A DNA stretch of 64,000 nucleotides from Pseudidiomarina aestuarii. Lineage in GTDB: Bacteria > Pseudomonadota > Gammaproteobacteria > Enterobacterales > Alteromonadaceae. The notes beneath the pieces were generated by a model. The model was not told the origin of the DNA. It saw only the letters and a program-made list of their open reading frames with translations, and made no database searches. The stretch is from the NCBI RefSeq assembly GCF_003987355.1, contig NZ_PIPR01000001.1, positions 1,674,001 to 1,738,000 of the forward strand, read 5' to 3'. A program made the position numbers and the translations under genes. Below, piece after piece: positions 1 to 64,000 of the stretch (within the stretch, counting starts at the first letter, position 1; the number at the start of each line of letters is the position of its first letter).

Positions 1-742
1 AGTTCTCAGTCAAAACATGAGCGTCAGCAGGCAGCTGTTCGATATCGATAGCACCTTGCCAAACCTTACCATCCAGCGATTTAAACAACGAATCAGTGGA
101 ACCACTGGCAACAACCTCACCTGCAATCAAGATATAGGTATTGGCACAAAGGTGTTCAATATCTTCAACGATATGGGTAGAGAGTAATAACAATCTGGTT
201 TTCGCTACTTCATGTAGCACTTTATGCAGCCGCAACCGTTCGGCAGGATCCAGCCCTGATGTAGGTTCATCTAATATCAACACTTGCGGATTACCCAGTA
301 GCGCTTGGGCGATCCCAAAACGCTGCAACATACCACCGGAAAAATGACGCACCTGACGTTCAGCGACTTTTGTTAGATTGGTAAGCTCCAGCAAGCTCTC
401 AATTTGTGCTTGGCGTTGCTCCGTGTCATTAAGCCCTTTGAGGATTGCAATGTGCTCAAGCAATGCGCGGCACGAAATGTGTGGATACACACCAAAATGC
501 TGCGGTAGATACCCCAGTTGACTGCGCAAAAATAATGGATTGGAACGCACACATACACCGTTCATTGTAATTAAGCCGCTATCAGCGTCTTGCAGCGTGG
601 CAATCGTTCGCATCAAGCTTGATTTACCTGCACCATTAGGGCCCAGCAAGCCTACCATGCCGGTGCCTAGCTCCATAGAAATCTGCTTTAAAGCTTGGGT
701 TCCGTCAGCGTAGGTTTTCGAGATTGAGTCAAGTTGTAACAT
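1..742 (-). CDS. ABC transporter ATP-binding protein (partial, C-terminus beyond window)
   Basis: The frame is open from an ATG at 742 to the left edge, so about 247 N-terminal residues are present and the stop lies outside. The start has a good ribosome site (AGGAG, 5 bases before ATG). Visible are a Walker A box (GPNGAGKSS), a Q-loop region (GYLPQHFG), the signature FSGGMLQR, and Walker B with D-loop (VLILDEPTSGLDP) followed by the switch histidine in LSTHIVED. This order is that of single-domain exporter ATPases of the CcmA/NatA type, which usually pair with an ABC-2 permease; the permease gene would lie to the left, outside the window. It is divergent from the LytS-like kinase gene at 921, which may regulate it. 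The family call is firm; the substrate is unknown. Confidence 0.9.
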   Translation of the reverse strand, partial: MLQLDSISKTYADGTQALKQISMELGTGMVGLLGPNGAGKSSLMRTIATLQDADSGLITMNGVCVRSNPLFLRSQLGYLPQHFGVYPHISCRALLEHIAILKGLNDTEQRQAQIESLLELTNLTKVAERQVRHFSGGMLQRFGIAQALLGNPQVLILDEPTSGLDPAERLRLHKVLHEVAKTRLLLLSTHIVEDIEHLCANTYILIAGEVVASGSTDSLFKSLDGKVWQGAIDIEQLPADAHVLTEN

Positions 743-859
743 AGTCGCTCCTATCTGTTGGGCAAGAGACTAGAGCGCAACCTGGTGTGATGAAAGTAAA
801 GGGTGTTGAAGGTACTGGATTTCATGACAACGGTGCCTTTCGTCATTAAAATTGAAGCC

Positions 860-872
860 TTTGTCAGACAAA
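860..872. promoter_or_regulatory. Palindrome in the divergent ABC / LytS-like promoter region
   Basis: A perfect 6-bp inverted repeat around one central base, TTTGTCAGACAAA, lies 49 bp before the kinase start. A further pair, ATGAC (824-828) and GTCAT (842-846), sits just upstream. A TAGACT box at 889-894 could serve as a -10 element but has no good -35 at normal distance, as expected for an activator-dependent promoter. Binding by the LytTR regulator encoded next door is inference. Confidence 0.35.
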
Positions 873-920
873 AAGTGAGACTTTCGCATAGACTAAGTAA
901 AGTGATTAGAAATAAATCTT

Positions 921-2246
921 ATGAGCAAAAGCATGAGCGAGCTGAATTTCACTAGACTAAAACACTATCGTTTAGCCGTCTTACTTCCCCTGCTGACGGC
1001 TCTAGCTATTGAAGTCTTTCTGTCATTGCAAACGACGAACGGATCAGCTCTTGGCGCATTCAGTTGGGTACGCTTCTCCTTGCTCACAGGCGTTTTGATT
1101 TCTCTCTATTGGCTGCATCTTATTTTGCAACAATCAAGCCAATCAGATGCTTCGGTAGGCTGGCTCCGCTCTTTGGCCTCTCTCGACGCTGCTCTCGTTG
1201 TGTTGCTTCTGGTCTGGGCCTTGTTTATGACGAGTCTATTTGTCTATAACCCAGACCCGATGCGTAACCAGCCACTTGAGCCGGTCTTTGACCCCGTTCT
1301 TATGTTGCAAGAGTGGCAGCTCTCGCTCTATTACTTTTGGCAGTTCGGTGTGATGGCTGCGGTTATCTTTTTTTACTATTGGATGAATCGCTACCACTTT
1401 ATTCGCAAGATTCTTGCGCAGCATGGTGTTTACGTTTACGTGCTCAGTAGCACGCTATGGTTGCTACTGACTTACCCGGTATTTGCGTGGTTGGTATTAC
1501 AATTACCGCTTACCATCCCCGACCAGTCACTATTACCGTCCGAAGACCATAATATCTTTGCCGCCATGAACCTGCTCGCAGCGGGATCTATTTGGGCATT
1601 GACAGCACCTTTCATTCTGGCTTTTGAGCGACAACAAGGCGCAAAAGAAGTCGCTGAAATCAAGCAGCAACAAGTTCAGGCTGAGCTTAAAATGCTGCAG
1701 CAGCAGGTGAACCCTCACTTTCTTTTCAATACCTTAAATAGTATCTACGCGTTATGTTTAACCGGCGCTGCGAATGCGGCAACTATGCTATTAAATTTAT
1801 CTGACTTGCTGCGCTATGTTGTCTATGAGGGGCAAAAGTCTCGTGTTTTACTCTCAGAGGACTTGGACTATTTGAAGAACTATATTGAATTGCAACGCAT
1901 GCGCCTGGGCGATCGCTGCAAGCTTTCTTGGCTGGCTAATATTAACGACTCGCAGGCTAAAATCGCTCCCTTATTGTTGGTTATGTTGGTCGAAAATGCT
2001 TTCAAGCACGGTATAGAACCGACTTCTGCTGCTGGAAAGATTGACATTCATTCCAGCCTCGAAAACGGCGAGTTTGTATTTACCTGCACCAATAGCCTAG
2101 CCGACATTCCCAACGCTTCTCACGAAGCTGGAATTGGGTTGGAAAATCTGCAGCGCCGGCTGCAACTGACCTACCCCGGACAACACAATTTAACGAGCCA
2201 ACAAACCGGCTCACTATGGCACGCTGAGTTGAGGATTTTATTGTGA
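921..2246 (+). CDS. LytS/YehU-type membrane sensor histidine kinase
   Basis: A 441-residue protein with about six hydrophobic segments in residues 17-235 and a cytoplasmic kinase domain of the His_kinase (PF06580) type. The phospho-acceptor is His266 in QQQVNPHFLFNTLNS, the hallmark of LytS/AlgZ/YehU kinases. The N-box reads MLVENAFKHG and a glycine box (GIGLENLQRR) follows near the C-terminus. No GAF or PAS sensor domain is seen between membrane and kinase, so the signal is probably sensed in the membrane part. The stop codon overlaps the GTG start of the response regulator by 4 bp (GTGA), so the two are almost certainly co-translated. The ATG at 933 is an alternative start. The partial ABC ATPase gene divergent at 742 is a plausible target or partner. 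Confidence 0.92.
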   Translation: MSKSMSELNFTRLKHYRLAVLLPLLTALAIEVFLSLQTTNGSALGAFSWVRFSLLTGVLISLYWLHLILQQSSQSDASVGWLRSLASLDAALVVLLLVWALFMTSLFVYNPDPMRNQPLEPVFDPVLMLQEWQLSLYYFWQFGVMAAVIFFYYWMNRYHFIRKILAQHGVYVYVLSSTLWLLLTYPVFAWLVLQLPLTIPDQSLLPSEDHNIFAAMNLLAAGSIWALTAPFILAFERQQGAKEVAEIKQQQVQAELKMLQQQVNPHFLFNTLNSIYALCLTGAANAATMLLNLSDLLRYVVYEGQKSRVLLSEDLDYLKNYIELQRMRLGDRCKLSWLANINDSQAKIAPLLLVMLVENAFKHGIEPTSAAGKIDIHSSLENGEFVFTCTNSLADIPNASHEAGIGLENLQRRLQLTYPGQHNLTSQQTGSLWHAELRILL

Positions 2247-2920
2247 AAGTCCTAATTGTCGATGACGAGCCGCTGGCGCACGATGTGCTCTTACATTACA
2301 TTAAAGAACACCAAGAAATCGCTGTGGTGGGCCAGTGCTATAGCGCTACCGAAGCGTTAACTTACCTTGCCCACCATCAAGTGGATTTGATGTTCGTAGA
2401 TATTAAGATGCCGGGCCTGTCAGGCCTCGATATGCTCCGCGTGATGGCAAATAAGCCACAAGTTATCCTATGTACAGCCTTTCAGGAGTATGCAATCGAA
2501 GGTTTTGAGCTAGATGTGACTGACTATTTACTCAAACCTGTGCGTGCGGAGCGCTTTGCGCAGGCAATCGAAAAAGTGCGACAACGCATTCTCAGCGCTT
2601 CGTCTGCAAGCGAGCGTCAAAGCTTAATCCTCCGCGTCGATCGTGAAGACCGAAAACTGTGGCTCGATAGTATTGAATGCTTTGAGAGTTACGGTAACTT
2701 TGTCAAAGTCTGGCAGGATCAGCAATGCTGTCTCACTAACGGGCCTCTCAAGGCTCTTGCAGAAAAACTTCCGTCCGAAGATTTTATGCAGGTACATAAG
2801 TCTGTTTTGGTGAACAAAGCTCATATTATCGCGAGGGACACAATCAGTCTGACGCTGAAAAGCGGGCGCAAGGTTCCGATTGGTAAATCATTCAAAGCTG
2901 ACTTGGCTGACCTGTGGTAG
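2243..2920 (+). CDS. LytTR-family response regulator
   Basis: A 225-residue two-domain regulator. The receiver domain (residues 1-115) has the acidic pair D7/D8, phospho-acceptor D53 in FVDIKMPG, T78 and K98 in DYLLKP. The C-terminal LytTR DNA-binding domain (about 125-225) carries the typical IECFESYGNFVKV and FMQVHKSVLVN segments. It starts with GTG inside the kinase stop codon, so it is the cognate regulator of the LytS-like kinase. Its targets are unknown; the divergent ABC gene is the nearest candidate. Confidence 0.93.
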   Translation: MKVLIVDDEPLAHDVLLHYIKEHQEIAVVGQCYSATEALTYLAHHQVDLMFVDIKMPGLSGLDMLRVMANKPQVILCTAFQEYAIEGFELDVTDYLLKPVRAERFAQAIEKVRQRILSASSASERQSLILRVDREDRKLWLDSIECFESYGNFVKVWQDQQCCLTNGPLKALAEKLPSEDFMQVHKSVLVNKAHIIARDTISLTLKSGRKVPIGKSFKADLADLW

Positions 2921-3131
2921 CCAGACAACCGCCTTTCAGAGTTTGCAAGCTAACCAACTCAGTAAGGATTTTCTGGTTTTACCACCGAAACTGGGGCTCA
3001 TCGAAACGCGCGATGCATCGAGAGTGTGCATTTTCGTTAGCGTTACGCTTGCCAAGTTGAAACAGACGGGAGCTTAAAAGCAACAACTTCAGGCAAAGAA
3101 AAGCTATGTGTAAATCCTCGTCTTATGACAC

Positions 3132-3875
3132 TTATGTCAGCAGCTTAAACCGCGCATAAAGTGGGTTGTGATCAGACACGGTGCTGGTGTCAATCGCGGA
3201 CGCTTGTTGCAGTGAAAGATCACGGTAGAAGATGAAATCCAGCGGGTGCTGTCGGTAGGTTTTGACATGATGGGGGTCGGCCATAATAGCTTTCTTGAGA
3301 CCTACGCTGCGACAGAATTGCAGTAAACGTAAGCGCCGGCGTCGGCTCCACACATTAAAATCACCCGCCACAATGAGCGGTCCTTTATGACCTAAAATCT
3401 CCTCTTTAATGATGTCTATTTCTTGTGAAAACTGCTGGGCGCGAACAAAGTTGATCGCGTGGACGTTGACGACTAACAAAGTTCCGCCCACTGCGAGTGC
3501 ATGGTACGAGAGCATATAACTTTTATGTGTGGCAAACATGCCTTCGCGCTTTCTACTCAGTCGAGCTTGAGCCTCTGTGAAAGCATACTGGCTAGCGGTA
3601 AGCACGCCATAAGTCGAACGACGTGTTTGCATATTGGGCGCAACCGCGTACGACCAGTGCGGCGACAACCAATTATCTTTCGCACTCAGCTTCGCCTCTT
3701 GGAGCAATAAAAATAAACAAGGGAAGTCAGCTAAAACACGCGCTAAAGTGCGCTGAAACTGGGTCGTTTCGGTCAATTTCTGAGTATTCCAGCACAGCAC
3801 ACCAAACGCTTCACCATGAACAATTGGATGCTCATGGATGAATTGCTGAGGAATCACGACCTTGGGTTTGAGCAC
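3132..3875 (-). CDS. Endonuclease/exonuclease/phosphatase (EEP) family protein
   Basis: A 247-residue protein of the EEP fold (DNase I/exonuclease III-like). The metal and catalytic signature is complete and in order: N30 (CWNTQK), E60 (LLLQEAK), H139 (VNVHAINF), D172 and N174 (VAGDFNVWS), D213 (PLDFIFYR) and the D235-H236 pair (VSDHNPL). There is no signal peptide. It resembles short bacterial proteins annotated as EEP family, whose substrates (nucleic acid, phosphoinositide or other phosphodiester) are mostly unproven. The start is GTG with AAGGCGG upstream. It is convergent with the LytTR gene and monocistronic. Confidence 0.85.
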   Translation of the reverse strand: MLKPKVVIPQQFIHEHPIVHGEAFGVLCWNTQKLTETTQFQRTLARVLADFPCLFLLLQEAKLSAKDNWLSPHWSYAVAPNMQTRRSTYGVLTASQYAFTEAQARLSRKREGMFATHKSYMLSYHALAVGGTLLVVNVHAINFVRAQQFSQEIDIIKEEILGHKGPLIVAGDFNVWSRRRRLRLLQFCRSVGLKKAIMADPHHVKTYRQHPLDFIFYRDLSLQQASAIDTSTVSDHNPLYARFKLLT

Positions 3876-3973
3876 ACTTCCGCCTTGTTAAGAATCCGCA
3901 CCCTTATTTTGTCACTTGGGCCTTAACTTCAGACACTAATTGAGTGTATCAGGTTCAATTCGGTACTCTGTGA

Positions 3974-5098
3974 CTAATCTTTCATCAATAGCATCAGTTC
4001 GTGGGCGCTTTGCTGGCCAATGTGCCTGACTAGCTCGCGAGGCGTGTTGTCACCGAATTCGAAGGTTACGGCATGTACGCCGTAAGTACGACCAATATAA
4101 TGGGTGAACACATGTGATTCTTCGCGATAGCTGGCTCGCTCGCGGACGGTGAAGGAGCTCAGCCGACTCGCTTTCAGAGCGTCAAGCCAGCGCGTCACAA
4201 AATCTGTGGGCTGAGCACCGGATTCAGGCGCAAGCGTGTAGAAGATATCCTGCTGAGTAGAATGAAAATCTAACGCGAAGGCCAAGCGTTCGTCCTCACC
4301 GAGTTGTTGATTCAAATAGTCTATTACAGCCTTAGTTTCCGGCTGGCTGAATTCGCCCCAATCGCGGTTGAGGTCTTTACCACCTGCATTATGGCGCCAG
4401 TGGCCGTTGGCGACGCCATCTGGGTTAACCATGGGTACGACTAAAACGTTGTAACGGTTATAAAATGCATTTTGTAAGTCCGCATCAGCGGCAAGATAAT
4501 CCACAAAAGATAGGAGACCAATCGCCCCAGTTAACTCGGGCGGGTGCTGGCGGCCAATGACTAATAACCATTCTTTATTGTTTTCGGCAACCGCTTGCAT
4601 GGCAACAATGTCGCGGCCTTGTACAGACTGGCCAATAACCGTGGTGTTAAACCGTTGAGCACGCGCGCCCGTGGTCATCCATTGCTGGTAATCTTCGGCG
4701 GTCCATAATTCTTGACCGGCAACGTACAGTGGCTGATCACTAATTTTGAGCGAGAATTGAAACTGCTGGTCGACAACAGTAAACGGCACCGTTTCCCAGG
4801 TATCACCGTCAGTACTGATTTTCGGCATGTAGCGTGCGCGGCTCTGCTCTGCAACAAGCTCAATTTCAATCTCTCGCGCTCCAGTTTTCGAAACCACGGT
4901 GAACGCGTACCAAGGGCTAGGATTGATCGGATAGTTCTCTGCGACAGTGGTCAGACGAAAATGTCCATCACCAAGCTGCTCACATTGACTGAGTTTGCCA
5001 CCTTCAAATTCAGCACTAAACGCTACTTCTTCAAAGTCACAAGCACTTGCTAACGACGGTAAGCAAAGTCCGAGCGCCAACCACCAACGTATCGTCAT
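3974..5098 (-). CDS. Secreted M14-family zinc carboxypeptidase
   Basis: A 374-residue precursor with a signal peptide (cleavage near residues 18-19, before CDFEE). Residues about 20-135 form the beta-rich N-terminal domain found in cytosolic-carboxypeptidase-like M14 enzymes; residues 138-372 are the peptidase. Zinc ligands are H185 and E188 (RQHPPELT) and H279 (LDFHSTQQ). Substrate-binding residues are N244-R245 (DLNRDW), and the catalytic base is E347 (VTFEFGD). It should trim C-terminal residues from peptides in the periplasm or medium. The start is 5 bp after the SGNH hydrolase stop, and the SLC13 and TonB receptor genes lie upstream in the same direction, which suggests one catabolic operon. 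Confidence 0.9.
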   Translation of the reverse strand: MTIRWWLALGLCLPSLASACDFEEVAFSAEFEGGKLSQCEQLGDGHFRLTTVAENYPINPSPWYAFTVVSKTGAREIEIELVAEQSRARYMPKISTDGDTWETVPFTVVDQQFQFSLKISDQPLYVAGQELWTAEDYQQWMTTGARAQRFNTTVIGQSVQGRDIVAMQAVAENNKEWLLVIGRQHPPELTGAIGLLSFVDYLAADADLQNAFYNRYNVLVVPMVNPDGVANGHWRHNAGGKDLNRDWGEFSQPETKAVIDYLNQQLGEDERLAFALDFHSTQQDIFYTLAPESGAQPTDFVTRWLDALKASRLSSFTVRERASYREESHVFTHYIGRTYGVHAVTFEFGDNTPRELVRHIGQQSAHELMLLMKD

Positions 5099-5103
5099 CG
5101 ACT

Positions 5104-5892
5104 TTACTCCTGCTCCGTTGTCGTCAATGCAAAATAATCAGCGACTACCTGCCAACTCAAGCGTTGCAAAGCTAGCGCAGTATCAGTATCTAAATCGGCG
5201 GTAAAGAGGTTACCCTCGGGGCTCCGTTGATACAAGCTTGCATACATAACGCATGCAGCTAAATAGGTGCCGGCCATACTTGGGTGTTTGATATCACGCC
5301 GATACAGTAACTGTTCGTCGGCCGCACCACGCACATCTTTCATAAATAAGTTGATTTCAGGATGACGCTCAGCTGCTGCCGCAAAGGCTACGCCAACCGG
5401 CACGACCAAAGCATCATGTCGTTTGCCAACGCGTTCATAAGCAGCTTGCAGCTTGCGACTCATCGAAGGTTCGTTTTGATACCCCCACGTCATAAACAGC
5501 ACAGGCTGTATATCGCGGTCGCGCAAAGCCTGAATCATCAGCTCCATGGCCTTTTCGAATCGTGCTGACTTCTTCTTATCCAACGGTTCGTTACTGTGCC
5601 CTTGCAAAACCACTGCATGCCAGTTGTCGTCGCCAGCGCTCAAGTAACTATTGAGCAAGCGACCAGTTTCATGAATATGACCACCGGACAGCGTCAGCAA
5701 TCGCACTCGGTTTTCGCCGGCTTGCCACGCGCCCTCAGCGCGCAGCAAATTAGCGAAGTGATTGTGGATGCCGTTGCTATAAAAGCTGAAGCTATTGCCA
5801 ACAAATAGAACTCGCTCTGGGTTGTCCGCAGCCTGCACTGGCGCGACCAGAGCCAGTGCAACAATCCAACCAACCAACAGTTTCCTCAGCAT
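5104..5892 (-). CDS. Secreted SGNH/GDSL-like hydrolase
   Basis: A 262-residue precursor with a clear signal peptide (residues 1-21, ending VQAA). The mature start carries the block I nucleophile motif FVGNSFSFY with candidate Ser34. A Gly-rich segment SGGHIHETG, a block with Asn (LQGHSNEP) and a late Asp/His block (DIKHPSMAG) complete the SGNH pattern. The NSFS form of block I resembles DUF4886-type members. It is likely an esterase or deacylase acting on a sugar, peptide or lipid in the periplasm. It lies between the M14 peptidase (5 bp) and SLC13 symporter (13 bp) genes on the same strand, so it is probably co-transcribed with them. The substrate is not deducible. Confidence 0.8.
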   Translation of the reverse strand: MLRKLLVGWIVALALVAPVQAADNPERVLFVGNSFSFYSNGIHNHFANLLRAEGAWQAGENRVRLLTLSGGHIHETGRLLNSYLSAGDDNWHAVVLQGHSNEPLDKKKSARFEKAMELMIQALRDRDIQPVLFMTWGYQNEPSMSRKLQAAYERVGKRHDALVVPVGVAFAAAAERHPEINLFMKDVRGAADEQLLYRRDIKHPSMAGTYLAACVMYASLYQRSPEGNLFTADLDTDTALALQRLSWQVVADYFALTTTEQE

Positions 5893-5905
5893 GAGAGACT
5901 CCTTG

Positions 5906-7384
5906 TTACGTCGGGAACACCATGGGCGCTAACCAAATTGAGACCACGGTTAGCAAGGCCATGCCGATAACGTTGAGTACTAAGCCAGCGCGGACCATGT
6001 CAGGAATGGTCAGCTTACCCGAGGCAAACACAATAGCATTCGGCGGCGTCGCTACCGGCAGCATAAAGGCGCAGCTTGCCGCTAGGGTGACTGGAATACA
6101 CAGCACTAGAGGTGACACACCTAGCTCTAACGCTACCGCACCAACCACTGGCAAGAAGGTTGCAGCGGTGGCAACATTGCTGGTCAGTTCGGTTAAGAAA
6201 ATAACCAAACCGGTGGCAGCCAATACCAGAGCAATCACACCAAACGCGCCAAGCGGCATCAAGTTGCCTCCGAGCCATTCGGCTAAACCCGAGTCAGAAA
6301 CAGACGCTGCGAGACTTAAACCGCCACCAAATAGGATTAACACGCCCCATGGTAGTCCTTGTACGTTTTCCCATGTCAGCAGTTGTGCTTGTTTTTGTGA
6401 ACCACTCGGTAGCAAGAACAGCAATAACGCTGCCGCCATGACAATGCCCGTGTCGGTAAGAAAGTCGATACCTAGCCAAGCTGAAATAGGACGGCGCAAA
6501 ATCCAAAAGGTGATTACTAGCAAAAAGACCGCACCAACTCGAGCTTCGGCTTTGGTCATGGGGCCGAGATCGGACACCATATTTTTAATGTGGTCGTTGA
6601 CCTCAGGGTTCGCAGGAATATTTACCTTGTAGGTGAAGTGTGTCAGCGAGTACCAAGCAAGTGGTAACATGAACAACATGACCGGCACACCAACCAGCAT
6701 CCAACTCGCAAAGGTGATCTGGATATCGTAGTTTTCGATCAAAAATGCAGCCAACAAAGCATTCGGCGGTGTGCCAATGAGCGTTGCCAAGCCACCAATG
6801 GTCGCAGCATAGGCCAAGCCCAATAACATCGCTTTTTGAAACGACTTCAGCTCGCCAGGATGGAGATGACTGTTTTCTTCGGCGATCATATTGGCGACCG
6901 ACAATGCTATCGGCATCAGCATCATGGTGGTTGAGGTATTGGTCATCCACATTGACAACAACGCTGCGACCACCATAAAACCAGCAATCAGGAATTTGCC
7001 GTCAGTGCCTGTTACCGACAAGATCGATAAGGCGATACGCTTGTGTAGCTGCCATTTTTCGATGGCAATGGCCAAAATAAAGCCACCCAAATACAAGTAG
7101 ATAGTGGGATTTGCGTAGTGCCGACTCGCATCTGCAATAGTGGTCACGTCCAAGAACGGGAACATGATCATCGGTAAAAATGCAGTGACTGGCACAGAGA
7201 CCGCCTCGGTCGCCCACCATGCTGCCATCCACAAACCTACAGCGGCAACCCGCCATGCGGCTGGATCCATCGTGGTCTGGGTGCGGTCGAACAACATCAT
7301 TACGAAAAAAATGATTGGCCCGAGTAACAGGCCAATGTTTTGATAACGCGCCCGCTCAGGGGCGCGTGTTTCAGTTGCGTGCAT
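5906..7384 (-). CDS. DASS/SLC13-family sodium:dicarboxylate (or anion) symporter
   Basis: A 492-residue inner-membrane protein with a dozen or so hydrophobic segments. It shows the inverted-repeat signatures of the divalent anion:sodium symporter family: MTNTSTTMM with GTPPNALL in the first half, and LTSNVATAATFLP with ATPPNAIVFASG in the second. These SNT/TNT-type motifs form the sodium and carboxylate sites in characterised members such as VcINDY. Likely substrates are succinate, fumarate, malate or a related anion. It lies 13 bp upstream of the SGNH gene and 26 bp after the TonB receptor stop, so it probably imports a product released by the neighbouring hydrolases. Confidence 0.9.
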   Translation of the reverse strand: MHATETRAPERARYQNIGLLLGPIIFFVMMLFDRTQTTMDPAAWRVAAVGLWMAAWWATEAVSVPVTAFLPMIMFPFLDVTTIADASRHYANPTIYLYLGGFILAIAIEKWQLHKRIALSILSVTGTDGKFLIAGFMVVAALLSMWMTNTSTTMMLMPIALSVANMIAEENSHLHPGELKSFQKAMLLGLAYAATIGGLATLIGTPPNALLAAFLIENYDIQITFASWMLVGVPVMLFMLPLAWYSLTHFTYKVNIPANPEVNDHIKNMVSDLGPMTKAEARVGAVFLLVITFWILRRPISAWLGIDFLTDTGIVMAAALLLFLLPSGSQKQAQLLTWENVQGLPWGVLILFGGGLSLAASVSDSGLAEWLGGNLMPLGAFGVIALVLAATGLVIFLTELTSNVATAATFLPVVGAVALELGVSPLVLCIPVTLAASCAFMLPVATPPNAIVFASGKLTIPDMVRAGLVLNVIGMALLTVVSIWLAPMVFPT

Positions 7385-7410
7385 GATTACATCCTAATTA
7401 TTCAGTTCAA

Positions 7411-10400
7411 TTAAAATCGTGCACTGACGTCGATATAGAACTGCCGGCCATAGTCACGGTGAGCATCTGAGAAGAAGCCGAAGTAGCCATCCGCGAGTGG
7501 CGCGCGCTCATCAAACAAGTTGACCACACCAACGCGGAAGCGAGTGTCGACATTGTTCAATAATACGGTGTAATCAAAGGTTGCATTGAACGTAGTCATA
7601 GCAGGAATGACGTATCGCGTGCCATCGTCGAGAGTCAAATCACTTTGGTAGAAGCTACCAATGCGATTTCCAGTCAACGATGCGGCATATGCCTCTTTAC
7701 GCCAAGATAGACGAGCAGAATGACGCTGCTCTTGGTTGCCATCACGTCCAATCAAATCGGCAAAGCCAGTCACAGGGAACGAAGCTGGCAGCAAACCACT
7801 TTCTTGAGCTTCGACCAATACCTTCGCATCACCACCAGCGCTTTGTTCAAATTTTTCTAGGAATGAACCGTTGTATTTGAAGCTAAAACGGCCGTAATCA
7901 GAATTGACGCTGTAATAGACGCCGACGTCGAAGCCTGCCAATGTCCGCGTGTCGAGGTTGGCATATTGGTCTGTGATTTGTGAGATTTCACCAGCCGGAC
8001 AAATACCAGCAGCCTCGTAGAAGCCAGCGGTCCCAGGGTCAATGTCACCACGCGCAACGGCTGCATTGAATGATGCGCTGTCACAGTTGCTTAGACCGTT
8101 TTCTAAGCGCATGACTAAATCGAGTAAGGTGTGGTTTTCTTCACCAAACAAGCCGATAGTGTTTTCTTTTTCAATGGTCCAATAGTCGACTGTTAGCGTC
8201 AGATCATCCATTGGATTAAACACAATACCAAGGTTGGTGTTTACTGATTCCTCAGGCACCAGTTGATCACTACCTTGTGCGACTCGTTGAACCGAATTAC
8301 GGCAATCCAATTCATCCTGATTCGGATCACCACCGAATTCTGCTGCGTACAAACATGTGTAGTCGGTGCGCGTGTTGTTTCGGGCAACAATGCTCTCGTT
8401 GATGGTGACTAGGTTCGGTGCACGGAATGCTTCTGACCAAGAACCACGTAACATAAACATGTCGTTCGGAGACCAACCGAAGGCGACTTTGCCGACTGTC
8501 GTGCTGATAGTATCTGAAAAGTCTTCGTAACGAATCGCGGCTTGCACATCGAGCGTTTCAAGCACTGGAATTTGGAGCTCGGTGAAAAACGACGTGACAT
8601 CTCGCTCACCGCTGCTATCAGGTGTAGGACTTGAGTTCACCACATCTGACACAAACGGGTACGTCTCCCCGTCGTAGCTCGTAAATTGAATGGTACCGTC
8701 TAAGCGCGGATCACGGTCATCTTTAAACGATTCCTCGCGATACTCGACACCCGCAACAAAGCCAACAGGTCCAGCCGGAAGCTCGTAAATTGCTGGGTTC
8801 GCCATTTTGAAATCAAACATGGTTAGCTCGGTTTCACTCGAGCGATAAACATCGATTAAAGCGCGTTCAATGTTGCTGTTTACCCCGCCACTAAATGGGT
8901 TATAAGCGTTGGGTGTTGGATCGAAAAGCGCTTCGGCCATCAGGTTGTTTGATACTCGGTTTGAAGTGACATCATCCTTTGTGGCTTTCGAGTGCGTGAC
9001 AGCACCCTCCCAATCCCACATACCCCAAACTCCTCGGAAACCTTGTAAGAAGCGGTAAGAGTCACCATCGTTATTGACGATTCGCGGAATTTCCGCGAAC
9101 CGGTAGTTATCGATTTCTAGCTCTAGGCCACTACATGGCACGTCTGGAATCAGTTCATCTGGGAGACGATTAGGCGATCCACATGGGCCCAATGGGTTGT
9201 AGTAGTTTTCAGCACCCACACGAAGTTTAACTGCGCTAAACGGAGATGTCGGATGGCGACGTAGGTTCGTGTTCGATGCATAGTACGAGACTTCACTGAA
9301 GCTCTCGAGGCCATTATCGAATTCGTGATTGACGAAGAGGAACAAGTTGGTGCGATCCATTTTCGAGCGTAAATCACGGTCAGCGTTTAAGTTATAGCGA
9401 TAAACACCTTGGCCGTCGACCGCACCACAAATGTACTCGTTGATATCATATTCACAACGGGGGTCGCCGACTGGATAGGTTTCGAATTCACCAGCGTTAT
9501 CAGTAATGGAGCCATTGACGCCTACTCCAGACGCGCGGGTGATCAAGTCATATTGTCCATACAGCGAGTTCGCGCTGTCGTTACGGAAGCGGGTGTCACC
9601 AGCCCACGGAGAACCCTCTGGAATCAGTCTGCGGAAATCAGAATCAGCCCATCGCTCATCATCTTGTGAGTTAATGCGGTCGCGCTTATAGAAGCCACCA
9701 AAGAAACTGACATTTGTGCGGCCATCATTAAAGTCTTCGCCCCACTCAACCTGTAATTGTTGTGCCGGGCTGGAGAAATTCTCAAAATCTGAGTAGCGCG
9801 CAGACACGTTAAAGCCAACGAAATCGCTTTTCACCACATGGTTGACCACACCGGCAACGGCGTCAGCTCCATAAATGGCTGAAGCGCCATCTCGCAACAC
9901 TTCTACTTGGTCCAAACCAAACACTGGAATCATATTGACGTTGGCGGAGTTCACCGGCACGAAGCTACCACCGACCTCTTCGGTTTGATAGGTTGCAGAG
10001 TTCACCATGCGGCGACCGTTTAACAAGATGAGCGTATTACCGGTACCCAAATTACGCAGGTTGTATGAACCAACGTCGCCACGCGCGGAGTTTACACCAC
10101 CAGAAATATTCTCAGCTTCACTCATGAAGTTCTGGCCGTTTTCTGGAATAAGTTGCAGTAAATCGTCCAGTGACTCTACGCCTAACTCACCGATTTCTTC
10201 GGCACTGATCACCGACACGGCAAGGGCGTCTGATACCTGTGCGTTCTTAATGTTGGAACCCACTACCGTAATGCGTTCAACAGATTTGTCTGGTTGCGCC
10301 GCCTCGGCGTCGTCTTCAACTTGTTGTGCAAAAGCTTGTGAGGATAAGACCAATGCCACGGCAGCTGCGACTTTGGTTAACTTAGCCTGGGTTGATACTG

Positions 10401-10419
10401 ATTTATTATATTTATTCAT
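7411..10419 (-). CDS. TonB-dependent outer-membrane receptor
   Basis: A 1002-residue precursor with a signal peptide ending SSQAFA (about residue 31). A short linker and a TonB-box-like stretch (ERITVVGS) lead to a plug domain (about residues 60-175, with the TNTLILLNGRRM type motif) and a long beta-barrel ending in the aromatic FYIDVSARF. It lacks an STN (secretin/TonB short N-terminal) signalling domain. The size and the Asp/Asn-rich, Cys-containing loops resemble Alteromonadales receptors for oligopeptides or glycans rather than classic siderophore receptors, but the ligand is unknown. The ECF sigma / FecR-like pair lies just upstream, and SLC13, SGNH and M14 genes just downstream, on the same strand. 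Confidence 0.93.
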   Translation of the reverse strand: MNKYNKSVSTQAKLTKVAAAVALVLSSQAFAQQVEDDAEAAQPDKSVERITVVGSNIKNAQVSDALAVSVISAEEIGELGVESLDDLLQLIPENGQNFMSEAENISGGVNSARGDVGSYNLRNLGTGNTLILLNGRRMVNSATYQTEEVGGSFVPVNSANVNMIPVFGLDQVEVLRDGASAIYGADAVAGVVNHVVKSDFVGFNVSARYSDFENFSSPAQQLQVEWGEDFNDGRTNVSFFGGFYKRDRINSQDDERWADSDFRRLIPEGSPWAGDTRFRNDSANSLYGQYDLITRASGVGVNGSITDNAGEFETYPVGDPRCEYDINEYICGAVDGQGVYRYNLNADRDLRSKMDRTNLFLFVNHEFDNGLESFSEVSYYASNTNLRRHPTSPFSAVKLRVGAENYYNPLGPCGSPNRLPDELIPDVPCSGLELEIDNYRFAEIPRIVNNDGDSYRFLQGFRGVWGMWDWEGAVTHSKATKDDVTSNRVSNNLMAEALFDPTPNAYNPFSGGVNSNIERALIDVYRSSETELTMFDFKMANPAIYELPAGPVGFVAGVEYREESFKDDRDPRLDGTIQFTSYDGETYPFVSDVVNSSPTPDSSGERDVTSFFTELQIPVLETLDVQAAIRYEDFSDTISTTVGKVAFGWSPNDMFMLRGSWSEAFRAPNLVTINESIVARNNTRTDYTCLYAAEFGGDPNQDELDCRNSVQRVAQGSDQLVPEESVNTNLGIVFNPMDDLTLTVDYWTIEKENTIGLFGEENHTLLDLVMRLENGLSNCDSASFNAAVARGDIDPGTAGFYEAAGICPAGEISQITDQYANLDTRTLAGFDVGVYYSVNSDYGRFSFKYNGSFLEKFEQSAGGDAKVLVEAQESGLLPASFPVTGFADLIGRDGNQEQRHSARLSWRKEAYAASLTGNRIGSFYQSDLTLDDGTRYVIPAMTTFNATFDYTVLLNNVDTRFRVGVVNLFDERAPLADGYFGFFSDAHRDYGRQFYIDVSARF

Positions 10420-10544
10420 GAGCAGTCTCTCGTATGTTTATTAACTGAGTTCTGTAGTTCAAGTAATAAACGCACGAGATCGGAAATACCCCTACCCGTA
10501 AATGAATCTTTTTTCACGAGGGAGTTGCCGAATTTCTGAAAAGC

Positions 10545-10964
10545 TTACAGCAAGAAGGGGATAAGAGTACCGACTACCACCAGTCCAATAACGACGTTGT
10601 ACATCCACGCTGGCGCAGAAATGGTGTCGTTATGGTCAATCAGAACTGGACTCGGTTCAACATCAAAAGAAGGTGTTAAAGGCAAGTTCGGGAAGTGAAT
10701 GACTTCTGATTTATCGATCAAATGTTCCACGTGACGGAGCATCGATGATTTCGCCCACATTTCGGATAGCTGCAAGAACGCGAGTTGATGTAGATGATCG
10801 TGATTTAACCATGAATCAAAGTCACGGCGAATTTGCGTCGCCATGGCTGGTGACACTATCTGACTGTCATCGTGCTCTAGCTTGTCTAACTGCACAATCC
10901 AGTCAGATGCTTGTCCGATAATTTCATCGGGTATGTCGTGAACAATCCAATCTTCTATTTGCAT
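10545..10964 (-). CDS. Short FecR-like protein: DUF4880 domain plus C-terminal membrane anchor
   Basis: A 139-residue protein. Residues about 17-75 match the DUF4880 (FecR N-terminal, sigma-binding) pattern: ASDWIVQL near the start, then FDSWLNHDHLHQLAF and a Trp in EMWAK. The last 20 residues (WMYNVVIGLVVVGTLIPFLL) form one hydrophobic helix that ends the protein. The periplasmic FecR domain of normal FecR proteins (roughly 300 residues) is therefore absent. It overlaps the ECF sigma gene by 10 bp and is surely co-translated with it. By analogy it would be an anti-sigma factor held at the membrane, but the route by which it receives a signal is unclear. Confidence 0.72.
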   Translation of the reverse strand: MQIEDWIVHDIPDEIIGQASDWIVQLDKLEHDDSQIVSPAMATQIRRDFDSWLNHDHLHQLAFLQLSEMWAKSSMLRHVEHLIDKSEVIHFPNLPLTPSFDVEPSPVLIDHNDTISAPAWMYNVVIGLVVVGTLIPFLL

Positions 10965-11545
10965 AGTGTTGAATCCATACTGCTTTGCTTCGACTCCTCG
11001 TTGACCGACTCAATCATATACTGACGACAAAGCTTCATACCCTTCGAGAGATGATTCTCAACAGTCTTCACCGATATATTTAGTTCTGTGGCGATATCTT
11101 GATAGCGCTTGTTATGGATTTTTCGCAAGATAAACACGTTACGGCAAATAGCTGGTAACCGATTGATGGCGGCTAGCAAATGACGATTCATATCATCATT
11201 GATAACACTTTGTTCGGCGTTATGCGAAGCTTCCAAACTGAGCTGCGTGCGCTGCTCTTCATGATATTGCCAGCGAATTTTCAAATGCCGCGCGCGAGAA
11301 ATAACCAAGTTCTTGGCAATGGTGTAAGTCAGTGCCGCTAGGTTTTCATCTGACAATTTTTCATTTTTTTCCAGCGCGTCCTGCAAACGCTGATACACCT
11401 TGAGTAAGGCTTCTTGCGCAATTTCTTCAGCTTCTTGCTTCGGTACTTGAGCACTCAAGAAGCCGATAAGCTTCGGAAATAGCTTGGTGTGCAAGCGTGC
11501 GAAGCGTTGTTGCCAGATAAAGGAAAGTTTTGATGTCATCGTCAC
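10955..11545 (-). CDS. ECF-type RNA polymerase sigma factor (FecI-like)
   Basis: A 196-residue sigma-70 family protein. Region 2 spans residues about 12-90 (EAEEIAQEALLKVYQRLQ, then LTYTIAKNLVISRAR); region 4 spans about 118-175 (LPAICRNVFILRKIHNKRY, then the helix-turn-helix IATELNISVKTVENHLSKG). No region 1.1 or 3 is seen, as usual for ECF factors. The 10-bp overlap with the DUF4880 gene and the TonB receptor gene directly downstream imply that it drives the receptor locus. I expect it to be released by the DUF4880 protein. Confidence 0.9.
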   Translation of the reverse strand: MTMTSKLSFIWQQRFARLHTKLFPKLIGFLSAQVPKQEAEEIAQEALLKVYQRLQDALEKNEKLSDENLAALTYTIAKNLVISRARHLKIRWQYHEEQRTQLSLEASHNAEQSVINDDMNRHLLAAINRLPAICRNVFILRKIHNKRYQDIATELNISVKTVENHLSKGMKLCRQYMIESVNEESKQSSMDSTLCK

Positions 11546-11711
11546 ATTCTCTTATTTTCGTTTTCTAAGCTCGAGGCTTTTTTGCAAAGATAGGTGAAAA
11601 CTTATCCGCTTGTAAATAACTTTGTGCGGGTTGACCGGATCTCTAACGAGTTCACCACAGAAGTTTGCGATCACGGATTCGTGAAGAACGAGCTATGGCT
11701 AACTTAGACGA

Positions 11712-12785
11712 TTACAGGTGCGTATCGAACCACTCCACCAGTTCTTTGAAGGCTGCTTCTTTGTTAGCACGCAAATCATGACCGTCTTGGGGGTAAATAA
11801 CCAACTTGTACTCCCTCTCTAACCGCTCGAGCTCTTCAGCCATAGCAATTGAGTTGGCTGCATTCACTCGCTCATCGTTTTCTCCATGAATTAATAAAAT
11901 AGGAACTTCCGGGCTAATTTCAGAAATCCAATGAATAGCGGACCGGTTTCTCAGCTCATTCTTTTTGTTCTTTTCATAATTGGGAATTCGATTGGCATAG
12001 ACTTTTTCCATGGCAGGTCTCGTTTCCAAATCTTTCAACAGATCAACGTTACCGGCAATTGTCGCTAGTGCTTTGACTGGTATATCGTTTCTGAGAGCCA
12101 GATACGATTGCATGGCTCCACGGCTTGTACCTACCATGCCTATCCGATCTATAGCGGCGAGGGGTATTTCAGGCAAAAGCTCGAACAAGCGGGTGACGTC
12201 TCTGACATCAGCTCCACCAAACTCGTCTTGGTGCTCAGGGTTCCTTTCAAAAGTACCCCTATATTGCGTGCCGACTACGATATAATTTTCTGCCGCCAGC
12301 GGAAATAAGTCACCCACCATACGAGCCATGTTCACACTACCGTAGTTACCATTCCCACCACGGTTGTAGATAATGACAGGCAACTTCCTATCTGAATTTT
12401 TCGGGTGAATGACATACCCATTTACCAACGCATCACCAGACCGATATCTGAAAGTTTGGCATTCGAGCGTTTGTTGATAATGTTCAAATTCTTCCTCAGG
12501 GAATAGGCTCTTGAAATTGCTAAGGGATTCTTGAATCTTCGCTTCATCGGTGACGCGCCGTGATGTGTTAGCCGAAATCATTGACAACCACTCTGAATAG
12601 GAGCCAAACGGAGAGCGAAAGCACGTATCTGTGGACAACAACTGACTCGGTTCAATCTCTGCTGTCGCCGCAGTAACTGAACACAAACTAAAAATAGTTA
12701 ATGTTATTAAGTACCGTTTGTTAAGCACTGTTAAGACTCCGATATTAAAGCGACCACTTTTGCTAGTAACGAACAGAAACGCCAT
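11712..12785 (-). CDS. Secreted alpha/beta hydrolase, prolyl-oligopeptidase-like
   Basis: A protein of up to 357 residues with an alpha/beta-hydrolase C-terminal domain. The nucleophile elbow is GTSRGAMQS, the acid lies in LLIHGENDERV, and the catalytic His is in YPQDGHDLR, the arrangement of S9 peptidases and dienelactone-hydrolase-like esterases. Two starts are plausible: ATG at 12785 with GGTGAG upstream, or GTG at 12728 preceded by GGAG at 8 bases, which would put a textbook signal peptide (ending TAATA) at the very N-terminus. I favour the GTG form for a secreted enzyme. It may be the last gene of a run with the 209-residue membrane protein and S41 peptidase upstream. Confidence 0.85.
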   Translation of the reverse strand: MAFLFVTSKSGRFNIGVLTVLNKRYLITLTIFSLCSVTAATAEIEPSQLLSTDTCFRSPFGSYSEWLSMISANTSRRVTDEAKIQESLSNFKSLFPEEEFEHYQQTLECQTFRYRSGDALVNGYVIHPKNSDRKLPVIIYNRGGNGNYGSVNMARMVGDLFPLAAENYIVVGTQYRGTFERNPEHQDEFGGADVRDVTRLFELLPEIPLAAIDRIGMVGTSRGAMQSYLALRNDIPVKALATIAGNVDLLKDLETRPAMEKVYANRIPNYEKNKKNELRNRSAIHWISEISPEVPILLIHGENDERVNAANSIAMAEELERLEREYKLVIYPQDGHDLRANKEAAFKELVEWFDTHL

Positions 12786-12816
12786 CTTTATAGCTCACCA
12801 GGGCACTTACACCCTA

Positions 12817-13446
12817 CTAATCAGCTACAATTTTTGCACTCTTGTAACTGAGTAGTAAACGTAGCTCAGTAATGCCCTGAACCGTAACGGGTTGCGTTAC
12901 TAAACTTACCGGATGCTGGATGTCTGCCATGAGCGTTTGCGCGAATTGTTCAATAGAATCTGGGTCAAGATAATCAACGACGACAGCACATATTTCATCA
13001 TTACAACCGACGCTCCGCGGAACCATACCATTAGTGGTTCCCGCAACCTCATTCACTGCTCCTATCAATGTTTGTTCAAATGGTAGATCACTTTCAAGTT
13101 GATACACGAGAGCGTCAAAATCCTCTAGTTTAAACGCCGTTTGGGCTGACGCATCCGATAGGCCGCCTTCAGCCGATAAGTCATCAATTAATGAACTTAA
13201 ACGAGGCGAATCCTCGTTCTTGTTCGATTGATTGTTCCCGCGATCGACTGGATCTGATATATGTTCATCTTCCAATTGTGGTTGAGATGATCGCTCATCT
13301 AACTCTGCTAATTGTGAGCTGCTAATTTCTAACTCGTCGGCAACCTGTATTGGTTTTGCGTCTGTGGAAGCTTGTTGAAACGGGCGAAACACAATAAGTC
13401 CAATGACGAAGCTAATTGCTAACAGCAACAAAATGATTTTATTCAT
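12817..13446 (-). CDS. Membrane-anchored protein of unknown function
   Basis: A 209-residue protein I do not recognise. Residues 3-21 form one transmembrane or uncleaved signal segment, followed by an acidic, Ser/Gln/Asn-rich stretch (about 28-105) that looks disordered. The C-terminal part (about 106-205) looks folded and has two cysteines, C148 and C153 (VGCNDEICAVVV), spaced for a disulfide, which fits a periplasmic location. It lies 69 bp after the S41 peptidase and 31 bp before the alpha/beta hydrolase on the same strand, so it may be an accessory of these exported hydrolases. Confidence 0.7.
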   Translation of the reverse strand: MNKIILLLLAISFVIGLIVFRPFQQASTDAKPIQVADELEISSSQLAELDERSSQPQLEDEHISDPVDRGNNQSNKNEDSPRLSSLIDDLSAEGGLSDASAQTAFKLEDFDALVYQLESDLPFEQTLIGAVNEVAGTTNGMVPRSVGCNDEICAVVVDYLDPDSIEQFAQTLMADIQHPVSLVTQPVTVQGITELRLLLSYKSAKIVAD

Positions 13447-13515
13447 AATATATAATCCCGTTCCTTAAGTTACAGACTGCAACAGTAATTCAATTTATCC
13501 GGCGTTTCTTGCGTT

Positions 13516-15699
13516 TCACTTCGTTACTGAACCCAACCATTCGATTGCTTTATCAATCACTACGTCACGTCCATTTTGCAAATCAGCGATTGTGGGTTTG
13601 ATATAAATGTCTGGAACAATTCCTGTGTATTGAACGTCGCGGCCCTCTTTATCGAGCACTCTTAATCCAGTGAAGTAAGCTTGCATACCATTCGGCAATG
13701 GGACTCTGCTCACGTTTCCAACTGCGCCTGCTGTGGTGCTTCCAATGACCTGAGCATTGGGTAACTCACGCCACGCCAGTACACTGAATTCAGACTGACT
13801 GAGTGTGGTTTCATCCACAAGTATGGCGATACCGTTTAACAAGACAGGATCGTATGGCTCTAATGTCGGTAGATAGTCGATAAGAGTAACGCTTCCAGGG
13901 AACTGCGGATGAACTCGCGCTAACTGCGCAAATGGCAAAGGCTCTTGAGTGAGTCGGCCCCCCAAGTAATAGAGGATAAATTCGCTGGGGTACCCGCGCA
14001 CGTCAATAATGAGTTTTCCCGATTGCTGCGCGCTTTCGAGGGCTTCATCGACAGCAGCAAAGTCAACACCTGCGACTTTAAGGTAGGTCACGTCATCGTC
14101 TAAAGTCTGGACGACATCACCCGGTAGACTATGGTCTGGGCTAGCAATCGTTTCGTACTCGGAGATGCTCACTTCGCGCTGATTTGTATGTCGATCTATT
14201 GTGACTACCGTTGCCTCTTCGCAGCTGCGGTAAAGTAACTCGTTGCCAAGGCCATAGTATCGTGCGGGTTCATTACTCGCGGAGTATAGCGGTAACCAGC
14301 GCTCGAATAAGTCGTCAAAACTTTCGCCGTCCAGCGCTACAATTTTGTCCCCTACTTTTACATCTTGTTCGGATAAATCCTTGTACAGCCGGTTAATCAC
14401 CACTTGATGTTCTATATAACGAACCGTAAAAGGAAGCCGGCAGGCCCCTTGGCGAAATACTGAGTCAGTTAATCGGGCATGCCCGTCGTTGATCTGTCCC
14501 AGAACACGCTGCAGAACATAAAAGAACTCTGAGCGGTCAGTGCTCTGAATGACTTGTTTAGTCAAGTCCGGAAGCTCGGTGTACCAGGATGTTGGTAATT
14601 CATCCCACGGAAACCAGTATTCGATAATATTCCATAAGCGTGCTAATGCGAGTAGCCGAGTTTCTTGCTCTAAATGGCCTATTTGAAAATAATCCTCTTC
14701 GGTAAATGAAGCCATTGCTAGATCATCGGAAACAGCATATTTACTCTCTTTGAAAGAATGTCTCTGTGATTGGATTGTGGTCAGCGCGGCAATCACCTCT
14801 GGACTAAAGACCTTGTCATCTAGGTACCAACGCGAGTTCGTCGTCGCAATCACTTTACCTTGCTCAGTTCGTTCGATATCGGTCTGTTTGCCGAGCACGC
14901 CGACTTTCTCGAGCAAGGTCATCAAGACATCGTTAAGCTCGCTGCCCATCACCAGAGTTTGCGTTGCTTTCACAAACTCGCGATCCCAATCGTAAGAACC
15001 TATTGCGATGTCTGGATGAAAGTACTTCAAAAAGCCCCACACCTGAATAAAGGCGCTGAGGTCTTTAGCCGTATGCTCAGTGATGGCGGACCAATCAATA
15101 TCAATGCTTGGAATTTCGTTTCGATTGTTCGCAACACTCGTGACTTGAGGATCACTGATCTCGGTCAGTGTAGTCAGCAGTTCACCGTCAACCCATAGCT
15201 GAATATCATTCACCCACGCTTCGCCAGGGCCTAGCAATACGGAACCGATCACCAGAGAGTCAACGCGCGGATTGAGCTTGTGCGAAATCCGAACTTGCTG
15301 CCAGTCGGTGTCACGCGTGCTGGTGACAAATGGCTGGCTGTTGATAAATTCTATGGGCTTCTTATTCATGTCTTGTCTGAGAACGATATTCGCCCCAGCG
15401 TATGGACCTGAATTTTTTGCTCGAAGCGCTGCTCGTAACTCAACCACTTGAGCGTCAAAATTTATCGGAATCCTGCGTAGAATTGAGCTTGCGGTATTGA
15501 CGGTAATGTCTCGCCGGTCAAATTTGACGCTTGGTCGCCCGTCATAGAGCATTTGAGGATCTAAAGAAACCGCACCATCTGGTGAAACCGTCCACTCTGT
15601 CAGTTTGCCGTGGTCATCAACTTTGAAATCACTGAGACCATCTTGTGCATAAGCACAGGTGGTTACAGTGAAGAACAGCAATAGGAGGCAACTTTTCAT
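13516..15699 (-). CDS. S41-family peptidase, secreted
   Basis: A protein of about 727 residues. I choose the ATG at 15699, which opens a signal peptide (MKSCLLLLFF to AYAQ); a TTG five codons upstream is possible but has no ribosome site. The N-terminal third (about 25-190) looks like a beta-sandwich; a PDZ-like segment (LSEQDVKVGDKIVALDGE) precedes the C-terminal S41 domain. The candidate nucleophile lies in TTLSQSEFSVLAWREL near residues 634-637. The general-base Lys of CtpA/Tsp enzymes, normally 25 residues downstream, is not obvious, so a tricorn/IRBP-like mechanism is more likely. It probably degrades peptides in the periplasm or outside. Confidence 0.85.
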   Translation of the reverse strand: MKSCLLLLFFTVTTCAYAQDGLSDFKVDDHGKLTEWTVSPDGAVSLDPQMLYDGRPSVKFDRRDITVNTASSILRRIPINFDAQVVELRAALRAKNSGPYAGANIVLRQDMNKKPIEFINSQPFVTSTRDTDWQQVRISHKLNPRVDSLVIGSVLLGPGEAWVNDIQLWVDGELLTTLTEISDPQVTSVANNRNEIPSIDIDWSAITEHTAKDLSAFIQVWGFLKYFHPDIAIGSYDWDREFVKATQTLVMGSELNDVLMTLLEKVGVLGKQTDIERTEQGKVIATTNSRWYLDDKVFSPEVIAALTTIQSQRHSFKESKYAVSDDLAMASFTEEDYFQIGHLEQETRLLALARLWNIIEYWFPWDELPTSWYTELPDLTKQVIQSTDRSEFFYVLQRVLGQINDGHARLTDSVFRQGACRLPFTVRYIEHQVVINRLYKDLSEQDVKVGDKIVALDGESFDDLFERWLPLYSASNEPARYYGLGNELLYRSCEEATVVTIDRHTNQREVSISEYETIASPDHSLPGDVVQTLDDDVTYLKVAGVDFAAVDEALESAQQSGKLIIDVRGYPSEFILYYLGGRLTQEPLPFAQLARVHPQFPGSVTLIDYLPTLEPYDPVLLNGIAILVDETTLSQSEFSVLAWRELPNAQVIGSTTAGAVGNVSRVPLPNGMQAYFTGLRVLDKEGRDVQYTGIVPDIYIKPTIADLQNGRDVVIDKAIEWLGSVTK

Positions 15700-15882
15700 T
15701 CTTAAATTTCTCAAGCTTGTCGAGTAGGTTACGCGGATCGCATGTAAATACCATGTTATGATTCACTAAATTTGTAACATTTATAACAAATTCAAGCAAT
15801 GGTCTAATGCTTGGCATACCATCATCTTCAGTGGCTTGTTAATCACACTCTGAATAAATCACGAAAAATTTCAGGCAAACAA

Positions 15883-15905
15883 AAAGGACCCGCAAGCGGA
15901 TCCTT
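15883..15905 (-). terminator. Rho-independent terminator of the mipA/ompV-like gene
   Basis: Read on the minus strand, AAAGGATCCGC and GCGGGTCCTTT form an 11-bp stem (one mismatch) closing on a 2-base loop, and a T-rich stretch follows. It lies about 40 bp after the stop at 15942. Confidence 0.75.
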
Positions 15906-15941
15906 TGAGATGTATTAATGCTCACCTTCTTCGAACCTAAA

Positions 15942-16769
15942 TTAGAAAATGTAGATAACGCCGATGCCGAGCTCCGCTTCATAATCGTTGCGGGTAATTG
16001 GGCTGTCTGAGACGTCGCTGCTGTAGCGCTCGTAGAGACCTTCCACGAAGAGTAGCCAATTCTCGTTCAAATACTGGCGGTAATTGTAGTGGAGTCCAAA
16101 CGAGCGAAGGCCGCTGCTCATGTTGGTCTGGTTCAATCCTGAAGCCGCTGACTGCGCTGCGGTGATACCGAAGTCTTGATTGGCCCGGTCGCTGTCGTGG
16201 AAAACCGCAACGAGAGCTAATTCGGATCCAGTGCCATCCATTTGCTCGCCGAAGCGACGACCGACGCCGAAAATACCAAGCGACCCGTTATCTCCGGTGA
16301 CGACTCGGCCATCAAGCCAATAGCGCCAATCGGAATTGAACGCTCGGCGTGCTTGCAGCACAAATTCAGTACCTTCTTCTGAGTCACCGAGACCATCTAA
16401 ACGACCGTCATCAGAATCTGCTTCTTCACGGCCCTCATCGAAACCCAAGGTAGCTTCGAATAACCAGACATCATCACGACGTCCACGCCAACCGAGTGCC
16501 TCACCAGCAAAGTAAAAAATGTTGTCGCCTTTGCGCCATTGAATCGCGCCAGCAGGATCGACTTCGAAACCGAATTCATCCGACCCTTCATAGGCAGACT
16601 CATACTCAATCCCACCACCTAGAGCAAAAGCCCAGCCGTCCTTACCCTTTGTGAAGTCGTCGAGCGAAGGTAAGGGGACCAGCGCTGTTCCTTCGTCTTG
16701 CGCAAGCGCTGTTTGAACAGCAAACCCATTTACGCACAATGCCAACAATAAGCCAGTGAACTTTTTCAT
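15942..16769 (-). CDS. MipA/OmpV-family outer-membrane protein
   Basis: A 275-residue precursor with a signal peptide ending ALAQ (residue 24). The mature part has alternating amphipathic strands, Gly/Tyr/Asp-rich turns (GGGIEYESAYEG, AGEALGWRGRRDD) and a C-terminal YEAELGIGVIYIF ending in Phe, as in outer-membrane barrels. The opening region after the signal, with GGGIEYES, matches the MipA/OmpV family. It is a single-gene unit closed by a terminator. The family includes scaffolding and osmotic or polymyxin-response proteins; its role here is unknown. Confidence 0.88.
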   Translation of the reverse strand: MKKFTGLLLALCVNGFAVQTALAQDEGTALVPLPSLDDFTKGKDGWAFALGGGIEYESAYEGSDEFGFEVDPAGAIQWRKGDNIFYFAGEALGWRGRRDDVWLFEATLGFDEGREEADSDDGRLDGLGDSEEGTEFVLQARRAFNSDWRYWLDGRVVTGDNGSLGIFGVGRRFGEQMDGTGSELALVAVFHDSDRANQDFGITAAQSAASGLNQTNMSSGLRSFGLHYNYRQYLNENWLLFVEGLYERYSSDVSDSPITRNDYEAELGIGVIYIF

Positions 16770-16917
16770 ATAGACCCCACACGATTCAGTCTCAGTAATT
16801 GAGCACTTCCTAAATTAGATTAGCACAACGTGGGATTTTTGAGATTGGATCAAATACCAGCTCGCACTGCCTGTTTGAAAGCAACTACCAGTATCCAGCC
16901 GAATATTGCCCGCCAAC

Positions 16918-17316
16918 TCAATCAGGCAATAAATCGAACTTGGGTAATTTATCTATCGCGGCTTCCCAAATTGCTCGACTCGACGTGAAAATTTGCGCAG
17001 TCGGCAACACATCTACTTCAGAGTCCAGGCAACCTGCAGGCACAACCAGTAAACCCGGAATCTGAGTGCTCGGCACAGCAGAGCCGCACAAATTGCAAAA
17101 GCTTTTGTTATGACGAGAGTCAGGCAGCATGAACGACGTCACATGATCATGCCCCGACTTCCAATGTATTTTTGCAGCTTGGGAGAATAAATTTGCTGCA
17201 TAGCTCGAACCAGTATCTTTTTGACAGTGCTTGCAATGACACAGATAAAAACTGTCGAAATTGCCATTCACTTCAAAAGTTACGGTACCGCACAAACACG
17301 CCCCGAAATGACTCAT
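16918..17316 (-). CDS. GFA/CENP-V-domain zinc protein
   Basis: A 132-residue protein with the zinc ligand set of the GFA (Gfa-like, CENP-V) fold: C7 and C9 (CLCGTVTFEV), C26/C28/C31 (CHCKHC), and C74/C77 (FCNLCGSAVP). The family is named after a proposed glutathione-formaldehyde activity, which is disputed; most members have no proven function. It stands alone between the mipA-like gene and the DGSGS-repeat lipoprotein gene, on the same strand but well separated from both. Confidence 0.9.
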   Translation of the reverse strand: MSHFGACLCGTVTFEVNGNFDSFYLCHCKHCQKDTGSSYAANLFSQAAKIHWKSGHDHVTSFMLPDSRHNKSFCNLCGSAVPSTQIPGLLVVPAGCLDSEVDVLPTAQIFTSSRAIWEAAIDKLPKFDLLPD

Positions 17317-17400
17317 GATTAATCTATCTCCCTTTTGCGTTAGATTAAGATACAGTGCTCACGCTGTAAGCACTTATTATTTGCAGAGCGAAGCAAAGAT

Positions 17401-17425
17401 AAAGCCGCGGAGTTAGCGCGGCTTT
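17401..17425 (-). terminator. Hairpin after the DGSGS-repeat lipoprotein gene
   Basis: AAAGCCGCG and CGCGGCTTT form a perfect 9-bp stem around a 7-base loop, 46 bp after the stop at 17471. On the minus strand the stem ends GCGGCTTT and is followed by a short, imperfect T-rich stretch, so it is a probable but not ideal intrinsic terminator. Confidence 0.6.
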
Positions 17426-17470
17426 CAGCATTGCTTGAAGACTTCGAGGTGTAGACTTCGAGCCTAAAGG

Positions 17471-18181
17471 TCACATTTGCGAGGAGCTACGCACACCTTC
17501 GGTACGCACACTGCCCGAGCCCGCATCGATAATATTGAGTTCTCCAACGTTACGGACAACGATGCCGCCCGAACCGTCGTCAATAGTAACCTTGCCGATC
17601 ACGTTTTCAATATCCATAGAACCGGAACCATCATCAACGTTCAAGTTCCCACTAAGATTGCGCACAGTAATCGAACCTGAGCCGTCATCGATTTCGACGT
17701 TGCCAGCGTTCTCGACATGGATACTGCCAGAACCGTCTTCAATATCGATATCACCGCTAATATCGCGCATCACAATTGAACCAGAACCATCATTTACTTT
17801 CACTTCAAGCTCGGCGGGTACACGGACAACTAGATTAATATACGGACTCTCACCGCGAAACGAGTGGTTGTCAAAGTCAGCGATTAACACGGCGTCATCA
17901 CCTGATTGTTCGAGTGATAGGCGAATATCGTCGGCATCACGGTAGTAGACTTCTGCAACCACATCAATGCTTGTCCGTCCCGATTCACCGATAATTTCTA
18001 AGCTACCTGCACCGGTGTCTGCTTTGAGCTCGTCAATACCCGCTGTATCTAACGACAAGCTACGCGTTTCATGCTGCAAGTCACTATCGCCCCATAAGCC
18101 GCCATCGTCTGAAACATCTGCATAGACCACGCAGCCGGTCAACATGGTTCCGGCGACTACTGCTAATGCTGCTATTTTCAT
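17471..18181 (-). CDS. Lipoprotein with tandem DGSGS repeats (DUF4097-like adhesin fold)
   Basis: A 236-residue precursor with a lipobox (MLTGC, lipidated Cys17). Residues about 45-130 hold a beta-rich segment. The C-terminal half is a tandem array of about six repeats with a period of 17-18 residues, each of the type DGSGSI-V-N-G-(V/I)-I/V-D. This suits a beta-solenoid in which each turn carries one DGSGS corner, as in putative adhesin proteins of the DUF4097/DUF2807 kind. It should sit in the envelope; the role may be structural or adhesive. The last copies diverge (DAGSGSVRTEG) and mark the end of the array. Confidence 0.8.
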   Translation of the reverse strand: MKIAALAVVAGTMLTGCVVYADVSDDGGLWGDSDLQHETRSLSLDTAGIDELKADTGAGSLEIIGESGRTSIDVVAEVYYRDADDIRLSLEQSGDDAVLIADFDNHSFRGESPYINLVVRVPAELEVKVNDGSGSIVMRDISGDIDIEDGSGSIHVENAGNVEIDDGSGSITVRNLSGNLNVDDGSGSMDIENVIGKVTIDDGSGGIVVRNVGELNIIDAGSGSVRTEGVRSSSQM

Positions 18182-18320
18182 TCTGATTACCTTTTGCTAG
18201 TTCACTTTAATTATTATGGTCAGATTGAGAGTAGACGCAAAGAAATTGCGAAAGGTTTACTCACACACTGCTTCAAGTTCAATAAACGTCTTTGGTTGTA
18301 TACACCCGGTCGAAAGCGCG

Positions 18321-18334
18321 TTAGTTTTAACTAA
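18321..18334. promoter_or_regulatory. Palindrome upstream of ectC
   Basis: TTAGTT-TT-AACTAA is a perfect 6-bp inverted repeat lying 40 bp before the ectC start, where a repressor operator would be expected. A possible -10 (TATACA) lies at about 18298-18303, but no convincing -35 was found. The function is inferred from position only. Confidence 0.35.
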
Positions 18335-18373
18335 TGAAATGAACGCCAACAGGCCATACAAGGAGCAAACCAT

Positions 18374-18775
18374 ATGATTGTCCGAACCTTAGAGGATTGC
18401 CGAAACTCAGATCGCAAAGTAGACGGTGAAACCTGGAATAGTGTCAGAATGTCACTCAAAGACGACAACATGGGCTACTCCTTTCATATCACCACTATCT
18501 ATGCCGATACAGAAACCCCTATTCATTATAAGAACCACCTAGAAACCGTTTATTGCATCAGTGGTGAGGGATCCATTCTCGATTTGGCAACGGGTATTGA
18601 ACACCCGATCCAGCCTGGCACTGTGTATATGCTAAACAACAATGACGATCACATTCTAAAGGCCAAGTCAGAATTACAATTGGCGTGTGTATTCAACCCG
18701 CCGCTGAACGGCAAAGAAACACATGGGCCGGACGGCGCATATCCACTTGAAGCAGAGGCAGTCACCGACTCATGA
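18374..18775 (+). CDS. ectC: L-ectoine synthase (solitary)
   Basis: A 133-residue cupin enzyme that cyclises N-gamma-acetyl-L-2,4-diaminobutyrate to ectoine. It aligns along its whole length with EctC. The metal ligands known from structures of the family fall at the same numbers here: E57, Y85 and H93. The substrate-site residues W21, R25, T40, Y52, H55, E115 and H117 are also in place, so it should be active. The ribosome site is AAGGAG 8 bases before ATG. No ectA, ectB, ectD or ask_ect is nearby: it is followed by an SLC13-type transporter that overlaps its stop by 4 bp. Solitary ectC genes are known in other bacteria that lack the upstream enzymes. Confidence 0.93.
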
Positions 18776-20586
18776 CGTTCGATCAGTGGCTTATTCTCGC
18801 CATTCTTCTAGCAACCGTAGTGATGTTTTTGCTTGGCCGCTGGCGCCACGACATGGTTGCATTAGCAGCACTGTTAGCGTGCGTTGTTGTTGGCGTCGTA
18901 GATAGCTCAACTGCATTTAGTGGCTTCGGTCACCCCGCTGTTATTACTGTGGCCTGTGTATTAATACTGAGCCAAGGTCTACAAAACTCCGGCGCTGTCG
19001 ATGCTTTGACACGAGTCGCACTGCCGGCCAATGCAGGCATAATTGTAAGCATCAGTGCGTTGGTCGGGTTAGGTGCCCTGCTTTCCGGCTTTATGAATAA
19101 CGTGGGCGCTATGGCTTTGTTGATGCCAGTTGCGGTACATGTATCACGACGACTTGACCTCACAGCTGGCCAAGTGCTGATGCCGTTAGCCTTCGGTACC
19201 ATTTTGGGCGGCATGACAACGCTGGTGGGAACGCCACCGAATATCATTGTTTCTGGCTTTCGAGCCGAGGCTGGTTTAGGTGGCTTCGGCATGTTCGACT
19301 TTACGCCGATTGGGCTTGCAGTCGCGGCTGTTGGCGTCTTATTCATAGCACTCATAGGCTGGCGGTTGGTGCCGGCGCGAAAGCAGTCCGGCGTCGAGGG
19401 GTTTGAATCAGGCGCATACATCACCGAAGTTCGAGTGGAAGAAGGCAGTAAGTCTGACGGCTTGTCATTACATGACATTGAAATAGAACTAAAAGATGTT
19501 GATGCACAGATTATCGGAATTGTGCAGCGTGAAGTAAAAATCATTGCCGCAAACCCGGGTCGCCGTGTTCATGCGGGCGATATATTGATGCTCGAAGCGG
19601 AAGCAGACGCACTCAAGGATGTGCTCTCCATACTGGGGCTCAAACTTGAGGAGTCGGTTGAAAACAACGACGAGCAAGCTGAATCGAAAGACGAGAAGAG
19701 CGAGGACGACCAAGAAGAGAGCAAACAAAGCGAAATTACTCTCTTGGAGTTAGTCGTACAACCGAACTCGCAGCTAGTAGGCCAGTCGGCAAAAGACATT
19801 CTGCTGCGCACCCGTTATGGCATTAACCTGCTCGCATTTTCTCGCGAGGGTAAACGTTCCATGAAACGACTACGGGCGACCACATTCCAATCTGGTGATT
19901 TGCTACTCATGCAAGGACCTCTGGAGGCCATTGCCGAGTTCGCTGCAGACAATGGCTGCGTACCGTTAGCTCAGCGCGAACTTCGAATTCCGAACAAAAC
20001 CAAGGTTTGGCAAGCCAGCTTAATCATGCTCGGTGCAATTGCTGTTGCTGCGCTGGGTTGGCTGCCAGCGGCGGTATCGTTTACATTGGGCGTATTAGCC
20101 TCGATGGCAGTGGGAACGGTGTCGCTGCGCAAAGTCTATGAGGCAGTCGACTGGCCAGTTATTGTGCTATTAGGGGCATTAATTCCGGTTGCAGGAGCTA
20201 TGGAATCAACAGGCACCGCTGCGCTTATCGCCACATTCATAGTGGATAGTGTTGCGCAAGGCAACGCTATTGTCGGGTTACTGGCTATTTTGTTGGTGAC
20301 CATGTTCTTATCTGACTTGATGAATAATGCCGCGACTGCTGCGGTGATGTGTCCAATAGCCATCAGCATTGCATCGGTACTGAACGTCAACCCAGATTCG
20401 TTCTTGATGGCCGTTGCCATTGGTGCTTCCTGTGCATTCCTCACGCCGATTGGCCATCAAAATAATACGTTGATACTCGGCCCTGGCGGATTCCGATTCG
20501 GCGATTACTGGAAACTCGGGCTACCCGTGCAAATCCTCGTAGTCGTTGTCTCCATGCCACTGCTACTCATCGTCTGGCCGCTGTAG
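18772..20586 (+). CDS. SLC13-family permease with two RCK_C (TrkA-C) domains
   Basis: A 604-residue membrane protein. The N- and C-terminal halves carry DASS-type signatures ([13 protein letters not shown] with [25 protein letters not shown] with [13 protein letters not shown]). Between them lie two cytoplasmic RCK_C/TrkA_C domains (about residues 215-290 and 325-400) joined by a very acidic linker rich in Glu, Asp, Lys and Ser (about 292-325). Proteins of this layout import anions such as sulfate. Its ATG lies in the ectC stop (ATGA), so the two are coupled. This suggests that it carries either an EctC substrate or product, or an ion needed under the same osmotic stress; I cannot choose between these from sequence. 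Confidence 0.88.
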
Positions 20587-20590
20587 TCAG

Positions 20591-20611
20591 CCGCAGGCGC
20601 TTAGCCTGCGG
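20591..20611. terminator. Hairpin shared by two convergent genes
   Basis: CCGCAGGC and GCCTGCGG make a perfect 8-bp GC-rich stem with a 5-base loop. It starts 4 bp after the plus-strand transporter stop, and its loop contains most of the TAA stop of the minus-strand DUF4287 gene, whose last codons form one arm. There is no T tract on either side, so intrinsic termination is uncertain. Confidence 0.5.
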
Positions 20612-21167
20612 AGTCGTATGCGGCTTTCAGCCAAGCTGCAACTTCAGCATCAACTTGCGCAGGATCGGTGAATTTAACGACATAATTGCACATTTTACCC
20701 GCACCTTGTGGCTCTAACCGTGGTGATTCCGGTAACGCTTTTATATTCAACCCAAGCTCGACCCGCGTGTTGGTTGCAGGGCCAATCATGGCAAACTGCT
20801 TACTCCGGCGATAACTAACGTATTTTTGCTTTGGCGCCATTTCATAAGCACTGAGTGCCTCCAATTGTGCCAGCAGGCGTTCATGAATTGGCCGCAATTC
20901 TGCCTTGGCGCCAACATAGAGTGTATCCAATGGATTATCCGTAGCAGACGGTGACTGGACCCCATCATTCTTGGCTAAATGCGCAATGGTATTGGCGTCA
21001 CCATGACCCATGCCTAGATCAGACTTGAGCATCTTCACAATTTCACCGTGCTTGCTCAGGCCACTGTTTTGGACGAGGGCTTTGAGCTCGTCTACGGTTT
21101 TGCCCGTGCGAGTTTCAATATTCTTCATCTGCGTTTGTAATGCTTGTTGTGGATCTGCCATGTTCAC
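20601..21167 (-). CDS. DUF4287/DUF5655 domain protein
   Basis: A 188-residue soluble protein. Residues about 5-70 match the DUF4287 pattern (METRTGK-type opening: IETRTGKTVDEL, then GLSKHGEIVKMLK and GMGHGDANTIAHLA). Residues about 78-185 match DUF5655, ending in a FTDPAQVDAEVAAWLKAAY segment. Proteins of this two-domain form are common in bacteria and have no proven biochemical role. The ribosome site before the ATG is good (GGAGGTG). It is upstream-adjacent, on the same strand, to the XRE-regulator operon with a 13-bp gap, so it may belong to the same transcript. Confidence 0.85.
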   Translation of the reverse strand: MNMADPQQALQTQMKNIETRTGKTVDELKALVQNSGLSKHGEIVKMLKSDLGMGHGDANTIAHLAKNDGVQSPSATDNPLDTLYVGAKAELRPIHERLLAQLEALSAYEMAPKQKYVSYRRSKQFAMIGPATNTRVELGLNIKALPESPRLEPQGAGKMCNYVVKFTDPAQVDAEVAAWLKAAYDSAG

Positions 21168-21180
21168 CTCCGTCCATATC

Positions 21181-21399
21181 TCAGCTTGCTGAATCCGAAG
21201 CCAAGGAAAAAAGCTCCTCTACCGGCACATTAAAGTAGCTCGCGAGCTTTAATGCAATAACAACCGATGGCGTGAAGCGCCGCGTTTCAACCGTACTGAT
21301 GGTTTTGCGTGACACACCAATGGCGTCGGCTAGTTCTTGCTGCGACAAACCGTGTTGGGCACGGAATGCCGGCAAGGTGTTTAGCACTTGATCATCCAT
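21181..21399 (-). CDS. XRE-family helix-turn-helix regulator
   Basis: A 72-residue single-domain regulator of the Cro/CI type: FRAQHGLSQQELADAIGVS forms helices 1-3 with the recognition helix following (KTISTVETRR). I use the ATG at 21399, since AAGGAG lies 9 bases before it; the ATG at 21405 is too close to that site, and the longer frame to 21468 has no support. The start overlaps the end of the membrane-protein gene by 8 bp (ATGGATGA), so the two are co-translated. It probably represses its own operon through the palindromes at 21907-21958. Confidence 0.88.
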   Translation of the reverse strand: MDDQVLNTLPAFRAQHGLSQQELADAIGVSRKTISTVETRRFTPSVVIALKLASYFNVPVEELFSLASDSAS

Positions 21400-21874
21400 T
21401 CGCATCGTCTCCTTGATCACGCATTTCCCACAATACTGAAAGCGACCAAACGAAGGTTCCGACAACAATCAGTGACAAGCTGTAAGTGCTCACCGTTACG
21501 TAGCTACCAATAGCTGTGTCGGCTAAGTTCTCACCGATCAATACACCAGGAATTAGCACCACAATGAGTCCCACAAATGCTCGCGCATTGGCTTTACGAC
21601 TGGTTTCACGTGTAAATTCGTCATTGTAGATGCCGAACATTTCACGCCAACCGCCGACTAACTTGTGATTACCAACACTCATGCGCGCAACCACACCAAT
21701 AAACAGTAAGGCGACCAGAACCATGAGAATATTGGGCCATTCTCCAGCATTAATACCAGCGAGTTCCAGCCATTTTGCCGTCAACATAATGGCGAAGTAG
21801 ACACCACTAATTAACGATACATATGCGCCATATTTAAGCGATTTCGCCTGCGCTTCAGCTGACCATTTAGACAT
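21392..21874 (-). CDS. Four-helix inner-membrane protein paired with XRE regulator
   Basis: A 160-residue membrane protein with four hydrophobic segments arranged as two hairpins (about residues 18-36, 47-63, 99-116 and 127-146), separated by a charged cytoplasmic stretch (FGIYNDEFTRETSRKAN). The start at 21874 has GAGG at 8 bases; a longer frame to 21973 runs through the promoter and operators and is unlikely. Small membrane proteins followed by a 70-residue XRE regulator are a recurrent bacterial pair, but I know of no proven function. It may be the regulator's sensor or simply its target. Confidence 0.8.
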   Translation of the reverse strand: MSKWSAEAQAKSLKYGAYVSLISGVYFAIMLTAKWLELAGINAGEWPNILMVLVALLFIGVVARMSVGNHKLVGGWREMFGIYNDEFTRETSRKANARAFVGLIVVLIPGVLIGENLADTAIGSYVTVSTYSLSLIVVGTFVWSLSVLWEMRDQGDDANG

Positions 21875-21906
21875 AAGATTATCCTCAATTTGGGCATCGA
21901 TATGAT

Positions 21907-21958
21907 ACCTATAGGTCTCATAATATAACCTACAGGTATCAATTTGCAACCCTAAGGT
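21907..21958 (-). promoter_or_regulatory. Promoter with three 21-bp-spaced palindromic operators
   Basis: Three related 10-bp sites, ACCTATAGGT (21907-21916), ACCTACAGGT (21928-21937) and ACCCTAAGGT (21949-21958), start exactly 21 bp apart, i.e. two helical turns. On the minus strand a promoter fits between them: -35 TTGCAA at 21949-21944, a 16-bp spacer and -10 TATATT at 21927-21922. The middle site fills the spacer. This is the layout expected for tight autorepression by the XRE protein encoded 0.5 kb downstream; the link to that protein is inference. Confidence 0.65.
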
Positions 21959-22070
21959 ATCAATCGTTTTCATTTCTCACCTTTTCAGGTGTTAACATCC
22001 TGCTTTCGTGAGGCAATCTTTACTTTTCTTACAGCTTCGGCAACGATGATGTATCAACTAAGGAAGCCGC

Positions 22071-23474
22071 ATGAATTATCTTACTGCCACTGAAATAGCC
22101 CGCGCCATTGCTGCCGGAGAGCTCAGCTCAGAACAAATAACTGAGCACTACCTGCAACGAATTGATAGGTTGAATCCTCACTACAATGCCTATGTACAGA
22201 TTTATGTGGAACAGGCAAGAGAGCGAGCCAGAACGCTTGATAGCGTTAAAACAAAGCGCGGTCCGCTGCATGGCGTGCCGATTTCGATTAAAGAGTGCTA
22301 CCTGCTGGAAGGCACAGCCACGACCATTAATTACCCGCCGTTGAAGAACTATATCGGCAAACAAACCTCACCATTGGTGCAACGTTTAGTGGATGCTGGT
22401 GCAGTTATTCTCGGCAAGACCAATGTGCCGCAACTCCTCGCGGATGGGCAAACCTTTGGTCCTTTGTATCCAACGGCTAATAATCCTTTCGACCCGACCC
22501 GCACACCTGGCGGCAGCACGGGCGGTGGTGCGGCAGCTCTAGCGGCTGATTTATGCGCTTTGGAGCTTGGCAGTGATATCGGCGGCTCCATCCGCAACCC
22601 ATCGAGCTTTTGCGGTCTATTTGGCTTGAAACCAACGGAGAATGGTCACAGCCATGACGGCCACGTGCCACCGCTACCCGAACATCAGTTGGGAATGAGT
22701 GTAATGAATTGCACGGGACCGCTGGCACGCAGTGTTGAGGATTTAGAGCTTGCCTATCGTGTTCTATATCCCGAGCAAAAGTTAGCGAAGTTCAGTAAGC
22801 CGTTGAGTGGTTACACCCTTGGCTACTTTGAGACTTTTCATAATCTGCAGGCCGGTGAATCGGTCTCAAGCGGACTGGAGAAGTTAAAACAACTAGCATC
22901 CGCTCAAGGCGCCAGCTTAAAACCAATCACTATCGATCCCAAACTAGCCGCACGAGCCATGCAACTCTGGGCCGAATTATTCGGTTATTCCATCGCGCAG
23001 AACTTACCTTGGTTGATTCGCAAACTATTTTATTGGAAGTTTCGTGGGACTTTGCGTGACAGCAGCATGAACTTAATTCCATCTTTAAAGCGAGGTTTGA
23101 ACCTTGATTTCAAAACCTTCAGTCATGCGCTGTATGAGCGCCGAGAAGTGGTCACTGAATTGATGCGCGTTTTTGACGGGTGTGATGCAGTGTTGAGTCC
23201 CACGTCGATGGGCCCTGCATTCCCACACAATCATCAGCATCAACGCATCGCACTGGACGGACAGCAGATCCCCTATATGGATTACTGCTTCGCCTTTGTC
23301 GCGCTATACAATTTGAGTGGGCAACCGGTTCTCACAGTTCCCACAGGCAACGATGTAAATGGGTTACCGGTGGGTATTTCGATTGCTGCGAAACATCATC
23401 AGGAAGGACTGTTGTTGCATATCGGCAAACTGCTCAGCGCTGCGGGACTGCAATTCAATGCCCCGCAGCTCTGA
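22071..23474 (+). CDS. Amidase-signature family amidase
   Basis: A 467-residue enzyme of the amidase signature family with the complete Ser-cisSer-Lys triad: K74 (PISIKECY), S149 (PGGSTGGG) and nucleophile S173 (GSDIGGSIRNP). The family hydrolyses amides ranging from simple aliphatic amides to fatty-acid amides and Glu-tRNA; the length and the insert around residues 290-350 (RKLFYWKFRG) differ from GatA, so this is a stand-alone amidase. No signal peptide is seen. It is a single plus-strand gene between minus-strand neighbours. The substrate is unknown. Confidence 0.9.
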   Translation: MNYLTATEIARAIAAGELSSEQITEHYLQRIDRLNPHYNAYVQIYVEQARERARTLDSVKTKRGPLHGVPISIKECYLLEGTATTINYPPLKNYIGKQTSPLVQRLVDAGAVILGKTNVPQLLADGQTFGPLYPTANNPFDPTRTPGGSTGGGAAALAADLCALELGSDIGGSIRNPSSFCGLFGLKPTENGHSHDGHVPPLPEHQLGMSVMNCTGPLARSVEDLELAYRVLYPEQKLAKFSKPLSGYTLGYFETFHNLQAGESVSSGLEKLKQLASAQGASLKPITIDPKLAARAMQLWAELFGYSIAQNLPWLIRKLFYWKFRGTLRDSSMNLIPSLKRGLNLDFKTFSHALYERREVVTELMRVFDGCDAVLSPTSMGPAFPHNHQHQRIALDGQQIPYMDYCFAFVALYNLSGQPVLTVPTGNDVNGLPVGISIAAKHHQEGLLLHIGKLLSAAGLQFNAPQL

Positions 23475-23486
23475 ACTACTGATTAG

Positions 23487-25079
23487 TTAGGCTTGGATTT
23501 GCTGCCTTAGGTAATCGTCGTAGGTGCCGGAGAAGTCGCGCATACCTTGGTCGGTCAGCTCGATAATACGAGTGGCAACGGACGACACAAACTCGCGGTC
23601 ATGGCTGACAAACAAGATAGTGCCGTCGTAGTTTTCGAGCGCAAGGTTAAGTGCCTCAATAGATTCCATGTCCAAATGGTTGGTTGGCTCATCCATAATC
23701 AGCACGTTCGGCCGTTGCATAATCAGCTTACCGAAGATCATGCGACCTTTCTCGCCACCAGATAAAATGGTGACTGGCTTTTTGATGTCGTCTTGTGAAA
23801 ACAACATGCGCCCAAGCACACCACGAATGGCTTGCTCGTCATGATGCGGCTGCTTCCATTGGCTCATCCAGTCAAACACGCTGATTTTGTCTTTAAACCA
23901 ATCCGCATGATCCTGTGCGTAGTAGCCAATATTCACATTCTCCGACCATTTAATGACACCACCATTGGGTACATATTGCCCCATCAGACACTTCAATAAG
24001 GTCGATTTACCAATACCATTGGTACCCAAAATGGCGACTTTCTCACCGACTTCGATCATCGCGCTGATATTTTTGAGTACTTGGTTGTCATCAAAGGACT
24101 TATTCACCTTTTCCATTTCTAGAGCTAAACGATAGAGCTTCTTTTCTTGCTCAAAGCGAATAAATGGACTGACCCGACTTGACGCTTTGACTTCCGCTAA
24201 TTGAATTTTTTCAATTTGGCGGGCACGCGAAGTGGCCTGTTTAGCCTTTGATGCGTTAGCCGAGAAACGACTCACGAACTGCTGCAGTTCGGCAATCTTC
24301 TCTTTCTTTTTTGTATTCTCATTAAGCAACTGTTCGCGCGCTTGAGTAGCCGCAAACATGTATTGATCATAGTTCCCCGGATACACGCGCAGTTCGCCGT
24401 AATCAATGTCAGCCATATGCGTACACACGCTATTCAGAAAGTGGCGATCGTGCGAAATGATAATCATCGTGGCTTGGCTTTCGTTGAGAGTGTCTTCGAG
24501 CCAACGAATGGTATTGATATCCAAGTTGTTGGTCGGTTCATCGAGCAGCATGATGTCAGGCTCTGAAAACAACACCTGTGCCAGCAAGACGCGCAACTTG
24601 AGGCCAGGCGCAATTTCACTCATTAAGCCGTAATGTGCCTCGACCGGAATACCCACGCCCAGCAATAACTCGCCAGCGCGGGATTCTGCGGTGTAGCCAT
24701 CCATTTCGGCAAACTCGACTTCGAGATCAGCCACGCGCATGCCGTCGTCTTCGCTCATGTCCGTCAAGCCATAAATACGGTCACGTTCCGACTTCACTTG
24801 CCATAATTCCTCATGGCCCATGATCACCGTGTCCACCACACTAAATTGTTCATATGCAAACTGGTCCTGGCGTAATTTACCGACGCGCATGTTGGGCTCT
24901 ATGGAAACATTGCCGGCAGACGGCTCCAATTCACCACTTAAAATACGCATAAATGTGGATTTCCCACAGCCGTTTGCGCCAATTAAGCCGTAGCGATTGC
25001 CACTGCCAAATTTCACAGAAATGTTTTCAAAAAGAGGTTTAGCACCAAATTGCATGGTGATGTTTGCAGCAGAAATCAC
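23487..25079 (-). CDS. ybiT: ABC-F family ribosome-associated ATPase, YbiT type
   Basis: A protein of 530 residues with two ABC domains and no membrane part. Domain 1 has [10 protein letters not shown] and [10 protein letters not shown]; as in E. coli YbiT its signature is altered (SEIAPG in place of LSGG). Domain 2 has [19 protein letters not shown] and MDEPTNHLD. The P-site tRNA interaction linker with basic residues lies near 240-300 ([14 protein letters not shown]). ABC-F proteins act on stalled or starting ribosomes. The start is probably the GTG at 25079, which gives the 530-residue length of E. coli YbiT and has GGGTG upstream; a TTG at 25097 is less likely. Confidence 0.92.
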
Positions 25080-25156
25080 GTTAGAGCACCCGAACAAAAA
25101 TTAGGCGCGTAATCTACGTGTTTCGGCGGCAAAACACAAAGGAAGTTTGTTGTAAC

Positions 25157-27271
25157 TTAGGGTTTATTTAGAGAATGAATCGAAACTTGGTTTCGACCTT
25201 TATTTTTGGCTTCGTACAAAGCGTTATCTGCAAGCCGCAATAACTCTTCTTTTTTCGTGGCATGATCGGGGAATGAGGCAATACCTAGCGAGATCGTCAC
25301 ACGGCCCAAAGATTTTCCGCCATAACTAAGATCTAACGTTTCAATTCGGCGCCGCAACTCTTCTGCACGAGCACTTGCAACTTCAGTGCTTGCTTCGGGC
25401 AGAATAATGACAAACTCCTCACCGCCGAAGCGACAGACAACGTCACCAGGGCGAGCAATGTTAACCATCTGAGTTGCCAGTTCTTCGAGCACTCGGTCAC
25501 CGGCCTCGTGGCCAAAGGTGTCGTTGAATCGTTTGAAATGGTCAACGTCTGCCGTAATAACCGATAACGGTAATCGAGCTCGAGAGGCACGCTGCATCTC
25601 ACGTTCGAGCGTCTCTTCCAGATAGCGACGATTATATAACCCAGTCAGTGGGTCGCGCACTGATTCACTGCGCAATTTCTCAGTCAGGCGAATATTACTT
25701 AACGCCAAAGACAAACGTTCTGCAACCGTTTTAGCGAGAGCAAAGCTATGCTCGTCAAGTTCTTCATGTGCTTCGGAAACTCCAGCTAAAACGATCGTAC
25801 CAAGCACTTCATCGCGCGTGATCAATGGAATACAGATGGAGTACTTCAAGGCATCAGATTGCGTGTGCGCACAGAAAATCTCGGCACTGTCTTTAGATGC
25901 TCGGTAGGTGCGACCCAATCGCAATGCTCGGCAACTCTCAGGGTGAAAGCGTTCGGTTGGATCTTGGTCATAACCCCAACTGGTTGCCAGCTCGACATAG
26001 TCGCGGGATGCGGCCATTAGATACAACGCACCGGCGCTGGGTGGCAGTAATTTTGACAATGCCCGCGCAGTCGCAACATAAGCCTCATCTTCATTATTTG
26101 AAGAGACCAGCATGGCTTGAAAACCGGCTAGGACAACCCCCTCACGCTGAGTCATTTCTAATTTTTCGGCCATCCGATTAAAATCGTTGGCTAGAATACC
26201 AAGCTCATCTGAACGTGCTTCCGTAACTCGAGCGGACAAATCCCCGCTTTCTAAGCGCCGCGCAGTTACCTGCAGCTTAGCAATACTAGAGATAACCCCT
26301 AGTTGCATAAACAAAAGGAGCGCCAACCCTATACCTACTCCCACTACGGGTAAATACATTGATAACCACTCCAGCAACCGCATGCGTTCTTCAACTTCAG
26401 CGTTGACTTGCGCGTACAACACGTTTTTCTCGGCTAGAGATGCCTGAATAATGTCGCGCATCTCATCGACCAGCGCTTTGCCGTGCCCTGATGCAACGAG
26501 TGCAACGCTAACGCCTTCAGCGGTGCGGTAATCTAAAGTGATTTCCCGCCACATTGCCTCTAATTGCCGCACTCGGGCGCTAATATTATTTACTAAACTC
26601 GACGGTAGATTGGTCGCCACTAAGTCGTTTATGTCCTGTTCAAGTTGCTCACTTGAGGTAATTATGGTGCCCCAAGTTGAACGAACTTCCTTACTGGATG
26701 ATTTTGCAATAAGACTTTGTAATGCAGATTGGTATTGCTGATGTTCGTACTCTACAGCGTCTAACATTCCGCCCGCCAATAGAAAATCTTCAAGCCGATT
26801 CAAATGATAAAATGCTTGAAAGGTGTAATCGTATTTATCACGTGGAAATTCTGATCGGGCAGAAACGGCGGGTTCAGCAACTTCGTCTAACCATTGCTGA
26901 AATAGATTCTCGATTCTTTTTAATTCGCTGGCTTCCTCAGTTGAATCTGCTACATCGTTCCACTCGTTAGTGAATCTTAAAAACTGGATCTGCGCTTCTC
27001 GATAGGGCTCTAGGAATTCCTCATTGCCCGTTATCACAAAACCACGTTCACCGGTTTCCGCATTGATAATTGTCTTCAGAACACCATTGCGAATCGCTAT
27101 TTCTTGCATCAACAATTCAGATCGATCAGAGAGTTTGCGGACACTTTCCATGTTGACAGATACAATCCAAGAGAGTCCTGCGACAATGACAATCGGCACC
27201 ACAAAGCCCGCAAGAACTTGCGCTCGCAAAGAAATATGCTGCCAAAATGAATACGAGCGTTTATGTGTCAA
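25157..27271 (-). CDS. CHASE3-HAMP-GAF-GGDEF diguanylate cyclase
   Basis: A 704-residue inner-membrane signalling protein. Order: membrane segment (about 17-35), a periplasmic CHASE3-like helical domain (ETGERGFVITGNEEFLEPY), a second membrane segment (about 297-318), HAMP (about 320-372, ending ELGILANDFNRMAEKLE), GAF (about 385-525), and GGDEF (about 535-695). The active site reads GGEEF and an intact inhibitory site RPGD lies 5 residues before it, so the cyclase should be active and product-inhibited. It would make cyclic di-GMP in response to a periplasmic signal. No EAL domain. It stands alone on the minus strand. Confidence 0.93.
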   Translation of the reverse strand: MTHKRSYSFWQHISLRAQVLAGFVVPIVIVAGLSWIVSVNMESVRKLSDRSELLMQEIAIRNGVLKTIINAETGERGFVITGNEEFLEPYREAQIQFLRFTNEWNDVADSTEEASELKRIENLFQQWLDEVAEPAVSARSEFPRDKYDYTFQAFYHLNRLEDFLLAGGMLDAVEYEHQQYQSALQSLIAKSSSKEVRSTWGTIITSSEQLEQDINDLVATNLPSSLVNNISARVRQLEAMWREITLDYRTAEGVSVALVASGHGKALVDEMRDIIQASLAEKNVLYAQVNAEVEERMRLLEWLSMYLPVVGVGIGLALLLFMQLGVISSIAKLQVTARRLESGDLSARVTEARSDELGILANDFNRMAEKLEMTQREGVVLAGFQAMLVSSNNEDEAYVATARALSKLLPPSAGALYLMAASRDYVELATSWGYDQDPTERFHPESCRALRLGRTYRASKDSAEIFCAHTQSDALKYSICIPLITRDEVLGTIVLAGVSEAHEELDEHSFALAKTVAERLSLALSNIRLTEKLRSESVRDPLTGLYNRRYLEETLEREMQRASRARLPLSVITADVDHFKRFNDTFGHEAGDRVLEELATQMVNIARPGDVVCRFGGEEFVIILPEASTEVASARAEELRRRIETLDLSYGGKSLGRVTISLGIASFPDHATKKEELLRLADNALYEAKNKGRNQVSIHSLNKP

Positions 27272-27357
27272 TTGATTCTATTCAGCGATTGATTCCATAA
27301 CATTTGTTTAAGATAGCGTATGGAGCCCGAACGTGCAAAGCCACGGCAATGGATTTC

Positions 27358-28545
27358 CTAATCGACTTGCTTGCGACCAATCAATGCGCGGCCCATCGAA
27401 CCCCACGTGGGCTCCTTGCCGTACATCGTAATGCCCAAGCTGAATAGCCGTACTGCTGCCGAGCGGATGAAATAGACTGTCAGCAGCAAGACACCGAAGC
27501 TTCCTAACCATTCCCACCAAGCAACGCCGCCATCGGCGACTCGAATCGGCATGACCGCGAATGAAGTCAGCGGGAACCAACTTAAAATTTGTGCGAGCAG
27601 ACCTTGAGGACTATCCATTACGCCAAAACCAGCTCCGACAAATAGGGCCGGTAACAACATCATGGCGCTACGTCCAGAATGATTCGGATCGTCGATAGTT
27701 GCCGCAAATCCAGCCATCATGGCATTAATCATACCCAAGCCAAATACGGCAAAAAGCAACGTGACGATAATTAACTCAGCGCCAAATGCTGGATAGGTCA
27801 TCTCATCACCGCTGGCTACGCTCATCACTAAAACTACAAGTACAATCAAGATGAGAATGGTGGCCATGCTTTTCAGGCAGTGCAGAGTAACCCCTAAGAT
27901 CTTTCCGTCCATCCACTGACTTGGCGTGATTAACGTCAATAATTGCTCTGTAACTCGCTGTTGTTTCTCTTGAGTAATTGCGGTCATCATTAAGCCAAAA
28001 CTGCCAAATACAGCGACCATAATACTGACTAAAATCATGGTCGGAAGGGCCTTGGTTGCAGAACTCCGCTCGTCTTCCTCATTTTGCAGAGTAATGGCAA
28101 ATGATGGTGGATTATTTAACACCTGAATTTGTTCTGCAGTGAGCTCTAAATCGCCGAGCTTTCGTTGTTGCAAGTAGCCTTGAATGGATGCTTCAACTCG
28201 AGATTGCCAACCTGCATTACTTTTCACCACAAGATCAGAACGATAACCGGTAGTCGCATCATCAACAATGCGCAAAACTCCGGAGAACTCATCGCCAATA
28301 CCTGTCAGAGCTTGTTCGCGGTCATCGACAAATTGCCACTCAATATTCGGTAAGGTTGGTAGTTCGAAAGGTGCAACAACGGCGACAGTATGGGTTTCTT
28401 CAAGCGCTGTTTTAAGATGGCCCCACCCCATAGAAACTCCGAAGAGCACGCCCATAAGAACCAACGAAAACAACTCTTGTTTCCATTTGAAAAACCGGCG
28501 GAACTCGAAGCCACCAATGCGAATAACTTGTTGCCAACGAGTCAT
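27358..28545 (-). CDS. ABC-2 type transporter permease, NatB-like
   Basis: A 395-residue permease with one N-terminal membrane segment (about 25-45), a periplasmic domain of some 130 residues (about 50-180), and five or six further segments in the C-terminal half (about 180-380). This is the layout of NatB/YhaP-type ABC-2 permeases, which export sodium, peptides or other small molecules. Its ATG overlaps the ATPase stop by 4 bp, so the two form one exporter. It is the last gene of the pair. The cargo is unknown. Confidence 0.88.
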   Translation of the reverse strand: MTRWQQVIRIGGFEFRRFFKWKQELFSLVLMGVLFGVSMGWGHLKTALEETHTVAVVAPFELPTLPNIEWQFVDDREQALTGIGDEFSGVLRIVDDATTGYRSDLVVKSNAGWQSRVEASIQGYLQQRKLGDLELTAEQIQVLNNPPSFAITLQNEEDERSSATKALPTMILVSIMVAVFGSFGLMMTAITQEKQQRVTEQLLTLITPSQWMDGKILGVTLHCLKSMATILILIVLVVLVMSVASGDEMTYPAFGAELIIVTLLFAVFGLGMINAMMAGFAATIDDPNHSGRSAMMLLPALFVGAGFGVMDSPQGLLAQILSWFPLTSFAVMPIRVADGGVAWWEWLGSFGVLLLTVYFIRSAAVRLFSLGITMYGKEPTWGSMGRALIGRKQVD

Positions 28546-29453
28546 GATTGCACCGCCTGAAGATAAAGTTCATGAAGATTTTGCTGTTGCCGACTGAATT
28601 GATTCACTGCGCCTATGTTTTGGAGTTGCTCAAGCAGACCGGCTCCTTGGCTATGTTCACTACAAACAATTTCAAATTCACGCGCACTGAGGCTTTTACA
28701 GGCTGTAACGCCGCTAAGTTGAGACAACTGCTCGGAATCCACAGTGTCTGCAAATTCGACAAACAGAACAGATTTTTGCTGTAACTGCTCACGAACATCC
28801 GCAAGACTGCCTTGTGCTATCACTTGGCCTTTATTCATCAGCACGAGCTTGTCCGCCATGCGCTCAACTAACGCCATTTGATGTGCGCTAAGTATGACAG
28901 TACAACCGCGCTGACGTAGTTCCTCGAGAACGGTAAGGACAAACTCTTGGTTGACTGGATCTAGTCCTGAGAATGGTTCATCAAGCACGACTAATTGCGG
29001 CGAATGGAGCAAAGTGGCAATCAATTGTACTTTCTGTTGATTACCCTTCGAGAGCTGACGCATCGGCTCCTTTGCACGATCAGTTAAGAAAAATCGGGCC
29101 AGCCACTGCTCGATACTTTGTCCAGCCTCTTGTTTCGGCATCCCGCGTAAATTGGCGATATAACGTAAGTTGTCGATGAGGGTTCTATCTTGATAGAGAC
29201 CGCGGTCTTCGGGTAGGTAACCGAACGCAGCTGTGTCCAGTTGACTCGCAGCTGCTTGGTCATTGTAGAAATACTGGATAGTGCCACTATCGGGGCGAGT
29301 AAGCCCTACCATCATGCGTACTAGAGACGATTTACCAGCACCATTGGGACCCAACAATGCCAAAATCTCTCCACCTGTCGAGGTCAAACTGACGCCATCA
29401 ACCGCTCTTACGGTCGCATAATCCTTCACGACCTGCTGTACTTCAATCCGCAT
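28542..29453 (-). CDS. ABC transporter ATP-binding protein, NatA-like
   Basis: A 303-residue ATPase: Walker A LLGPNGAGKSSL, Q-loop region GYLPEDRGLY, signature LSKGNQQKVQ, Walker B VVLDEPFSGLDP, switch His in ILSAHQM. The signature with Lys (LSKGNQQK) and the DUF4162-type C-terminal extension (about residues 210-300) are typical of NatA/YhaQ-like exporters. It is followed with a 4-bp overlap by the permease gene at 28545. The start at 29453 is the first codon of a normal ABC N-terminus. Confidence 0.9.
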   Translation of the reverse strand: MRIEVQQVVKDYATVRAVDGVSLTSTGGEILALLGPNGAGKSSLVRMMVGLTRPDSGTIQYFYNDQAAASQLDTAAFGYLPEDRGLYQDRTLIDNLRYIANLRGMPKQEAGQSIEQWLARFFLTDRAKEPMRQLSKGNQQKVQLIATLLHSPQLVVLDEPFSGLDPVNQEFVLTVLEELRQRGCTVILSAHQMALVERMADKLVLMNKGQVIAQGSLADVREQLQQKSVLFVEFADTVDSEQLSQLSGVTACKSLSAREFEIVCSEHSQGAGLLEQLQNIGAVNQFSRQQQNLHELYLQAVQS

Positions 29454-29583
29454 ACTTGTTCCCTAGTCAAAGGCTATTTGCAAAGTAGCTCTTACCTTAC
29501 CTTAGATTTGTGCGCACATAGCAAGAATCACAGCAGCGAATCTGTATTGAAATGTTTCATTCAGTGAGTACTTAAGCACATAA

Positions 29584-29609
29584 AAAAGCCGAGCAATATG
29601 CTCGGCTTT
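29584..29609 (-). terminator. Rho-independent terminator after the TSP3-repeat protein gene
   Basis: On the minus strand AAAGCCGAGCA and TGCTCGGCTTT make an 11-bp perfect stem around a 4-base loop, followed directly by a run of T. It lies about 22 bp after the stop at 29632. Confidence 0.9.
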
Positions 29610-29631
29610 CTAGAGTAACTAATGGTTTTAT

Positions 29632-30651
29632 TTACTTACCTTTGCCTTTTGCTTTCGCAGGCTTACCACAACTACTTTGACCAGCTGCGCTGACCATTGC
29701 TGAACCTTCAGCTTCAGTCAACAAGCCGCTGTTCACAGCGTCGTTTTGCGCATGAGCAACACAGCTCACGTACTCACCGTGGTTTTTCCATGCGGTATCT
29801 TCCGCAGGGCCTGCACAATCACATGCAGCAGCTACATTCTGCGCACCTGAACAACCGAATTGGTCAACGCTTGCACCAGCAGCAGTGTCTGAACACTGAT
29901 CACCAGAATCATTTACGCCGTCACCGTCAGCATCAGCATTCGGGAAGTCGCTATCGTCGTTCGGGTTCGTACCAGCGTCAACTTCTTCACCGTCCAAGAA
30001 ACCATCACCATCTGAATCTGGGTTGGTTGGATCGGTTTCAGTCAACACTTCTTCAGCATCCGTGAGACCATCGTTGTCGGTATCTTCGAATACAACATTA
30101 ACGTTGGTCTCCAGACGGAACATACCACCGGCTAAACCACCACCATCAAAGATGAGGAAGTCGAGGGTATGGTCGCCATCAAGAGTGACTGGATACGATG
30201 ATGCGGTACTGGTTAAACCTTGATAACCAACCAATTGGCCGTCAACGTAAATCCATGAGCAGTTGTCCGCGAGCAAGTTCAAAACGAACTGTCCATTGCC
30301 CGATACTTCCGTTGAATAGCGCGTCCAGTTATGACCGCTAGGTCCACGTGAATTTAAGTCGCTCCACGCATTAATCCACGAAGCGCTGAGACCAGCTCCA
30401 GGCTGCCATGGATGCGCATTCAAGCCAAAATCGAAACTTGGATGTGGGTTTTGCCAGTTGCTGTCTAACGTCACATCTGGATTAATTTTACAGGCTTGGG
30501 TTGGCCAGTCAGCATAAGCAACAGCAGGTAAAATTTCATCATATGCCGTGACGGAGGAGTTACTTGTATAAACTAATGTTTCTGCATGAGCAGTGGATAA
30601 GCAGGCGCTAACAGCAAGAGCGACCGAGAGCATTTTTGTTGTTTTTAACAT
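29632..30651 (-). CDS. Secreted protein with thrombospondin type 3 calcium-binding repeats
   Basis: A 339-residue precursor with a signal peptide ending AHAE (about residue 23). Residues 25-185 form a beta-rich domain with a W-rich middle, reminiscent of carbohydrate- or matrix-binding modules. Residues about 192-268 are type 3 repeats with the calcium-binding DxDxDG pattern (DTDNDGLTDAEE, DSDGDGFLDGEE, DADGDGVNDSGD). The last 70 residues hold four cysteines (CDCAGP, YVSCVAH, SSCGK) and end in a Lys/Gly tail. It is probably extracellular or surface-bound and calcium-stabilised. Single gene with its own terminator; function unknown. Confidence 0.82.
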   Translation of the reverse strand: MLKTTKMLSVALAVSACLSTAHAETLVYTSNSSVTAYDEILPAVAYADWPTQACKINPDVTLDSNWQNPHPSFDFGLNAHPWQPGAGLSASWINAWSDLNSRGPSGHNWTRYSTEVSGNGQFVLNLLADNCSWIYVDGQLVGYQGLTSTASSYPVTLDGDHTLDFLIFDGGGLAGGMFRLETNVNVVFEDTDNDGLTDAEEVLTETDPTNPDSDGDGFLDGEEVDAGTNPNDDSDFPNADADGDGVNDSGDQCSDTAAGASVDQFGCSGAQNVAAACDCAGPAEDTAWKNHGEYVSCVAHAQNDAVNSGLLTEAEGSAMVSAAGQSSCGKPAKAKGKGK

Positions 30652-30959
30652 GGTCTTGCCTTGATTAATAAGTTGTCGAAGGAGTGATTATTCTGATTCT
30701 CAGTGTCTGCATTCCATGCAAGTCACATCCATAAACAACTTTCAGCACTTCAACCAGTTACCACTCGTTGTAACTAAATGTTTCAGCTACGTGGGCAAAG
30801 TTATAGCCCGATTCTAGACAACTAACAAATGTCGTTTATTATACGTAATTGTTGATTTTTTTCACCGACATTTAACAAGTGCCCAATTAACTTTGCGGTT
30901 CGGACTTGTGACCAGTAAACTCTTGCTACAACCAATCAAGCAACAAATCGAGAAGTATT
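30652..30959. other. 308-bp divergent intergenic region
   Basis: The stretch between the TSP3-repeat gene (minus) and the ilvE-like gene (plus) contains no coding frame that I can support. It is AT-rich in the middle and holds the ilvE promoter candidate at its right end. I see no inverted repeat or RNA gene in it. Confidence 0.6.
30893..30921 (+). promoter_or_regulatory. Candidate sigma-70 promoter of the ilvE-like gene
   Basis: TTGCGG (30893-30898), a 17-bp spacer and TAAACT (30916-30921) fit the sigma-70 consensus, giving a leader of about 30 bases before the ATG at 30960. No leader peptide or attenuator is visible. Confidence 0.5.
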
Positions 30960-31955
30960 ATGGCCGCTTTTGGTAGCGTGTTTATGCCGCAAATGGCGCT
31001 GAGCACTTTTGATGGTGAAGGCTGGAGTAACATTACCCATGTTGCTGCGGATCAATTGAGTCTACATCCTGGTGCCCATGTATTGCACTACGCAAGTACC
31101 TGTTTTGAAGGGCTAAAAGCCTTTCGGCACGAGGATGGTAGCGTCCATATTTTTCGGATGGACGCGAACATCAAACGTCTATCGCAGAGCAGTCGCTTGC
31201 TGTCGTTACCGAGTTTTTCGGCAGACATGCTTGAAACTATGATCACGGGAATTGTTCGCCACTATGCGAATGAGGTTCCCGTACCTCCCGGTTCGATGTA
31301 CATTCGGCCAACGCATATCGGTACCGAACCGGCTATCGGCAAAGCTGCGTCACCCAGTAAAACATCCATGTTGTATATATTATTGTCCCCCGTAGGTGAT
31401 TATTTTAGTGGCGGTGCTCGCCCTCTGCGCTTATTGCTCGAAGAGAATGGAAGTCGCTGTGCGCCACATATGGGGATGGTAAAAAGTGGTGGTAATTATG
31501 CCAGTGCCTTGCAGCCTATTTTACAAGCACGAGCTGCGGTTAACGCTGATCAAGTGTTGTTTTGTCCGGGTGGCGACGTGCAAGAAACTGGCGCTGCGAA
31601 CTTCCTGCTGATTGATGGCGATGAGATCATAACCAAAGCACTCGATACCAGCTTCCTGCACGGTATCACCCGAGATTCCCTGCTGACGCTCGCGAGAGAT
31701 ATGGGCATGAAGGTTAGCGAACGCGAACTCAGTGTGGACGAATTATTAGAGCGTGTTCAAAAGCCGACAACCGAAGCGGCCCTATCGGGCACCGCAGCAG
31801 TCATGACTCCAGTCGGAACACTGATCCATAACGGCACAGAGCATCGAGTTGGAAGCGGCACTGAGACGCCTACTATCACCAAGTTACGTGGAGCTTTGAA
31901 CGCTATTCAATGGGGCAAGGCAGCAGATACACACGGCTGGCTCACCAAGGTTTAA
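30960..31955 (+). CDS. ilvE: Branched-chain amino acid aminotransferase
   Basis: A 331-residue class IV PLP enzyme. The Schiff-base lysine is K175 in GMVKSGGNYASAL; the HYASTCFEGLKAF opening, YIRPTHIG and the QETGAANFLLI phosphate/substrate segment are typical of the large (type II, eukaryote-like) IlvE subgroup. It interconverts valine, leucine and isoleucine with their 2-oxo acids, at the last step of synthesis or the first of breakdown. A pyruvate- or D-amino-acid-type enzyme is less likely because of the full-length N-terminal domain. It is convergent with, and overlaps by 4 bp, the threonine-aldolase-like gene. Confidence 0.9.
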   Translation: MAAFGSVFMPQMALSTFDGEGWSNITHVAADQLSLHPGAHVLHYASTCFEGLKAFRHEDGSVHIFRMDANIKRLSQSSRLLSLPSFSADMLETMITGIVRHYANEVPVPPGSMYIRPTHIGTEPAIGKAASPSKTSMLYILLSPVGDYFSGGARPLRLLLEENGSRCAPHMGMVKSGGNYASALQPILQARAAVNADQVLFCPGGDVQETGAANFLLIDGDEIITKALDTSFLHGITRDSLLTLARDMGMKVSERELSVDELLERVQKPTTEAALSGTAAVMTPVGTLIHNGTEHRVGSGTETPTITKLRGALNAIQWGKAADTHGWLTKV

Positions 31956-33061
31956 TTATTCGCGCTCAAGCAAGCTTGTAGGTGCTGCGCCCAGAATTCC
32001 GGGGAATGCTGGAGCGCACTTCTACCGAGGCTAATTTCGCAAATACTAATACCCTTGTCGTAGACTCGGGGCAGCGACAAGACGACGATGCCGTGTTGCT
32101 CTGCGTACTGTGTCACGGCTTCAATAAGCTCGTTCTGATCGCGAGCGATGTGAAGGTGAAACATGGCAGCTTGAGGTGTCGTTGGGTTCACTGTTACACC
32201 TTCAATCATAGCGAACAAAGGTGCGAGCTGTTTGGCATAACGAGCCGCCTCTGTCACACTTTCCAAGTTTTCTGCCAAGCCATGTTGAGCCGCAAGAACA
32301 TAAGGATACATCGATATCAGATTGCCACCGGCGCGGCGATTCCAGACACGCGCTGCTGCGATAAAATCCTCCTCGCCCGCTAATATAGCGCCAGCAATAC
32401 CACCGATATCTTTATAAAAACTGACATAAACCGAATCGGCTAATGCACTGATTTCAGCCAAACTGCGTTGATAGAAGTTCGGGCACTGCCACAATCTTGC
32501 GCCGTCAAAATGCACAGCGACATTCCGCTCCTTCGCCCAATCTACTTGTTTATTTAAGTCGTCCCAGCTGGGTAGCTGTCCACCAATTTCACGCATTGGT
32601 AATTCTAAAACGATTGCTGCTAGCTCATCACCCGACAGCCGCGCGAAGTCTCCATATTCTAAAACCTTATCCGGCTGCCCTAGCATCTTCCCAGACAATC
32701 CCCACAGCTTTTGATAGCCGTCTTGCTCATGCAGAACCAGATGAGAGGTCGGGTGCAAACCTACAACAGACTTACCGAACTGCTCACTATGAATTTTTAG
32801 CGCCAGCGGCTGTGCTAAGGTCCCACTGGGCAGGAATAATGCCGCCGGTTTACCGAGTAAGTCAGCAACTTCTCGCTCAAAGGTTTCAATCAGTTCGCCA
32901 GAGCCATACACATCCGCATGCTGGCCCTCAGCTCGCTTAGCCAGTTTTTGCAAGGTAGTGCCAATAGACTCAGCTGGGTGTCTGAGAATAGAGTGTTCAG
33001 CTTCTCTTACAGCACTTGTATAGGCAATACGCAGCACATCAGTTATCGCTTTTTCATTCAT
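31952..33061 (-). CDS. Threonine-aldolase / beta-eliminating lyase family PLP enzyme
   Basis: A 369-residue fold-type I PLP enzyme. The active-site lysine is K217 (SFYKDIGGIAG), the PLP-binding Asp is D186 (VHFDGARL), and the glycine loop is FLPSGTLAQ. The sequence matches the beta-eliminating lyase group (PF01212) that includes low-specificity threonine aldolase, but its N-terminus (LRHPAESIGTTLQKL) is longer than in classic LtaE, so the exact reaction is uncertain. It likely cleaves a beta-hydroxy amino acid to glycine and an aldehyde. Single gene, 30 bp after the ToxR-like regulator stop. Confidence 0.85.
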   Translation of the reverse strand: MNEKAITDVLRIAYTSAVREAEHSILRHPAESIGTTLQKLAKRAEGQHADVYGSGELIETFEREVADLLGKPAALFLPSGTLAQPLALKIHSEQFGKSVVGLHPTSHLVLHEQDGYQKLWGLSGKMLGQPDKVLEYGDFARLSGDELAAIVLELPMREIGGQLPSWDDLNKQVDWAKERNVAVHFDGARLWQCPNFYQRSLAEISALADSVYVSFYKDIGGIAGAILAGEEDFIAAARVWNRRAGGNLISMYPYVLAAQHGLAENLESVTEAARYAKQLAPLFAMIEGVTVNPTTPQAAMFHLHIARDQNELIEAVTQYAEQHGIVVLSLPRVYDKGISICEISLGRSALQHSPEFWAQHLQACLSANN

Positions 33062-33091
33062 GGTGAGTTCCGATATGTCACATTAATAGGG

Positions 33092-34375
33092 CTAGATATT
33101 CGTGTAATTGCAGACAGCGCTTTGCAGGCGTGCGTTCAGTTCTTGGCACACTTGCCGGGCCCGCATGGTTTCACCGGTTCGGATCAAAACATTCACTAAA
33201 CCCAGCGAAGCCTTTTCATGCAATGGCTCGATGACCAACGCCTGGCGGTACCAAGTTTCAGCTTCCAAATACCTGTTTTGTTCGAAGTGAATGTCACCGA
33301 GCATCCTCGCAACCGCCGCATACCAAGGCCGAATTTGAACCGTATTTTCTTCGTAACGCTCGCCCATCGCAGCAAATGCGCTCGAATACATTTCGAGCGC
33401 TGACTGAGAGTCACCTTCTTCTTCGTACAACTCACCCAGATTCAGCAACACCTGCCAAGCGCTGGGGTCATTCACTAGAGCGCTATGATAGACCTGTATG
33501 GCTTCTTCATAATTACCCTGCGCGGACAAAACAAAACCTAAAGCCTTTAATGCGACTGGGTTTTGTGGTTCTAAAGCAACGGCCTTATCGGCAAAGCTTT
33601 GAGCGCGCGCCAATACAGCTCTCGCATTGTTCGAATCGAGCTGTCCTGAGGCGACTCGGTCGGTGAGCGTAATCGGTTCATCAACGTCGCCCGTTATTTC
33701 CGTTGAGTAACGGATAGCCCGCTGCACTAGTGCGTTAGCCATACCTGCATAAGCCTCTGCAGTTTTCGGCTTCGCCTCTATTATTTGCTCGTACAGCACA
33801 ATGGCACGCTCGTTATCGGCTAACCGCATTTGATGATAGTAATCGTCAGCGCGCTCGAGTAACAGATTGGACTCAGTATCGATATTTATATTTGTTTGCA
33901 TATAAAAATATATGGCTGCAGCCAAAATTACCGTCGACACCACTGCTATCGTTCCGAAACGGCTTCTGCTCGAGTTCTTAGACTCTAATTTGGCTAGCTT
34001 TGAGCTCTCAACAACGATTTCAGAAACTTGCGCTATCAATCGATATCCGCGTTTAGGTATAGTTTCGATGTAACGAGGTTGCTTAGCGTTATCACCTAAA
34101 CTTGTTCGTAATCTCGAGATGGTACGCAACAGTGAATCATCGCTCGCGTAAGTCCCAGTCCAGACTGAAGTGATGAGGTCATCTTTACTCACAACCTCCC
34201 CATGGTGTGCGACCAAAACTCTCAACACATCACAACTACGAGGCTCTAACCGAACCTCTGCCGTCTCGACTGGCGCAGTTGATGTGGAGTCGCTAAACTC
34301 ACAAAGACCAGAATTAAGATCCACGATCCATTCACCAATGCGGATTTTTTTGTTCGTTAATTCGTTCATCATCAA
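33092..34375 (-). CDS. ToxR/CadC-type membrane transcriptional regulator with TPR domain
   Basis: A 427-residue protein. Residues about 10-115 are an OmpR/ToxR winged helix (LEPRSCDVLRVLVAHHGE, then the recognition helix and wing ending TIPKRGYRLIA). One membrane segment lies at about 140-158 (IAVVSTVILAAAIYFYM). The periplasmic part, residues about 175-425, contains five or six tetratricopeptide-like helical pairs (AEAYAGMANALVQRA, PVALKALGFVLSAQG, AWQVLLNLGELYEEEG, AETWYRQALVIEP). It reads a periplasmic state and binds DNA without a separate kinase. It is divergent from the S41 peptidase at 34488, 112 bp away, its likely target. Confidence 0.9.
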   Translation of the reverse strand: MMMNELTNKKIRIGEWIVDLNSGLCEFSDSTSTAPVETAEVRLEPRSCDVLRVLVAHHGEVVSKDDLITSVWTGTYASDDSLLRTISRLRTSLGDNAKQPRYIETIPKRGYRLIAQVSEIVVESSKLAKLESKNSSRSRFGTIAVVSTVILAAAIYFYMQTNINIDTESNLLLERADDYYHQMRLADNERAIVLYEQIIEAKPKTAEAYAGMANALVQRAIRYSTEITGDVDEPITLTDRVASGQLDSNNARAVLARAQSFADKAVALEPQNPVALKALGFVLSAQGNYEEAIQVYHSALVNDPSAWQVLLNLGELYEEEGDSQSALEMYSSAFAAMGERYEENTVQIRPWYAAVARMLGDIHFEQNRYLEAETWYRQALVIEPLHEKASLGLVNVLIRTGETMRARQVCQELNARLQSAVCNYTNI

Positions 34376-34487
34376 TTAGTTATAAATTGTCAGCTTTTTG
34401 TCCGTTATTTCATGTGAGTTCGTCAGGACGACTACAGCACTCATGAATATCCTCTCATGCGTTACTTACTAAACTGGAGAGTATTTT

Positions 34488-35963
34488 ATGATTCGTCTTA
34501 TTTTTATTGGCTTGCTGTATTGCATATTGAGCATACTGCATACAGCCGCAGCTGACACGAAAAAGCCTCAAGAAAAATTATCAGTAGCGCAAGTGAAGGC
34601 AGATTTTGAGCAGTTATACCTGGGTCTTCAAGCTGGCAGCTATGACCTTTACGTAAATCATCCAAAACGCGCTTACGATCAAGATTATCAGCGGATGTTG
34701 GATTCTATTCAGGAGCCGATGACTTCACTCGAGGTACAGAAGCTATTTATGCGCTTTACCGCGTTGGCTGACATCGCTCACACTCGGATCGATTTTCCCG
34801 TTGATGATTATCGCGGTTTCATGACCAATGACGGGAAAACGCTGCCGCTGACGCTAACTATCACCGATACTTCTGTAGTTATTGATGATTACCTCGGTCA
34901 GCATGAAAACATTCAATCTGGTGACCACCTGATAGCGGTAGATGGTACCAACGTTCGCCAGTGGCTCGCGCAACTCGGAGCGTACATTGCCGCGGATGAT
35001 CAGTTCATTTTAAATAGCTTACTCGGTGGGCAAGTGGGTGCGTATACCTGGTTACATGATGGCGAGCGAGACTCCTATTTACTGCGCGCTCGGTCTGCGC
35101 AAAGTGGAGAGGTTTACGAGGTACGTCAACCCACATTGGCCTATTCCCAGCAACAACCGGTCTCGAATGCAGAGGCCGATGCTGCTTCACTACCACGCGA
35201 CTATGACATCATTGATTCAGCAATTGGCTATTTGAAGCCAGGACCGTTCTACAATGTTTTCGCAGAGTCCGATAAGGAAATATGGGATACCGAAGAGTAC
35301 GTTAGATTTATCGATGAGGCCTACCAGCACTTTTTAGCCGAAGGTGTCGATACGATCTTAATCGATGTTCGCAATAACCCAGGTGGCACGAATAGTTTTA
35401 GTGACCCTATGATTGCTTGGTTTGCAGATCGTCCATTCAAATTCGCATCTGATTTCCGAGTCAAGGTGTCAGAACTAGCCAAACGCGCAAATCAAGCACG
35501 ACTGGAGAATGAGAACACTGATAATACGATTAGCCATAAACTCGCAAAGTTTTATGCGGCCCATGAACCCGGCGAGATTATCTCGTTTCCGCTGGAAGAA
35601 GCTCAGCCCAATCCATCCAACCGAAGCATATTAGGGCATGACATAGACGTTTATATCGCTATTGATCGCTCCTCATATAGCAATGCGGTCTCGGTCGCTG
35701 CCATCGCACAAGATTATGGCTTCGCCACTGTGATTGGAGAAACGACGGCCGATTTCGCAACCACTTATGCGTCTATGGAGTCTTTTCGATTAGACCATAG
35801 CGGTATCAGCGTTGGCTTTCCTAAAGCGCATATTATTCGTCCAAATGGCGACTTAAAAGCTGGTGGCGTTGTACCGGACATCGAACTCGAGCTTAACCAA
35901 GACCACGACGGCGACTTAGCTAAAATTGTGGCTGCGATAAAGGCTTATAACCAACCCTTTTGA
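34488..35963 (+). CDS. Secreted S41-family peptidase
   Basis: A 491-residue precursor with a signal peptide ending HTAAA (about residue 21). A PDZ-like segment (ENIQSGDHLIAVDGTNV) sits near residues 140-160, and the S41 core near 270-470 has the conserved LIDVRNNPGGT strand and the nucleophile segment DRSSYSNAVSVA (Ser near 395-398). The usual Glu after the nucleophile is Asn here. The GGVVPDIE segment at the end is typical. It should cleave peptides in the envelope. It is divergent from the ToxR/CadC-like regulator and overlaps the end of the convergent response regulator by 19 bp. Confidence 0.87.
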   Translation: MIRLIFIGLLYCILSILHTAAADTKKPQEKLSVAQVKADFEQLYLGLQAGSYDLYVNHPKRAYDQDYQRMLDSIQEPMTSLEVQKLFMRFTALADIAHTRIDFPVDDYRGFMTNDGKTLPLTLTITDTSVVIDDYLGQHENIQSGDHLIAVDGTNVRQWLAQLGAYIAADDQFILNSLLGGQVGAYTWLHDGERDSYLLRARSAQSGEVYEVRQPTLAYSQQQPVSNAEADAASLPRDYDIIDSAIGYLKPGPFYNVFAESDKEIWDTEEYVRFIDEAYQHFLAEGVDTILIDVRNNPGGTNSFSDPMIAWFADRPFKFASDFRVKVSELAKRANQARLENENTDNTISHKLAKFYAAHEPGEIISFPLEEAQPNPSNRSILGHDIDVYIAIDRSSYSNAVSVAAIAQDYGFATVIGETTADFATTYASMESFRLDHSGISVGFPKAHIIRPNGDLKAGGVVPDIELELNQDHDGDLAKIVAAIKAYNQPF

Positions 35964-36541
35964 TGGGCAATCCGTGCAGCTTCGGTGCGGTTGCTGGCAT
36001 GCAATTTACTGATAGCCTCAGACAGATAATTACGCGCAGTACCCTCGGCGATAAATAACGCTTTGGCAATCGCCTGGGTACTGAGTCCTTGACCCGCCAA
36101 GCGCAGTGCTTTGCGTTCTTTATCGGTTAGCGGATCCTGCTGGCCAAGCGCTTGGATTAACAATTCATTGCTGATCACCTGCTCACCGGCACACACTTGT
36201 TGCAATGAACTGATAAGTACATCGATCGGGGAGTCTTTCAGAAGAAACCCACGTACCCCAGCATCTAAAGCGCGCTTGATATAACCTGCTCGGTTGAAGG
36301 TGGTTATAATCACGGAACGCACGTTAGGTTGGTGCTCGTGCACCCATTGCACCAGTTCGAGGCCTGTTATGTTGGGCATTTCGATATCGCTCAGCAATAC
36401 ATCGTAAGAATCGTTTTGGAGTTTACGTTGTGCATCTGCACCATCGACCGCTTCATCAACCTGATAATCCGCTTCTAATCGCAATAAGCTCGCCAGTGCT
36501 GTGCGAACCATGGTCTGATCTTCGGCAAGCAATATCTTCAT
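35945..36541 (-). CDS. NarL/DesR-type response regulator
   Basis: A 198-residue regulator with a receiver domain (E7/D8, phospho-acceptor D52 in LLSDIEMPN, T80, K102 in FLLKDSP) and a LuxR-type helix-turn-helix (about 137-198: LTDKERKALRLAGQGLSTQ, then the recognition helix in GTARNYLSEA). The size and order match DesR/LiaR-like regulators that control ABC exporters. It overlaps the kinase stop by 4 bp (ATGA). The likely target is the divergent ABC-2 operon at 37786. Confidence 0.93.
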   Translation of the reverse strand: MKILLAEDQTMVRTALASLLRLEADYQVDEAVDGADAQRKLQNDSYDVLLSDIEMPNITGLELVQWVHEHQPNVRSVIITTFNRAGYIKRALDAGVRGFLLKDSPIDVLISSLQQVCAGEQVISNELLIQALGQQDPLTDKERKALRLAGQGLSTQAIAKALFIAEGTARNYLSEAISKLHASNRTEAARIAHQKGWL

Positions 36542-37617
36542 GCGTTTGATTCCATCTGTTTCGGGATCATCAGGGCAACTTCATACCCTGTTTGCGTCGT
36601 AATCGAAACCTCACCACCGAGCTCCTGCATACGCAGTTTAACGCCGGTTAATCCGTTGCCATCCTGGATAGGATTGGCGTTGCCGTCGTCAGCAATAGAC
36701 ACTCGGTAGGTGTCTGCGGATTCATCGAACTGAATCACACAGCGTTCGCCGTGGCTATGTCGTATAACATTAGTCACCAATTCGGTTATGGCGAGTACTA
36801 GAGCCGTTTCACGCTGCGAATCCATGAGCGGTGGCGTGCCTGAAATAGTCGTGCTAAATCCCGCGTCCTGAAGCCGTTGTTCTAAGCGTCTCAGCTCCAG
36901 TTGCAAGCCACCATGTTTATATCCAGAGACACTCTGCCGTACTTGAGACAAACTGCTGCGCGCGATGTTACTAAGTTCAGCCAACTGCTTTTCAGCGTCA
37001 GCGTATTGCTGTTTGCCTAACTGCGCCTTGGCTAAATCCGATTTCAGAATAATGCTGGACAGTGTATGACCAAGGATATCGTGCAAATCGCGTGCAATTC
37101 GTTCGCGTTCGACACTTCTAGCAAGACGTTCGATTTCTACTGCACTCTTTTCTCTTTCCCGAGCGTGACGCTGCCGCAGTCGTTCAACACGGCCAAATAT
37201 AGCTACGGTGATGACTATCACCGCGCCATAATGAAAAAAAAAATCCCAACTCGTTCCAGGGACAAATTGGAACCATGCCAAAGTTGCTACAACGCCAGCA
37301 ACACAGGCTAAGGCAATTGGCCATCGATACGCAAAACCGACAAAGAAACCGACATAACTGAATAATGCCACCGACCCTGGATTCAGCGGTGTCATTGCAC
37401 AACCAATAGCAAACATACCAAGTATCGGTAATGCCATGCGGTCCGTCGGCAGTGAGAAGCAATAAAAGTAGATCCCAATAAACACCAACATTGCCGCCAA
37501 CATGACGACAACTTCGGTTATTGAGTAGGGAAAGAGCACAATGGGAAGGATATAGAACCCTAAGTTAAAAAGGTAGATCCATGCGTGCTTTTGATCGTTA
37601 GAGGGCGATTCTGACAT
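36538..37617 (-). CDS. DesK/LiaS-type sensor histidine kinase
   Basis: A 359-residue kinase of the HisKA_3 group. Residues about 14-143 hold four to six membrane segments with almost no loops, followed by a coiled-coil linker (about 143-172). The phospho-acceptor is H179 in RERIARDLHDILGHT. The ATPase part has the N-box ITELVTNVIRHSHGE and G-box DGNGLTGVKLRM. DesK, which has such an N-terminal part, senses membrane state. It is co-translated with the regulator gene downstream and divergent from the ABC operon. Confidence 0.92.
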   Translation of the reverse strand: MSESPSNDQKHAWIYLFNLGFYILPIVLFPYSITEVVVMLAAMLVFIGIYFYCFSLPTDRMALPILGMFAIGCAMTPLNPGSVALFSYVGFFVGFAYRWPIALACVAGVVATLAWFQFVPGTSWDFFFHYGAVIVITVAIFGRVERLRQRHAREREKSAVEIERLARSVERERIARDLHDILGHTLSSIILKSDLAKAQLGKQQYADAEKQLAELSNIARSSLSQVRQSVSGYKHGGLQLELRRLEQRLQDAGFSTTISGTPPLMDSQRETALVLAITELVTNVIRHSHGERCVIQFDESADTYRVSIADDGNANPIQDGNGLTGVKLRMQELGGEVSITTQTGYEVALMIPKQMESNA

Positions 37618-37674
37618 ATCGCTATCTCATCCCATACTGGCCTAATCATGACGCCATTATGAGCACAACAAGCC

Positions 37675-37718
37675 AGACAAACCAGTGACAAATGTAACTC
37701 GATATTCATGACAAACGC
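37675..37718 (+). promoter_or_regulatory. Repeated GACAAA motifs before the ABC-2 operon
   Basis: AGACAAACC (37675-37683), TGACAAATG (37687-37695) and TGACAAACG (37710-37718) lie between the divergent kinase and ABC genes, with a TAGACT box at 37745-37750 that could be a weak -10. Such direct repeats upstream of a poor promoter suit an activator like the DesR-type protein encoded here, but this is position-based inference. Confidence 0.35.
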
Positions 37719-37785
37719 TACTGCAGCTATTGCAACGTGACGCCTAGACTGAAGCCCATACATCAACACTGCAAGGATACCAATT

Positions 37786-38526
37786 ATGAGTCAACTCAGT
37801 TTAAAAGTTCAAGGACTCAGCAAAAGTTACGATTCAAACCAAGCGCTGCATTGCCTGAATTTGGATGCATATGCTGGTGAAGTGCTGGCGGTGCTCGGCA
37901 AAAATGGCGCAGGTAAGACGACTTTCATTCATAGCGTGCTCGGCTTGCAGAGCTATAAAGCAGATGTTGTCGAGATACTCGGCGAACGAATGTCCGGGCA
38001 ATCACGTTCGCTCGATATTCGACAGCGCGTAGGAGTCATGATGCAAGTTGGAGCACTGAACGCCAACTTAACCGTCTATGAACAGTTGGATTTGTTCTGC
38101 AGCTACTACCCTCATGGCGAACAGGTTGCGGACTTGCTCGAACAATTTGGCCTGACAAAAATCGCCAAACAACGATTCGGTAAACTCTCAGGTGGGCAAC
38201 GCCAACAGGTGCTGTTCGCTATCGCCGTTGCGGGTAAGCCAGAGTTACTATTTCTCGATGAGCCCACAGTAGGGATGGATGTTGAGGCCCGCCATGCGCT
38301 CTGGGAGCAAATTCAGCAACGTCGCCAACTTGGCTGCGCCATTGTCTTCACGACTCACTACATTGAAGAAGCCGAACGACTTGCTGATCGAGTCGCTATT
38401 TTGCGTGAGGGTGAGATTGTTGCCTACGGAACGTTGGCGGAGGTCATCGCCGGACACCCATCGCTTGAGGCGGCATACTTACACCACATTAAACAGGTCC
38501 CATCTCAGGAGCCAGCCCATGCGTAA
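37786..38526 (+). CDS. ABC transporter ATP-binding protein
   Basis: A 246-residue ATPase with Walker A LGKNGAGKTTF, Q-loop region VGVMMQVGALN, signature LSGGQRQQV, Walker B LLFLDEPTVGMD and switch His in FTTHYIEEA. The MMQVG Q-loop and FTTHY switch are common in DrrA/CcmA-like drug or lipid exporters. Its end overlaps the permease start by 8 bp. Together with the divergent DesK/DesR-like pair it resembles the DesKR-regulated or bacteriocin/lipid stress export modules. Confidence 0.92.
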   Translation: MSQLSLKVQGLSKSYDSNQALHCLNLDAYAGEVLAVLGKNGAGKTTFIHSVLGLQSYKADVVEILGERMSGQSRSLDIRQRVGVMMQVGALNANLTVYEQLDLFCSYYPHGEQVADLLEQFGLTKIAKQRFGKLSGGQRQQVLFAIAVAGKPELLFLDEPTVGMDVEARHALWEQIQQRRQLGCAIVFTTHYIEEAERLADRVAILREGEIVAYGTLAEVIAGHPSLEAAYLHHIKQVPSQEPAHA

Positions 38527-39259
38527 CGCAACTGCTATATACCTCAAAGAAAGTCATTATGATTTGGTCAGTTTATGGCGTACGCCAGGCTTTTTCCTGC
38601 CGGCGATATTGTTTCCAGTCGTGTTCTATATTTTTTTCGGTATTGTTTTTAATTTCAGCGCGGCCCAAGGCGAATACATGCTGGTTTCCTATGCTTGCTT
38701 TGGCATGATGGGTCCAGCCTTCTTTAACTATGCCACTGCCGTTGCCAGTGACCGCGCCCATGGTTGGTTGACACTCAAACGGGTTTCACCCATGCCATTA
38801 GGCGCATACGTTGCCTCAAAATTTTATAGCAGCCAAGTGTTTGCATTGTGTATTGCACTGCTATTGTTCGTTACCGGTGCTCTATTTGCAGATGTCGAAA
38901 TGCACCTATGGCAATGGGGAACGTTGTCAGTCATTCTTTTGCTCGGCACTTTACCGTTCGCGCTCATTGGCTTGCTGATGGGGCTGTGTTTGTCCGACAA
39001 AGCAGCACCGGCGATGGTGAATCTAATCTATTTACCCATGGCGTTTCTATCTGGTTTGTGGGTACCCATTCAGTTTTTGCCCGACACGGTGCGCTATATT
39101 GCCTTTGCATTACCCTCTTACCACTACTCACAACTTGCGCATGCGGTTATAGGTACTAGCCAAGGGCAAAGCCTTTGGCTTCATATTGCCTATCTGGTGC
39201 TATTCTGTGTCGCCATGTTTGGTGTGATTTACTGGCGCTATCAAAAGCTTTCTCGATAG
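38519..39259 (+). CDS. ABC-2 type transporter permease
   Basis: A 246-residue permease with six membrane segments (about residues 22-44, 55-77, 103-125, 138-160, 166-186 and 222-242) and a short hydrophilic N-terminus, as in DrrB/YadH-type ABC-2 permeases. The ATG at 38519, inside the last codons of the ATPase gene, is the proper start; a longer open frame to 38279 merely overlaps the ATPase gene. It forms the exporter with the preceding ATPase. Confidence 0.9.
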   Translation: MRNATAIYLKESHYDLVSLWRTPGFFLPAILFPVVFYIFFGIVFNFSAAQGEYMLVSYACFGMMGPAFFNYATAVASDRAHGWLTLKRVSPMPLGAYVASKFYSSQVFALCIALLLFVTGALFADVEMHLWQWGTLSVILLLGTLPFALIGLLMGLCLSDKAAPAMVNLIYLPMAFLSGLWVPIQFLPDTVRYIAFALPSYHYSQLAHAVIGTSQGQSLWLHIAYLVLFCVAMFGVIYWRYQKLSR

Positions 39260-39269
39260 GATGAACACA

Positions 39270-40538
39270 ATGAAAACGAAACTCATCATTCTTGCTGTCA
39301 TCACGTTGATTGTCGCCACGTTACTGCTGCTACCGACGCCCCAACAACCTAATGCGAGCAACGACAATAGCTTTGTATTGGGTCCAGTACGAATTTTTGA
39401 TGGCGAACGAGTTATTGAAGCAAACTATATTGAAATCAACGAAGGCATCATTGTCGCGCTACACAGCAACAAGCCCGACCTTTCGCTGCGTTGGGTTGAT
39501 GGCGCCAATCAATGGGTTATACCGGGCCTGATCGACTCACATGTGCATGCTTGGGGTGATGCCCTGGAGCAATCGGTCGAACGGGGCGTGACCACCGTTA
39601 TTGATATGTTTGGTGACCCAAACTTCTTGGCGCAAAGCCAGGCTCAGCGAGCAACAACCGAATTTACCACAGCTGCGGATATGTATGGTGCGGGTTTACT
39701 GATGACCGCGCCCGATGGTCACGGCACTCAATACGGCATTGATGTATCGACCCTAGATTCGCCTGAGCAAGCTGCTCAGCTGGTTCAACAACGTATTGAT
39801 GCGGGCTCGGACTTCATCAAAATTGTCTACACGGCTGAGGGTGCTGGTTACCAACATGCGCCTTCTATTTCTAAAGCTGGTTTGGAAGCTGCAATTGCTG
39901 CTGCTCACCAGCAGAAACGATTAGCCGTGGTTCACATTGCCGATTATAACTCCGCGGTTGATGCGGTGGCGGCAGGTGCAGACGGACTGGTGCATAGTTT
40001 CTTTAACCAACCGATAACCGACGAACTACTAACGATGATGCAGGCAAACGATGTCTTTGTGATTCCAACCACTGTGGTTTATGAGGGCATGTTGCGTGGT
40101 GAGATTAATGACGAAGTTCTTTTTAACGAATCCCAACTGGATATTAGCCGAGCGGCTCAATCAACACTCAACCAATCGTTCCCAGATACCAATCGATTTC
40201 CTGAGCACTACTATGAGAATTTAATGGAGACGACGCAACGCATGCATGACGCTGGCGTCCGAGTTCTAGCTGGCAGCGACGCACCTAATCCGAACACGGC
40301 ACATGGTTGGTCACTGGTAGTCGAGATGCTGCTTTTACAGCAAGCAGGTATGTCCGCTGAAGCAGTGCTTACTGCAGCGACAGCTGGTCCTGCGGATGCA
40401 TTCAAATTGACCGACCGCGGCCGCATTCAGGTAGGAAACAAAGCTGATTTGCTGGTGCTCACCGAGTCACCACTCGACAGCCTAGAATCGTTGCTCACAC
40501 CCGCAATGATTTGGAAGAATGGCTACCGCATTCGTTAA
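39270..40538 (+). CDS. Membrane-anchored amidohydrolase
   Basis: A 422-residue protein with an N-terminal hydrophobic segment (about 4-22), then a TIM-barrel metal hydrolase. Ligand motifs: DSHVHAWGD (HxH), the bridging Lys in FIKIVYTAEG, His in AVVHIADY and LVHSFF, and the catalytic Asp in LAGSDAPNPN. It resembles imidazolonepropionase/prolidase-like amidohydrolases. I prefer the ATG at 39270, which has AGGA 8 bases upstream, over the ATG at 39261. It follows the permease with 10 bp between, so it is probably part of the exporter operon and may act on the cargo or a related periplasmic amide. Confidence 0.85.
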   Translation: MKTKLIILAVITLIVATLLLLPTPQQPNASNDNSFVLGPVRIFDGERVIEANYIEINEGIIVALHSNKPDLSLRWVDGANQWVIPGLIDSHVHAWGDALEQSVERGVTTVIDMFGDPNFLAQSQAQRATTEFTTAADMYGAGLLMTAPDGHGTQYGIDVSTLDSPEQAAQLVQQRIDAGSDFIKIVYTAEGAGYQHAPSISKAGLEAAIAAAHQQKRLAVVHIADYNSAVDAVAAGADGLVHSFFNQPITDELLTMMQANDVFVIPTTVVYEGMLRGEINDEVLFNESQLDISRAAQSTLNQSFPDTNRFPEHYYENLMETTQRMHDAGVRVLAGSDAPNPNTAHGWSLVVEMLLLQQAGMSAEAVLTAATAGPADAFKLTDRGRIQVGNKADLLVLTESPLDSLESLLTPAMIWKNGYRIR

Positions 40539-41530
40539 CTCAAATGTACCTTTTTTAGCTCGCTGGGGCGCTGACATCCGGTGCCCCAGCAGGCGATCTG
40601 CAACTCAAACTTCAATTGCTCAATGGTGTTGATGCATTCAGTAGTCGAAACTCGTGCCGAATTTAGTATGAGCCCGGCGATACCGGTAAGATTGGCGCCT
40701 AGAGCCAAAGCTTTAGCGATATCCAAACCGTGACGAATACCACCCGAGGCAATGATAGGTAGATTGATAGATTGATAGTCGCGATGCCGCAACAGCTCAG
40801 CGGTCGTATGGCCCCACTCCCTAAATACTTGAGCCGCATGCTGACGGCGTGGGTCCTGTGCCAAGGCCCCTTCGATATCAATGAAGCTGGTGCCACCGCT
40901 GCCAGCAATATCGATGGCCGCGGCACCAGCTTGCTGGCACAGCTTTGCGACGCTTGGTGTGATTCCCATACCGACTTCTTTCACAATGACTGGTATGTCA
41001 CACTTGGCAATGCAGGCGGCTAAACAATCCAAGCTTCCCGACCAATCTGTATCACCATGGTCTTGAAAGATTTCCTGCATCGGATTCAGGTGAATGATCA
41101 TGGCATCTGCTTGAATGCTCTCAGCAAGCTGATTGAGGCAGTTTGGTTGGCGCCATTTGATGAGATTGGCCAAGCCGACGTTACCAAATAATGGTGCTGA
41201 ACCAATCCACTTTCTCAACTCTCGCTGCAACCCTTCATCGCTGACACCCTCGAGACTGATTCGCTGCGATCCAACGCCCATCGCAATGCCACACTCACGA
41301 CTAGCTTCAGCGAGGTTACGGTTGATCGCGATGGATTCACGAGTACCTCCAGTCATTGAGCTGATCATAATAGGGGCCGCCAGCTGAAAGCCTAAAAACG
41401 AGGTGCTGAGGTCAATATCGGTGAAGTTTATTGTTGGTAATGCGCAGTGTTGCAACTGTATCGAGTCAAAGGTCGACTGACTGCTCTGCTGTGCTGCGGC
41501 TAAATCAATGTGTGACTTTTTTCTATCCAT
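40535..41530 (-). CDS. fni: Type 2 isopentenyl-diphosphate delta-isomerase (FMN-dependent)
   Basis: A 331-residue TIM-barrel flavoenzyme that converts isopentenyl to dimethylallyl diphosphate and so supplies the allylic primer for carotenoid and retinal synthesis. The N-terminus MDRKKSHIDLA, the MISSMTGGT and GVGSQRIS segments, GSGGTSFIDIEG and the FMN-phosphate segment ASGGIRHGLDIAKALALGA are typical of Fni. I choose ATG at 41530 with GAGG at 7 bases; a GTG at 41542, which overlaps the blh stop, is the other option. It is the last gene of the photosystem cluster and overlaps the convergent amidohydrolase by 4 bp. Confidence 0.92.
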   Translation of the reverse strand: MDRKKSHIDLAAAQQSSQSTFDSIQLQHCALPTINFTDIDLSTSFLGFQLAAPIMISSMTGGTRESIAINRNLAEASRECGIAMGVGSQRISLEGVSDEGLQRELRKWIGSAPLFGNVGLANLIKWRQPNCLNQLAESIQADAMIIHLNPMQEIFQDHGDTDWSGSLDCLAACIAKCDIPVIVKEVGMGITPSVAKLCQQAGAAAIDIAGSGGTSFIDIEGALAQDPRRQHAAQVFREWGHTTAELLRHRDYQSINLPIIASGGIRHGLDIAKALALGANLTGIAGLILNSARVSTTECINTIEQLKFELQIACWGTGCQRPSELKKVHLS

Positions 41531-41538
41531 ACTGCGCC

Positions 41539-42324
41539 TCACTTGGCTGAGCCATAATCACGCTCCAGCAATATCATGTGTGGCATCGTCAACGCCGCTA
41601 AACCAATAAAAACCAGAGCAAGAGCCGATTGGCTCCAGTCAAATGTGAGCTGAGTTCCTATTAAGATCGCCGCAACAACAGGCGCAACGGTTAAGCCAAG
41701 GAGCACCCAAATAGCATACTTTCGATGCTCAGCCTCAAGCCTTCGCCATTGATTGCGGAGGTGTGTTGGGCTGTGTGAAAACGCGAAAAACAATGCGAAG
41801 TAGATCAGTGGATGAAAAATGAATGCGCCACTACTAAATATCAGTAGCCACGCTATCCATTTCATATTTGCTCTTAGGTTTCGACCGACAGAGTAAAGTC
41901 TTTGGAACAAGCCCAGCAGCGCTAATCCACTCAACAGCAACACCAACCCGTTTGCTCCAGCCTCGGTTAAGAATAATTGCTGAAACACCCATTCCACGTC
42001 TTGTGGATGAAACAACATCGGCAAACCAAGAATAATAGTTCCGGTACCGGTTGCTTGCAGTGCGTTGCGTGGGAAATAGTCACGACCAAAATGCAGTGCT
42101 GAGACCAACAGAAACAGCGCTAAACCAACAACGGGTGACAGCCACCACAACGCTATAGTCAGTCCGCCCACGGCAAGATACTGACTCACCCACCAACCCA
42201 ATTGCTTGGGTGTTTGCCAAAGTCCATGCCGCCGTGCAATGAAAATATCAAACGCACCATGCGGTAAACCAGCAATCACAGCGGCGACTAAAGCGATGAC
42301 AACGAATGGTGATAACTCAACCAT
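41539..42324 (-). CDS. blh: Brp/Blh-family beta-carotene 15,15'-dioxygenase
   Basis: A 261-residue polytopic membrane enzyme that cleaves beta-carotene symmetrically into two retinal molecules. Iron-ligand histidines expected in the family are visible: GLPHGAFDIF near residue 22, SALHFGRDYF near residue 77, and the FSHSPTH segment near residue 185. Six or more hydrophobic segments follow. Its start overlaps the crtY stop by 8 bp (ATGGTTGA). It provides the chromophore of the rhodopsin at 46701. The call is strongly supported by position between crtY and fni. Confidence 0.92.
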   Translation of the reverse strand: MVELSPFVVIALVAAVIAGLPHGAFDIFIARRHGLWQTPKQLGWWVSQYLAVGGLTIALWWLSPVVGLALFLLVSALHFGRDYFPRNALQATGTGTIILGLPMLFHPQDVEWVFQQLFLTEAGANGLVLLLSGLALLGLFQRLYSVGRNLRANMKWIAWLLIFSSGAFIFHPLIYFALFFAFSHSPTHLRNQWRRLEAEHRKYAIWVLLGLTVAPVVAAILIGTQLTFDWSQSALALVFIGLAALTMPHMILLERDYGSAK

Positions 42325-43381
42325 ACAACGTCCTCATAAAGGTCCGTTTCGGCACTGCCATCATGACCTTGAACAAGTCGACCGCTGAGGGCTCCGACAT
42401 AAACGACGCAAATTCATCACCGGTCAGTTTCTCCGCCATCGCCATGAAAATGGTTGGGAGTTGGTCGGGATCTCGCTCAATCACGCTGAGCATCCGCTCA
42501 TCAAACCAACGCAACCCAGCAGAAAAAGAAGAAAATTGTGGTGCTCGATCCATAAATATATTGAGCGCGGTTTGACGTGCCCAACGCTTCGTCTCTAAAT
42601 ATCCATACCCCGTTGCACTGCGAATTTGTTGCGACGCCAGCCGATCATTGGGGCGCACCTTGAGTCCCATCGGGATAGTGGCAGATTCTTGCCGCAATGG
42701 CGGTTCAGAAACGCCAAGTTCACTAAGGCGATCACTTAGTATTTGGGATAGCTCGTCATGGGTTGCTGGCGATACCGCAAACTGAGTCACTTCAACTAAC
42801 GCACGTCGCTTGTCCAAAGGGAGGATATAGTCAAAGGTAAAGCGATTATCGAGCAGTCGCATGTTGGTCATCAGTTGCGCTTGGCTCGGGTTAATATCCT
42901 CGCCCAATTCAACTTCAGCACCAACAAAGCGTTGTTGAATCCAGATGTCCGATGTTGCACAGGGCCGCGTATCTACGACAACATCACCATGGAGGTCCAT
43001 CGCATCAGCATCAGCACCCAGCACTAATTCAACGGCTGGATGGCTTGTGATTTGTTCGAGTAATTCAGCGAAAACGTCGGCTCCGGCGAGGCGGTAATAG
43101 CGATATGCATTTCCCTGTTGCTGAACTTGAATAGGCGTGTTGTGGCGCCCGAATGTCCAAGATACATACTCAGTGTAGGGCAAACCAACCGCTGGCTGCT
43201 TCGCGAAGAAACTGAAGGTTTGTTCATTTGCATACTGTTCGCGGCGCTCAATGATTACTATTCGACCTGGCAGACGTTTGCCTCTCGCCGAATAAACATT
43301 CATAAGCTCAACACACAATGATAACCCGGCTAATCCACCACCGATGATAGTTAGCCATGTTGACGGTACCGAGCTAGCCAT
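42317..43381 (-). CDS. crtY: Lycopene beta-cyclase
   Basis: A 354-residue flavoprotein cyclase that closes both ends of lycopene to give beta-carotene. The N-terminal dinucleotide site is TIIGGGLAGLSLCVEL, and the CrtY segments NEQTFSFF, FDYILPLDKRRALVEVTQF and IPMGLKV-like are in order. It overlaps crtB by 8 bp (ATGGCTAG) and blh by 8 bp. It is somewhat shorter than typical CrtY enzymes but ends normally. Confidence 0.92.
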   Translation of the reverse strand: MASSVPSTWLTIIGGGLAGLSLCVELMNVYSARGKRLPGRIVIIERREQYANEQTFSFFAKQPAVGLPYTEYVSWTFGRHNTPIQVQQQGNAYRYYRLAGADVFAELLEQITSHPAVELVLGADADAMDLHGDVVVDTRPCATSDIWIQQRFVGAEVELGEDINPSQAQLMTNMRLLDNRFTFDYILPLDKRRALVEVTQFAVSPATHDELSQILSDRLSELGVSEPPLRQESATIPMGLKVRPNDRLASQQIRSATGYGYLETKRWARQTALNIFMDRAPQFSSFSAGLRWFDERMLSVIERDPDQLPTIFMAMAEKLTGDEFASFMSEPSAVDLFKVMMAVPKRTFMRTLYG

Positions 43382-44264
43382 CGAGTATAGTCCTCAACGT
43401 CTGTTCTGGTTTACCAACACTGGGACTGTCACGATAGTTCCACAAGCTGGGACTGGTCATAAATTTTGCAATTGAAACCACAGCAAGCTTCATTTTTTGA
43501 GGCTTTGATAACACCATACGAGATTGCCAATTCTGAGCTTGTTCTTTGCGAATGGCGCGACCAATACCTCCATAAATATAGCTGGCTGCCAAAATTGCCA
43601 AGCGCGATCTTAGTGGCAAGAGCGCAATACCGTGCCGCGCGGTTTGGTAACGCTCTTCAGACAGCGCAATGAGACGCAGAATTGCGCCGCGAATTTGTGG
43701 TCCCGCAGCAGCTGAAGGTTGCAGAATGTCCTCAAGGCTAATGTCGCCGAGCCATACTTTCGGCACATAGATACGCCCGCGTTCGGCGTCTTCATAAACA
43801 TCGCGCGCGATATTAGTCATTTGCATGGCTACTCCCATGTCAATAGCATGGCTAATCGCTCGCGGATCATCGCAGCGAAGCGCTTGACACATCATTTCGC
43901 CAACCGTCCCCGCTACACAATAGCAATAGTCTTCCAGCTCCGACTGATCATGAACCGCCACTTCACCAATGTCATAAGCCATGCCGCGCAAAAAGGCATG
44001 CATAGTTGCAGTATCTATCTCCAAATAGCTTTGTCGATTATCTAGTGGAGTATCAAGTCCCGCTAAAATTGCTCGCAAGTTTCCCGCCGCAGTCTCACTA
44101 TCTGCAGCCTCGTCTATTTGATCATCAATATCACGTAGATAGGCATACAATGCTGTGGCGCGCTTGAAATCCTCTTTGCCCAAAAACCAACCCGCCAAAT
44201 AGAAGCTTTTACCATTGGCTTTCAGGGTGGAACTTTGGTCAGCGGGCTCAATTGCGATGCGCAT
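43374..44264 (-). CDS. crtB: Phytoene synthase
   Basis: A 296-residue trans-isoprenyl diphosphate synthase that joins two GGPP to phytoene. Two Asp-rich sites are seen: LRDIDDQIDE near residues 45-55, and IARDVYEDAERGRIYVP near residues 150-167. The GTVGEMMCQ segment fits too. Its ATG shares an A with the crtI stop (TAATG), and its end overlaps crtY by 8 bp. Confidence 0.95.
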   Translation of the reverse strand: MRIAIEPADQSSTLKANGKSFYLAGWFLGKEDFKRATALYAYLRDIDDQIDEAADSETAAGNLRAILAGLDTPLDNRQSYLEIDTATMHAFLRGMAYDIGEVAVHDQSELEDYCYCVAGTVGEMMCQALRCDDPRAISHAIDMGVAMQMTNIARDVYEDAERGRIYVPKVWLGDISLEDILQPSAAAGPQIRGAILRLIALSEERYQTARHGIALLPLRSRLAILAASYIYGGIGRAIRKEQAQNWQSRMVLSKPQKMKLAVVSIAKFMTSPSLWNYRDSPSVGKPEQTLRTILDG

Positions 44265-45745
44265 TAGACCTCCGTGGCAGCCTCGGGAAGCAACCGGTCA
44301 ACGACTTTCGCCGAACTCAACACGCCAGGCATACCAGCGCCGGGATGCGTTCCCGCACCCGCTAGCAATAAATTACTGAAGTACTCCGAGCGATTGTGGA
44401 AACGGAACCAGGCGGATTGCGTGAACTTAGGGGCAATAGAGAAGCCTGCGCCATCAACACTGAGGTAATCAGTCTGAAAATCCTCAGGGGTCATCGCAAA
44501 GATAGTTTCAATGTTGTCTTCTAAATCAGGCAGTAAGGTTTCACTCAATGCACGAATAATTTTCGCTCTGAGTTTTGGCTCTTCAACTTGCCAGTCAATG
44601 TTGCCTCGCAAATTTGGTACCGGTGCCAGCACATAAAAGCTGTCGCAGCCCTCTGGAGCGAATGATGTATCGGTAGCAGTTGGGCGATGCAAATAAAGAG
44701 AAAAGTCCTGCGGCAAATCACGCTCAGCAAATATTTCCTTTAACAACTCTTGGTAGCGCTTCCCGAGCCAGATGGTGTGGTGCTCAACGTCTGAATATTG
44801 CTTCTTGGTACCAAAAAATAGCACATAAAGACCCATCGACCGCTTACTATGCTCGACTTTCAATTTTACTTGCGTACTGCCATAGCTTTCGGGCAATAAA
44901 TGCTTATACAAGAACAAGGGATCGCCGTTGAAAATAAAGTAATCTGCAGCGATATTGTCGGCATTTGCTGTGATCACACTGTCGAGTTGGCGCCCAGACT
45001 GTTTGAAACCAATCACTTCTGCCTCTGTGATCACCTCAATACCCTCTTCGACCATGAGTTTGGTGAGTGCCACAACGATGGCTCCAGTACCACCCATCGC
45101 GAAGTGAATACCAAATTCACGCTCAAGATAGTGAATCAAACCGTAGATACTGGTGGTATCAAATGGATTACCACCTACTAATAAGGGTTGAATGGAGAAC
45201 GCTTGGCGCAATTTGTCATTCCGCAAATAACGACTGACCATTTGCCAAACGGTTCGATCCGAACGCAATCGAGCGAGATGTGGAATTTGCTTGAGCATGG
45301 TCCAAAAAGAATGAAAAGGCTGGTCGGCTAGGTCTTCAAAACCTACTTTATATATTTTGCGGCTGTGTTCGATCAGTTTTAAGTAGTTCTCTTGATCGCT
45401 CGGTTCAAATTTAGCAATTTCCGCAAGCGTATCCTCGACGGTACCACCATAGTTAAAACGCGTTCCGTCTTCACTAAAATAGAATTGATACCAAGGATTC
45501 AGCGGTACGAATTCCACGTAGTCCGAACGTTTTTTACCAAACAATTCGAACAACTCGTCAAATAGAAAGGGCGCTGTAATAACTGTCGGCCCTGCATCAA
45601 AGGTATACCCATCGCTTTTGAAGACGCGGGCGCGGCCACCTAGCTGGTCATTTTTTTCTAATAGAGTGACTGTATGCCCTTTTGCTCTGGCTCTTAAAGC
45701 AGCAGCAATACCGCCAAACCCGCCTCCAATGACGACAGTACGCAT
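44264..45745 (-). CDS. crtI: Phytoene desaturase (lycopene-forming)
   Basis: A 493-residue flavoenzyme that introduces the double bonds that turn phytoene into lycopene. The FAD site at the N-terminus reads VIGGGFGGIAAALRA with LLEKNDQLGGRA, and the C-terminal signature is LLLAGAGTHPGAGMPG. Its ATG shares one base with the crtE stop, and its stop shares one base with the crtB start. Full length for the family. Confidence 0.95.
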   Translation of the reverse strand: MRTVVIGGGFGGIAAALRARAKGHTVTLLEKNDQLGGRARVFKSDGYTFDAGPTVITAPFLFDELFELFGKKRSDYVEFVPLNPWYQFYFSEDGTRFNYGGTVEDTLAEIAKFEPSDQENYLKLIEHSRKIYKVGFEDLADQPFHSFWTMLKQIPHLARLRSDRTVWQMVSRYLRNDKLRQAFSIQPLLVGGNPFDTTSIYGLIHYLEREFGIHFAMGGTGAIVVALTKLMVEEGIEVITEAEVIGFKQSGRQLDSVITANADNIAADYFIFNGDPLFLYKHLLPESYGSTQVKLKVEHSKRSMGLYVLFFGTKKQYSDVEHHTIWLGKRYQELLKEIFAERDLPQDFSLYLHRPTATDTSFAPEGCDSFYVLAPVPNLRGNIDWQVEEPKLRAKIIRALSETLLPDLEDNIETIFAMTPEDFQTDYLSVDGAGFSIAPKFTQSAWFRFHNRSEYFSNLLLAGAGTHPGAGMPGVLSSAKVVDRLLPEAATEV

Positions 45746-46629
45746 TAAGTTACGGCCTCTAATTTAGGTCGCTTTGCCATAACCGCATCGCGAATGAACT
45801 TAAAGCTCATTTGCACGGACTCGGGCAAACGCTGGACCATGGAATCCGCATTATTCAAATGGTCTGATACGGCGAAATGCAAAGCTTGCGATGTGTCATC
45901 ACTGTTGTTCTCAGCCAGAACCCAGTAGCCGTTGAGCCGACGGTTCCGATCAAAGTGGCGATCATTTAAATCATCGAGTAGTTGATACGCGACACCGAAT
46001 TCAGCAAATGCTTTTCTCACCTGCTGAATCTGATTCGCTTTGTAATTACTCAAAATCATGGCGGCCAGAACAGGTAACCCGAACAACGCTCCAGACTTAT
46101 TCTTCACTGATAAGCAGTAATCTTGATAAGTGCGATTCGCCAATTCAGTCGTATCACAATCCTCTATCTGACCTTCAGCGGCCGCTTGAATGGAATCTTT
46201 AAATAATTGCGCAATGGCACGATGGTGCTCTGTGGAGTCAACTGGAATGCACTGCGCTTGGAACATGGCCTCAACAATGAGAGCATCACCCAAACACACA
46301 GCAGTCTCACTGCCATATTCTCGCCATACCGTTGGCTTCCCATTTCGAGAGGGATCAGAATCCATTAAATCATCGTGTACCAAGGAAGCTTGATGCACGA
46401 GTTCGCAAGCAGTTGCAATTTGTACGGCTTGCACTTCGGATAAACAGAGAGACAAACTAATATGTAGAGCAAGTTTCATTCGCAGGCGTTTGCCGCGTGC
46501 CGACAGCTGATGCCTCCACGCCGAAGACAACGATGCCCTGTCAGCGCTAATGCAGCCTTGTAGTATCTTCTCGCACGACTCAACCAAACGATTTACTGTT
46601 GTTTCTACAACCGGTGCTAGGCTCGTCAT
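45745..46629 (-). CDS. crtE: Geranylgeranyl diphosphate synthase
   Basis: A 294-residue trans-prenyl transferase. First Asp-rich motif DDLMD (in LVHDDLMDSD) and second DDLND (in YQLLDDLNDRH) are present, with GKRLRMKLAL at the start of the fold. It extends FPP with IPP to GGPP for phytoene synthesis. I choose ATG at 46629, which has a strong GGAGG four bases before it; an upstream start at 46683 would read through the hairpin at 46661-46686. It is the first biosynthesis gene after the rhodopsin gene. Confidence 0.92.
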   Translation of the reverse strand: MTSLAPVVETTVNRLVESCEKILQGCISADRASLSSAWRHQLSARGKRLRMKLALHISLSLCLSEVQAVQIATACELVHQASLVHDDLMDSDPSRNGKPTVWREYGSETAVCLGDALIVEAMFQAQCIPVDSTEHHRAIAQLFKDSIQAAAEGQIEDCDTTELANRTYQDYCLSVKNKSGALFGLPVLAAMILSNYKANQIQQVRKAFAEFGVAYQLLDDLNDRHFDRNRRLNGYWVLAENNSDDTSQALHFAVSDHLNNADSMVQRLPESVQMSFKFIRDAVMAKRPKLEAVT

Positions 46630-46660
46630 AAAGCCTCCGTTAGTCGACCTGATTGCGTTG

Positions 46661-46686
46661 AGGGTGAGCACCGAAATGCTCACCCT
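46661..46686 (-). other. Strong hairpin between rhodopsin and crtE
   Basis: AGGGTGAGCA and TGCTCACCCT make a perfect 10-bp stem with a 6-base loop, 15 bp after the rhodopsin stop and 31 bp before the crtE start. There is no T run, so it is not a classic terminator. It may stop part of the transcripts, protect the 3' end of the rhodopsin mRNA, or mark a processing point, letting the opsin be made in excess over the enzymes. Confidence 0.75.
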
Positions 46687-46700
46687 ACCAGCGCTTCTTT

Positions 46701-47474
46701 TTAGTTATCTTTTAGGCTGCTTTCATTGGTAGCGGCGTACCAAATCATCAGACCAAAGGCGATTTTGTTAACCACGTCAGCTAAGTTATAGACGATGTTC
46801 AACGTATCTTGGTCTGCAGTTCCGGTCATATAACCGAGGACATAACCGAGTGGGTAGATTGCCCAACCAATGGTTACGATCCAACGCATTGCTGAATAAG
46901 CATATTTTACAGCTGGGCTTGCCTTGGTTGCTGCAGCTTTACCTGCTTCACCAAAGAAGATTTCATACAGAATGTAGAACCAACCCAACATACCGATAAT
47001 AAAGCCCAAGGTTATGTTGATATAACCTGCTTCACCTAAGTAGCCAGGAATCAGCATCACTAACGTACCAATCAGTAAGCGCCAGAAGATGCCTGCACTT
47101 GCAGCACCGATAGCACGTAGAATTAGGTAAAACTCAATCATCAGTAACGGGACGGTCAATAGCCAATCGATATAACGATAGACCGTTGGCGTTTCGCCTG
47201 TAGCAACCCATACATCTCGCATGTAGAAGTAATGGAATGCTGCGATAAAAGTTACCAAAGCAGATACGGTTAATGATGTTTTCCACTTACCTGAAACACA
47301 TTGCGTTTCCCATAAGAAGAATACGGTCGCAGCTGCTAACGCCATTGAAATCAACCAAAAGCTGATACCAACAAAGTCATCAGGCTGCAGGTTTGCAGCG
47401 TGTGCGGTTCCCGGCAGTAACATCAGTAGCGCCGGAGCGACAGCAACTTGCCATTTCTTAAGTATTGCGCTCAT
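46701..47474 (-). CDS. Green-absorbing proteorhodopsin (light-driven proton pump)
   Basis: A 257-residue seven-helix retinal protein with a cleavable signal peptide (to about AHA, residue 26). Numbering runs 6 higher than in the reference green proteorhodopsin. The Schiff-base Lys is K237 (DVVNKIAFG), the proton acceptor is D103 with His81 (AAFHYFYMRD), and T107 and E114 complete the DTE proton-pump triad in RYIDWLLTVPLLMIE. The tuning site holds L111, the residue of green-light forms; blue forms have Gln there. It therefore should pump protons outward on illumination. The start is ATG at 47474 after GAGGTG; a TTG at 47486 is unlikely. It heads the carotenoid cluster that makes its retinal. 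Confidence 0.96.
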   Translation of the reverse strand: MSAILKKWQVAVAPALLMLLPGTAHAANLQPDDFVGISFWLISMALAAATVFFLWETQCVSGKWKTSLTVSALVTFIAAFHYFYMRDVWVATGETPTVYRYIDWLLTVPLLMIEFYLILRAIGAASAGIFWRLLIGTLVMLIPGYLGEAGYINITLGFIIGMLGWFYILYEIFFGEAGKAAATKASPAVKYAYSAMRWIVTIGWAIYPLGYVLGYMTGTADQDTLNIVYNLADVVNKIAFGLMIWYAATNESSLKDN

Positions 47475-47550
47475 AAAGCACCTCAACTAAATAAAAGAAA
47501 AAGCACCCCGGCATTTACTACTCATCAGCCAATAGGGTGGGTAGGAATGG

Positions 47551-47586
47551 TTGTAACTGCAAATTGAACAAAATTTGCACTTACAA
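47551..47586 (-). promoter_or_regulatory. 15-bp inverted repeat in the rhodopsin upstream region
   Basis: TTGTAACTGCAAATT (47551-47565) and AATTTGCACTTACAA (47572-47586) pair in 14 of 15 positions with a 6-base spacer. It lies 77-112 bp before the rhodopsin ATG. If transcription begins near 47604, just after the TATACT candidate -10 (47615-47610), the repeat would be in the leader RNA; otherwise it is an operator for a regulator such as a light- or redox-responsive protein. Confidence 0.6.
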
Positions 47587-47590
47587 CACA

Positions 47591-47615
47591 TTTACTTAGT
47601 AAAGTTCGCAGTATA
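47591..47615 (-). promoter_or_regulatory. Candidate rhodopsin promoter with overlapping palindrome
   Basis: On the minus strand TATACT at 47615-47610 is a good -10, but no strong -35 stands 16-18 bp before it. A near-palindrome TTTACTTAGTAAA (47591-47603) covers the predicted start of transcription. Both a weak -35 and a start-site palindrome would fit a regulated promoter. Evidence is sequence pattern only. Confidence 0.35.
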
Positions 47616-47682
47616 AGGATCATGAATATTCGACATATTGCATGAAATATAAATTAGACAGGTGAATAAGGGCGCGGCAAAT

Positions 47683-50600
47683 TTATTCCCGAATGCGGTA
47701 CCACAAGGCATACAGCGCGGGCACAAACAATAAAGTGATCACAGTACCCACGCCAACCCCACCAATAAGAACATAGGCAAGTGGTCCCCAAAAGCTATCT
47801 TGAGTGAGCGGCACAAATGCGAGCATGGCAGCAAGCGCAGTGAGAATAACTGGGCGCGCACGTTGCACCGCGGCTTCAACGACAGCACCCGATGTTTCCA
47901 TCCCGTCTTTGAGGTTATCAGACACTTGCTGCGTCAAAATCAGGGTATTGCGCATGAGTATTCCCGCGAGGCCAGTCAAACCAAGCAATGCCACAAAGCC
48001 AAAGGGTTGGTTGAATACAAGTAGCGCAAGCACTGCCCCAATCAATCCCAACGGTGCTGTAGCAAAGACCATGAAGGTGCCACTGAACGAGCGCATTTGC
48101 AGCATGATGAAGATGAGCATCAGCGCTACCATCACCGGCTGTAACTTCTGCAACGAACCTTCCCCACGACTCGACTGTTCAACCGAGCCACCAATTTCTA
48201 TCCGATATTCCACCGGCAGATTTTCTCGAATTTCTGCCATTTCATCCCACAATTCGGCGGTGACGGTGTTGGGTTGTGCGCCACGAATATCGGCGATAAC
48301 GTTCAGATAGTTGTCGCGATTGTACCGTCGTATGACAGGCTCCTCGTAAGCGATTTGGAGCGTGGCTAGCTGCGCCAGCGACACTTTCTCGCCACGATTA
48401 TTCAGCACCTCCAAGCTTTTAAAACGTTGGGGAGTAAGTGCTTGCCCAGCCTCACGGCCACGAACCGTAATACTGACCGAACGAATATCCTCGTACATAG
48501 CACTAATTGGAGCGCCCTCGAGAAGCAGTTGCAGCTGATCAGCCAGCAGAGTCGGCGTCAGTCCCTGCAATTGCAGCGCACTATGGTCAATATCGAGCTG
48601 ATAAATGGGTGTTTTTTCATCCCATTCTAAGTGCGAATTATGCGTGTTGGGATGTACAGCCATCAGGTCACGCACTTGATGCCCAATGTCACGCAACTGG
48701 TCCATATCGGGTCCCAAAATACGGAAGGTGATCGGCCAATTTACCGGTGGTCCATAGAGTAATCGGTAAACACGCACTCGCGCTTCAGGATATTGGCCCG
48801 CAGCCACTTCTTGCTCTAACGCAGCCATTAACGCGTCACGGCTGACCTGATCCTCCATAACGGCAACCACTTTGGCGAAGGCAGGGTCTTGGGGCTCGGG
48901 CGCTAAACTAATAAAGAATCGTGGCGGTCCGCCGCCGACATAACTCGCAAGCGACTTCACTTGCTCTTGTTGATTAATAAAGGATTCTAAGCGCCTGACG
49001 ACAGCATCTGTTTCTGCAATGGCAGTTCCCTGCGGCATGTACACACTCACCAACACTTCCGTGCGATCAGAGCTCGGGAAGAACTGCTTCTGTACCAGAG
49101 TGGCCATGCCCACACCGCTTAGCACGAGCAAACCAACCGTCCCGAGAACAACTTTCTTCCGGTGCACCACACACCATTGCACAGTCCTGCGCAAACGCTG
49201 ATACAGGCGCGAGTTGTAAGCACCCTCACCGTCATCGTGCCCACCCCTGCTCGGCTTCGAATTCCCGATCAGGCGCACACCCAAATAAGGCACAAATATG
49301 ACCGCTACCAACCAAGATACGATGAGTGCGATTCCCGTTACCCAGAATATATTACCCGCATATTCGCCGACGCCAGATTGAGCAAAGCCAATCGGGAAAA
49401 AGCCTGCTATGGTTACCAAAGTACCGAACAACATGGGCGCAGCGGTGACAGTCCACGCGTGTGCTGCCGCTTTAGTACTTTCCCAACCTTCGTGAATTTT
49501 AACTAGCATCATCTCCACCGAGATAATGGCATCATCCACCAACAAACCGAGCGATAGGATCAGCGCACCTAGCGTTATACGGTCAAGATTAATGCCCATT
49601 AACAGCATAACGAGGAAAGTAATACCAAGGGTCAGGGGTACGGCTAGACCTACAATCAAACCAGCACGAAAACCGATGGCAATAATACTCACCAGCATGA
49701 CGACCGCGACCGCCATCAGGAACTTAATCTGGAACAGTCCAACAGCTTTATTAATGGCATCGCTTTGATTGGTGAGCACCTCAAGCTGCACACCGGCTGG
49801 TATCTGTTGTGTTTCCGCAGCAATAAATTCAGCTAAATTGGCGCCTAATTCTTGCCCATTAAAGCCCGCTTGCATGACCACTCCGAGCAATAAGGCATCA
49901 TCACCGCGTGAGCGCACAAAATAGCTAGGTGGGTCTTCGTAACCACGCCGAATGGTAGCGACATCGCCCAATGGAACAACACCATTAGCGGTCGGGATCG
50001 GAACCTGCGCAAGTTCCTCAGGATTCTCGAGCACGCTATCAACGCGGATATACAAACGGGGGCCGCGGGTCTCAATTCTACCTGCTGGGGTCACCTCGTT
50101 TTGTTGTTGAATGGCAGCAAATATGTCTTGCGGATTGACGCCCAGATTCACCAGTCCAGCAGGATCGAACTCGACATAAACACGCTCTGCTCGCTCAGCC
50201 AACACCAATGCTTTATGTACCCCTGGTACTCGCTGCAGACGATCACGGATTCGCTCTGTTTCGCGCGTGAGTTCTCGCATGGGTAGCGCTGATTCAGTTG
50301 GCCCTCCGGTCACCGCAATCAGGCTAAAATAGACATCATTAAAATCATCTAACACAATCGGACCAATTACTCCGGCAGGTAAGGTCCGTTGTTCATCAAT
50401 CATCCGTTTACGAACTTCATAAAACAGTTCATCCACCATCTCTGCTGGCGAATATTCCTGAAATTCGATGATGATCGACGCAAACCCCGGCCGAATCGTG
50501 GTATCTAACCGGTACACGTACTCGACTTCCTGAATACTTTTTTCGAGCTTATCGACCACTTGGTCCTGCAATTGCTGCGTGGTAGCACCCGGCCAAATCG

Positions 50601-50754
50601 CCTGCACACTCATGGCGCGCACGGTAAAGGCGGGATCCTCAGCGCGTCCCATAGATGTGAAAGCAATAACACCAGCCAACACCGACAGAATCAGGAAAAA
50701 TAGCGTAATGGAGCGCTCGCGAACGGCAATGGCGGATAAATTTGGGAAACTCAT
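47683..50754 (-). CDS. RND efflux permease (HAE1/AcrB-like)
   Basis: A 1023-residue inner-membrane antiporter: a first membrane helix (about 13-32), two large periplasmic loops, and two six-helix bundles. The proton-relay pair DD lies in LGLLVDDAIISVEMM, and the GLTGLAGILMRNTLIL segment of helix 10-11 fits RND pumps. It forms a tripartite pump with the adaptor gene upstream (4-bp overlap) and an outer-membrane channel not encoded here. Cargo unknown. It ends 208 bp before the proteorhodopsin gene on the same strand, so read-through into the photosystem is possible. Confidence 0.93.
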   Translation of the reverse strand: MSFPNLSAIAVRERSITLFFLILSVLAGVIAFTSMGRAEDPAFTVRAMSVQAIWPGATTQQLQDQVVDKLEKSIQEVEYVYRLDTTIRPGFASIIIEFQEYSPAEMVDELFYEVRKRMIDEQRTLPAGVIGPIVLDDFNDVYFSLIAVTGGPTESALPMRELTRETERIRDRLQRVPGVHKALVLAERAERVYVEFDPAGLVNLGVNPQDIFAAIQQQNEVTPAGRIETRGPRLYIRVDSVLENPEELAQVPIPTANGVVPLGDVATIRRGYEDPPSYFVRSRGDDALLLGVVMQAGFNGQELGANLAEFIAAETQQIPAGVQLEVLTNQSDAINKAVGLFQIKFLMAVAVVMLVSIIAIGFRAGLIVGLAVPLTLGITFLVMLLMGINLDRITLGALILSLGLLVDDAIISVEMMLVKIHEGWESTKAAAHAWTVTAAPMLFGTLVTIAGFFPIGFAQSGVGEYAGNIFWVTGIALIVSWLVAVIFVPYLGVRLIGNSKPSRGGHDDGEGAYNSRLYQRLRRTVQWCVVHRKKVVLGTVGLLVLSGVGMATLVQKQFFPSSDRTEVLVSVYMPQGTAIAETDAVVRRLESFINQQEQVKSLASYVGGGPPRFFISLAPEPQDPAFAKVVAVMEDQVSRDALMAALEQEVAAGQYPEARVRVYRLLYGPPVNWPITFRILGPDMDQLRDIGHQVRDLMAVHPNTHNSHLEWDEKTPIYQLDIDHSALQLQGLTPTLLADQLQLLLEGAPISAMYEDIRSVSITVRGREAGQALTPQRFKSLEVLNNRGEKVSLAQLATLQIAYEEPVIRRYNRDNYLNVIADIRGAQPNTVTAELWDEMAEIRENLPVEYRIEIGGSVEQSSRGEGSLQKLQPVMVALMLIFIMLQMRSFSGTFMVFATAPLGLIGAVLALLVFNQPFGFVALLGLTGLAGILMRNTLILTQQVSDNLKDGMETSGAVVEAAVQRARPVILTALAAMLAFVPLTQDSFWGPLAYVLIGGVGVGTVITLLFVPALYALWYRIRE

Positions 50755-51824
50755 TGAGGCAGAACTCGCACAGCCGCTTCTGCTGTCAGTACATGCGTGC
50801 CCGCAGCGACAACCCTAGTCTGCTCAGTCAGGTCTCCTCGGATAAACGCATATTCACCATCAACGGCAACAACCGTTACTGGCAGTGGATAGACTTTACC
50901 ATCACGGACTTCCCACACTTGTGCGGTTGTGCAACTTTGTGATTCGTCACTACAGCGTCCATCAACAGCGGAAATAGGTACCTTGCCATTCGCTGCTGTA
51001 GACTCAGCGAAGCGAACTTTGACAACGCTGTTGAGTGGTAAATTGGCCGCTGACTTAAGTGCATAACGGGCACGCAAGGTGCGTCCGGAAGCATCTAATG
51101 CTCCAGCTGCCTCACGCAATTGAAGCGGAACCACGGATCCGTCTGCCAACAGCAACTCTGCCGTTTGTAAATTGTCGATAGGCTGAGATTGCTGCGGTGG
51201 GAGCAACACTTCAATTTCGGTTTGGTCAGCAACCGCAAAACTTGCCACAGCTTGACCGCGGCTTACTACTTGCCCGCGTTCGGCAGTAAATTCAATCAGA
51301 ATACCGTCAGCCGGTGCTAACAACTGGGCATCAGCAAGTGCCTTTCGCGCCAACTGCAAGCGAGCCTGCTGCGCAGCTCTCTGTTGCTGAGCTTGCGTCA
51401 ACGCCAATTGCGCTTGATCACGTTGTTGCTCACTGACAAGGTTGGCATCGATGAGTTCTTGAACTCGCTGTAGCTCGGCTTCTGCATTTGATTCTGCGGC
51501 AGTAGCAGCCGTTAAAGTTGCTTGCTCGGCTCGTACTTGTTGTTCGAGATCGGACTCCACCAGCCGCATAAGTGGTTGTCCCTTCGTAACTATTGCACCC
51601 GCGTTGACGAGTCGCTCGCCCACTCGACCATTCACCTCAAACGCCAAAGGTAGTTCGGTGCGTGATTTCACAATACCGGAGAGCAGCATAGGTCGCGGCG
51701 CATTCGCCAGCGGATTGACCACACGCACAGGTCTCGCGTCATCTTGATTTTGTTGCTCGAGCGCAGGACTACAGGCACTGAGTCCAAGTCCCAAAAGTAC
51801 TATCACTGCCAGTTGTGCGCGCAT
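50751..51824 (-). CDS. RND efflux periplasmic adaptor lipoprotein
   Basis: A 357-residue precursor with a lipobox (LSACS, lipidated Cys18). Order: beta-barrel/lipoyl strands (about 55-95 and 185-215, with GQPLMRLVESDLE), a Gln/Ala-rich coiled-coil hairpin (about 98-170), and a membrane-proximal domain to the end. It is the HlyD-like adaptor of the pump and overlaps the permease gene by 4 bp. The first gene of the operon; it is divergent from the CPXCG gene. Confidence 0.92.
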   Translation of the reverse strand: MRAQLAVIVLLGLGLSACSPALEQQNQDDARPVRVVNPLANAPRPMLLSGIVKSRTELPLAFEVNGRVGERLVNAGAIVTKGQPLMRLVESDLEQQVRAEQATLTAATAAESNAEAELQRVQELIDANLVSEQQRDQAQLALTQAQQQRAAQQARLQLARKALADAQLLAPADGILIEFTAERGQVVSRGQAVASFAVADQTEIEVLLPPQQSQPIDNLQTAELLLADGSVVPLQLREAAGALDASGRTLRARYALKSAANLPLNSVVKVRFAESTAANGKVPISAVDGRCSDESQSCTTAQVWEVRDGKVYPLPVTVVAVDGEYAFIRGDLTEQTRVVAAGTHVLTAEAAVRVLPQ

Positions 51825-51979
51825 GACTGTTCCTAATCTCCGAGCTGGTGTTCTTGAGTCTATCTACTATAAATGGCAATAGCGTGAATCACACCCGTTA
51901 GATCAAAGAAATCATGCTTAAATACGATCATTTCGGACTCTGAGCACGTAATTATGGTCTGACTTTCGCGAGGTAACCT

Positions 51980-52174
51980 ATGTCACTGACTTATGAAGCG
52001 GAGTTTGGTTGTCCATACTGCATGGCTCCAAACTCTATTGAAATTGATGCTGCGAATGACGTCGGCCAGCAGCAAATTGTTGATTGCCAGATTTGCTGTC
52101 AGCCCATTGAAGTATGGGTTGAGGAAGATAGTATGGGCGACTTTACTATCATCGCCCGCACAGATGACGAATAA
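51980..52174 (+). CDS. CPXCG-motif cysteine-rich protein
   Basis: A 64-residue protein with two cysteine pairs (FGCPYCMAP and DCQICCQP) that can hold a zinc ion, followed by an acidic tail. It matches the small family of cysteine-rich CPXCG proteins, common in gammaproteobacteria and of unknown function. RBS AGGTAACCT precedes the ATG. The gene sits alone between divergent and convergent neighbours. Confidence 0.88.
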   Translation: MSLTYEAEFGCPYCMAPNSIEIDAANDVGQQQIVDCQICCQPIEVWVEEDSMGDFTIIARTDDE

Positions 52175-52177
52175 GAC

Positions 52178-53197
52178 CTAGGCAGCGTGATGGCGCTGAT
52201 AATGCGCTTGTGCTACATCGCGGTGAGAACGTAAGCGCCCCTTCAAAACATTCTCGCCAACTTGATAGAACAGCGGATTCGCGGGATCGCTAGCCGGTCC
52301 CTGCGCGAGTTCTGCGAGCTCCGGTGGTAATTCTAATAACGGAACCTCAGCATCCAATTGTGCAGCCATGAAAAAGGCACATGAAAGCCGCTCTTCGGCA
52401 ACCGGTGGGCTCACTACTCGATGGTAGGTTGCTTTCAGGTATCCATCTGAAGCTAACTCGAGTAACTCACCAATGTTAACAACAAAAGCGCCAGCAAGAG
52501 GTTGCGCTGAAACCCAACCGTCTGCGGTTTCTACTTCTAAGCCCGACTGGTCGTCCTGCAAGACCAAGGTTAAATACCCCGGATCTTTGTGTGCGCCGAC
52601 TCCTTGAGTTTGCTGAGTGTTCGTTCGGCGTGGATAACGAATCAGCTTCATATGCGTATAAGGACCATCTTTGATAGTTGCCTGAAGTGCGTCCGCTGGC
52701 TGCTTTAATGCTAACGCAAAAGCTTCCAATAGGATTACGGTCAAATCGGTGAGTTGTTGCTGCCAATCAAGCAACGTTGAACGCATTTCGGGCAATGCAT
52801 CTGGCCACTGATTCGGACCGATAATCTGCTGCCAGTCCGCTTCAAGTTGCGGTGCCTCGATAGCCAGTTGCTCACGCATGATATCGAACTGCTCGCGAAA
52901 GTCAGGCTGCCCACCCGTCAATTCACCCTGCAGCTTGGTGTAGCCGCGGAAATGTGGTGAATTGAGCATTTGCACCGACTCTTTAGCTGCAGCAGGTAGT
53001 TGGAAGAACCGCTTGGCAAGCATCATCACTTGTTGTTGCTGCTCATGCGAAATACCGTGATCAGTTAGGTAGAAAAAGCCTATCTCGCGAGCTGCTTTAC
53101 CGAGCTCCTCAATAAATGCATCACGCGCACTTCCCCCCGCAAACCATTGCGAGAGCTTCAATACCGGTAATGACAAGTTCGTTTGTGCTGGACCCAT
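52178..53197 (-). CDS. 2-oxoglutarate/Fe(II)-dependent oxygenase (isopenicillin-N-synthase-like)
   Basis: A 339-residue enzyme. The Fe(II) ligands are the H and D of GAHKDPGYL and the H of ATYHRVVSP; the 2-oxoglutarate Arg is in ERLSCAFF (RxS). An N-terminal DIOX_N domain (LPVLKLSQWF, then REIGFFYLTDHGIS) is present. This is the plant-type or IPNS-like oxygenase fold, common in bacteria as proteins of unknown substrate. I use the ATG at 53197; a TTG 12 bp upstream has no ribosome site. It ends 3 bp from the CPXCG stop. Confidence 0.88.
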   Translation of the reverse strand: MGPAQTNLSLPVLKLSQWFAGGSARDAFIEELGKAAREIGFFYLTDHGISHEQQQQVMMLAKRFFQLPAAAKESVQMLNSPHFRGYTKLQGELTGGQPDFREQFDIMREQLAIEAPQLEADWQQIIGPNQWPDALPEMRSTLLDWQQQLTDLTVILLEAFALALKQPADALQATIKDGPYTHMKLIRYPRRTNTQQTQGVGAHKDPGYLTLVLQDDQSGLEVETADGWVSAQPLAGAFVVNIGELLELASDGYLKATYHRVVSPPVAEERLSCAFFMAAQLDAEVPLLELPPELAELAQGPASDPANPLFYQVGENVLKGRLRSHRDVAQAHYQRHHAA

Positions 53198-53392
53198 AGC
53201 TGATATCAATTCAAAGAAAAGAATGTGACTACATCATAAGCTGCGATCACGCATCCGCTTAGGATTTGATTTCACTTAGATAGTCCAATTAGCTATATCA
53301 GAACGTCTGGACGTCTAAATTTATGCATTGTCGTTTGTTCAAAAATAGGTAAATATTTTAATCATCTGCATGAGGCCACCTTGGAACTCGTT

Positions 53393-54562
53393 ATGGCTAT
53401 ATCGTTCTCGCACATCAGCGCTGGAGCTACAGCGGTATTCGTTGGTTACAGCAGTGCTGTCGTACTCATTCTCGAGGCAGTCAAAACATTGAATGGCTCA
53501 CCAGAGTTGCAGAGTTCTTGGTTGTTAGCGCTTGGCCTAGGAATGGGGCTTAGTTCGCTCTTCTTATCCTTTAAGTATAAAGCGCCCATTCTGACAGCGT
53601 GGTCCACGCCGGGTATTGCGCTACTTATTGTTGCGCTCAATGGGGTCTCCATTCCCCAAGCAGTGGGCATTTTTGTGTTCTCTTCCGCACTTATTGTGTT
53701 GAGTGGTTTGAGCGGAGTATCCGACCGAATTATTCGCTACATACCAATTCCGATTGCCGCAGCAATACTCGCTGGAATTCTCATTAAATTTGTTCTCGCT
53801 GTAGTGCCCGCGCTGAATCAGGAGCCTTTGATTGCAGGCATCTTAGTGGTCATCTACTTTGTCTTCCGTCATTTGACTCCGCGCTTGGTGTTCTTTTGGG
53901 TTTTGTTGGCGGCGATCGCCCTACCAGCATTGCTGAAAGATTTGGAATTAAGTCAATTGAGTGTTAGCGCACCACATTGGGTTTGGATATGGCCGGAATT
54001 TAATCTAACCCTCCTGATTGGCGTAGGAATACCGTTGTACGTTGTCACTATGGTCTCACAAAATTTGCCGGGTATTATGATGCTGAGAAGCAATGGGTAT
54101 GCACCGCGCTTTTCTCCTCTCTTGACCACAACCGGTTTAACCGGACTCATACTCGCACCACTAGGTGCTTTTGCATTGAATCTTGCCGCCATCACGGCTT
54201 CAATTTGTCAGTCTACTGATGTCGACCCTGATCCGAGTCAACGCTATAAAGCTGCAATGGCAGGCGGAGTTTTTTATCTTATTGCTGGTCTCGCAAGCTC
54301 GCTCATTGTCGGATTATTTTTAATGCTGCCAGCCGCAGCCACCGCAACTCTCGCTGGTTTGGCATTGCTACCGGTGCTTACCGCCAATTTGTTTAAAGCC
54401 TTTAGCTCCGATCAACAAGGTGCCGTTGCACCTGTTTTGGCGTTTATCGTAACCAGTTCCGGTGTTGATCTTTTGGGAATTAACAGTTCCTTTTGGGGGC
54501 TACTCGTCGGCTTGATAGCCTTTTATTTGGCTCGACGCTTCGATAGGGTGAAAAGCTCATAG
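53393..54562 (+). CDS. BenE-family transporter
   Basis: A 389-residue inner-membrane protein with about 12 hydrophobic segments. It shows BenE family marks: AGATAVFVGYSSAV in helix 1, TAWSTPGIALL in helix 3, and GVGIPLYVVTMVSQNLPG in the second repeat. BenE members are benzoate/proton symporters of the nucleobase-ascorbate fold, but close aromatic-acid genes are absent here, so the substrate is open. I use ATG at 53393 (GGA upstream); a TTG at 53381 with GAGG five bases before it is an equal alternative. It precedes the haloacid dehalogenase gene by 19 bp. Confidence 0.88.
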   Translation: MAISFSHISAGATAVFVGYSSAVVLILEAVKTLNGSPELQSSWLLALGLGMGLSSLFLSFKYKAPILTAWSTPGIALLIVALNGVSIPQAVGIFVFSSALIVLSGLSGVSDRIIRYIPIPIAAAILAGILIKFVLAVVPALNQEPLIAGILVVIYFVFRHLTPRLVFFWVLLAAIALPALLKDLELSQLSVSAPHWVWIWPEFNLTLLIGVGIPLYVVTMVSQNLPGIMMLRSNGYAPRFSPLLTTTGLTGLILAPLGAFALNLAAITASICQSTDVDPDPSQRYKAAMAGGVFYLIAGLASSLIVGLFLMLPAAATATLAGLALLPVLTANLFKAFSSDQQGAVAPVLAFIVTSSGVDLLGINSSFWGLLVGLIAFYLARRFDRVKSS

Positions 54563-54581
54563 CGACAATTTCGAGGACACC

Positions 54582-55253
54582 ATGACGACACTCGCATTCG
54601 ACGTTTACGGAACCCTAATTGATACTCACGGCGTGGTGGATTTGCTAACCGAATTTATGGGTGATGAGCAAGCGATTGGTTTTTCAAATCGCTGGCGCGA
54701 CAAGCAATTGGAATATTCCTTTCGGCTTGGTTTGATGCGTCGGTATCGTGACTTCTCATACTGCACGAAAGCGGCGCTAGATTTTACCGATGCTGAATTC
54801 ACACAGAAACACGGCCGGGCGCTATCGCCACAGCAAAAATCGCAATTGCTAGAACAATACTCAAAACTGCCCGCATTTGATGATGTATCTGCAACCCTAC
54901 AAAAGCTGCAGTCGTCCGGCTTTTGTTGCTATGCGTTTTCTAATGGCAGCGCTGAAGCTGTGGTTCAACTACTCGATAGCGCGAACATCACACAGTGGTT
55001 CGAGGGAGTTATCAGTTGTAAAGATATCGAGAGCTTCAAACCGAATCCAGACGTGTATCAGCACTTCTTAAATCAGGCTAGCGCCCGCGCTGAAGATACT
55101 TGGCTCATTTCCAGTAACAGCTTTGATGTTTTGGGCGCAGCCGCTGCAGGTTGGAACACCGCTTGGTTGCGGCGTTCCAAAGCTGCCCTATTCGACCCTT
55201 GGGAGATTCAGCCCACGCAAACTATTGCTTCGCTGGCCGAGCTCAAACCGTAG
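54582..55253 (+). CDS. Type II haloacid dehalogenase (HAD superfamily)
   Basis: A 223-residue enzyme. Catalytic D7 (FDVYGTLID), substrate Arg39 (SNRWRDKQ), Ser/Asn in AFSNGSAE, Lys in SFKPNPDVY, and the SSNSFDVLGAAAAG motif match L-2-haloacid dehalogenases, including the SxNxxD set that separates them from HAD phosphatases. It should remove halide from 2-halo-alkanoic acids with inversion. It follows the BenE-like gene closely, with GAGGA as ribosome site, so the two may form an operon that imports and degrades an organic acid. Confidence 0.87.
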   Translation: MTTLAFDVYGTLIDTHGVVDLLTEFMGDEQAIGFSNRWRDKQLEYSFRLGLMRRYRDFSYCTKAALDFTDAEFTQKHGRALSPQQKSQLLEQYSKLPAFDDVSATLQKLQSSGFCCYAFSNGSAEAVVQLLDSANITQWFEGVISCKDIESFKPNPDVYQHFLNQASARAEDTWLISSNSFDVLGAAAAGWNTAWLRRSKAALFDPWEIQPTQTIASLAELKP

Positions 55254-55317
55254 ACCAAAGCAATGAGCAATAGCCGGCAAGTGGCTGTTTAAATTGATGC
55301 TGCGGAGCTTTTTTGGC

Positions 55318-55974
55318 TCAAGCTGCGCCAAATAGGTGGCCGGTTTTGACGTAGATGATGGTCTCTTGTTCAACGCGGGGATGATGCTCACTGGCATGGG
55401 GACTGCGCAACCATGAGCCTGCTGGATAACGCCCGTGCTCGTCGATGAATTCACCGGATAACACAAAGATTTCCTCGCCACCAAAATGGCGATGTGGTTT
55501 GAAAACTTCACCGGCTGGCCATTTTACTAGAGCCACGTGCTCGCCCTCAAAGCTATGCAACGGCATCACTTGAAGACCACCATAACCTGGCAACCACTCG
55601 GCCTCATTGGTATTGATGCGGACAGTCGCTGTATCGGCTGGATCGAATTGATGTAATTTAACGAACAAAACGCAGCCATTTTCACTAAAGGGCGCATGTT
55701 TAGAGTCAGGTGGATTGCGAATATAGGTACCAGCGGGATAGTTGCCATTTTCATCAGAAAATACGCCATCTAGGACGAAAATCTCTTCGCCAGCAGGATG
55801 TTGATGCGTTTTAAAATGCGAGTTCTGCGCATAACGCACCAAACTAGTGGCGCGACCGCGCTCGGCTTCCTCCCGCTCTAACAATTTTCTGTCGACTCCA
55901 GCAGACGGACTTGGAACCCAGTCTTCGTCGTTGGTGCGGACCACCACCCGTTTCGAGAAATCCATATTCAGCAT
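55318..55974 (-). CDS. Double cupin protein (ChrR-like)
   Basis: A 218-residue protein with two cupin domains in tandem, about residues 5-105 and 108-215. The metal motifs are HQHPAGEEIFVLDG and PHRHFGGEEIFVLSG, nearly the same in both, so the gene is a fused duplication. The domain resembles the C-terminal cupin of the anti-sigma factor ChrR, but the sigma-binding zinc domain is missing. It could bind a metal-linked ligand or act as an enzyme. I choose ATG at 55974, which has GAGG at 7 bases; the longer frame to 56025 is not supported. Confidence 0.85.
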   Translation of the reverse strand: MLNMDFSKRVVVRTNDEDWVPSPSAGVDRKLLEREEAERGRATSLVRYAQNSHFKTHQHPAGEEIFVLDGVFSDENGNYPAGTYIRNPPDSKHAPFSENGCVLFVKLHQFDPADTATVRINTNEAEWLPGYGGLQVMPLHSFEGEHVALVKWPAGEVFKPHRHFGGEEIFVLSGEFIDEHGRYPAGSWLRSPHASEHHPRVEQETIIYVKTGHLFGAA

Positions 55975-56061
55975 TAACGTACCTCTATGACCATTGAAGA
56001 CTGACTTGTCACAATTGTACGTCACTACTTAAATTATCGACCAGAATTGGAACTGGTCGCG

Positions 56062-57402
56062 CTATTTGGCGAGACGACTGGAAGCACCTTGAGCGTGCTC
56101 ATCGTCCGGTGTAAGACTCGCTAGTCGACTACCGACTGAGTAGAGACGTTCGACGTGTTGCTCGAAAGCAATCAGTTCATCGCCACTTAATTGCAGGCTT
56201 GATGGAGCTTTCAAATTAAGAGGATTAATAGCCCGACCGTCTTTATGCACTTCGTAATGCAAGTGACGACCTGCAGACAAACCAGTATTGCCAAGGTATC
56301 CGATGACGTCACCTTGTTTCACTTTGTCACCCACCCGTAGGCCTTTTTTAAAGCCATTCAAATGCGCATAGAGAGTTTCATAGCCATTACCGTGGTCGAT
56401 GATCACGGTATTGCCGAAACTACTAAAGCGGTTTGCTCGCTTCACCACGCCCCGCCCAGCGGCCATGATTGGAGTACCTACTGGCGCGCTGAAGTCGATA
56501 CCTTTGTGAGCACGGTTGTAACCTAAAACGGGATGACGACGATTACCAAAATAGGACGACAAACGCGCACCATTTAACGGAGTCTTCAATAAGAAGCTTT
56601 CGGCCAGCTTGCCATCAGGACTGTAAAAGGAATCGTTAAAGCGGATTAATCGGTGATCTTCACCTTCATTAGTGAAGCGCAAATAGGTTAATTCTAGTGG
56701 CGTTTGCAGATGATTGAACAAGGCGTGATCAGCTTGAACCAACGTACGTTGATAACGTACTTCCATTACATCATTCGCTTGCACTTGGCGTTGAAAGTCG
56801 ATGAAATGAGACAGCGCCATAATCGCGCTGCTAATAATATCAAGCGGCACACCAACCGCATCAGCATCACGATACAAGCTATGACGGATGGTAAATCCTC
56901 GCTCATCGACTTCTTGATATGTAGGTACCTCGGTTAAAGCAACCGACCAACTGTCATCTTTGTATACGGCTTCGACAACTTCACCATATTCCCGTGCTAA
57001 TCGGAGTTTGAGCGGTTGCTCGTCGTTTGCCTGATGAAAATCAATCACAATACCGGCCTGCAACTTACCCACGTTAAGCAGAGGTCTTAAAGCCTGCGCC
57101 AATAAGGTGACTTGTCGGGAGGTCACGCCCTGTTGGCCAAGCAAAGTCGATAAGTTTTGCCCAGCCCTAAGGGTAATGAGTTTGCCCATTACTGTAGGCT
57201 CGACAACCTTGCGTTGAGCTTCCACATGGCGAAACGTTGTGTTGGGTTCTGGTAACACCAACATCGCATCAAACGGCGCTAACGCTTGGGGTATCTTCGC
57301 AACATTTTGGGTGTCGCCGCTATCCTCTGCACTGAACGCCCAAATGGTCAGTAACATCACAGCGAGAACTGTAGCAATGTGCCAACGATAATTTGTCATC
57401 AT
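56062..57402 (-). CDS. M23-family peptidoglycan endopeptidase (MepM-like)
   Basis: A 446-residue protein with an N-terminal membrane anchor or signal (about 8-24), a LysM/OapA-like N-terminal domain (about 70-130, ITLRAGQNLSTLLGQQ), and a C-terminal LytM/M23 domain (about 270-400). Zinc ligands: H and D in AHKGIDFSAP and the HxH pair of GRHLHYEVH. This is the layout of MepM/YebA, which cuts cross-links between D-Ala and meso-DAP to let the cell wall grow. The ATG at 57402 has AGGGAA upstream. It lies 65 bp after the dUTPase gene on the same strand. Confidence 0.92.
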   Translation of the reverse strand: MMTNYRWHIATVLAVMLLTIWAFSAEDSGDTQNVAKIPQALAPFDAMLVLPEPNTTFRHVEAQRKVVEPTVMGKLITLRAGQNLSTLLGQQGVTSRQVTLLAQALRPLLNVGKLQAGIVIDFHQANDEQPLKLRLAREYGEVVEAVYKDDSWSVALTEVPTYQEVDERGFTIRHSLYRDADAVGVPLDIISSAIMALSHFIDFQRQVQANDVMEVRYQRTLVQADHALFNHLQTPLELTYLRFTNEGEDHRLIRFNDSFYSPDGKLAESFLLKTPLNGARLSSYFGNRRHPVLGYNRAHKGIDFSAPVGTPIMAAGRGVVKRANRFSSFGNTVIIDHGNGYETLYAHLNGFKKGLRVGDKVKQGDVIGYLGNTGLSAGRHLHYEVHKDGRAINPLNLKAPSSLQLSGDELIAFEQHVERLYSVGSRLASLTPDDEHAQGASSRLAK

Positions 57403-57467
57403 GTTACAGTTCCCTTGAAGAATAGTTTGAGGTACGACAATCCTGTTGCCGTTTAGTTCTCATGAAA

Positions 57468-58151
57468 TCAGAGCGCGACACGCTGATCATAATGACTAAT
57501 GAGTAGAAGCTGCGCGTGAGTCAGTGGTTCATCTGCTGATGTGATGTCATGCTCATGCTGTTCAAGCAGACGCATCATCACCTCATTGTCTTCTTCACCA
57601 TTCCAGATTTTAATGTAGGTTCCCTGCTTATAACCACGTTGCTGACGCAAGTTGTTCAATGCGTTTTTACCGATGTAGGTTAAATACACAGTATTAGCAT
57701 CACCGTACGCGTTCACCAAAAGCGCCATCAACGAATTGAAGAACTCACGACCGCATTGCAGAGGTTTGCCGCCCGAGCCATCGACTGCCAAAGCCGAAAT
57801 CAACTCTTTGCCATCAGTAACTACTTTTTTAGCTTTGGCGCCATCTACAATCAGACTCGCAACGTAACGCGAGGCATGTTCAGTACTGTCACCGGCATCA
57901 CATGCATTTTCAACTGCATCAGATATCGCAAAATGGAGAATGTCGATTAGCTCCATATTGGCTTGGCTCCAGTCAGGAGTCTGCTTTTTCCACCACTTAT
58001 AGGCGGTGTGTTCGAAGTACTCCCCTAACTCCACCAAGATAGCTTTGACATCGTCCCGCTGCACTTGCGGATTCTCTGGGTAGTCAGGATCAATCACTTG
58101 GTTAAAAGCGATTTGCATACGGACGAGTTGTTGCGCTTGCTCTGGTGTCAT
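57468..58151 (-). CDS. Dimeric (all-alpha) dUTP diphosphatase
   Basis: A 227-residue all-helical protein of the dimeric dUTPase/MazG-like superfamily, unlike the trimeric Dut. The metal-binding acids lie in ELGEYFEHTAYKWWK and ELIDILHFAIS, and later helices carry AYGDANTVYLTYIGKNALNN with the expected Lys/Asn. It should hydrolyse dUTP (and dUDP) to dUMP, preventing uracil in DNA. Such genes appear in phages and a minority of bacteria; whether a trimeric dut exists elsewhere cannot be told from this window. Confidence 0.87.
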   Translation of the reverse strand: MTPEQAQQLVRMQIAFNQVIDPDYPENPQVQRDDVKAILVELGEYFEHTAYKWWKKQTPDWSQANMELIDILHFAISDAVENACDAGDSTEHASRYVASLIVDGAKAKKVVTDGKELISALAVDGSGGKPLQCGREFFNSLMALLVNAYGDANTVYLTYIGKNALNNLRQQRGYKQGTYIKIWNGEEDNEVMMRLLEQHEHDITSADEPLTHAQLLLISHYDQRVAL

Positions 58152-58290
58152 GATGCCCCTGCATAATCGGTGACGTTGAAGAATAGAAGAATACCTGAAT
58201 TACACTGATTTTTGGAGTACTGTTTGTAGCTGTCTAAGCGTCTCTCAACCCTGCACCAATCGCAGTTTTAAATCGTAAGCAAGCACACTG

Positions 58291-58305
58291 ATAGATAAAA
58301 TCTAT
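58291..58305. promoter_or_regulatory. OxyR-like motif upstream of katG
   Basis: ATAG-N7-CTAT, half of the four-element OxyR site, lies 130-144 bp before the katG ATG and about 45 bp before a possible -10 (TATAGT, 58351-58356). The second ATAG-N7-CTAT half is not recognisable. This would fit peroxide induction of katG, but a single half-site can arise by chance. Confidence 0.4.
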
Positions 58306-58431
58306 TAAGCTATTCGGAAAAAGACACTGCAAATAAGCGCAAAGTCTGTCTATAGTCTATGCTCTAAAGCTACAAATAGTAGTTTGTCAGATTCGTTCGA
58401 ACCTATCATCAACTACAGTCAACTGGAGTGA

Positions 58432-60627
<2,196 letters not shown>

Positions 60628-60653
60628 TAGAAACTTGGTCTTCATGTTCTAAC

Positions 60654-60680
60654 AAAGGGCGCTCAGTGAGCGCCCTTTTT
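60654..60680 (+). terminator. Rho-independent terminator of katG
   Basis: AAAGGGCGCTC and GAGCGCCCTTT pair over 11 bp with a 3-base loop, followed by T residues (CCCTTTTT), 27 bp after the katG stop. A clear intrinsic terminator. Confidence 0.95.
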
Positions 60681-60767
60681 AATTTGCAAAAAAGCTAAAC
60701 TTTTTGGTGGTTTGGAGCGTCACTAGTGAGCTCTAATAGCTGCACGAATTACAACACGGAGGTTAAA

Positions 60768-61610
60768 ATGCGTATCTCTAGCATCCTATTTGGTATGAGT
60801 TTATTGAGCGCCCAAGCACTCGCTAACGAGGATAACCAACGCTTCAATTTGATTGCTCCCGAAGCGTACCAAACTGAAATTGATAGCGCACTTACAACGG
60901 CACAAAAGCGTTTCGCTCAATGGTTTGGAGAGCCAGAGCTAATTGATGTTGTGCTCACCGAAGATATCGAAGCAATGCAAGCCGTTGATGTAACTAAACT
61001 GGCTCCGCTGCGGCTGGTTTTTGCTCGACAAGTATTAGCTGCGAAACAGCGCGATAATCAAACGTTGGGAAGTGTGTTGGCACATGAGGTCTGCCATCTT
61101 TGGTTCATCGAGTGGGTTAAGTCTCAAGGGTTTGAACAGGAGCGTTTACAACCGCTCCCAGCATATGGACATTCAGCTATTCCCGATTGGTTTGACGAAG
61201 TGGTTGCAGTGGGTTGTGAAGGAACTGAAATGGCAAATATGCGCCGCACTATGGATTTTGAACTAGTCCCAATGCACACGTACATGACTCAGATCCACCC
61301 TGTCTATGCACAGATAAAGGCGCAGATCCAAGCTCAACTAGCAGCTCGCTCTGACGCTGAGAAAAAATCGGGTCAGGCCGTATTTTCCATGCAACTTGAT
61401 GACGATGCACCACGTCATTTCTATCGACAGTCTGCTTGGATGTCCGACTTTATTAGCTCTCAGAAGACAGAGTCATTCAGCGCGCAATGGCTGAGTCAAT
61501 TTGTGACTGCAGGTAGCAACCCAGATCAGCAAGCCGAAGCTCTTGGCTTCAGCTCTGCCGCTGCACTCGAACAGTCATTTACTGAATTCGTGCAATATCA
61601 GCGGCCTTAA
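60768..61610 (+). CDS. Secreted protein with HExxH metalloprotease motif
   Basis: A 280-residue precursor with a signal peptide (about residues 1-19, ending ALA). I choose the ATG at 60768, which has GGAGG at five bases, rather than an earlier ATG at 60726. The mature protein contains HEVCH (H106, E107, H110) in a helix, and an Asp-Trp-Phe-Asp-Glu segment with E144 34 residues later, the spacing of a gluzincin third ligand. It is thus likely a zinc peptidase of the periplasm, but I cannot name a family. It is convergent with, and overlaps by 4 bp, the CLCA_X-type gene. Confidence 0.75.
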   Translation: MRISSILFGMSLLSAQALANEDNQRFNLIAPEAYQTEIDSALTTAQKRFAQWFGEPELIDVVLTEDIEAMQAVDVTKLAPLRLVFARQVLAAKQRDNQTLGSVLAHEVCHLWFIEWVKSQGFEQERLQPLPAYGHSAIPDWFDEVVAVGCEGTEMANMRRTMDFELVPMHTYMTQIHPVYAQIKAQIQAQLAARSDAEKKSGQAVFSMQLDDDAPRHFYRQSAWMSDFISSQKTESFSAQWLSQFVTAGSNPDQQAEALGFSSAAALEQSFTEFVQYQRP

Positions 61611-62380
61611 CGAAAGGCTTGTCCAAGTTTAGTGAAGTAAGATAGAAAGAGCGTTGCTAATTTGTCAGCCAATTCTCGGTCAGGATACAAGCCGGCCTTT
61701 GCTGTGGAACTCTGTAAGGTACCGGAAGCGAGAAAGTGATTTTTCAGTGATTGGCGCTGAATGACACATTCGAAGGCACGCGCAGCCATTTCTTCCGGTT
61801 GGGAATAATACTGAGTTCCTGCCGCCAAGTCATAGGCTGCGCAATGCTTGAAGAATGCACTGGGCTCGCGCCCATTCGACGCCAGAAATAAGCAGCGATA
61901 GGCCAGATGCAGAATTTGGTTCAACGGATGACCATGCAATGGTGCATGGGTGAGCCAATGACGGCTTGCAAATACAGAGGTTGCTGGCGGCCTCTCGAAT
62001 AACTTGCCCGCAATATAATGATCAAAAGCATGAAACCATTCATGCGCTAAGCTACCACCACCCGCATTCTTAGCAAGTGCTAATACGCGGCCATTAGAGA
62101 GATAGTGAGCACTCGCTCCCGGACGACCACCAATACCAAAGTGCAAAGCTAAGGCACCGCGGCATGAGATCACCGGTGACGGTACCTGCAGAATATCTTG
62201 TAAGTCACAAAAGGCATCAAAAAACAGGTTTGCCGCATGTTGCTGTTCGGCAGCCGTCACCCAACGTCCGATACGAATGGAGTAGAATCCAAAGATAGAA
62301 CGGATATCTTGGAAGGATACGTCTGCACCCGCGCGGTGAGGCGGACCGTTGCGAAAGTACTCACGGGTCATAATCGACAT
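61607..62380 (-). CDS. CLCA_X-family protein (putative zinc metallohydrolase)
   Basis: A 257-residue cytoplasmic protein of the gammaproteobacterial CLCA_X group: it opens with RNGPPHRAGADVSF and IRIGRWVTAAEQQ, and has the HExxH motif HEWFH (H113, E114, H117) in a helix following NAGGGSLA. A later Glu in PEEMAARAFE could be the third ligand. The family is related in name to the N-terminal domain of CLCA proteases and has no proven substrate. It ends tail to tail with another HExxH gene. Confidence 0.82.
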   Translation of the reverse strand: MSIMTREYFRNGPPHRAGADVSFQDIRSIFGFYSIRIGRWVTAAEQQHAANLFFDAFCDLQDILQVPSPVISCRGALALHFGIGGRPGASAHYLSNGRVLALAKNAGGGSLAHEWFHAFDHYIAGKLFERPPATSVFASRHWLTHAPLHGHPLNQILHLAYRCLFLASNGREPSAFFKHCAAYDLAAGTQYYSQPEEMAARAFECVIQRQSLKNHFLASGTLQSSTAKAGLYPDRELADKLATLFLSYFTKLGQAFR

Positions 62381-62472
62381 CGAAACTGCTGAAACCTTGT
62401 GATAGCTTTACTGACATTACGCGTATAGTAAACGAAACGATTATCGCAGTACTACATACACAAGGATTCACT

Positions 62473-63090
62473 ATGAAACTCTATGAAACGGCTACCGCAC
62501 CAAATCCACGTCGGGTGCGCATGTTTTTAGCAGAAAAAGGATTATTGGATCAGGTTGAGTGCATTCAAGTTGATATCGCGAAGGGTGAGAACCTCACTCC
62601 CGATTTCGTTGCTATGAACCCAATGAAAAAGGTACCCGTTGCACAATTGGACGATGGTACCTGCTTAGCGGAAACCATGGCGATTTGTCGTTATATAGAG
62701 GCGTCTCATCCCGAAACAACGCCCTTGCTTGGTAACGATGCCAAAGAGCAAGCGCTAATTGAGCAGTGGTTGCGGTGGATAGAGTTCTATTTTATGACTC
62801 CAACAGGTATGGGCTTTCAGCACACCAGTGGTTACTTCAAAGACCGCATGAAGGTATTTCCTGATTACGGTGCCGAATGTCTAAATCAAGTGCGCGAGTT
62901 CATGAAATTTCTCGACAAGCATTTGGAAGGCAAAGACTATATTTGTTGCGACCGCTTCACCGCAGCCGACATTAATGCCTACACTACCATTGCATTTGCC
63001 CGTGTGGTGAAAATTCGCATCGGTGACGATCAAGCAAACTTAAAGGCTTGGTTCGACCGTATTAACAGCCGTCCATCCGCAAAAGTCTAA
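62473..63090 (+). CDS. Glutathione S-transferase family protein
   Basis: A 205-residue protein with an N-terminal thioredoxin-like domain (residues 1-80: MKLYETATAPNPRRVRMFL, then NPMKKVPVAQLDDG with the cis-Pro, and ETMAICRYIE binding the glutathione Glu side) and a helical C-terminal domain (about 90-205, with the N-capping box DRFTAADINAYT). It may conjugate glutathione to electrophiles or reduce disulfides. Catalytic residue is not clear: Asn or Pro of the TAPNPRRV loop occupies the usual Tyr/Ser place. Single gene. Confidence 0.9.
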   Translation: MKLYETATAPNPRRVRMFLAEKGLLDQVECIQVDIAKGENLTPDFVAMNPMKKVPVAQLDDGTCLAETMAICRYIEASHPETTPLLGNDAKEQALIEQWLRWIEFYFMTPTGMGFQHTSGYFKDRMKVFPDYGAECLNQVREFMKFLDKHLEGKDYICCDRFTAADINAYTTIAFARVVKIRIGDDQANLKAWFDRINSRPSAKV

Positions 63091-63091
63091 T

Positions 63092-64000
63092 TCAGCTATT
63101 GAGTGCCGCAGTGTCGATAACCAGGCAATTGCGGCCATCACCTTTCGCATGATACAGCGCGCGATCGGCTCGAATCAGCAGTTCTTCAGCAGATTCGTTG
63201 CGCTGCAATTCAGCAATGCCGATACTGACTGTGACCTGTGCGTCACGACCAAAATCTTCGAATTGTGCTTCCTCAACGGCAATCCTAACGCGCTCTAAAA
63301 TCCGGCGTGCCTCATAGACATTGGTATGGGGCAGTATCACCGCAAATTCTTCACCACCCCAGCGTGCTACCACATCGATATCACGCACGGTCGCTTGGAT
63401 GATTCGCGAGATTTGCTTCAATATTTGGTCTCCGCCGGCATGCAAATAACGGTCGTTAATGGCTTTAAAGTGGTCCAGATCGAGCAAACCAATCGTTAGA
63501 CTTGTCTGATGTCGCTTGCCACGACGTACTTCTTCGCCCAATCGTTGGTCGAATGCACGGCGGTTTGCTAATCCAGTTAACGCGTCTTGAAGCGCTAACG
63601 TTTCCAGCTCTTGAGTTTGCTCTCGGACCATTTTTTGCAGACGCTTACGAGTGTTCTCTAGCGCCCTAATTCGCCAATGCACCGAGCTTGCGGTAATAGT
63701 CAGTGCGCCCATTACCAACACAAACCAGAACCACGGCTGCTGATAAAAATACGCCGGTTTATGGAAATGGAAATCAGTGGGCAAAGACCACTGCCCTCCC
63801 GGATATTTAGTGCGCACTGAGAATGTATATTCACCCGCAGGTAAAGCGGTGTATTCCGTGTTTAAAATACGTCCGCGATCTATCCAGTTGTCGTCAAAAC
63901 CACGTAAACGCACCTGGTACAAAATGTGTTCAGGCATGTAATAACCTAAGCCAACATAGCGAAATTCAACGCGACTGCTATTCGGATCGAGCTCACCACC
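63092..64000 (-). CDS. Sensor diguanylate cyclase with Y_Y_Y domain (partial, N-terminus beyond window)
   Basis: The frame stays open to the right edge, so 303 C-terminal residues are visible. It begins within a Y_Y_Y domain (VEFRYVGLGYYMPEHILYQV, then LRGFDDNW) of the kind that follows a two-component-type beta-propeller, then has one membrane helix (about 63760-63690), a coiled coil and a GGDEF domain with active GGEEF and an intact inhibitory site RDID. An internal ATG at 63937 could be mistaken for the start, but homologous sequence continues upstream of it. A periplasmic sensor making cyclic di-GMP. Confidence 0.88.
   Translation of the reverse strand, partial: GGELDPNSSRVEFRYVGLGYYMPEHILYQVRLRGFDDNWIDRGRILNTEYTALPAGEYTFSVRTKYPGGQWSLPTDFHFHKPAYFYQQPWFWFVLVMGALTITASSVHWRIRALENTRKRLQKMVREQTQELETLALQDALTGLANRRAFDQRLGEEVRRGKRHQTSLTIGLLDLDHFKAINDRYLHAGGDQILKQISRIIQATVRDIDVVARWGGEEFAVILPHTNVYEARRILERVRIAVEEAQFEDFGRDAQVTVSIGIAELQRNESAEELLIRADRALYHAKGDGRNCLVIDTAALNS

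Follow-up and report, generated by a model that had tools for sequence, protein, structure and literature searches.

The window, the 64,000-nucleotide stretch of Pseudidiomarina aestuarii DNA that was analysed, is free of N and belongs to contig C1 of a genome (G000) of 2.64 Mb that is 99.5% complete. On its minus strand, from position 47474 down to 40535, we identified seven genes in the order opsin-crtE-crtI-crtB-crtY-blh-fni, with every frame open. This confirmed the order, single direction and coordinates of the original prediction, whose span of 40535–47683 also takes in 208 bp upstream of the opsin, and family profiles agreed with the gene identities that it had proposed.

The opsin gene (46701–47474) encodes 257 residues with a probable signal peptide (judged by eye) and matched the Bac_rhodopsin family (PF01036, 164 bits); together with its solved relatives and key residues this identifies a green-type proteorhodopsin. 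The following genes are crtE (45745–46629; GGPP synthase; polyprenyl_synt, PF00348, 131 bits), crtI (44264–45745; phytoene desaturase; Amino_oxidase, 90 bits), crtB (43374–44264; phytoene synthase; SQS_PSY, PF00494, 172 bits, the sole match to this family in the genome), crtY (42317–43381; lycopene beta-cyclase; Lycopene_cycl, PF05834, 65 bits), blh (41539–42324; beta-carotene 15,15'-dioxygenase; BCD, 126 bits) and fni (40535–41542; type 2 isopentenyl-diphosphate isomerase). All these Pfam matches lie above their cut-offs. NCBIfam cut-offs were exceeded by CrtI (TIGR02734, 542 bits, cut-off 238), Blh (TIGR03753, 157 bits, cut-off 95) and the type 2 isomerase (TIGR02151, 340 bits, cut-off 281). 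CrtE, CrtB and CrtY had NCBIfam matches only below the curated cut-offs (the GGPP synthase models for CrtE and the CrtY equivalog model for CrtY), so their names rest on Pfam and gene position. The opsin had no NCBIfam match and is named from Pfam, position and solved relatives. With these scores for CrtE, CrtB and CrtY borne in mind, all five enzymes crtEIBY-blh are present, intact and clustered.

The TTG start of the opsin in the open reading frame listing (47486) is probably too early; the residue numbering H81, D103, L111 and K237 fits the ATG at 47474. For crtE, which the same listing extends to 46683, the start is probably the ATG at 46629 that follows a GGAGG. Comparison with the protein of another carrier, G015, suggests that fni probably begins at the ATG at 41530 and not at the GTG at 41542. 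With the listed starts, crtI and every later gene down to fni share 1 to 8 bases with the gene just upstream, which suggests one operon; fni from the later ATG would instead begin 8 bases past blh. A short gap separates the opsin from crtE, and a purine-rich site lies ahead of each of their ATG codons. The stop codons of fni and of a convergent amidohydrolase gene overlap by 4 bases (40535–40538).

Alignment of the opsin with GPR identified H81, R100, D103, T107, L111, E114, D233 and K237, in agreement with the DTE motif, the H81/D103 pair, the K237 residue and the leucine at the tuning site that had been predicted. All of these residues except L111 are common to the 62 aligned locus opsins; this alignment and the corresponding tree cover 62 of 83 opsin loci, leaving aside 20 low-identity rows (mostly SAR11) and the N-split L089. 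The match to PF01036, the retinal-binding lysine K237, the aspartate acceptor D103, T107 and the glutamate donor E114 are the features of a proteorhodopsin of the bacteriorhodopsin family. Among solved rhodopsins, 9r22, described as a “microbial rhodopsin”, scored best with 289 bits, followed by several proteorhodopsins at 266–273 bits. A single-sequence AlphaFold model was poor (mean pLDDT 55) and was not used; the seven-helix fold is implied by homology. Leucine at GPR position 105 is established as green-tuning in this family, and L111 occupies that position. The tuning leucine is read as green likewise in the excerpts of PMC3380642, which also describe the Vibrio campbellii proteorhodopsin as a green-absorbing proton pump.

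Based on this homology, we infer that the only opsin of the genome functions as a light-driven proton pump. Microbial rhodopsins of comparable size include some sensors, yet a sensory role is very improbable here given the full DTE pump motif, the location of the gene in a retinal operon and the presence of proteorhodopsin pumps among its closest solved relatives; nor did we find a transducer gene among the neighbours identified. As a pump, the opsin would bind retinal at K237, with H81 and D103 forming the acceptor complex and E114 serving as the donor, and green light would drive protons outward. Retinal would be supplied by the rest of the cluster. Fni is expected to balance IPP and DMAPP, CrtE to form GGPP, CrtB, CrtI and CrtY to convert this to beta-carotene, and Blh to cleave beta-carotene to retinal. 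The original prediction held the cluster to be sufficient for retinal from FPP; the gene set stands, but FPP alone would not do for CrtE. This enzyme uses IPP as well as FPP, and the IPP supply would be aided by Fni (IDI-2).

Pairwise comparison of two other carriers, G015 and G001, by the NG86 method gave dN/dS values of about 0.07 for the opsin, 0.06 for crtE, 0.03 for crtI, 0.10 for crtB, about 0.08 for crtY, 0.12 for blh and 0.03 for fni, where N runs restricted the opsin, blh and fni values to 136, 120 and 157 codons. These low ratios indicate that all seven genes appear to be kept in these two genomes. Between the window and G015, the opsin showed a dN of 0.07 and a dS of 1.7, and the remaining six genes were saturated. 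From the gene content, intact frames, key residues and distribution that we observed, we are highly confident that the locus is a complete and probably functional proteorhodopsin photosystem cassette, with enzyme activities, pumping and colour predicted from sequence.

The original prediction had proposed checking whether a glycine at the retinal fenestration would allow a carotenoid antenna. We found Phe158 at this position, and a xanthorhodopsin-type antenna was rejected on this ground. The fenestration glycine is Gly156 in xanthorhodopsin and Gly153 in Kin4B8 (PMC13093654, as far as its accessible text goes). The equivalence of Phe158 was established by an ungapped count, ten residues before the isoleucine of the shared helix E ILY, like the glycine of xanthorhodopsin and Kin4B8; MAFFT places a 5-column gap directly after Phe158, so that its column shows threonine in xanthorhodopsin and alanine in Kin4B8. 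Phenylalanine is also found here in GPR, BPR and 62 of 62 aligned locus opsins, and the solved chain 4jq6 has tryptophan. A tryptophan at the fenestration has been argued to exclude an antenna (excerpts of PMC6794327), and we treated a bulky residue alike. With Phe158 closing the window, no carotenoid antenna is expected and the opsin would work with retinal alone. The predicted absence of crtZ and crtW also extended to the whole genome, where no CrtZ- or CrtW-like gene was found. The lone PF04116 and PF00487 matches resemble lipid-modifying enzymes, with OlsE and DesA as their nearest models and scores below the cut-offs of these. Thus, within the CrtZ and CrtW superfamilies (CrtO and CrtG lie outside the families examined), we found no gene with which the host would make a carotenoid bearing hydroxyl or keto groups.

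Upstream of the opsin we identified two conserved elements on the minus strand. The first is a 22-bp element (47503–47524) about 50 nt upstream of the ATG. A search of 26 genomes at up to three mismatches recovered it in three of them (two exact, one with a single mismatch), always at the opsin, and its best matches upstream of 22 other opsins, a few of which have the start codon placed too far downstream, had 9–13 mismatches. This likeness could in part be explained by shared descent alone. The second element (47595–47622) has the pattern TGATCY-N10-AACTTTACTA, which occurred at 13 of 240 loci, every one around the opsins of G000, G001 and G015. The 208 bp ahead of the opsin gave no sigma-70-like promoter, and sites of this kind in the region were no more numerous than chance would give (7 versus 9.9 expected).

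The ECF11 (RpoE-ChrR) promoter is given as TGATCC-N16-CGTA in the available part of PMC5507510. The second block makes a poor ECF11 promoter, with TGATCC present but ACTA in place of CGTA, and singlet-oxygen control of the opsin by this route was unsupported. The pattern TGATCC-N18-TAAG has one match in the window, for which a looser pattern expects 0.73; across the 26 genomes it gave 61 matches versus 20 for a reversed control, and in the window's own genome 2 versus 2. A full ChrR (L234, above cut-off), at another place in the genome, adjoins a sigma-factor-like frame (by eye) that is preceded by a one-mismatch site ending in CGTA. Within the window, positions 55318–56025 encode a two-domain ChrR-type cupin (Cupin_7) that scored below the ChrR cut-off and has an orthologue close to the site of the cluster in both G015 and G013. 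The one Rfam match, to PK-repZ on the opposite strand and below threshold (47566–47694; 26.7 bits versus a threshold of 44, E 0.013) was taken as chance.

Among 26 congeneric genomes, the opsin is present in three (G000, G001 and G015), and phytoene synthase occurs in the same three; in all 59 genomes the opsin was found in five, the additional two being G027 and G031, which belong to the family. Two of the carriers are incomplete (G001 77%, G015 86%), and a completeness of 99% is listed for 21 of the 23 non-carriers. Within Pseudidiomarina the cassette is an accessory trait, carried by a minority of the species. An apparent split of the opsin in G001 corresponds to a 2-base N run, and a broken gene was rejected on this ground. 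The two genes that flank the 7.2-kb cluster in G015 and G001, one for an RluB-like pseudouridine synthase (by eye) and the other a tetR gene, are separated by 7241 and 7239 bp, respectively, and by 425 bp in G013, a genome that groups with these two in the genus tree (100/100). By tblastn, no match to a cluster gene above 35% identity was found within the 35 kb examined at the G013 site, and the rest of this genome likewise lacks an opsin and a phytoene synthase. A natural comparison for the worth of the trait is offered by G015 and G001, which carry the cluster, and G013, which lacks it between the same flanks.

In the window the cluster is located between the amidohydrolase gene and an RND efflux operon. 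Orthologues of the cupin, an amidase and a dUTPase lie near both the window and the G015 copies, and a 2-OG oxygenase orthologue is found close both to the cluster in the window and to the site in G013. The cluster sites of G000 and G015 differ in their immediate flanks and share wider neighbours. In G012 (L127) the RND operon adjoins an orthologue of 31952–33061, and a segment of about 14.6 kb that contains the cluster in the window is missing; a precise empty site for the location in G000 was not found. In the window this segment (33061–47683) comprises an S41 peptidase, a two-component pair, an ABC transporter, the amidohydrolase and the proteorhodopsin cluster. The amidohydrolase orthologue in G010 (L099) seems to be broken by stop codons, and frames at L131:4588–10953 (G014), beside an ABC/amidohydrolase cassette, resemble what we take to be a type I CRISPR-Cas operon. 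A mobile element was considered and rejected: the window has no tRNA and only short imperfect repeats surround the cluster. The GC content is 0.480 in the cluster versus 0.485 and 0.497 in its flanks. A phage search gave no match, and a plasmid search gave eight records, all below 60% identity.

These distributions can be read in two ways, between which we see an even balance: the common ancestor of the G013/G015/G001 group and G000 already had the cluster, which relatives then lost, or it was gained separately. The Pseudidiomarina crt genes form one clade, both in a crtI tree of rows covering more than 60% of the query and in the four-gene tree, the shared wider neighbours point to a common location, and the empty site in G013 also fits an ancestral presence. 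Identity between the window and G015 ranges from 46% (Blh) to 88% (opsin) in the cluster, 68–75% in nearby genes and 77% in a conserved 1060-residue enzyme, by which the cluster looks no younger than the genome; this divergence speaks more for an old presence than for a recent exchange, without amounting to proof. Against a single ancestral cluster stand the different immediate flanks of the G000 and G015 copies and the weak placement of G000 in the genus tree (24 of 26 genomes, without G023 and G025), where the minimum of two changes does not tell gain from loss. An rpoB tree of 17 genomes, without G001 and G015, pairs G000 with G013 at only 87.

As for the ancestry of the genes themselves, we lean slightly towards a mosaic, in which an opsin of the Alteromonas/Glaciecola/Vibrio type was joined to a Litorivicinaceae-type retinal block and the two were kept or lost as a unit in the genus. 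The opsin grouped with those of Alteromonadaceae and Vibrio at 95/98 (starred) and, in a second tree, at 84/96 (not starred), and its union with the Litoricola type was rejected (p-AU 0.0147). Conversely, concatenated CrtE, CrtB, CrtY and Blh grouped with the Litoricola type at 99 (starred), and their union with Alteromonas/Vibrio was rejected (p-AU 1.7e-5). CrtI leans the same way (94/92), yet the AU test did not reject the other grouping (p 0.129). The fni gene is shared by L013, L014, L046, L048 and the Pseudidiomarina loci and had no match in eight Alteromonas/Vibrio loci; it also occurs in ten further loci, mostly alphaproteobacterial, so its presence is weak evidence and not diagnostic. 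All seven genes had matches in 16 of 83 loci, two of which are the other Pseudidiomarina carriers. Several points weigh against a mosaic: the clades of both candidate partners adjoin in the opsin tree, the first opsin tree has long branches, the four-gene tree was a quick one, and the AU-test groups were named only after the first trees. The AU-test trees were built from chosen subsets of 34 crtI, 33 opsin and 31 concatenated rows, without the long rows L072, L023 and others.

Taken as a whole, phototrophy in this one small-genome genus may be a single removable cassette with a recognisable neighbourhood, controlled through an upstream element of its own that these genomes have at no other place, and with an opsin and retinal block of different gammaproteobacterial ancestry, a composite picture that we put forward tentatively and rate somewhat below even. 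The mechanism of a light-driven pump with retinal synthesis is already well known and the gene set is ordinary; less ordinary is its restriction to three of the 26 genomes searched in the genus, where it appears to form a removable cassette whose ancestry is mixed. Our searches for Idiomarina, Pseudidiomarina and Idiomarinaceae rhodopsins, in a literature with subscription journals largely outside, found no opsin report for Pseudidiomarina, and none appeared in the accessible portions of PMC11165706, PMC5706468, PMC5867873 and PMC4766312. The available text of PMC9426571 lists Idiomarina genomes after a surface-gene rule that includes proteorhodopsin and does not state the gene for each genome, which makes it ambiguous. 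Within the literature so covered, the cluster extends proteorhodopsin phototrophy to this genus.

The closest published parallels are Vibrio campbellii BAA-1116 and Vibrio sp. AND4 (excerpts of PMC3380642 and PMC2860489), which likewise combine a green proteorhodopsin and the genes crtE, I, B, Y and blh in a single locus, as an accessory trait. In AND4 the opsin and retinal genes were argued to have been transferred as a linked set (PMC2860489, in part), a view that a mosaic origin would refine only modestly. The published Vibrio clusters, as far as these texts describe them, are flanked by transposases, whereas no transposase turned up among the identified neighbours of the cluster in the window, part of which was scanned for families. 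The loci of V. chagasii and Vibrio sp. HI00D65, strains other than those of the papers, encode opsins 79–84% identical to that of the window, whereas their crtE and crtB are only 33–34% and 37–38% identical and fni has no match. The Litorivicinaceae-type clusters (L013, L014, L046 and L048) have the same order opsin-crtE-I-B-Y-blh-fni and, of the clusters beyond the genus, come closest to that of the window in the four-gene crt tree; their opsins form a neighbouring clade (69–79% identical), and L046 and L048 have glutamine at the tuning site. Within the genus, Pseudidiomarina sp. DAH.19 (contig L021, to which part of G015 is identical) has the same seven genes, an opsin 87% identical and the same upstream element, and its cluster lies between the RluB-like and tetR genes, in contrast to the amidohydrolase and RND efflux operon that border the cluster in the window.
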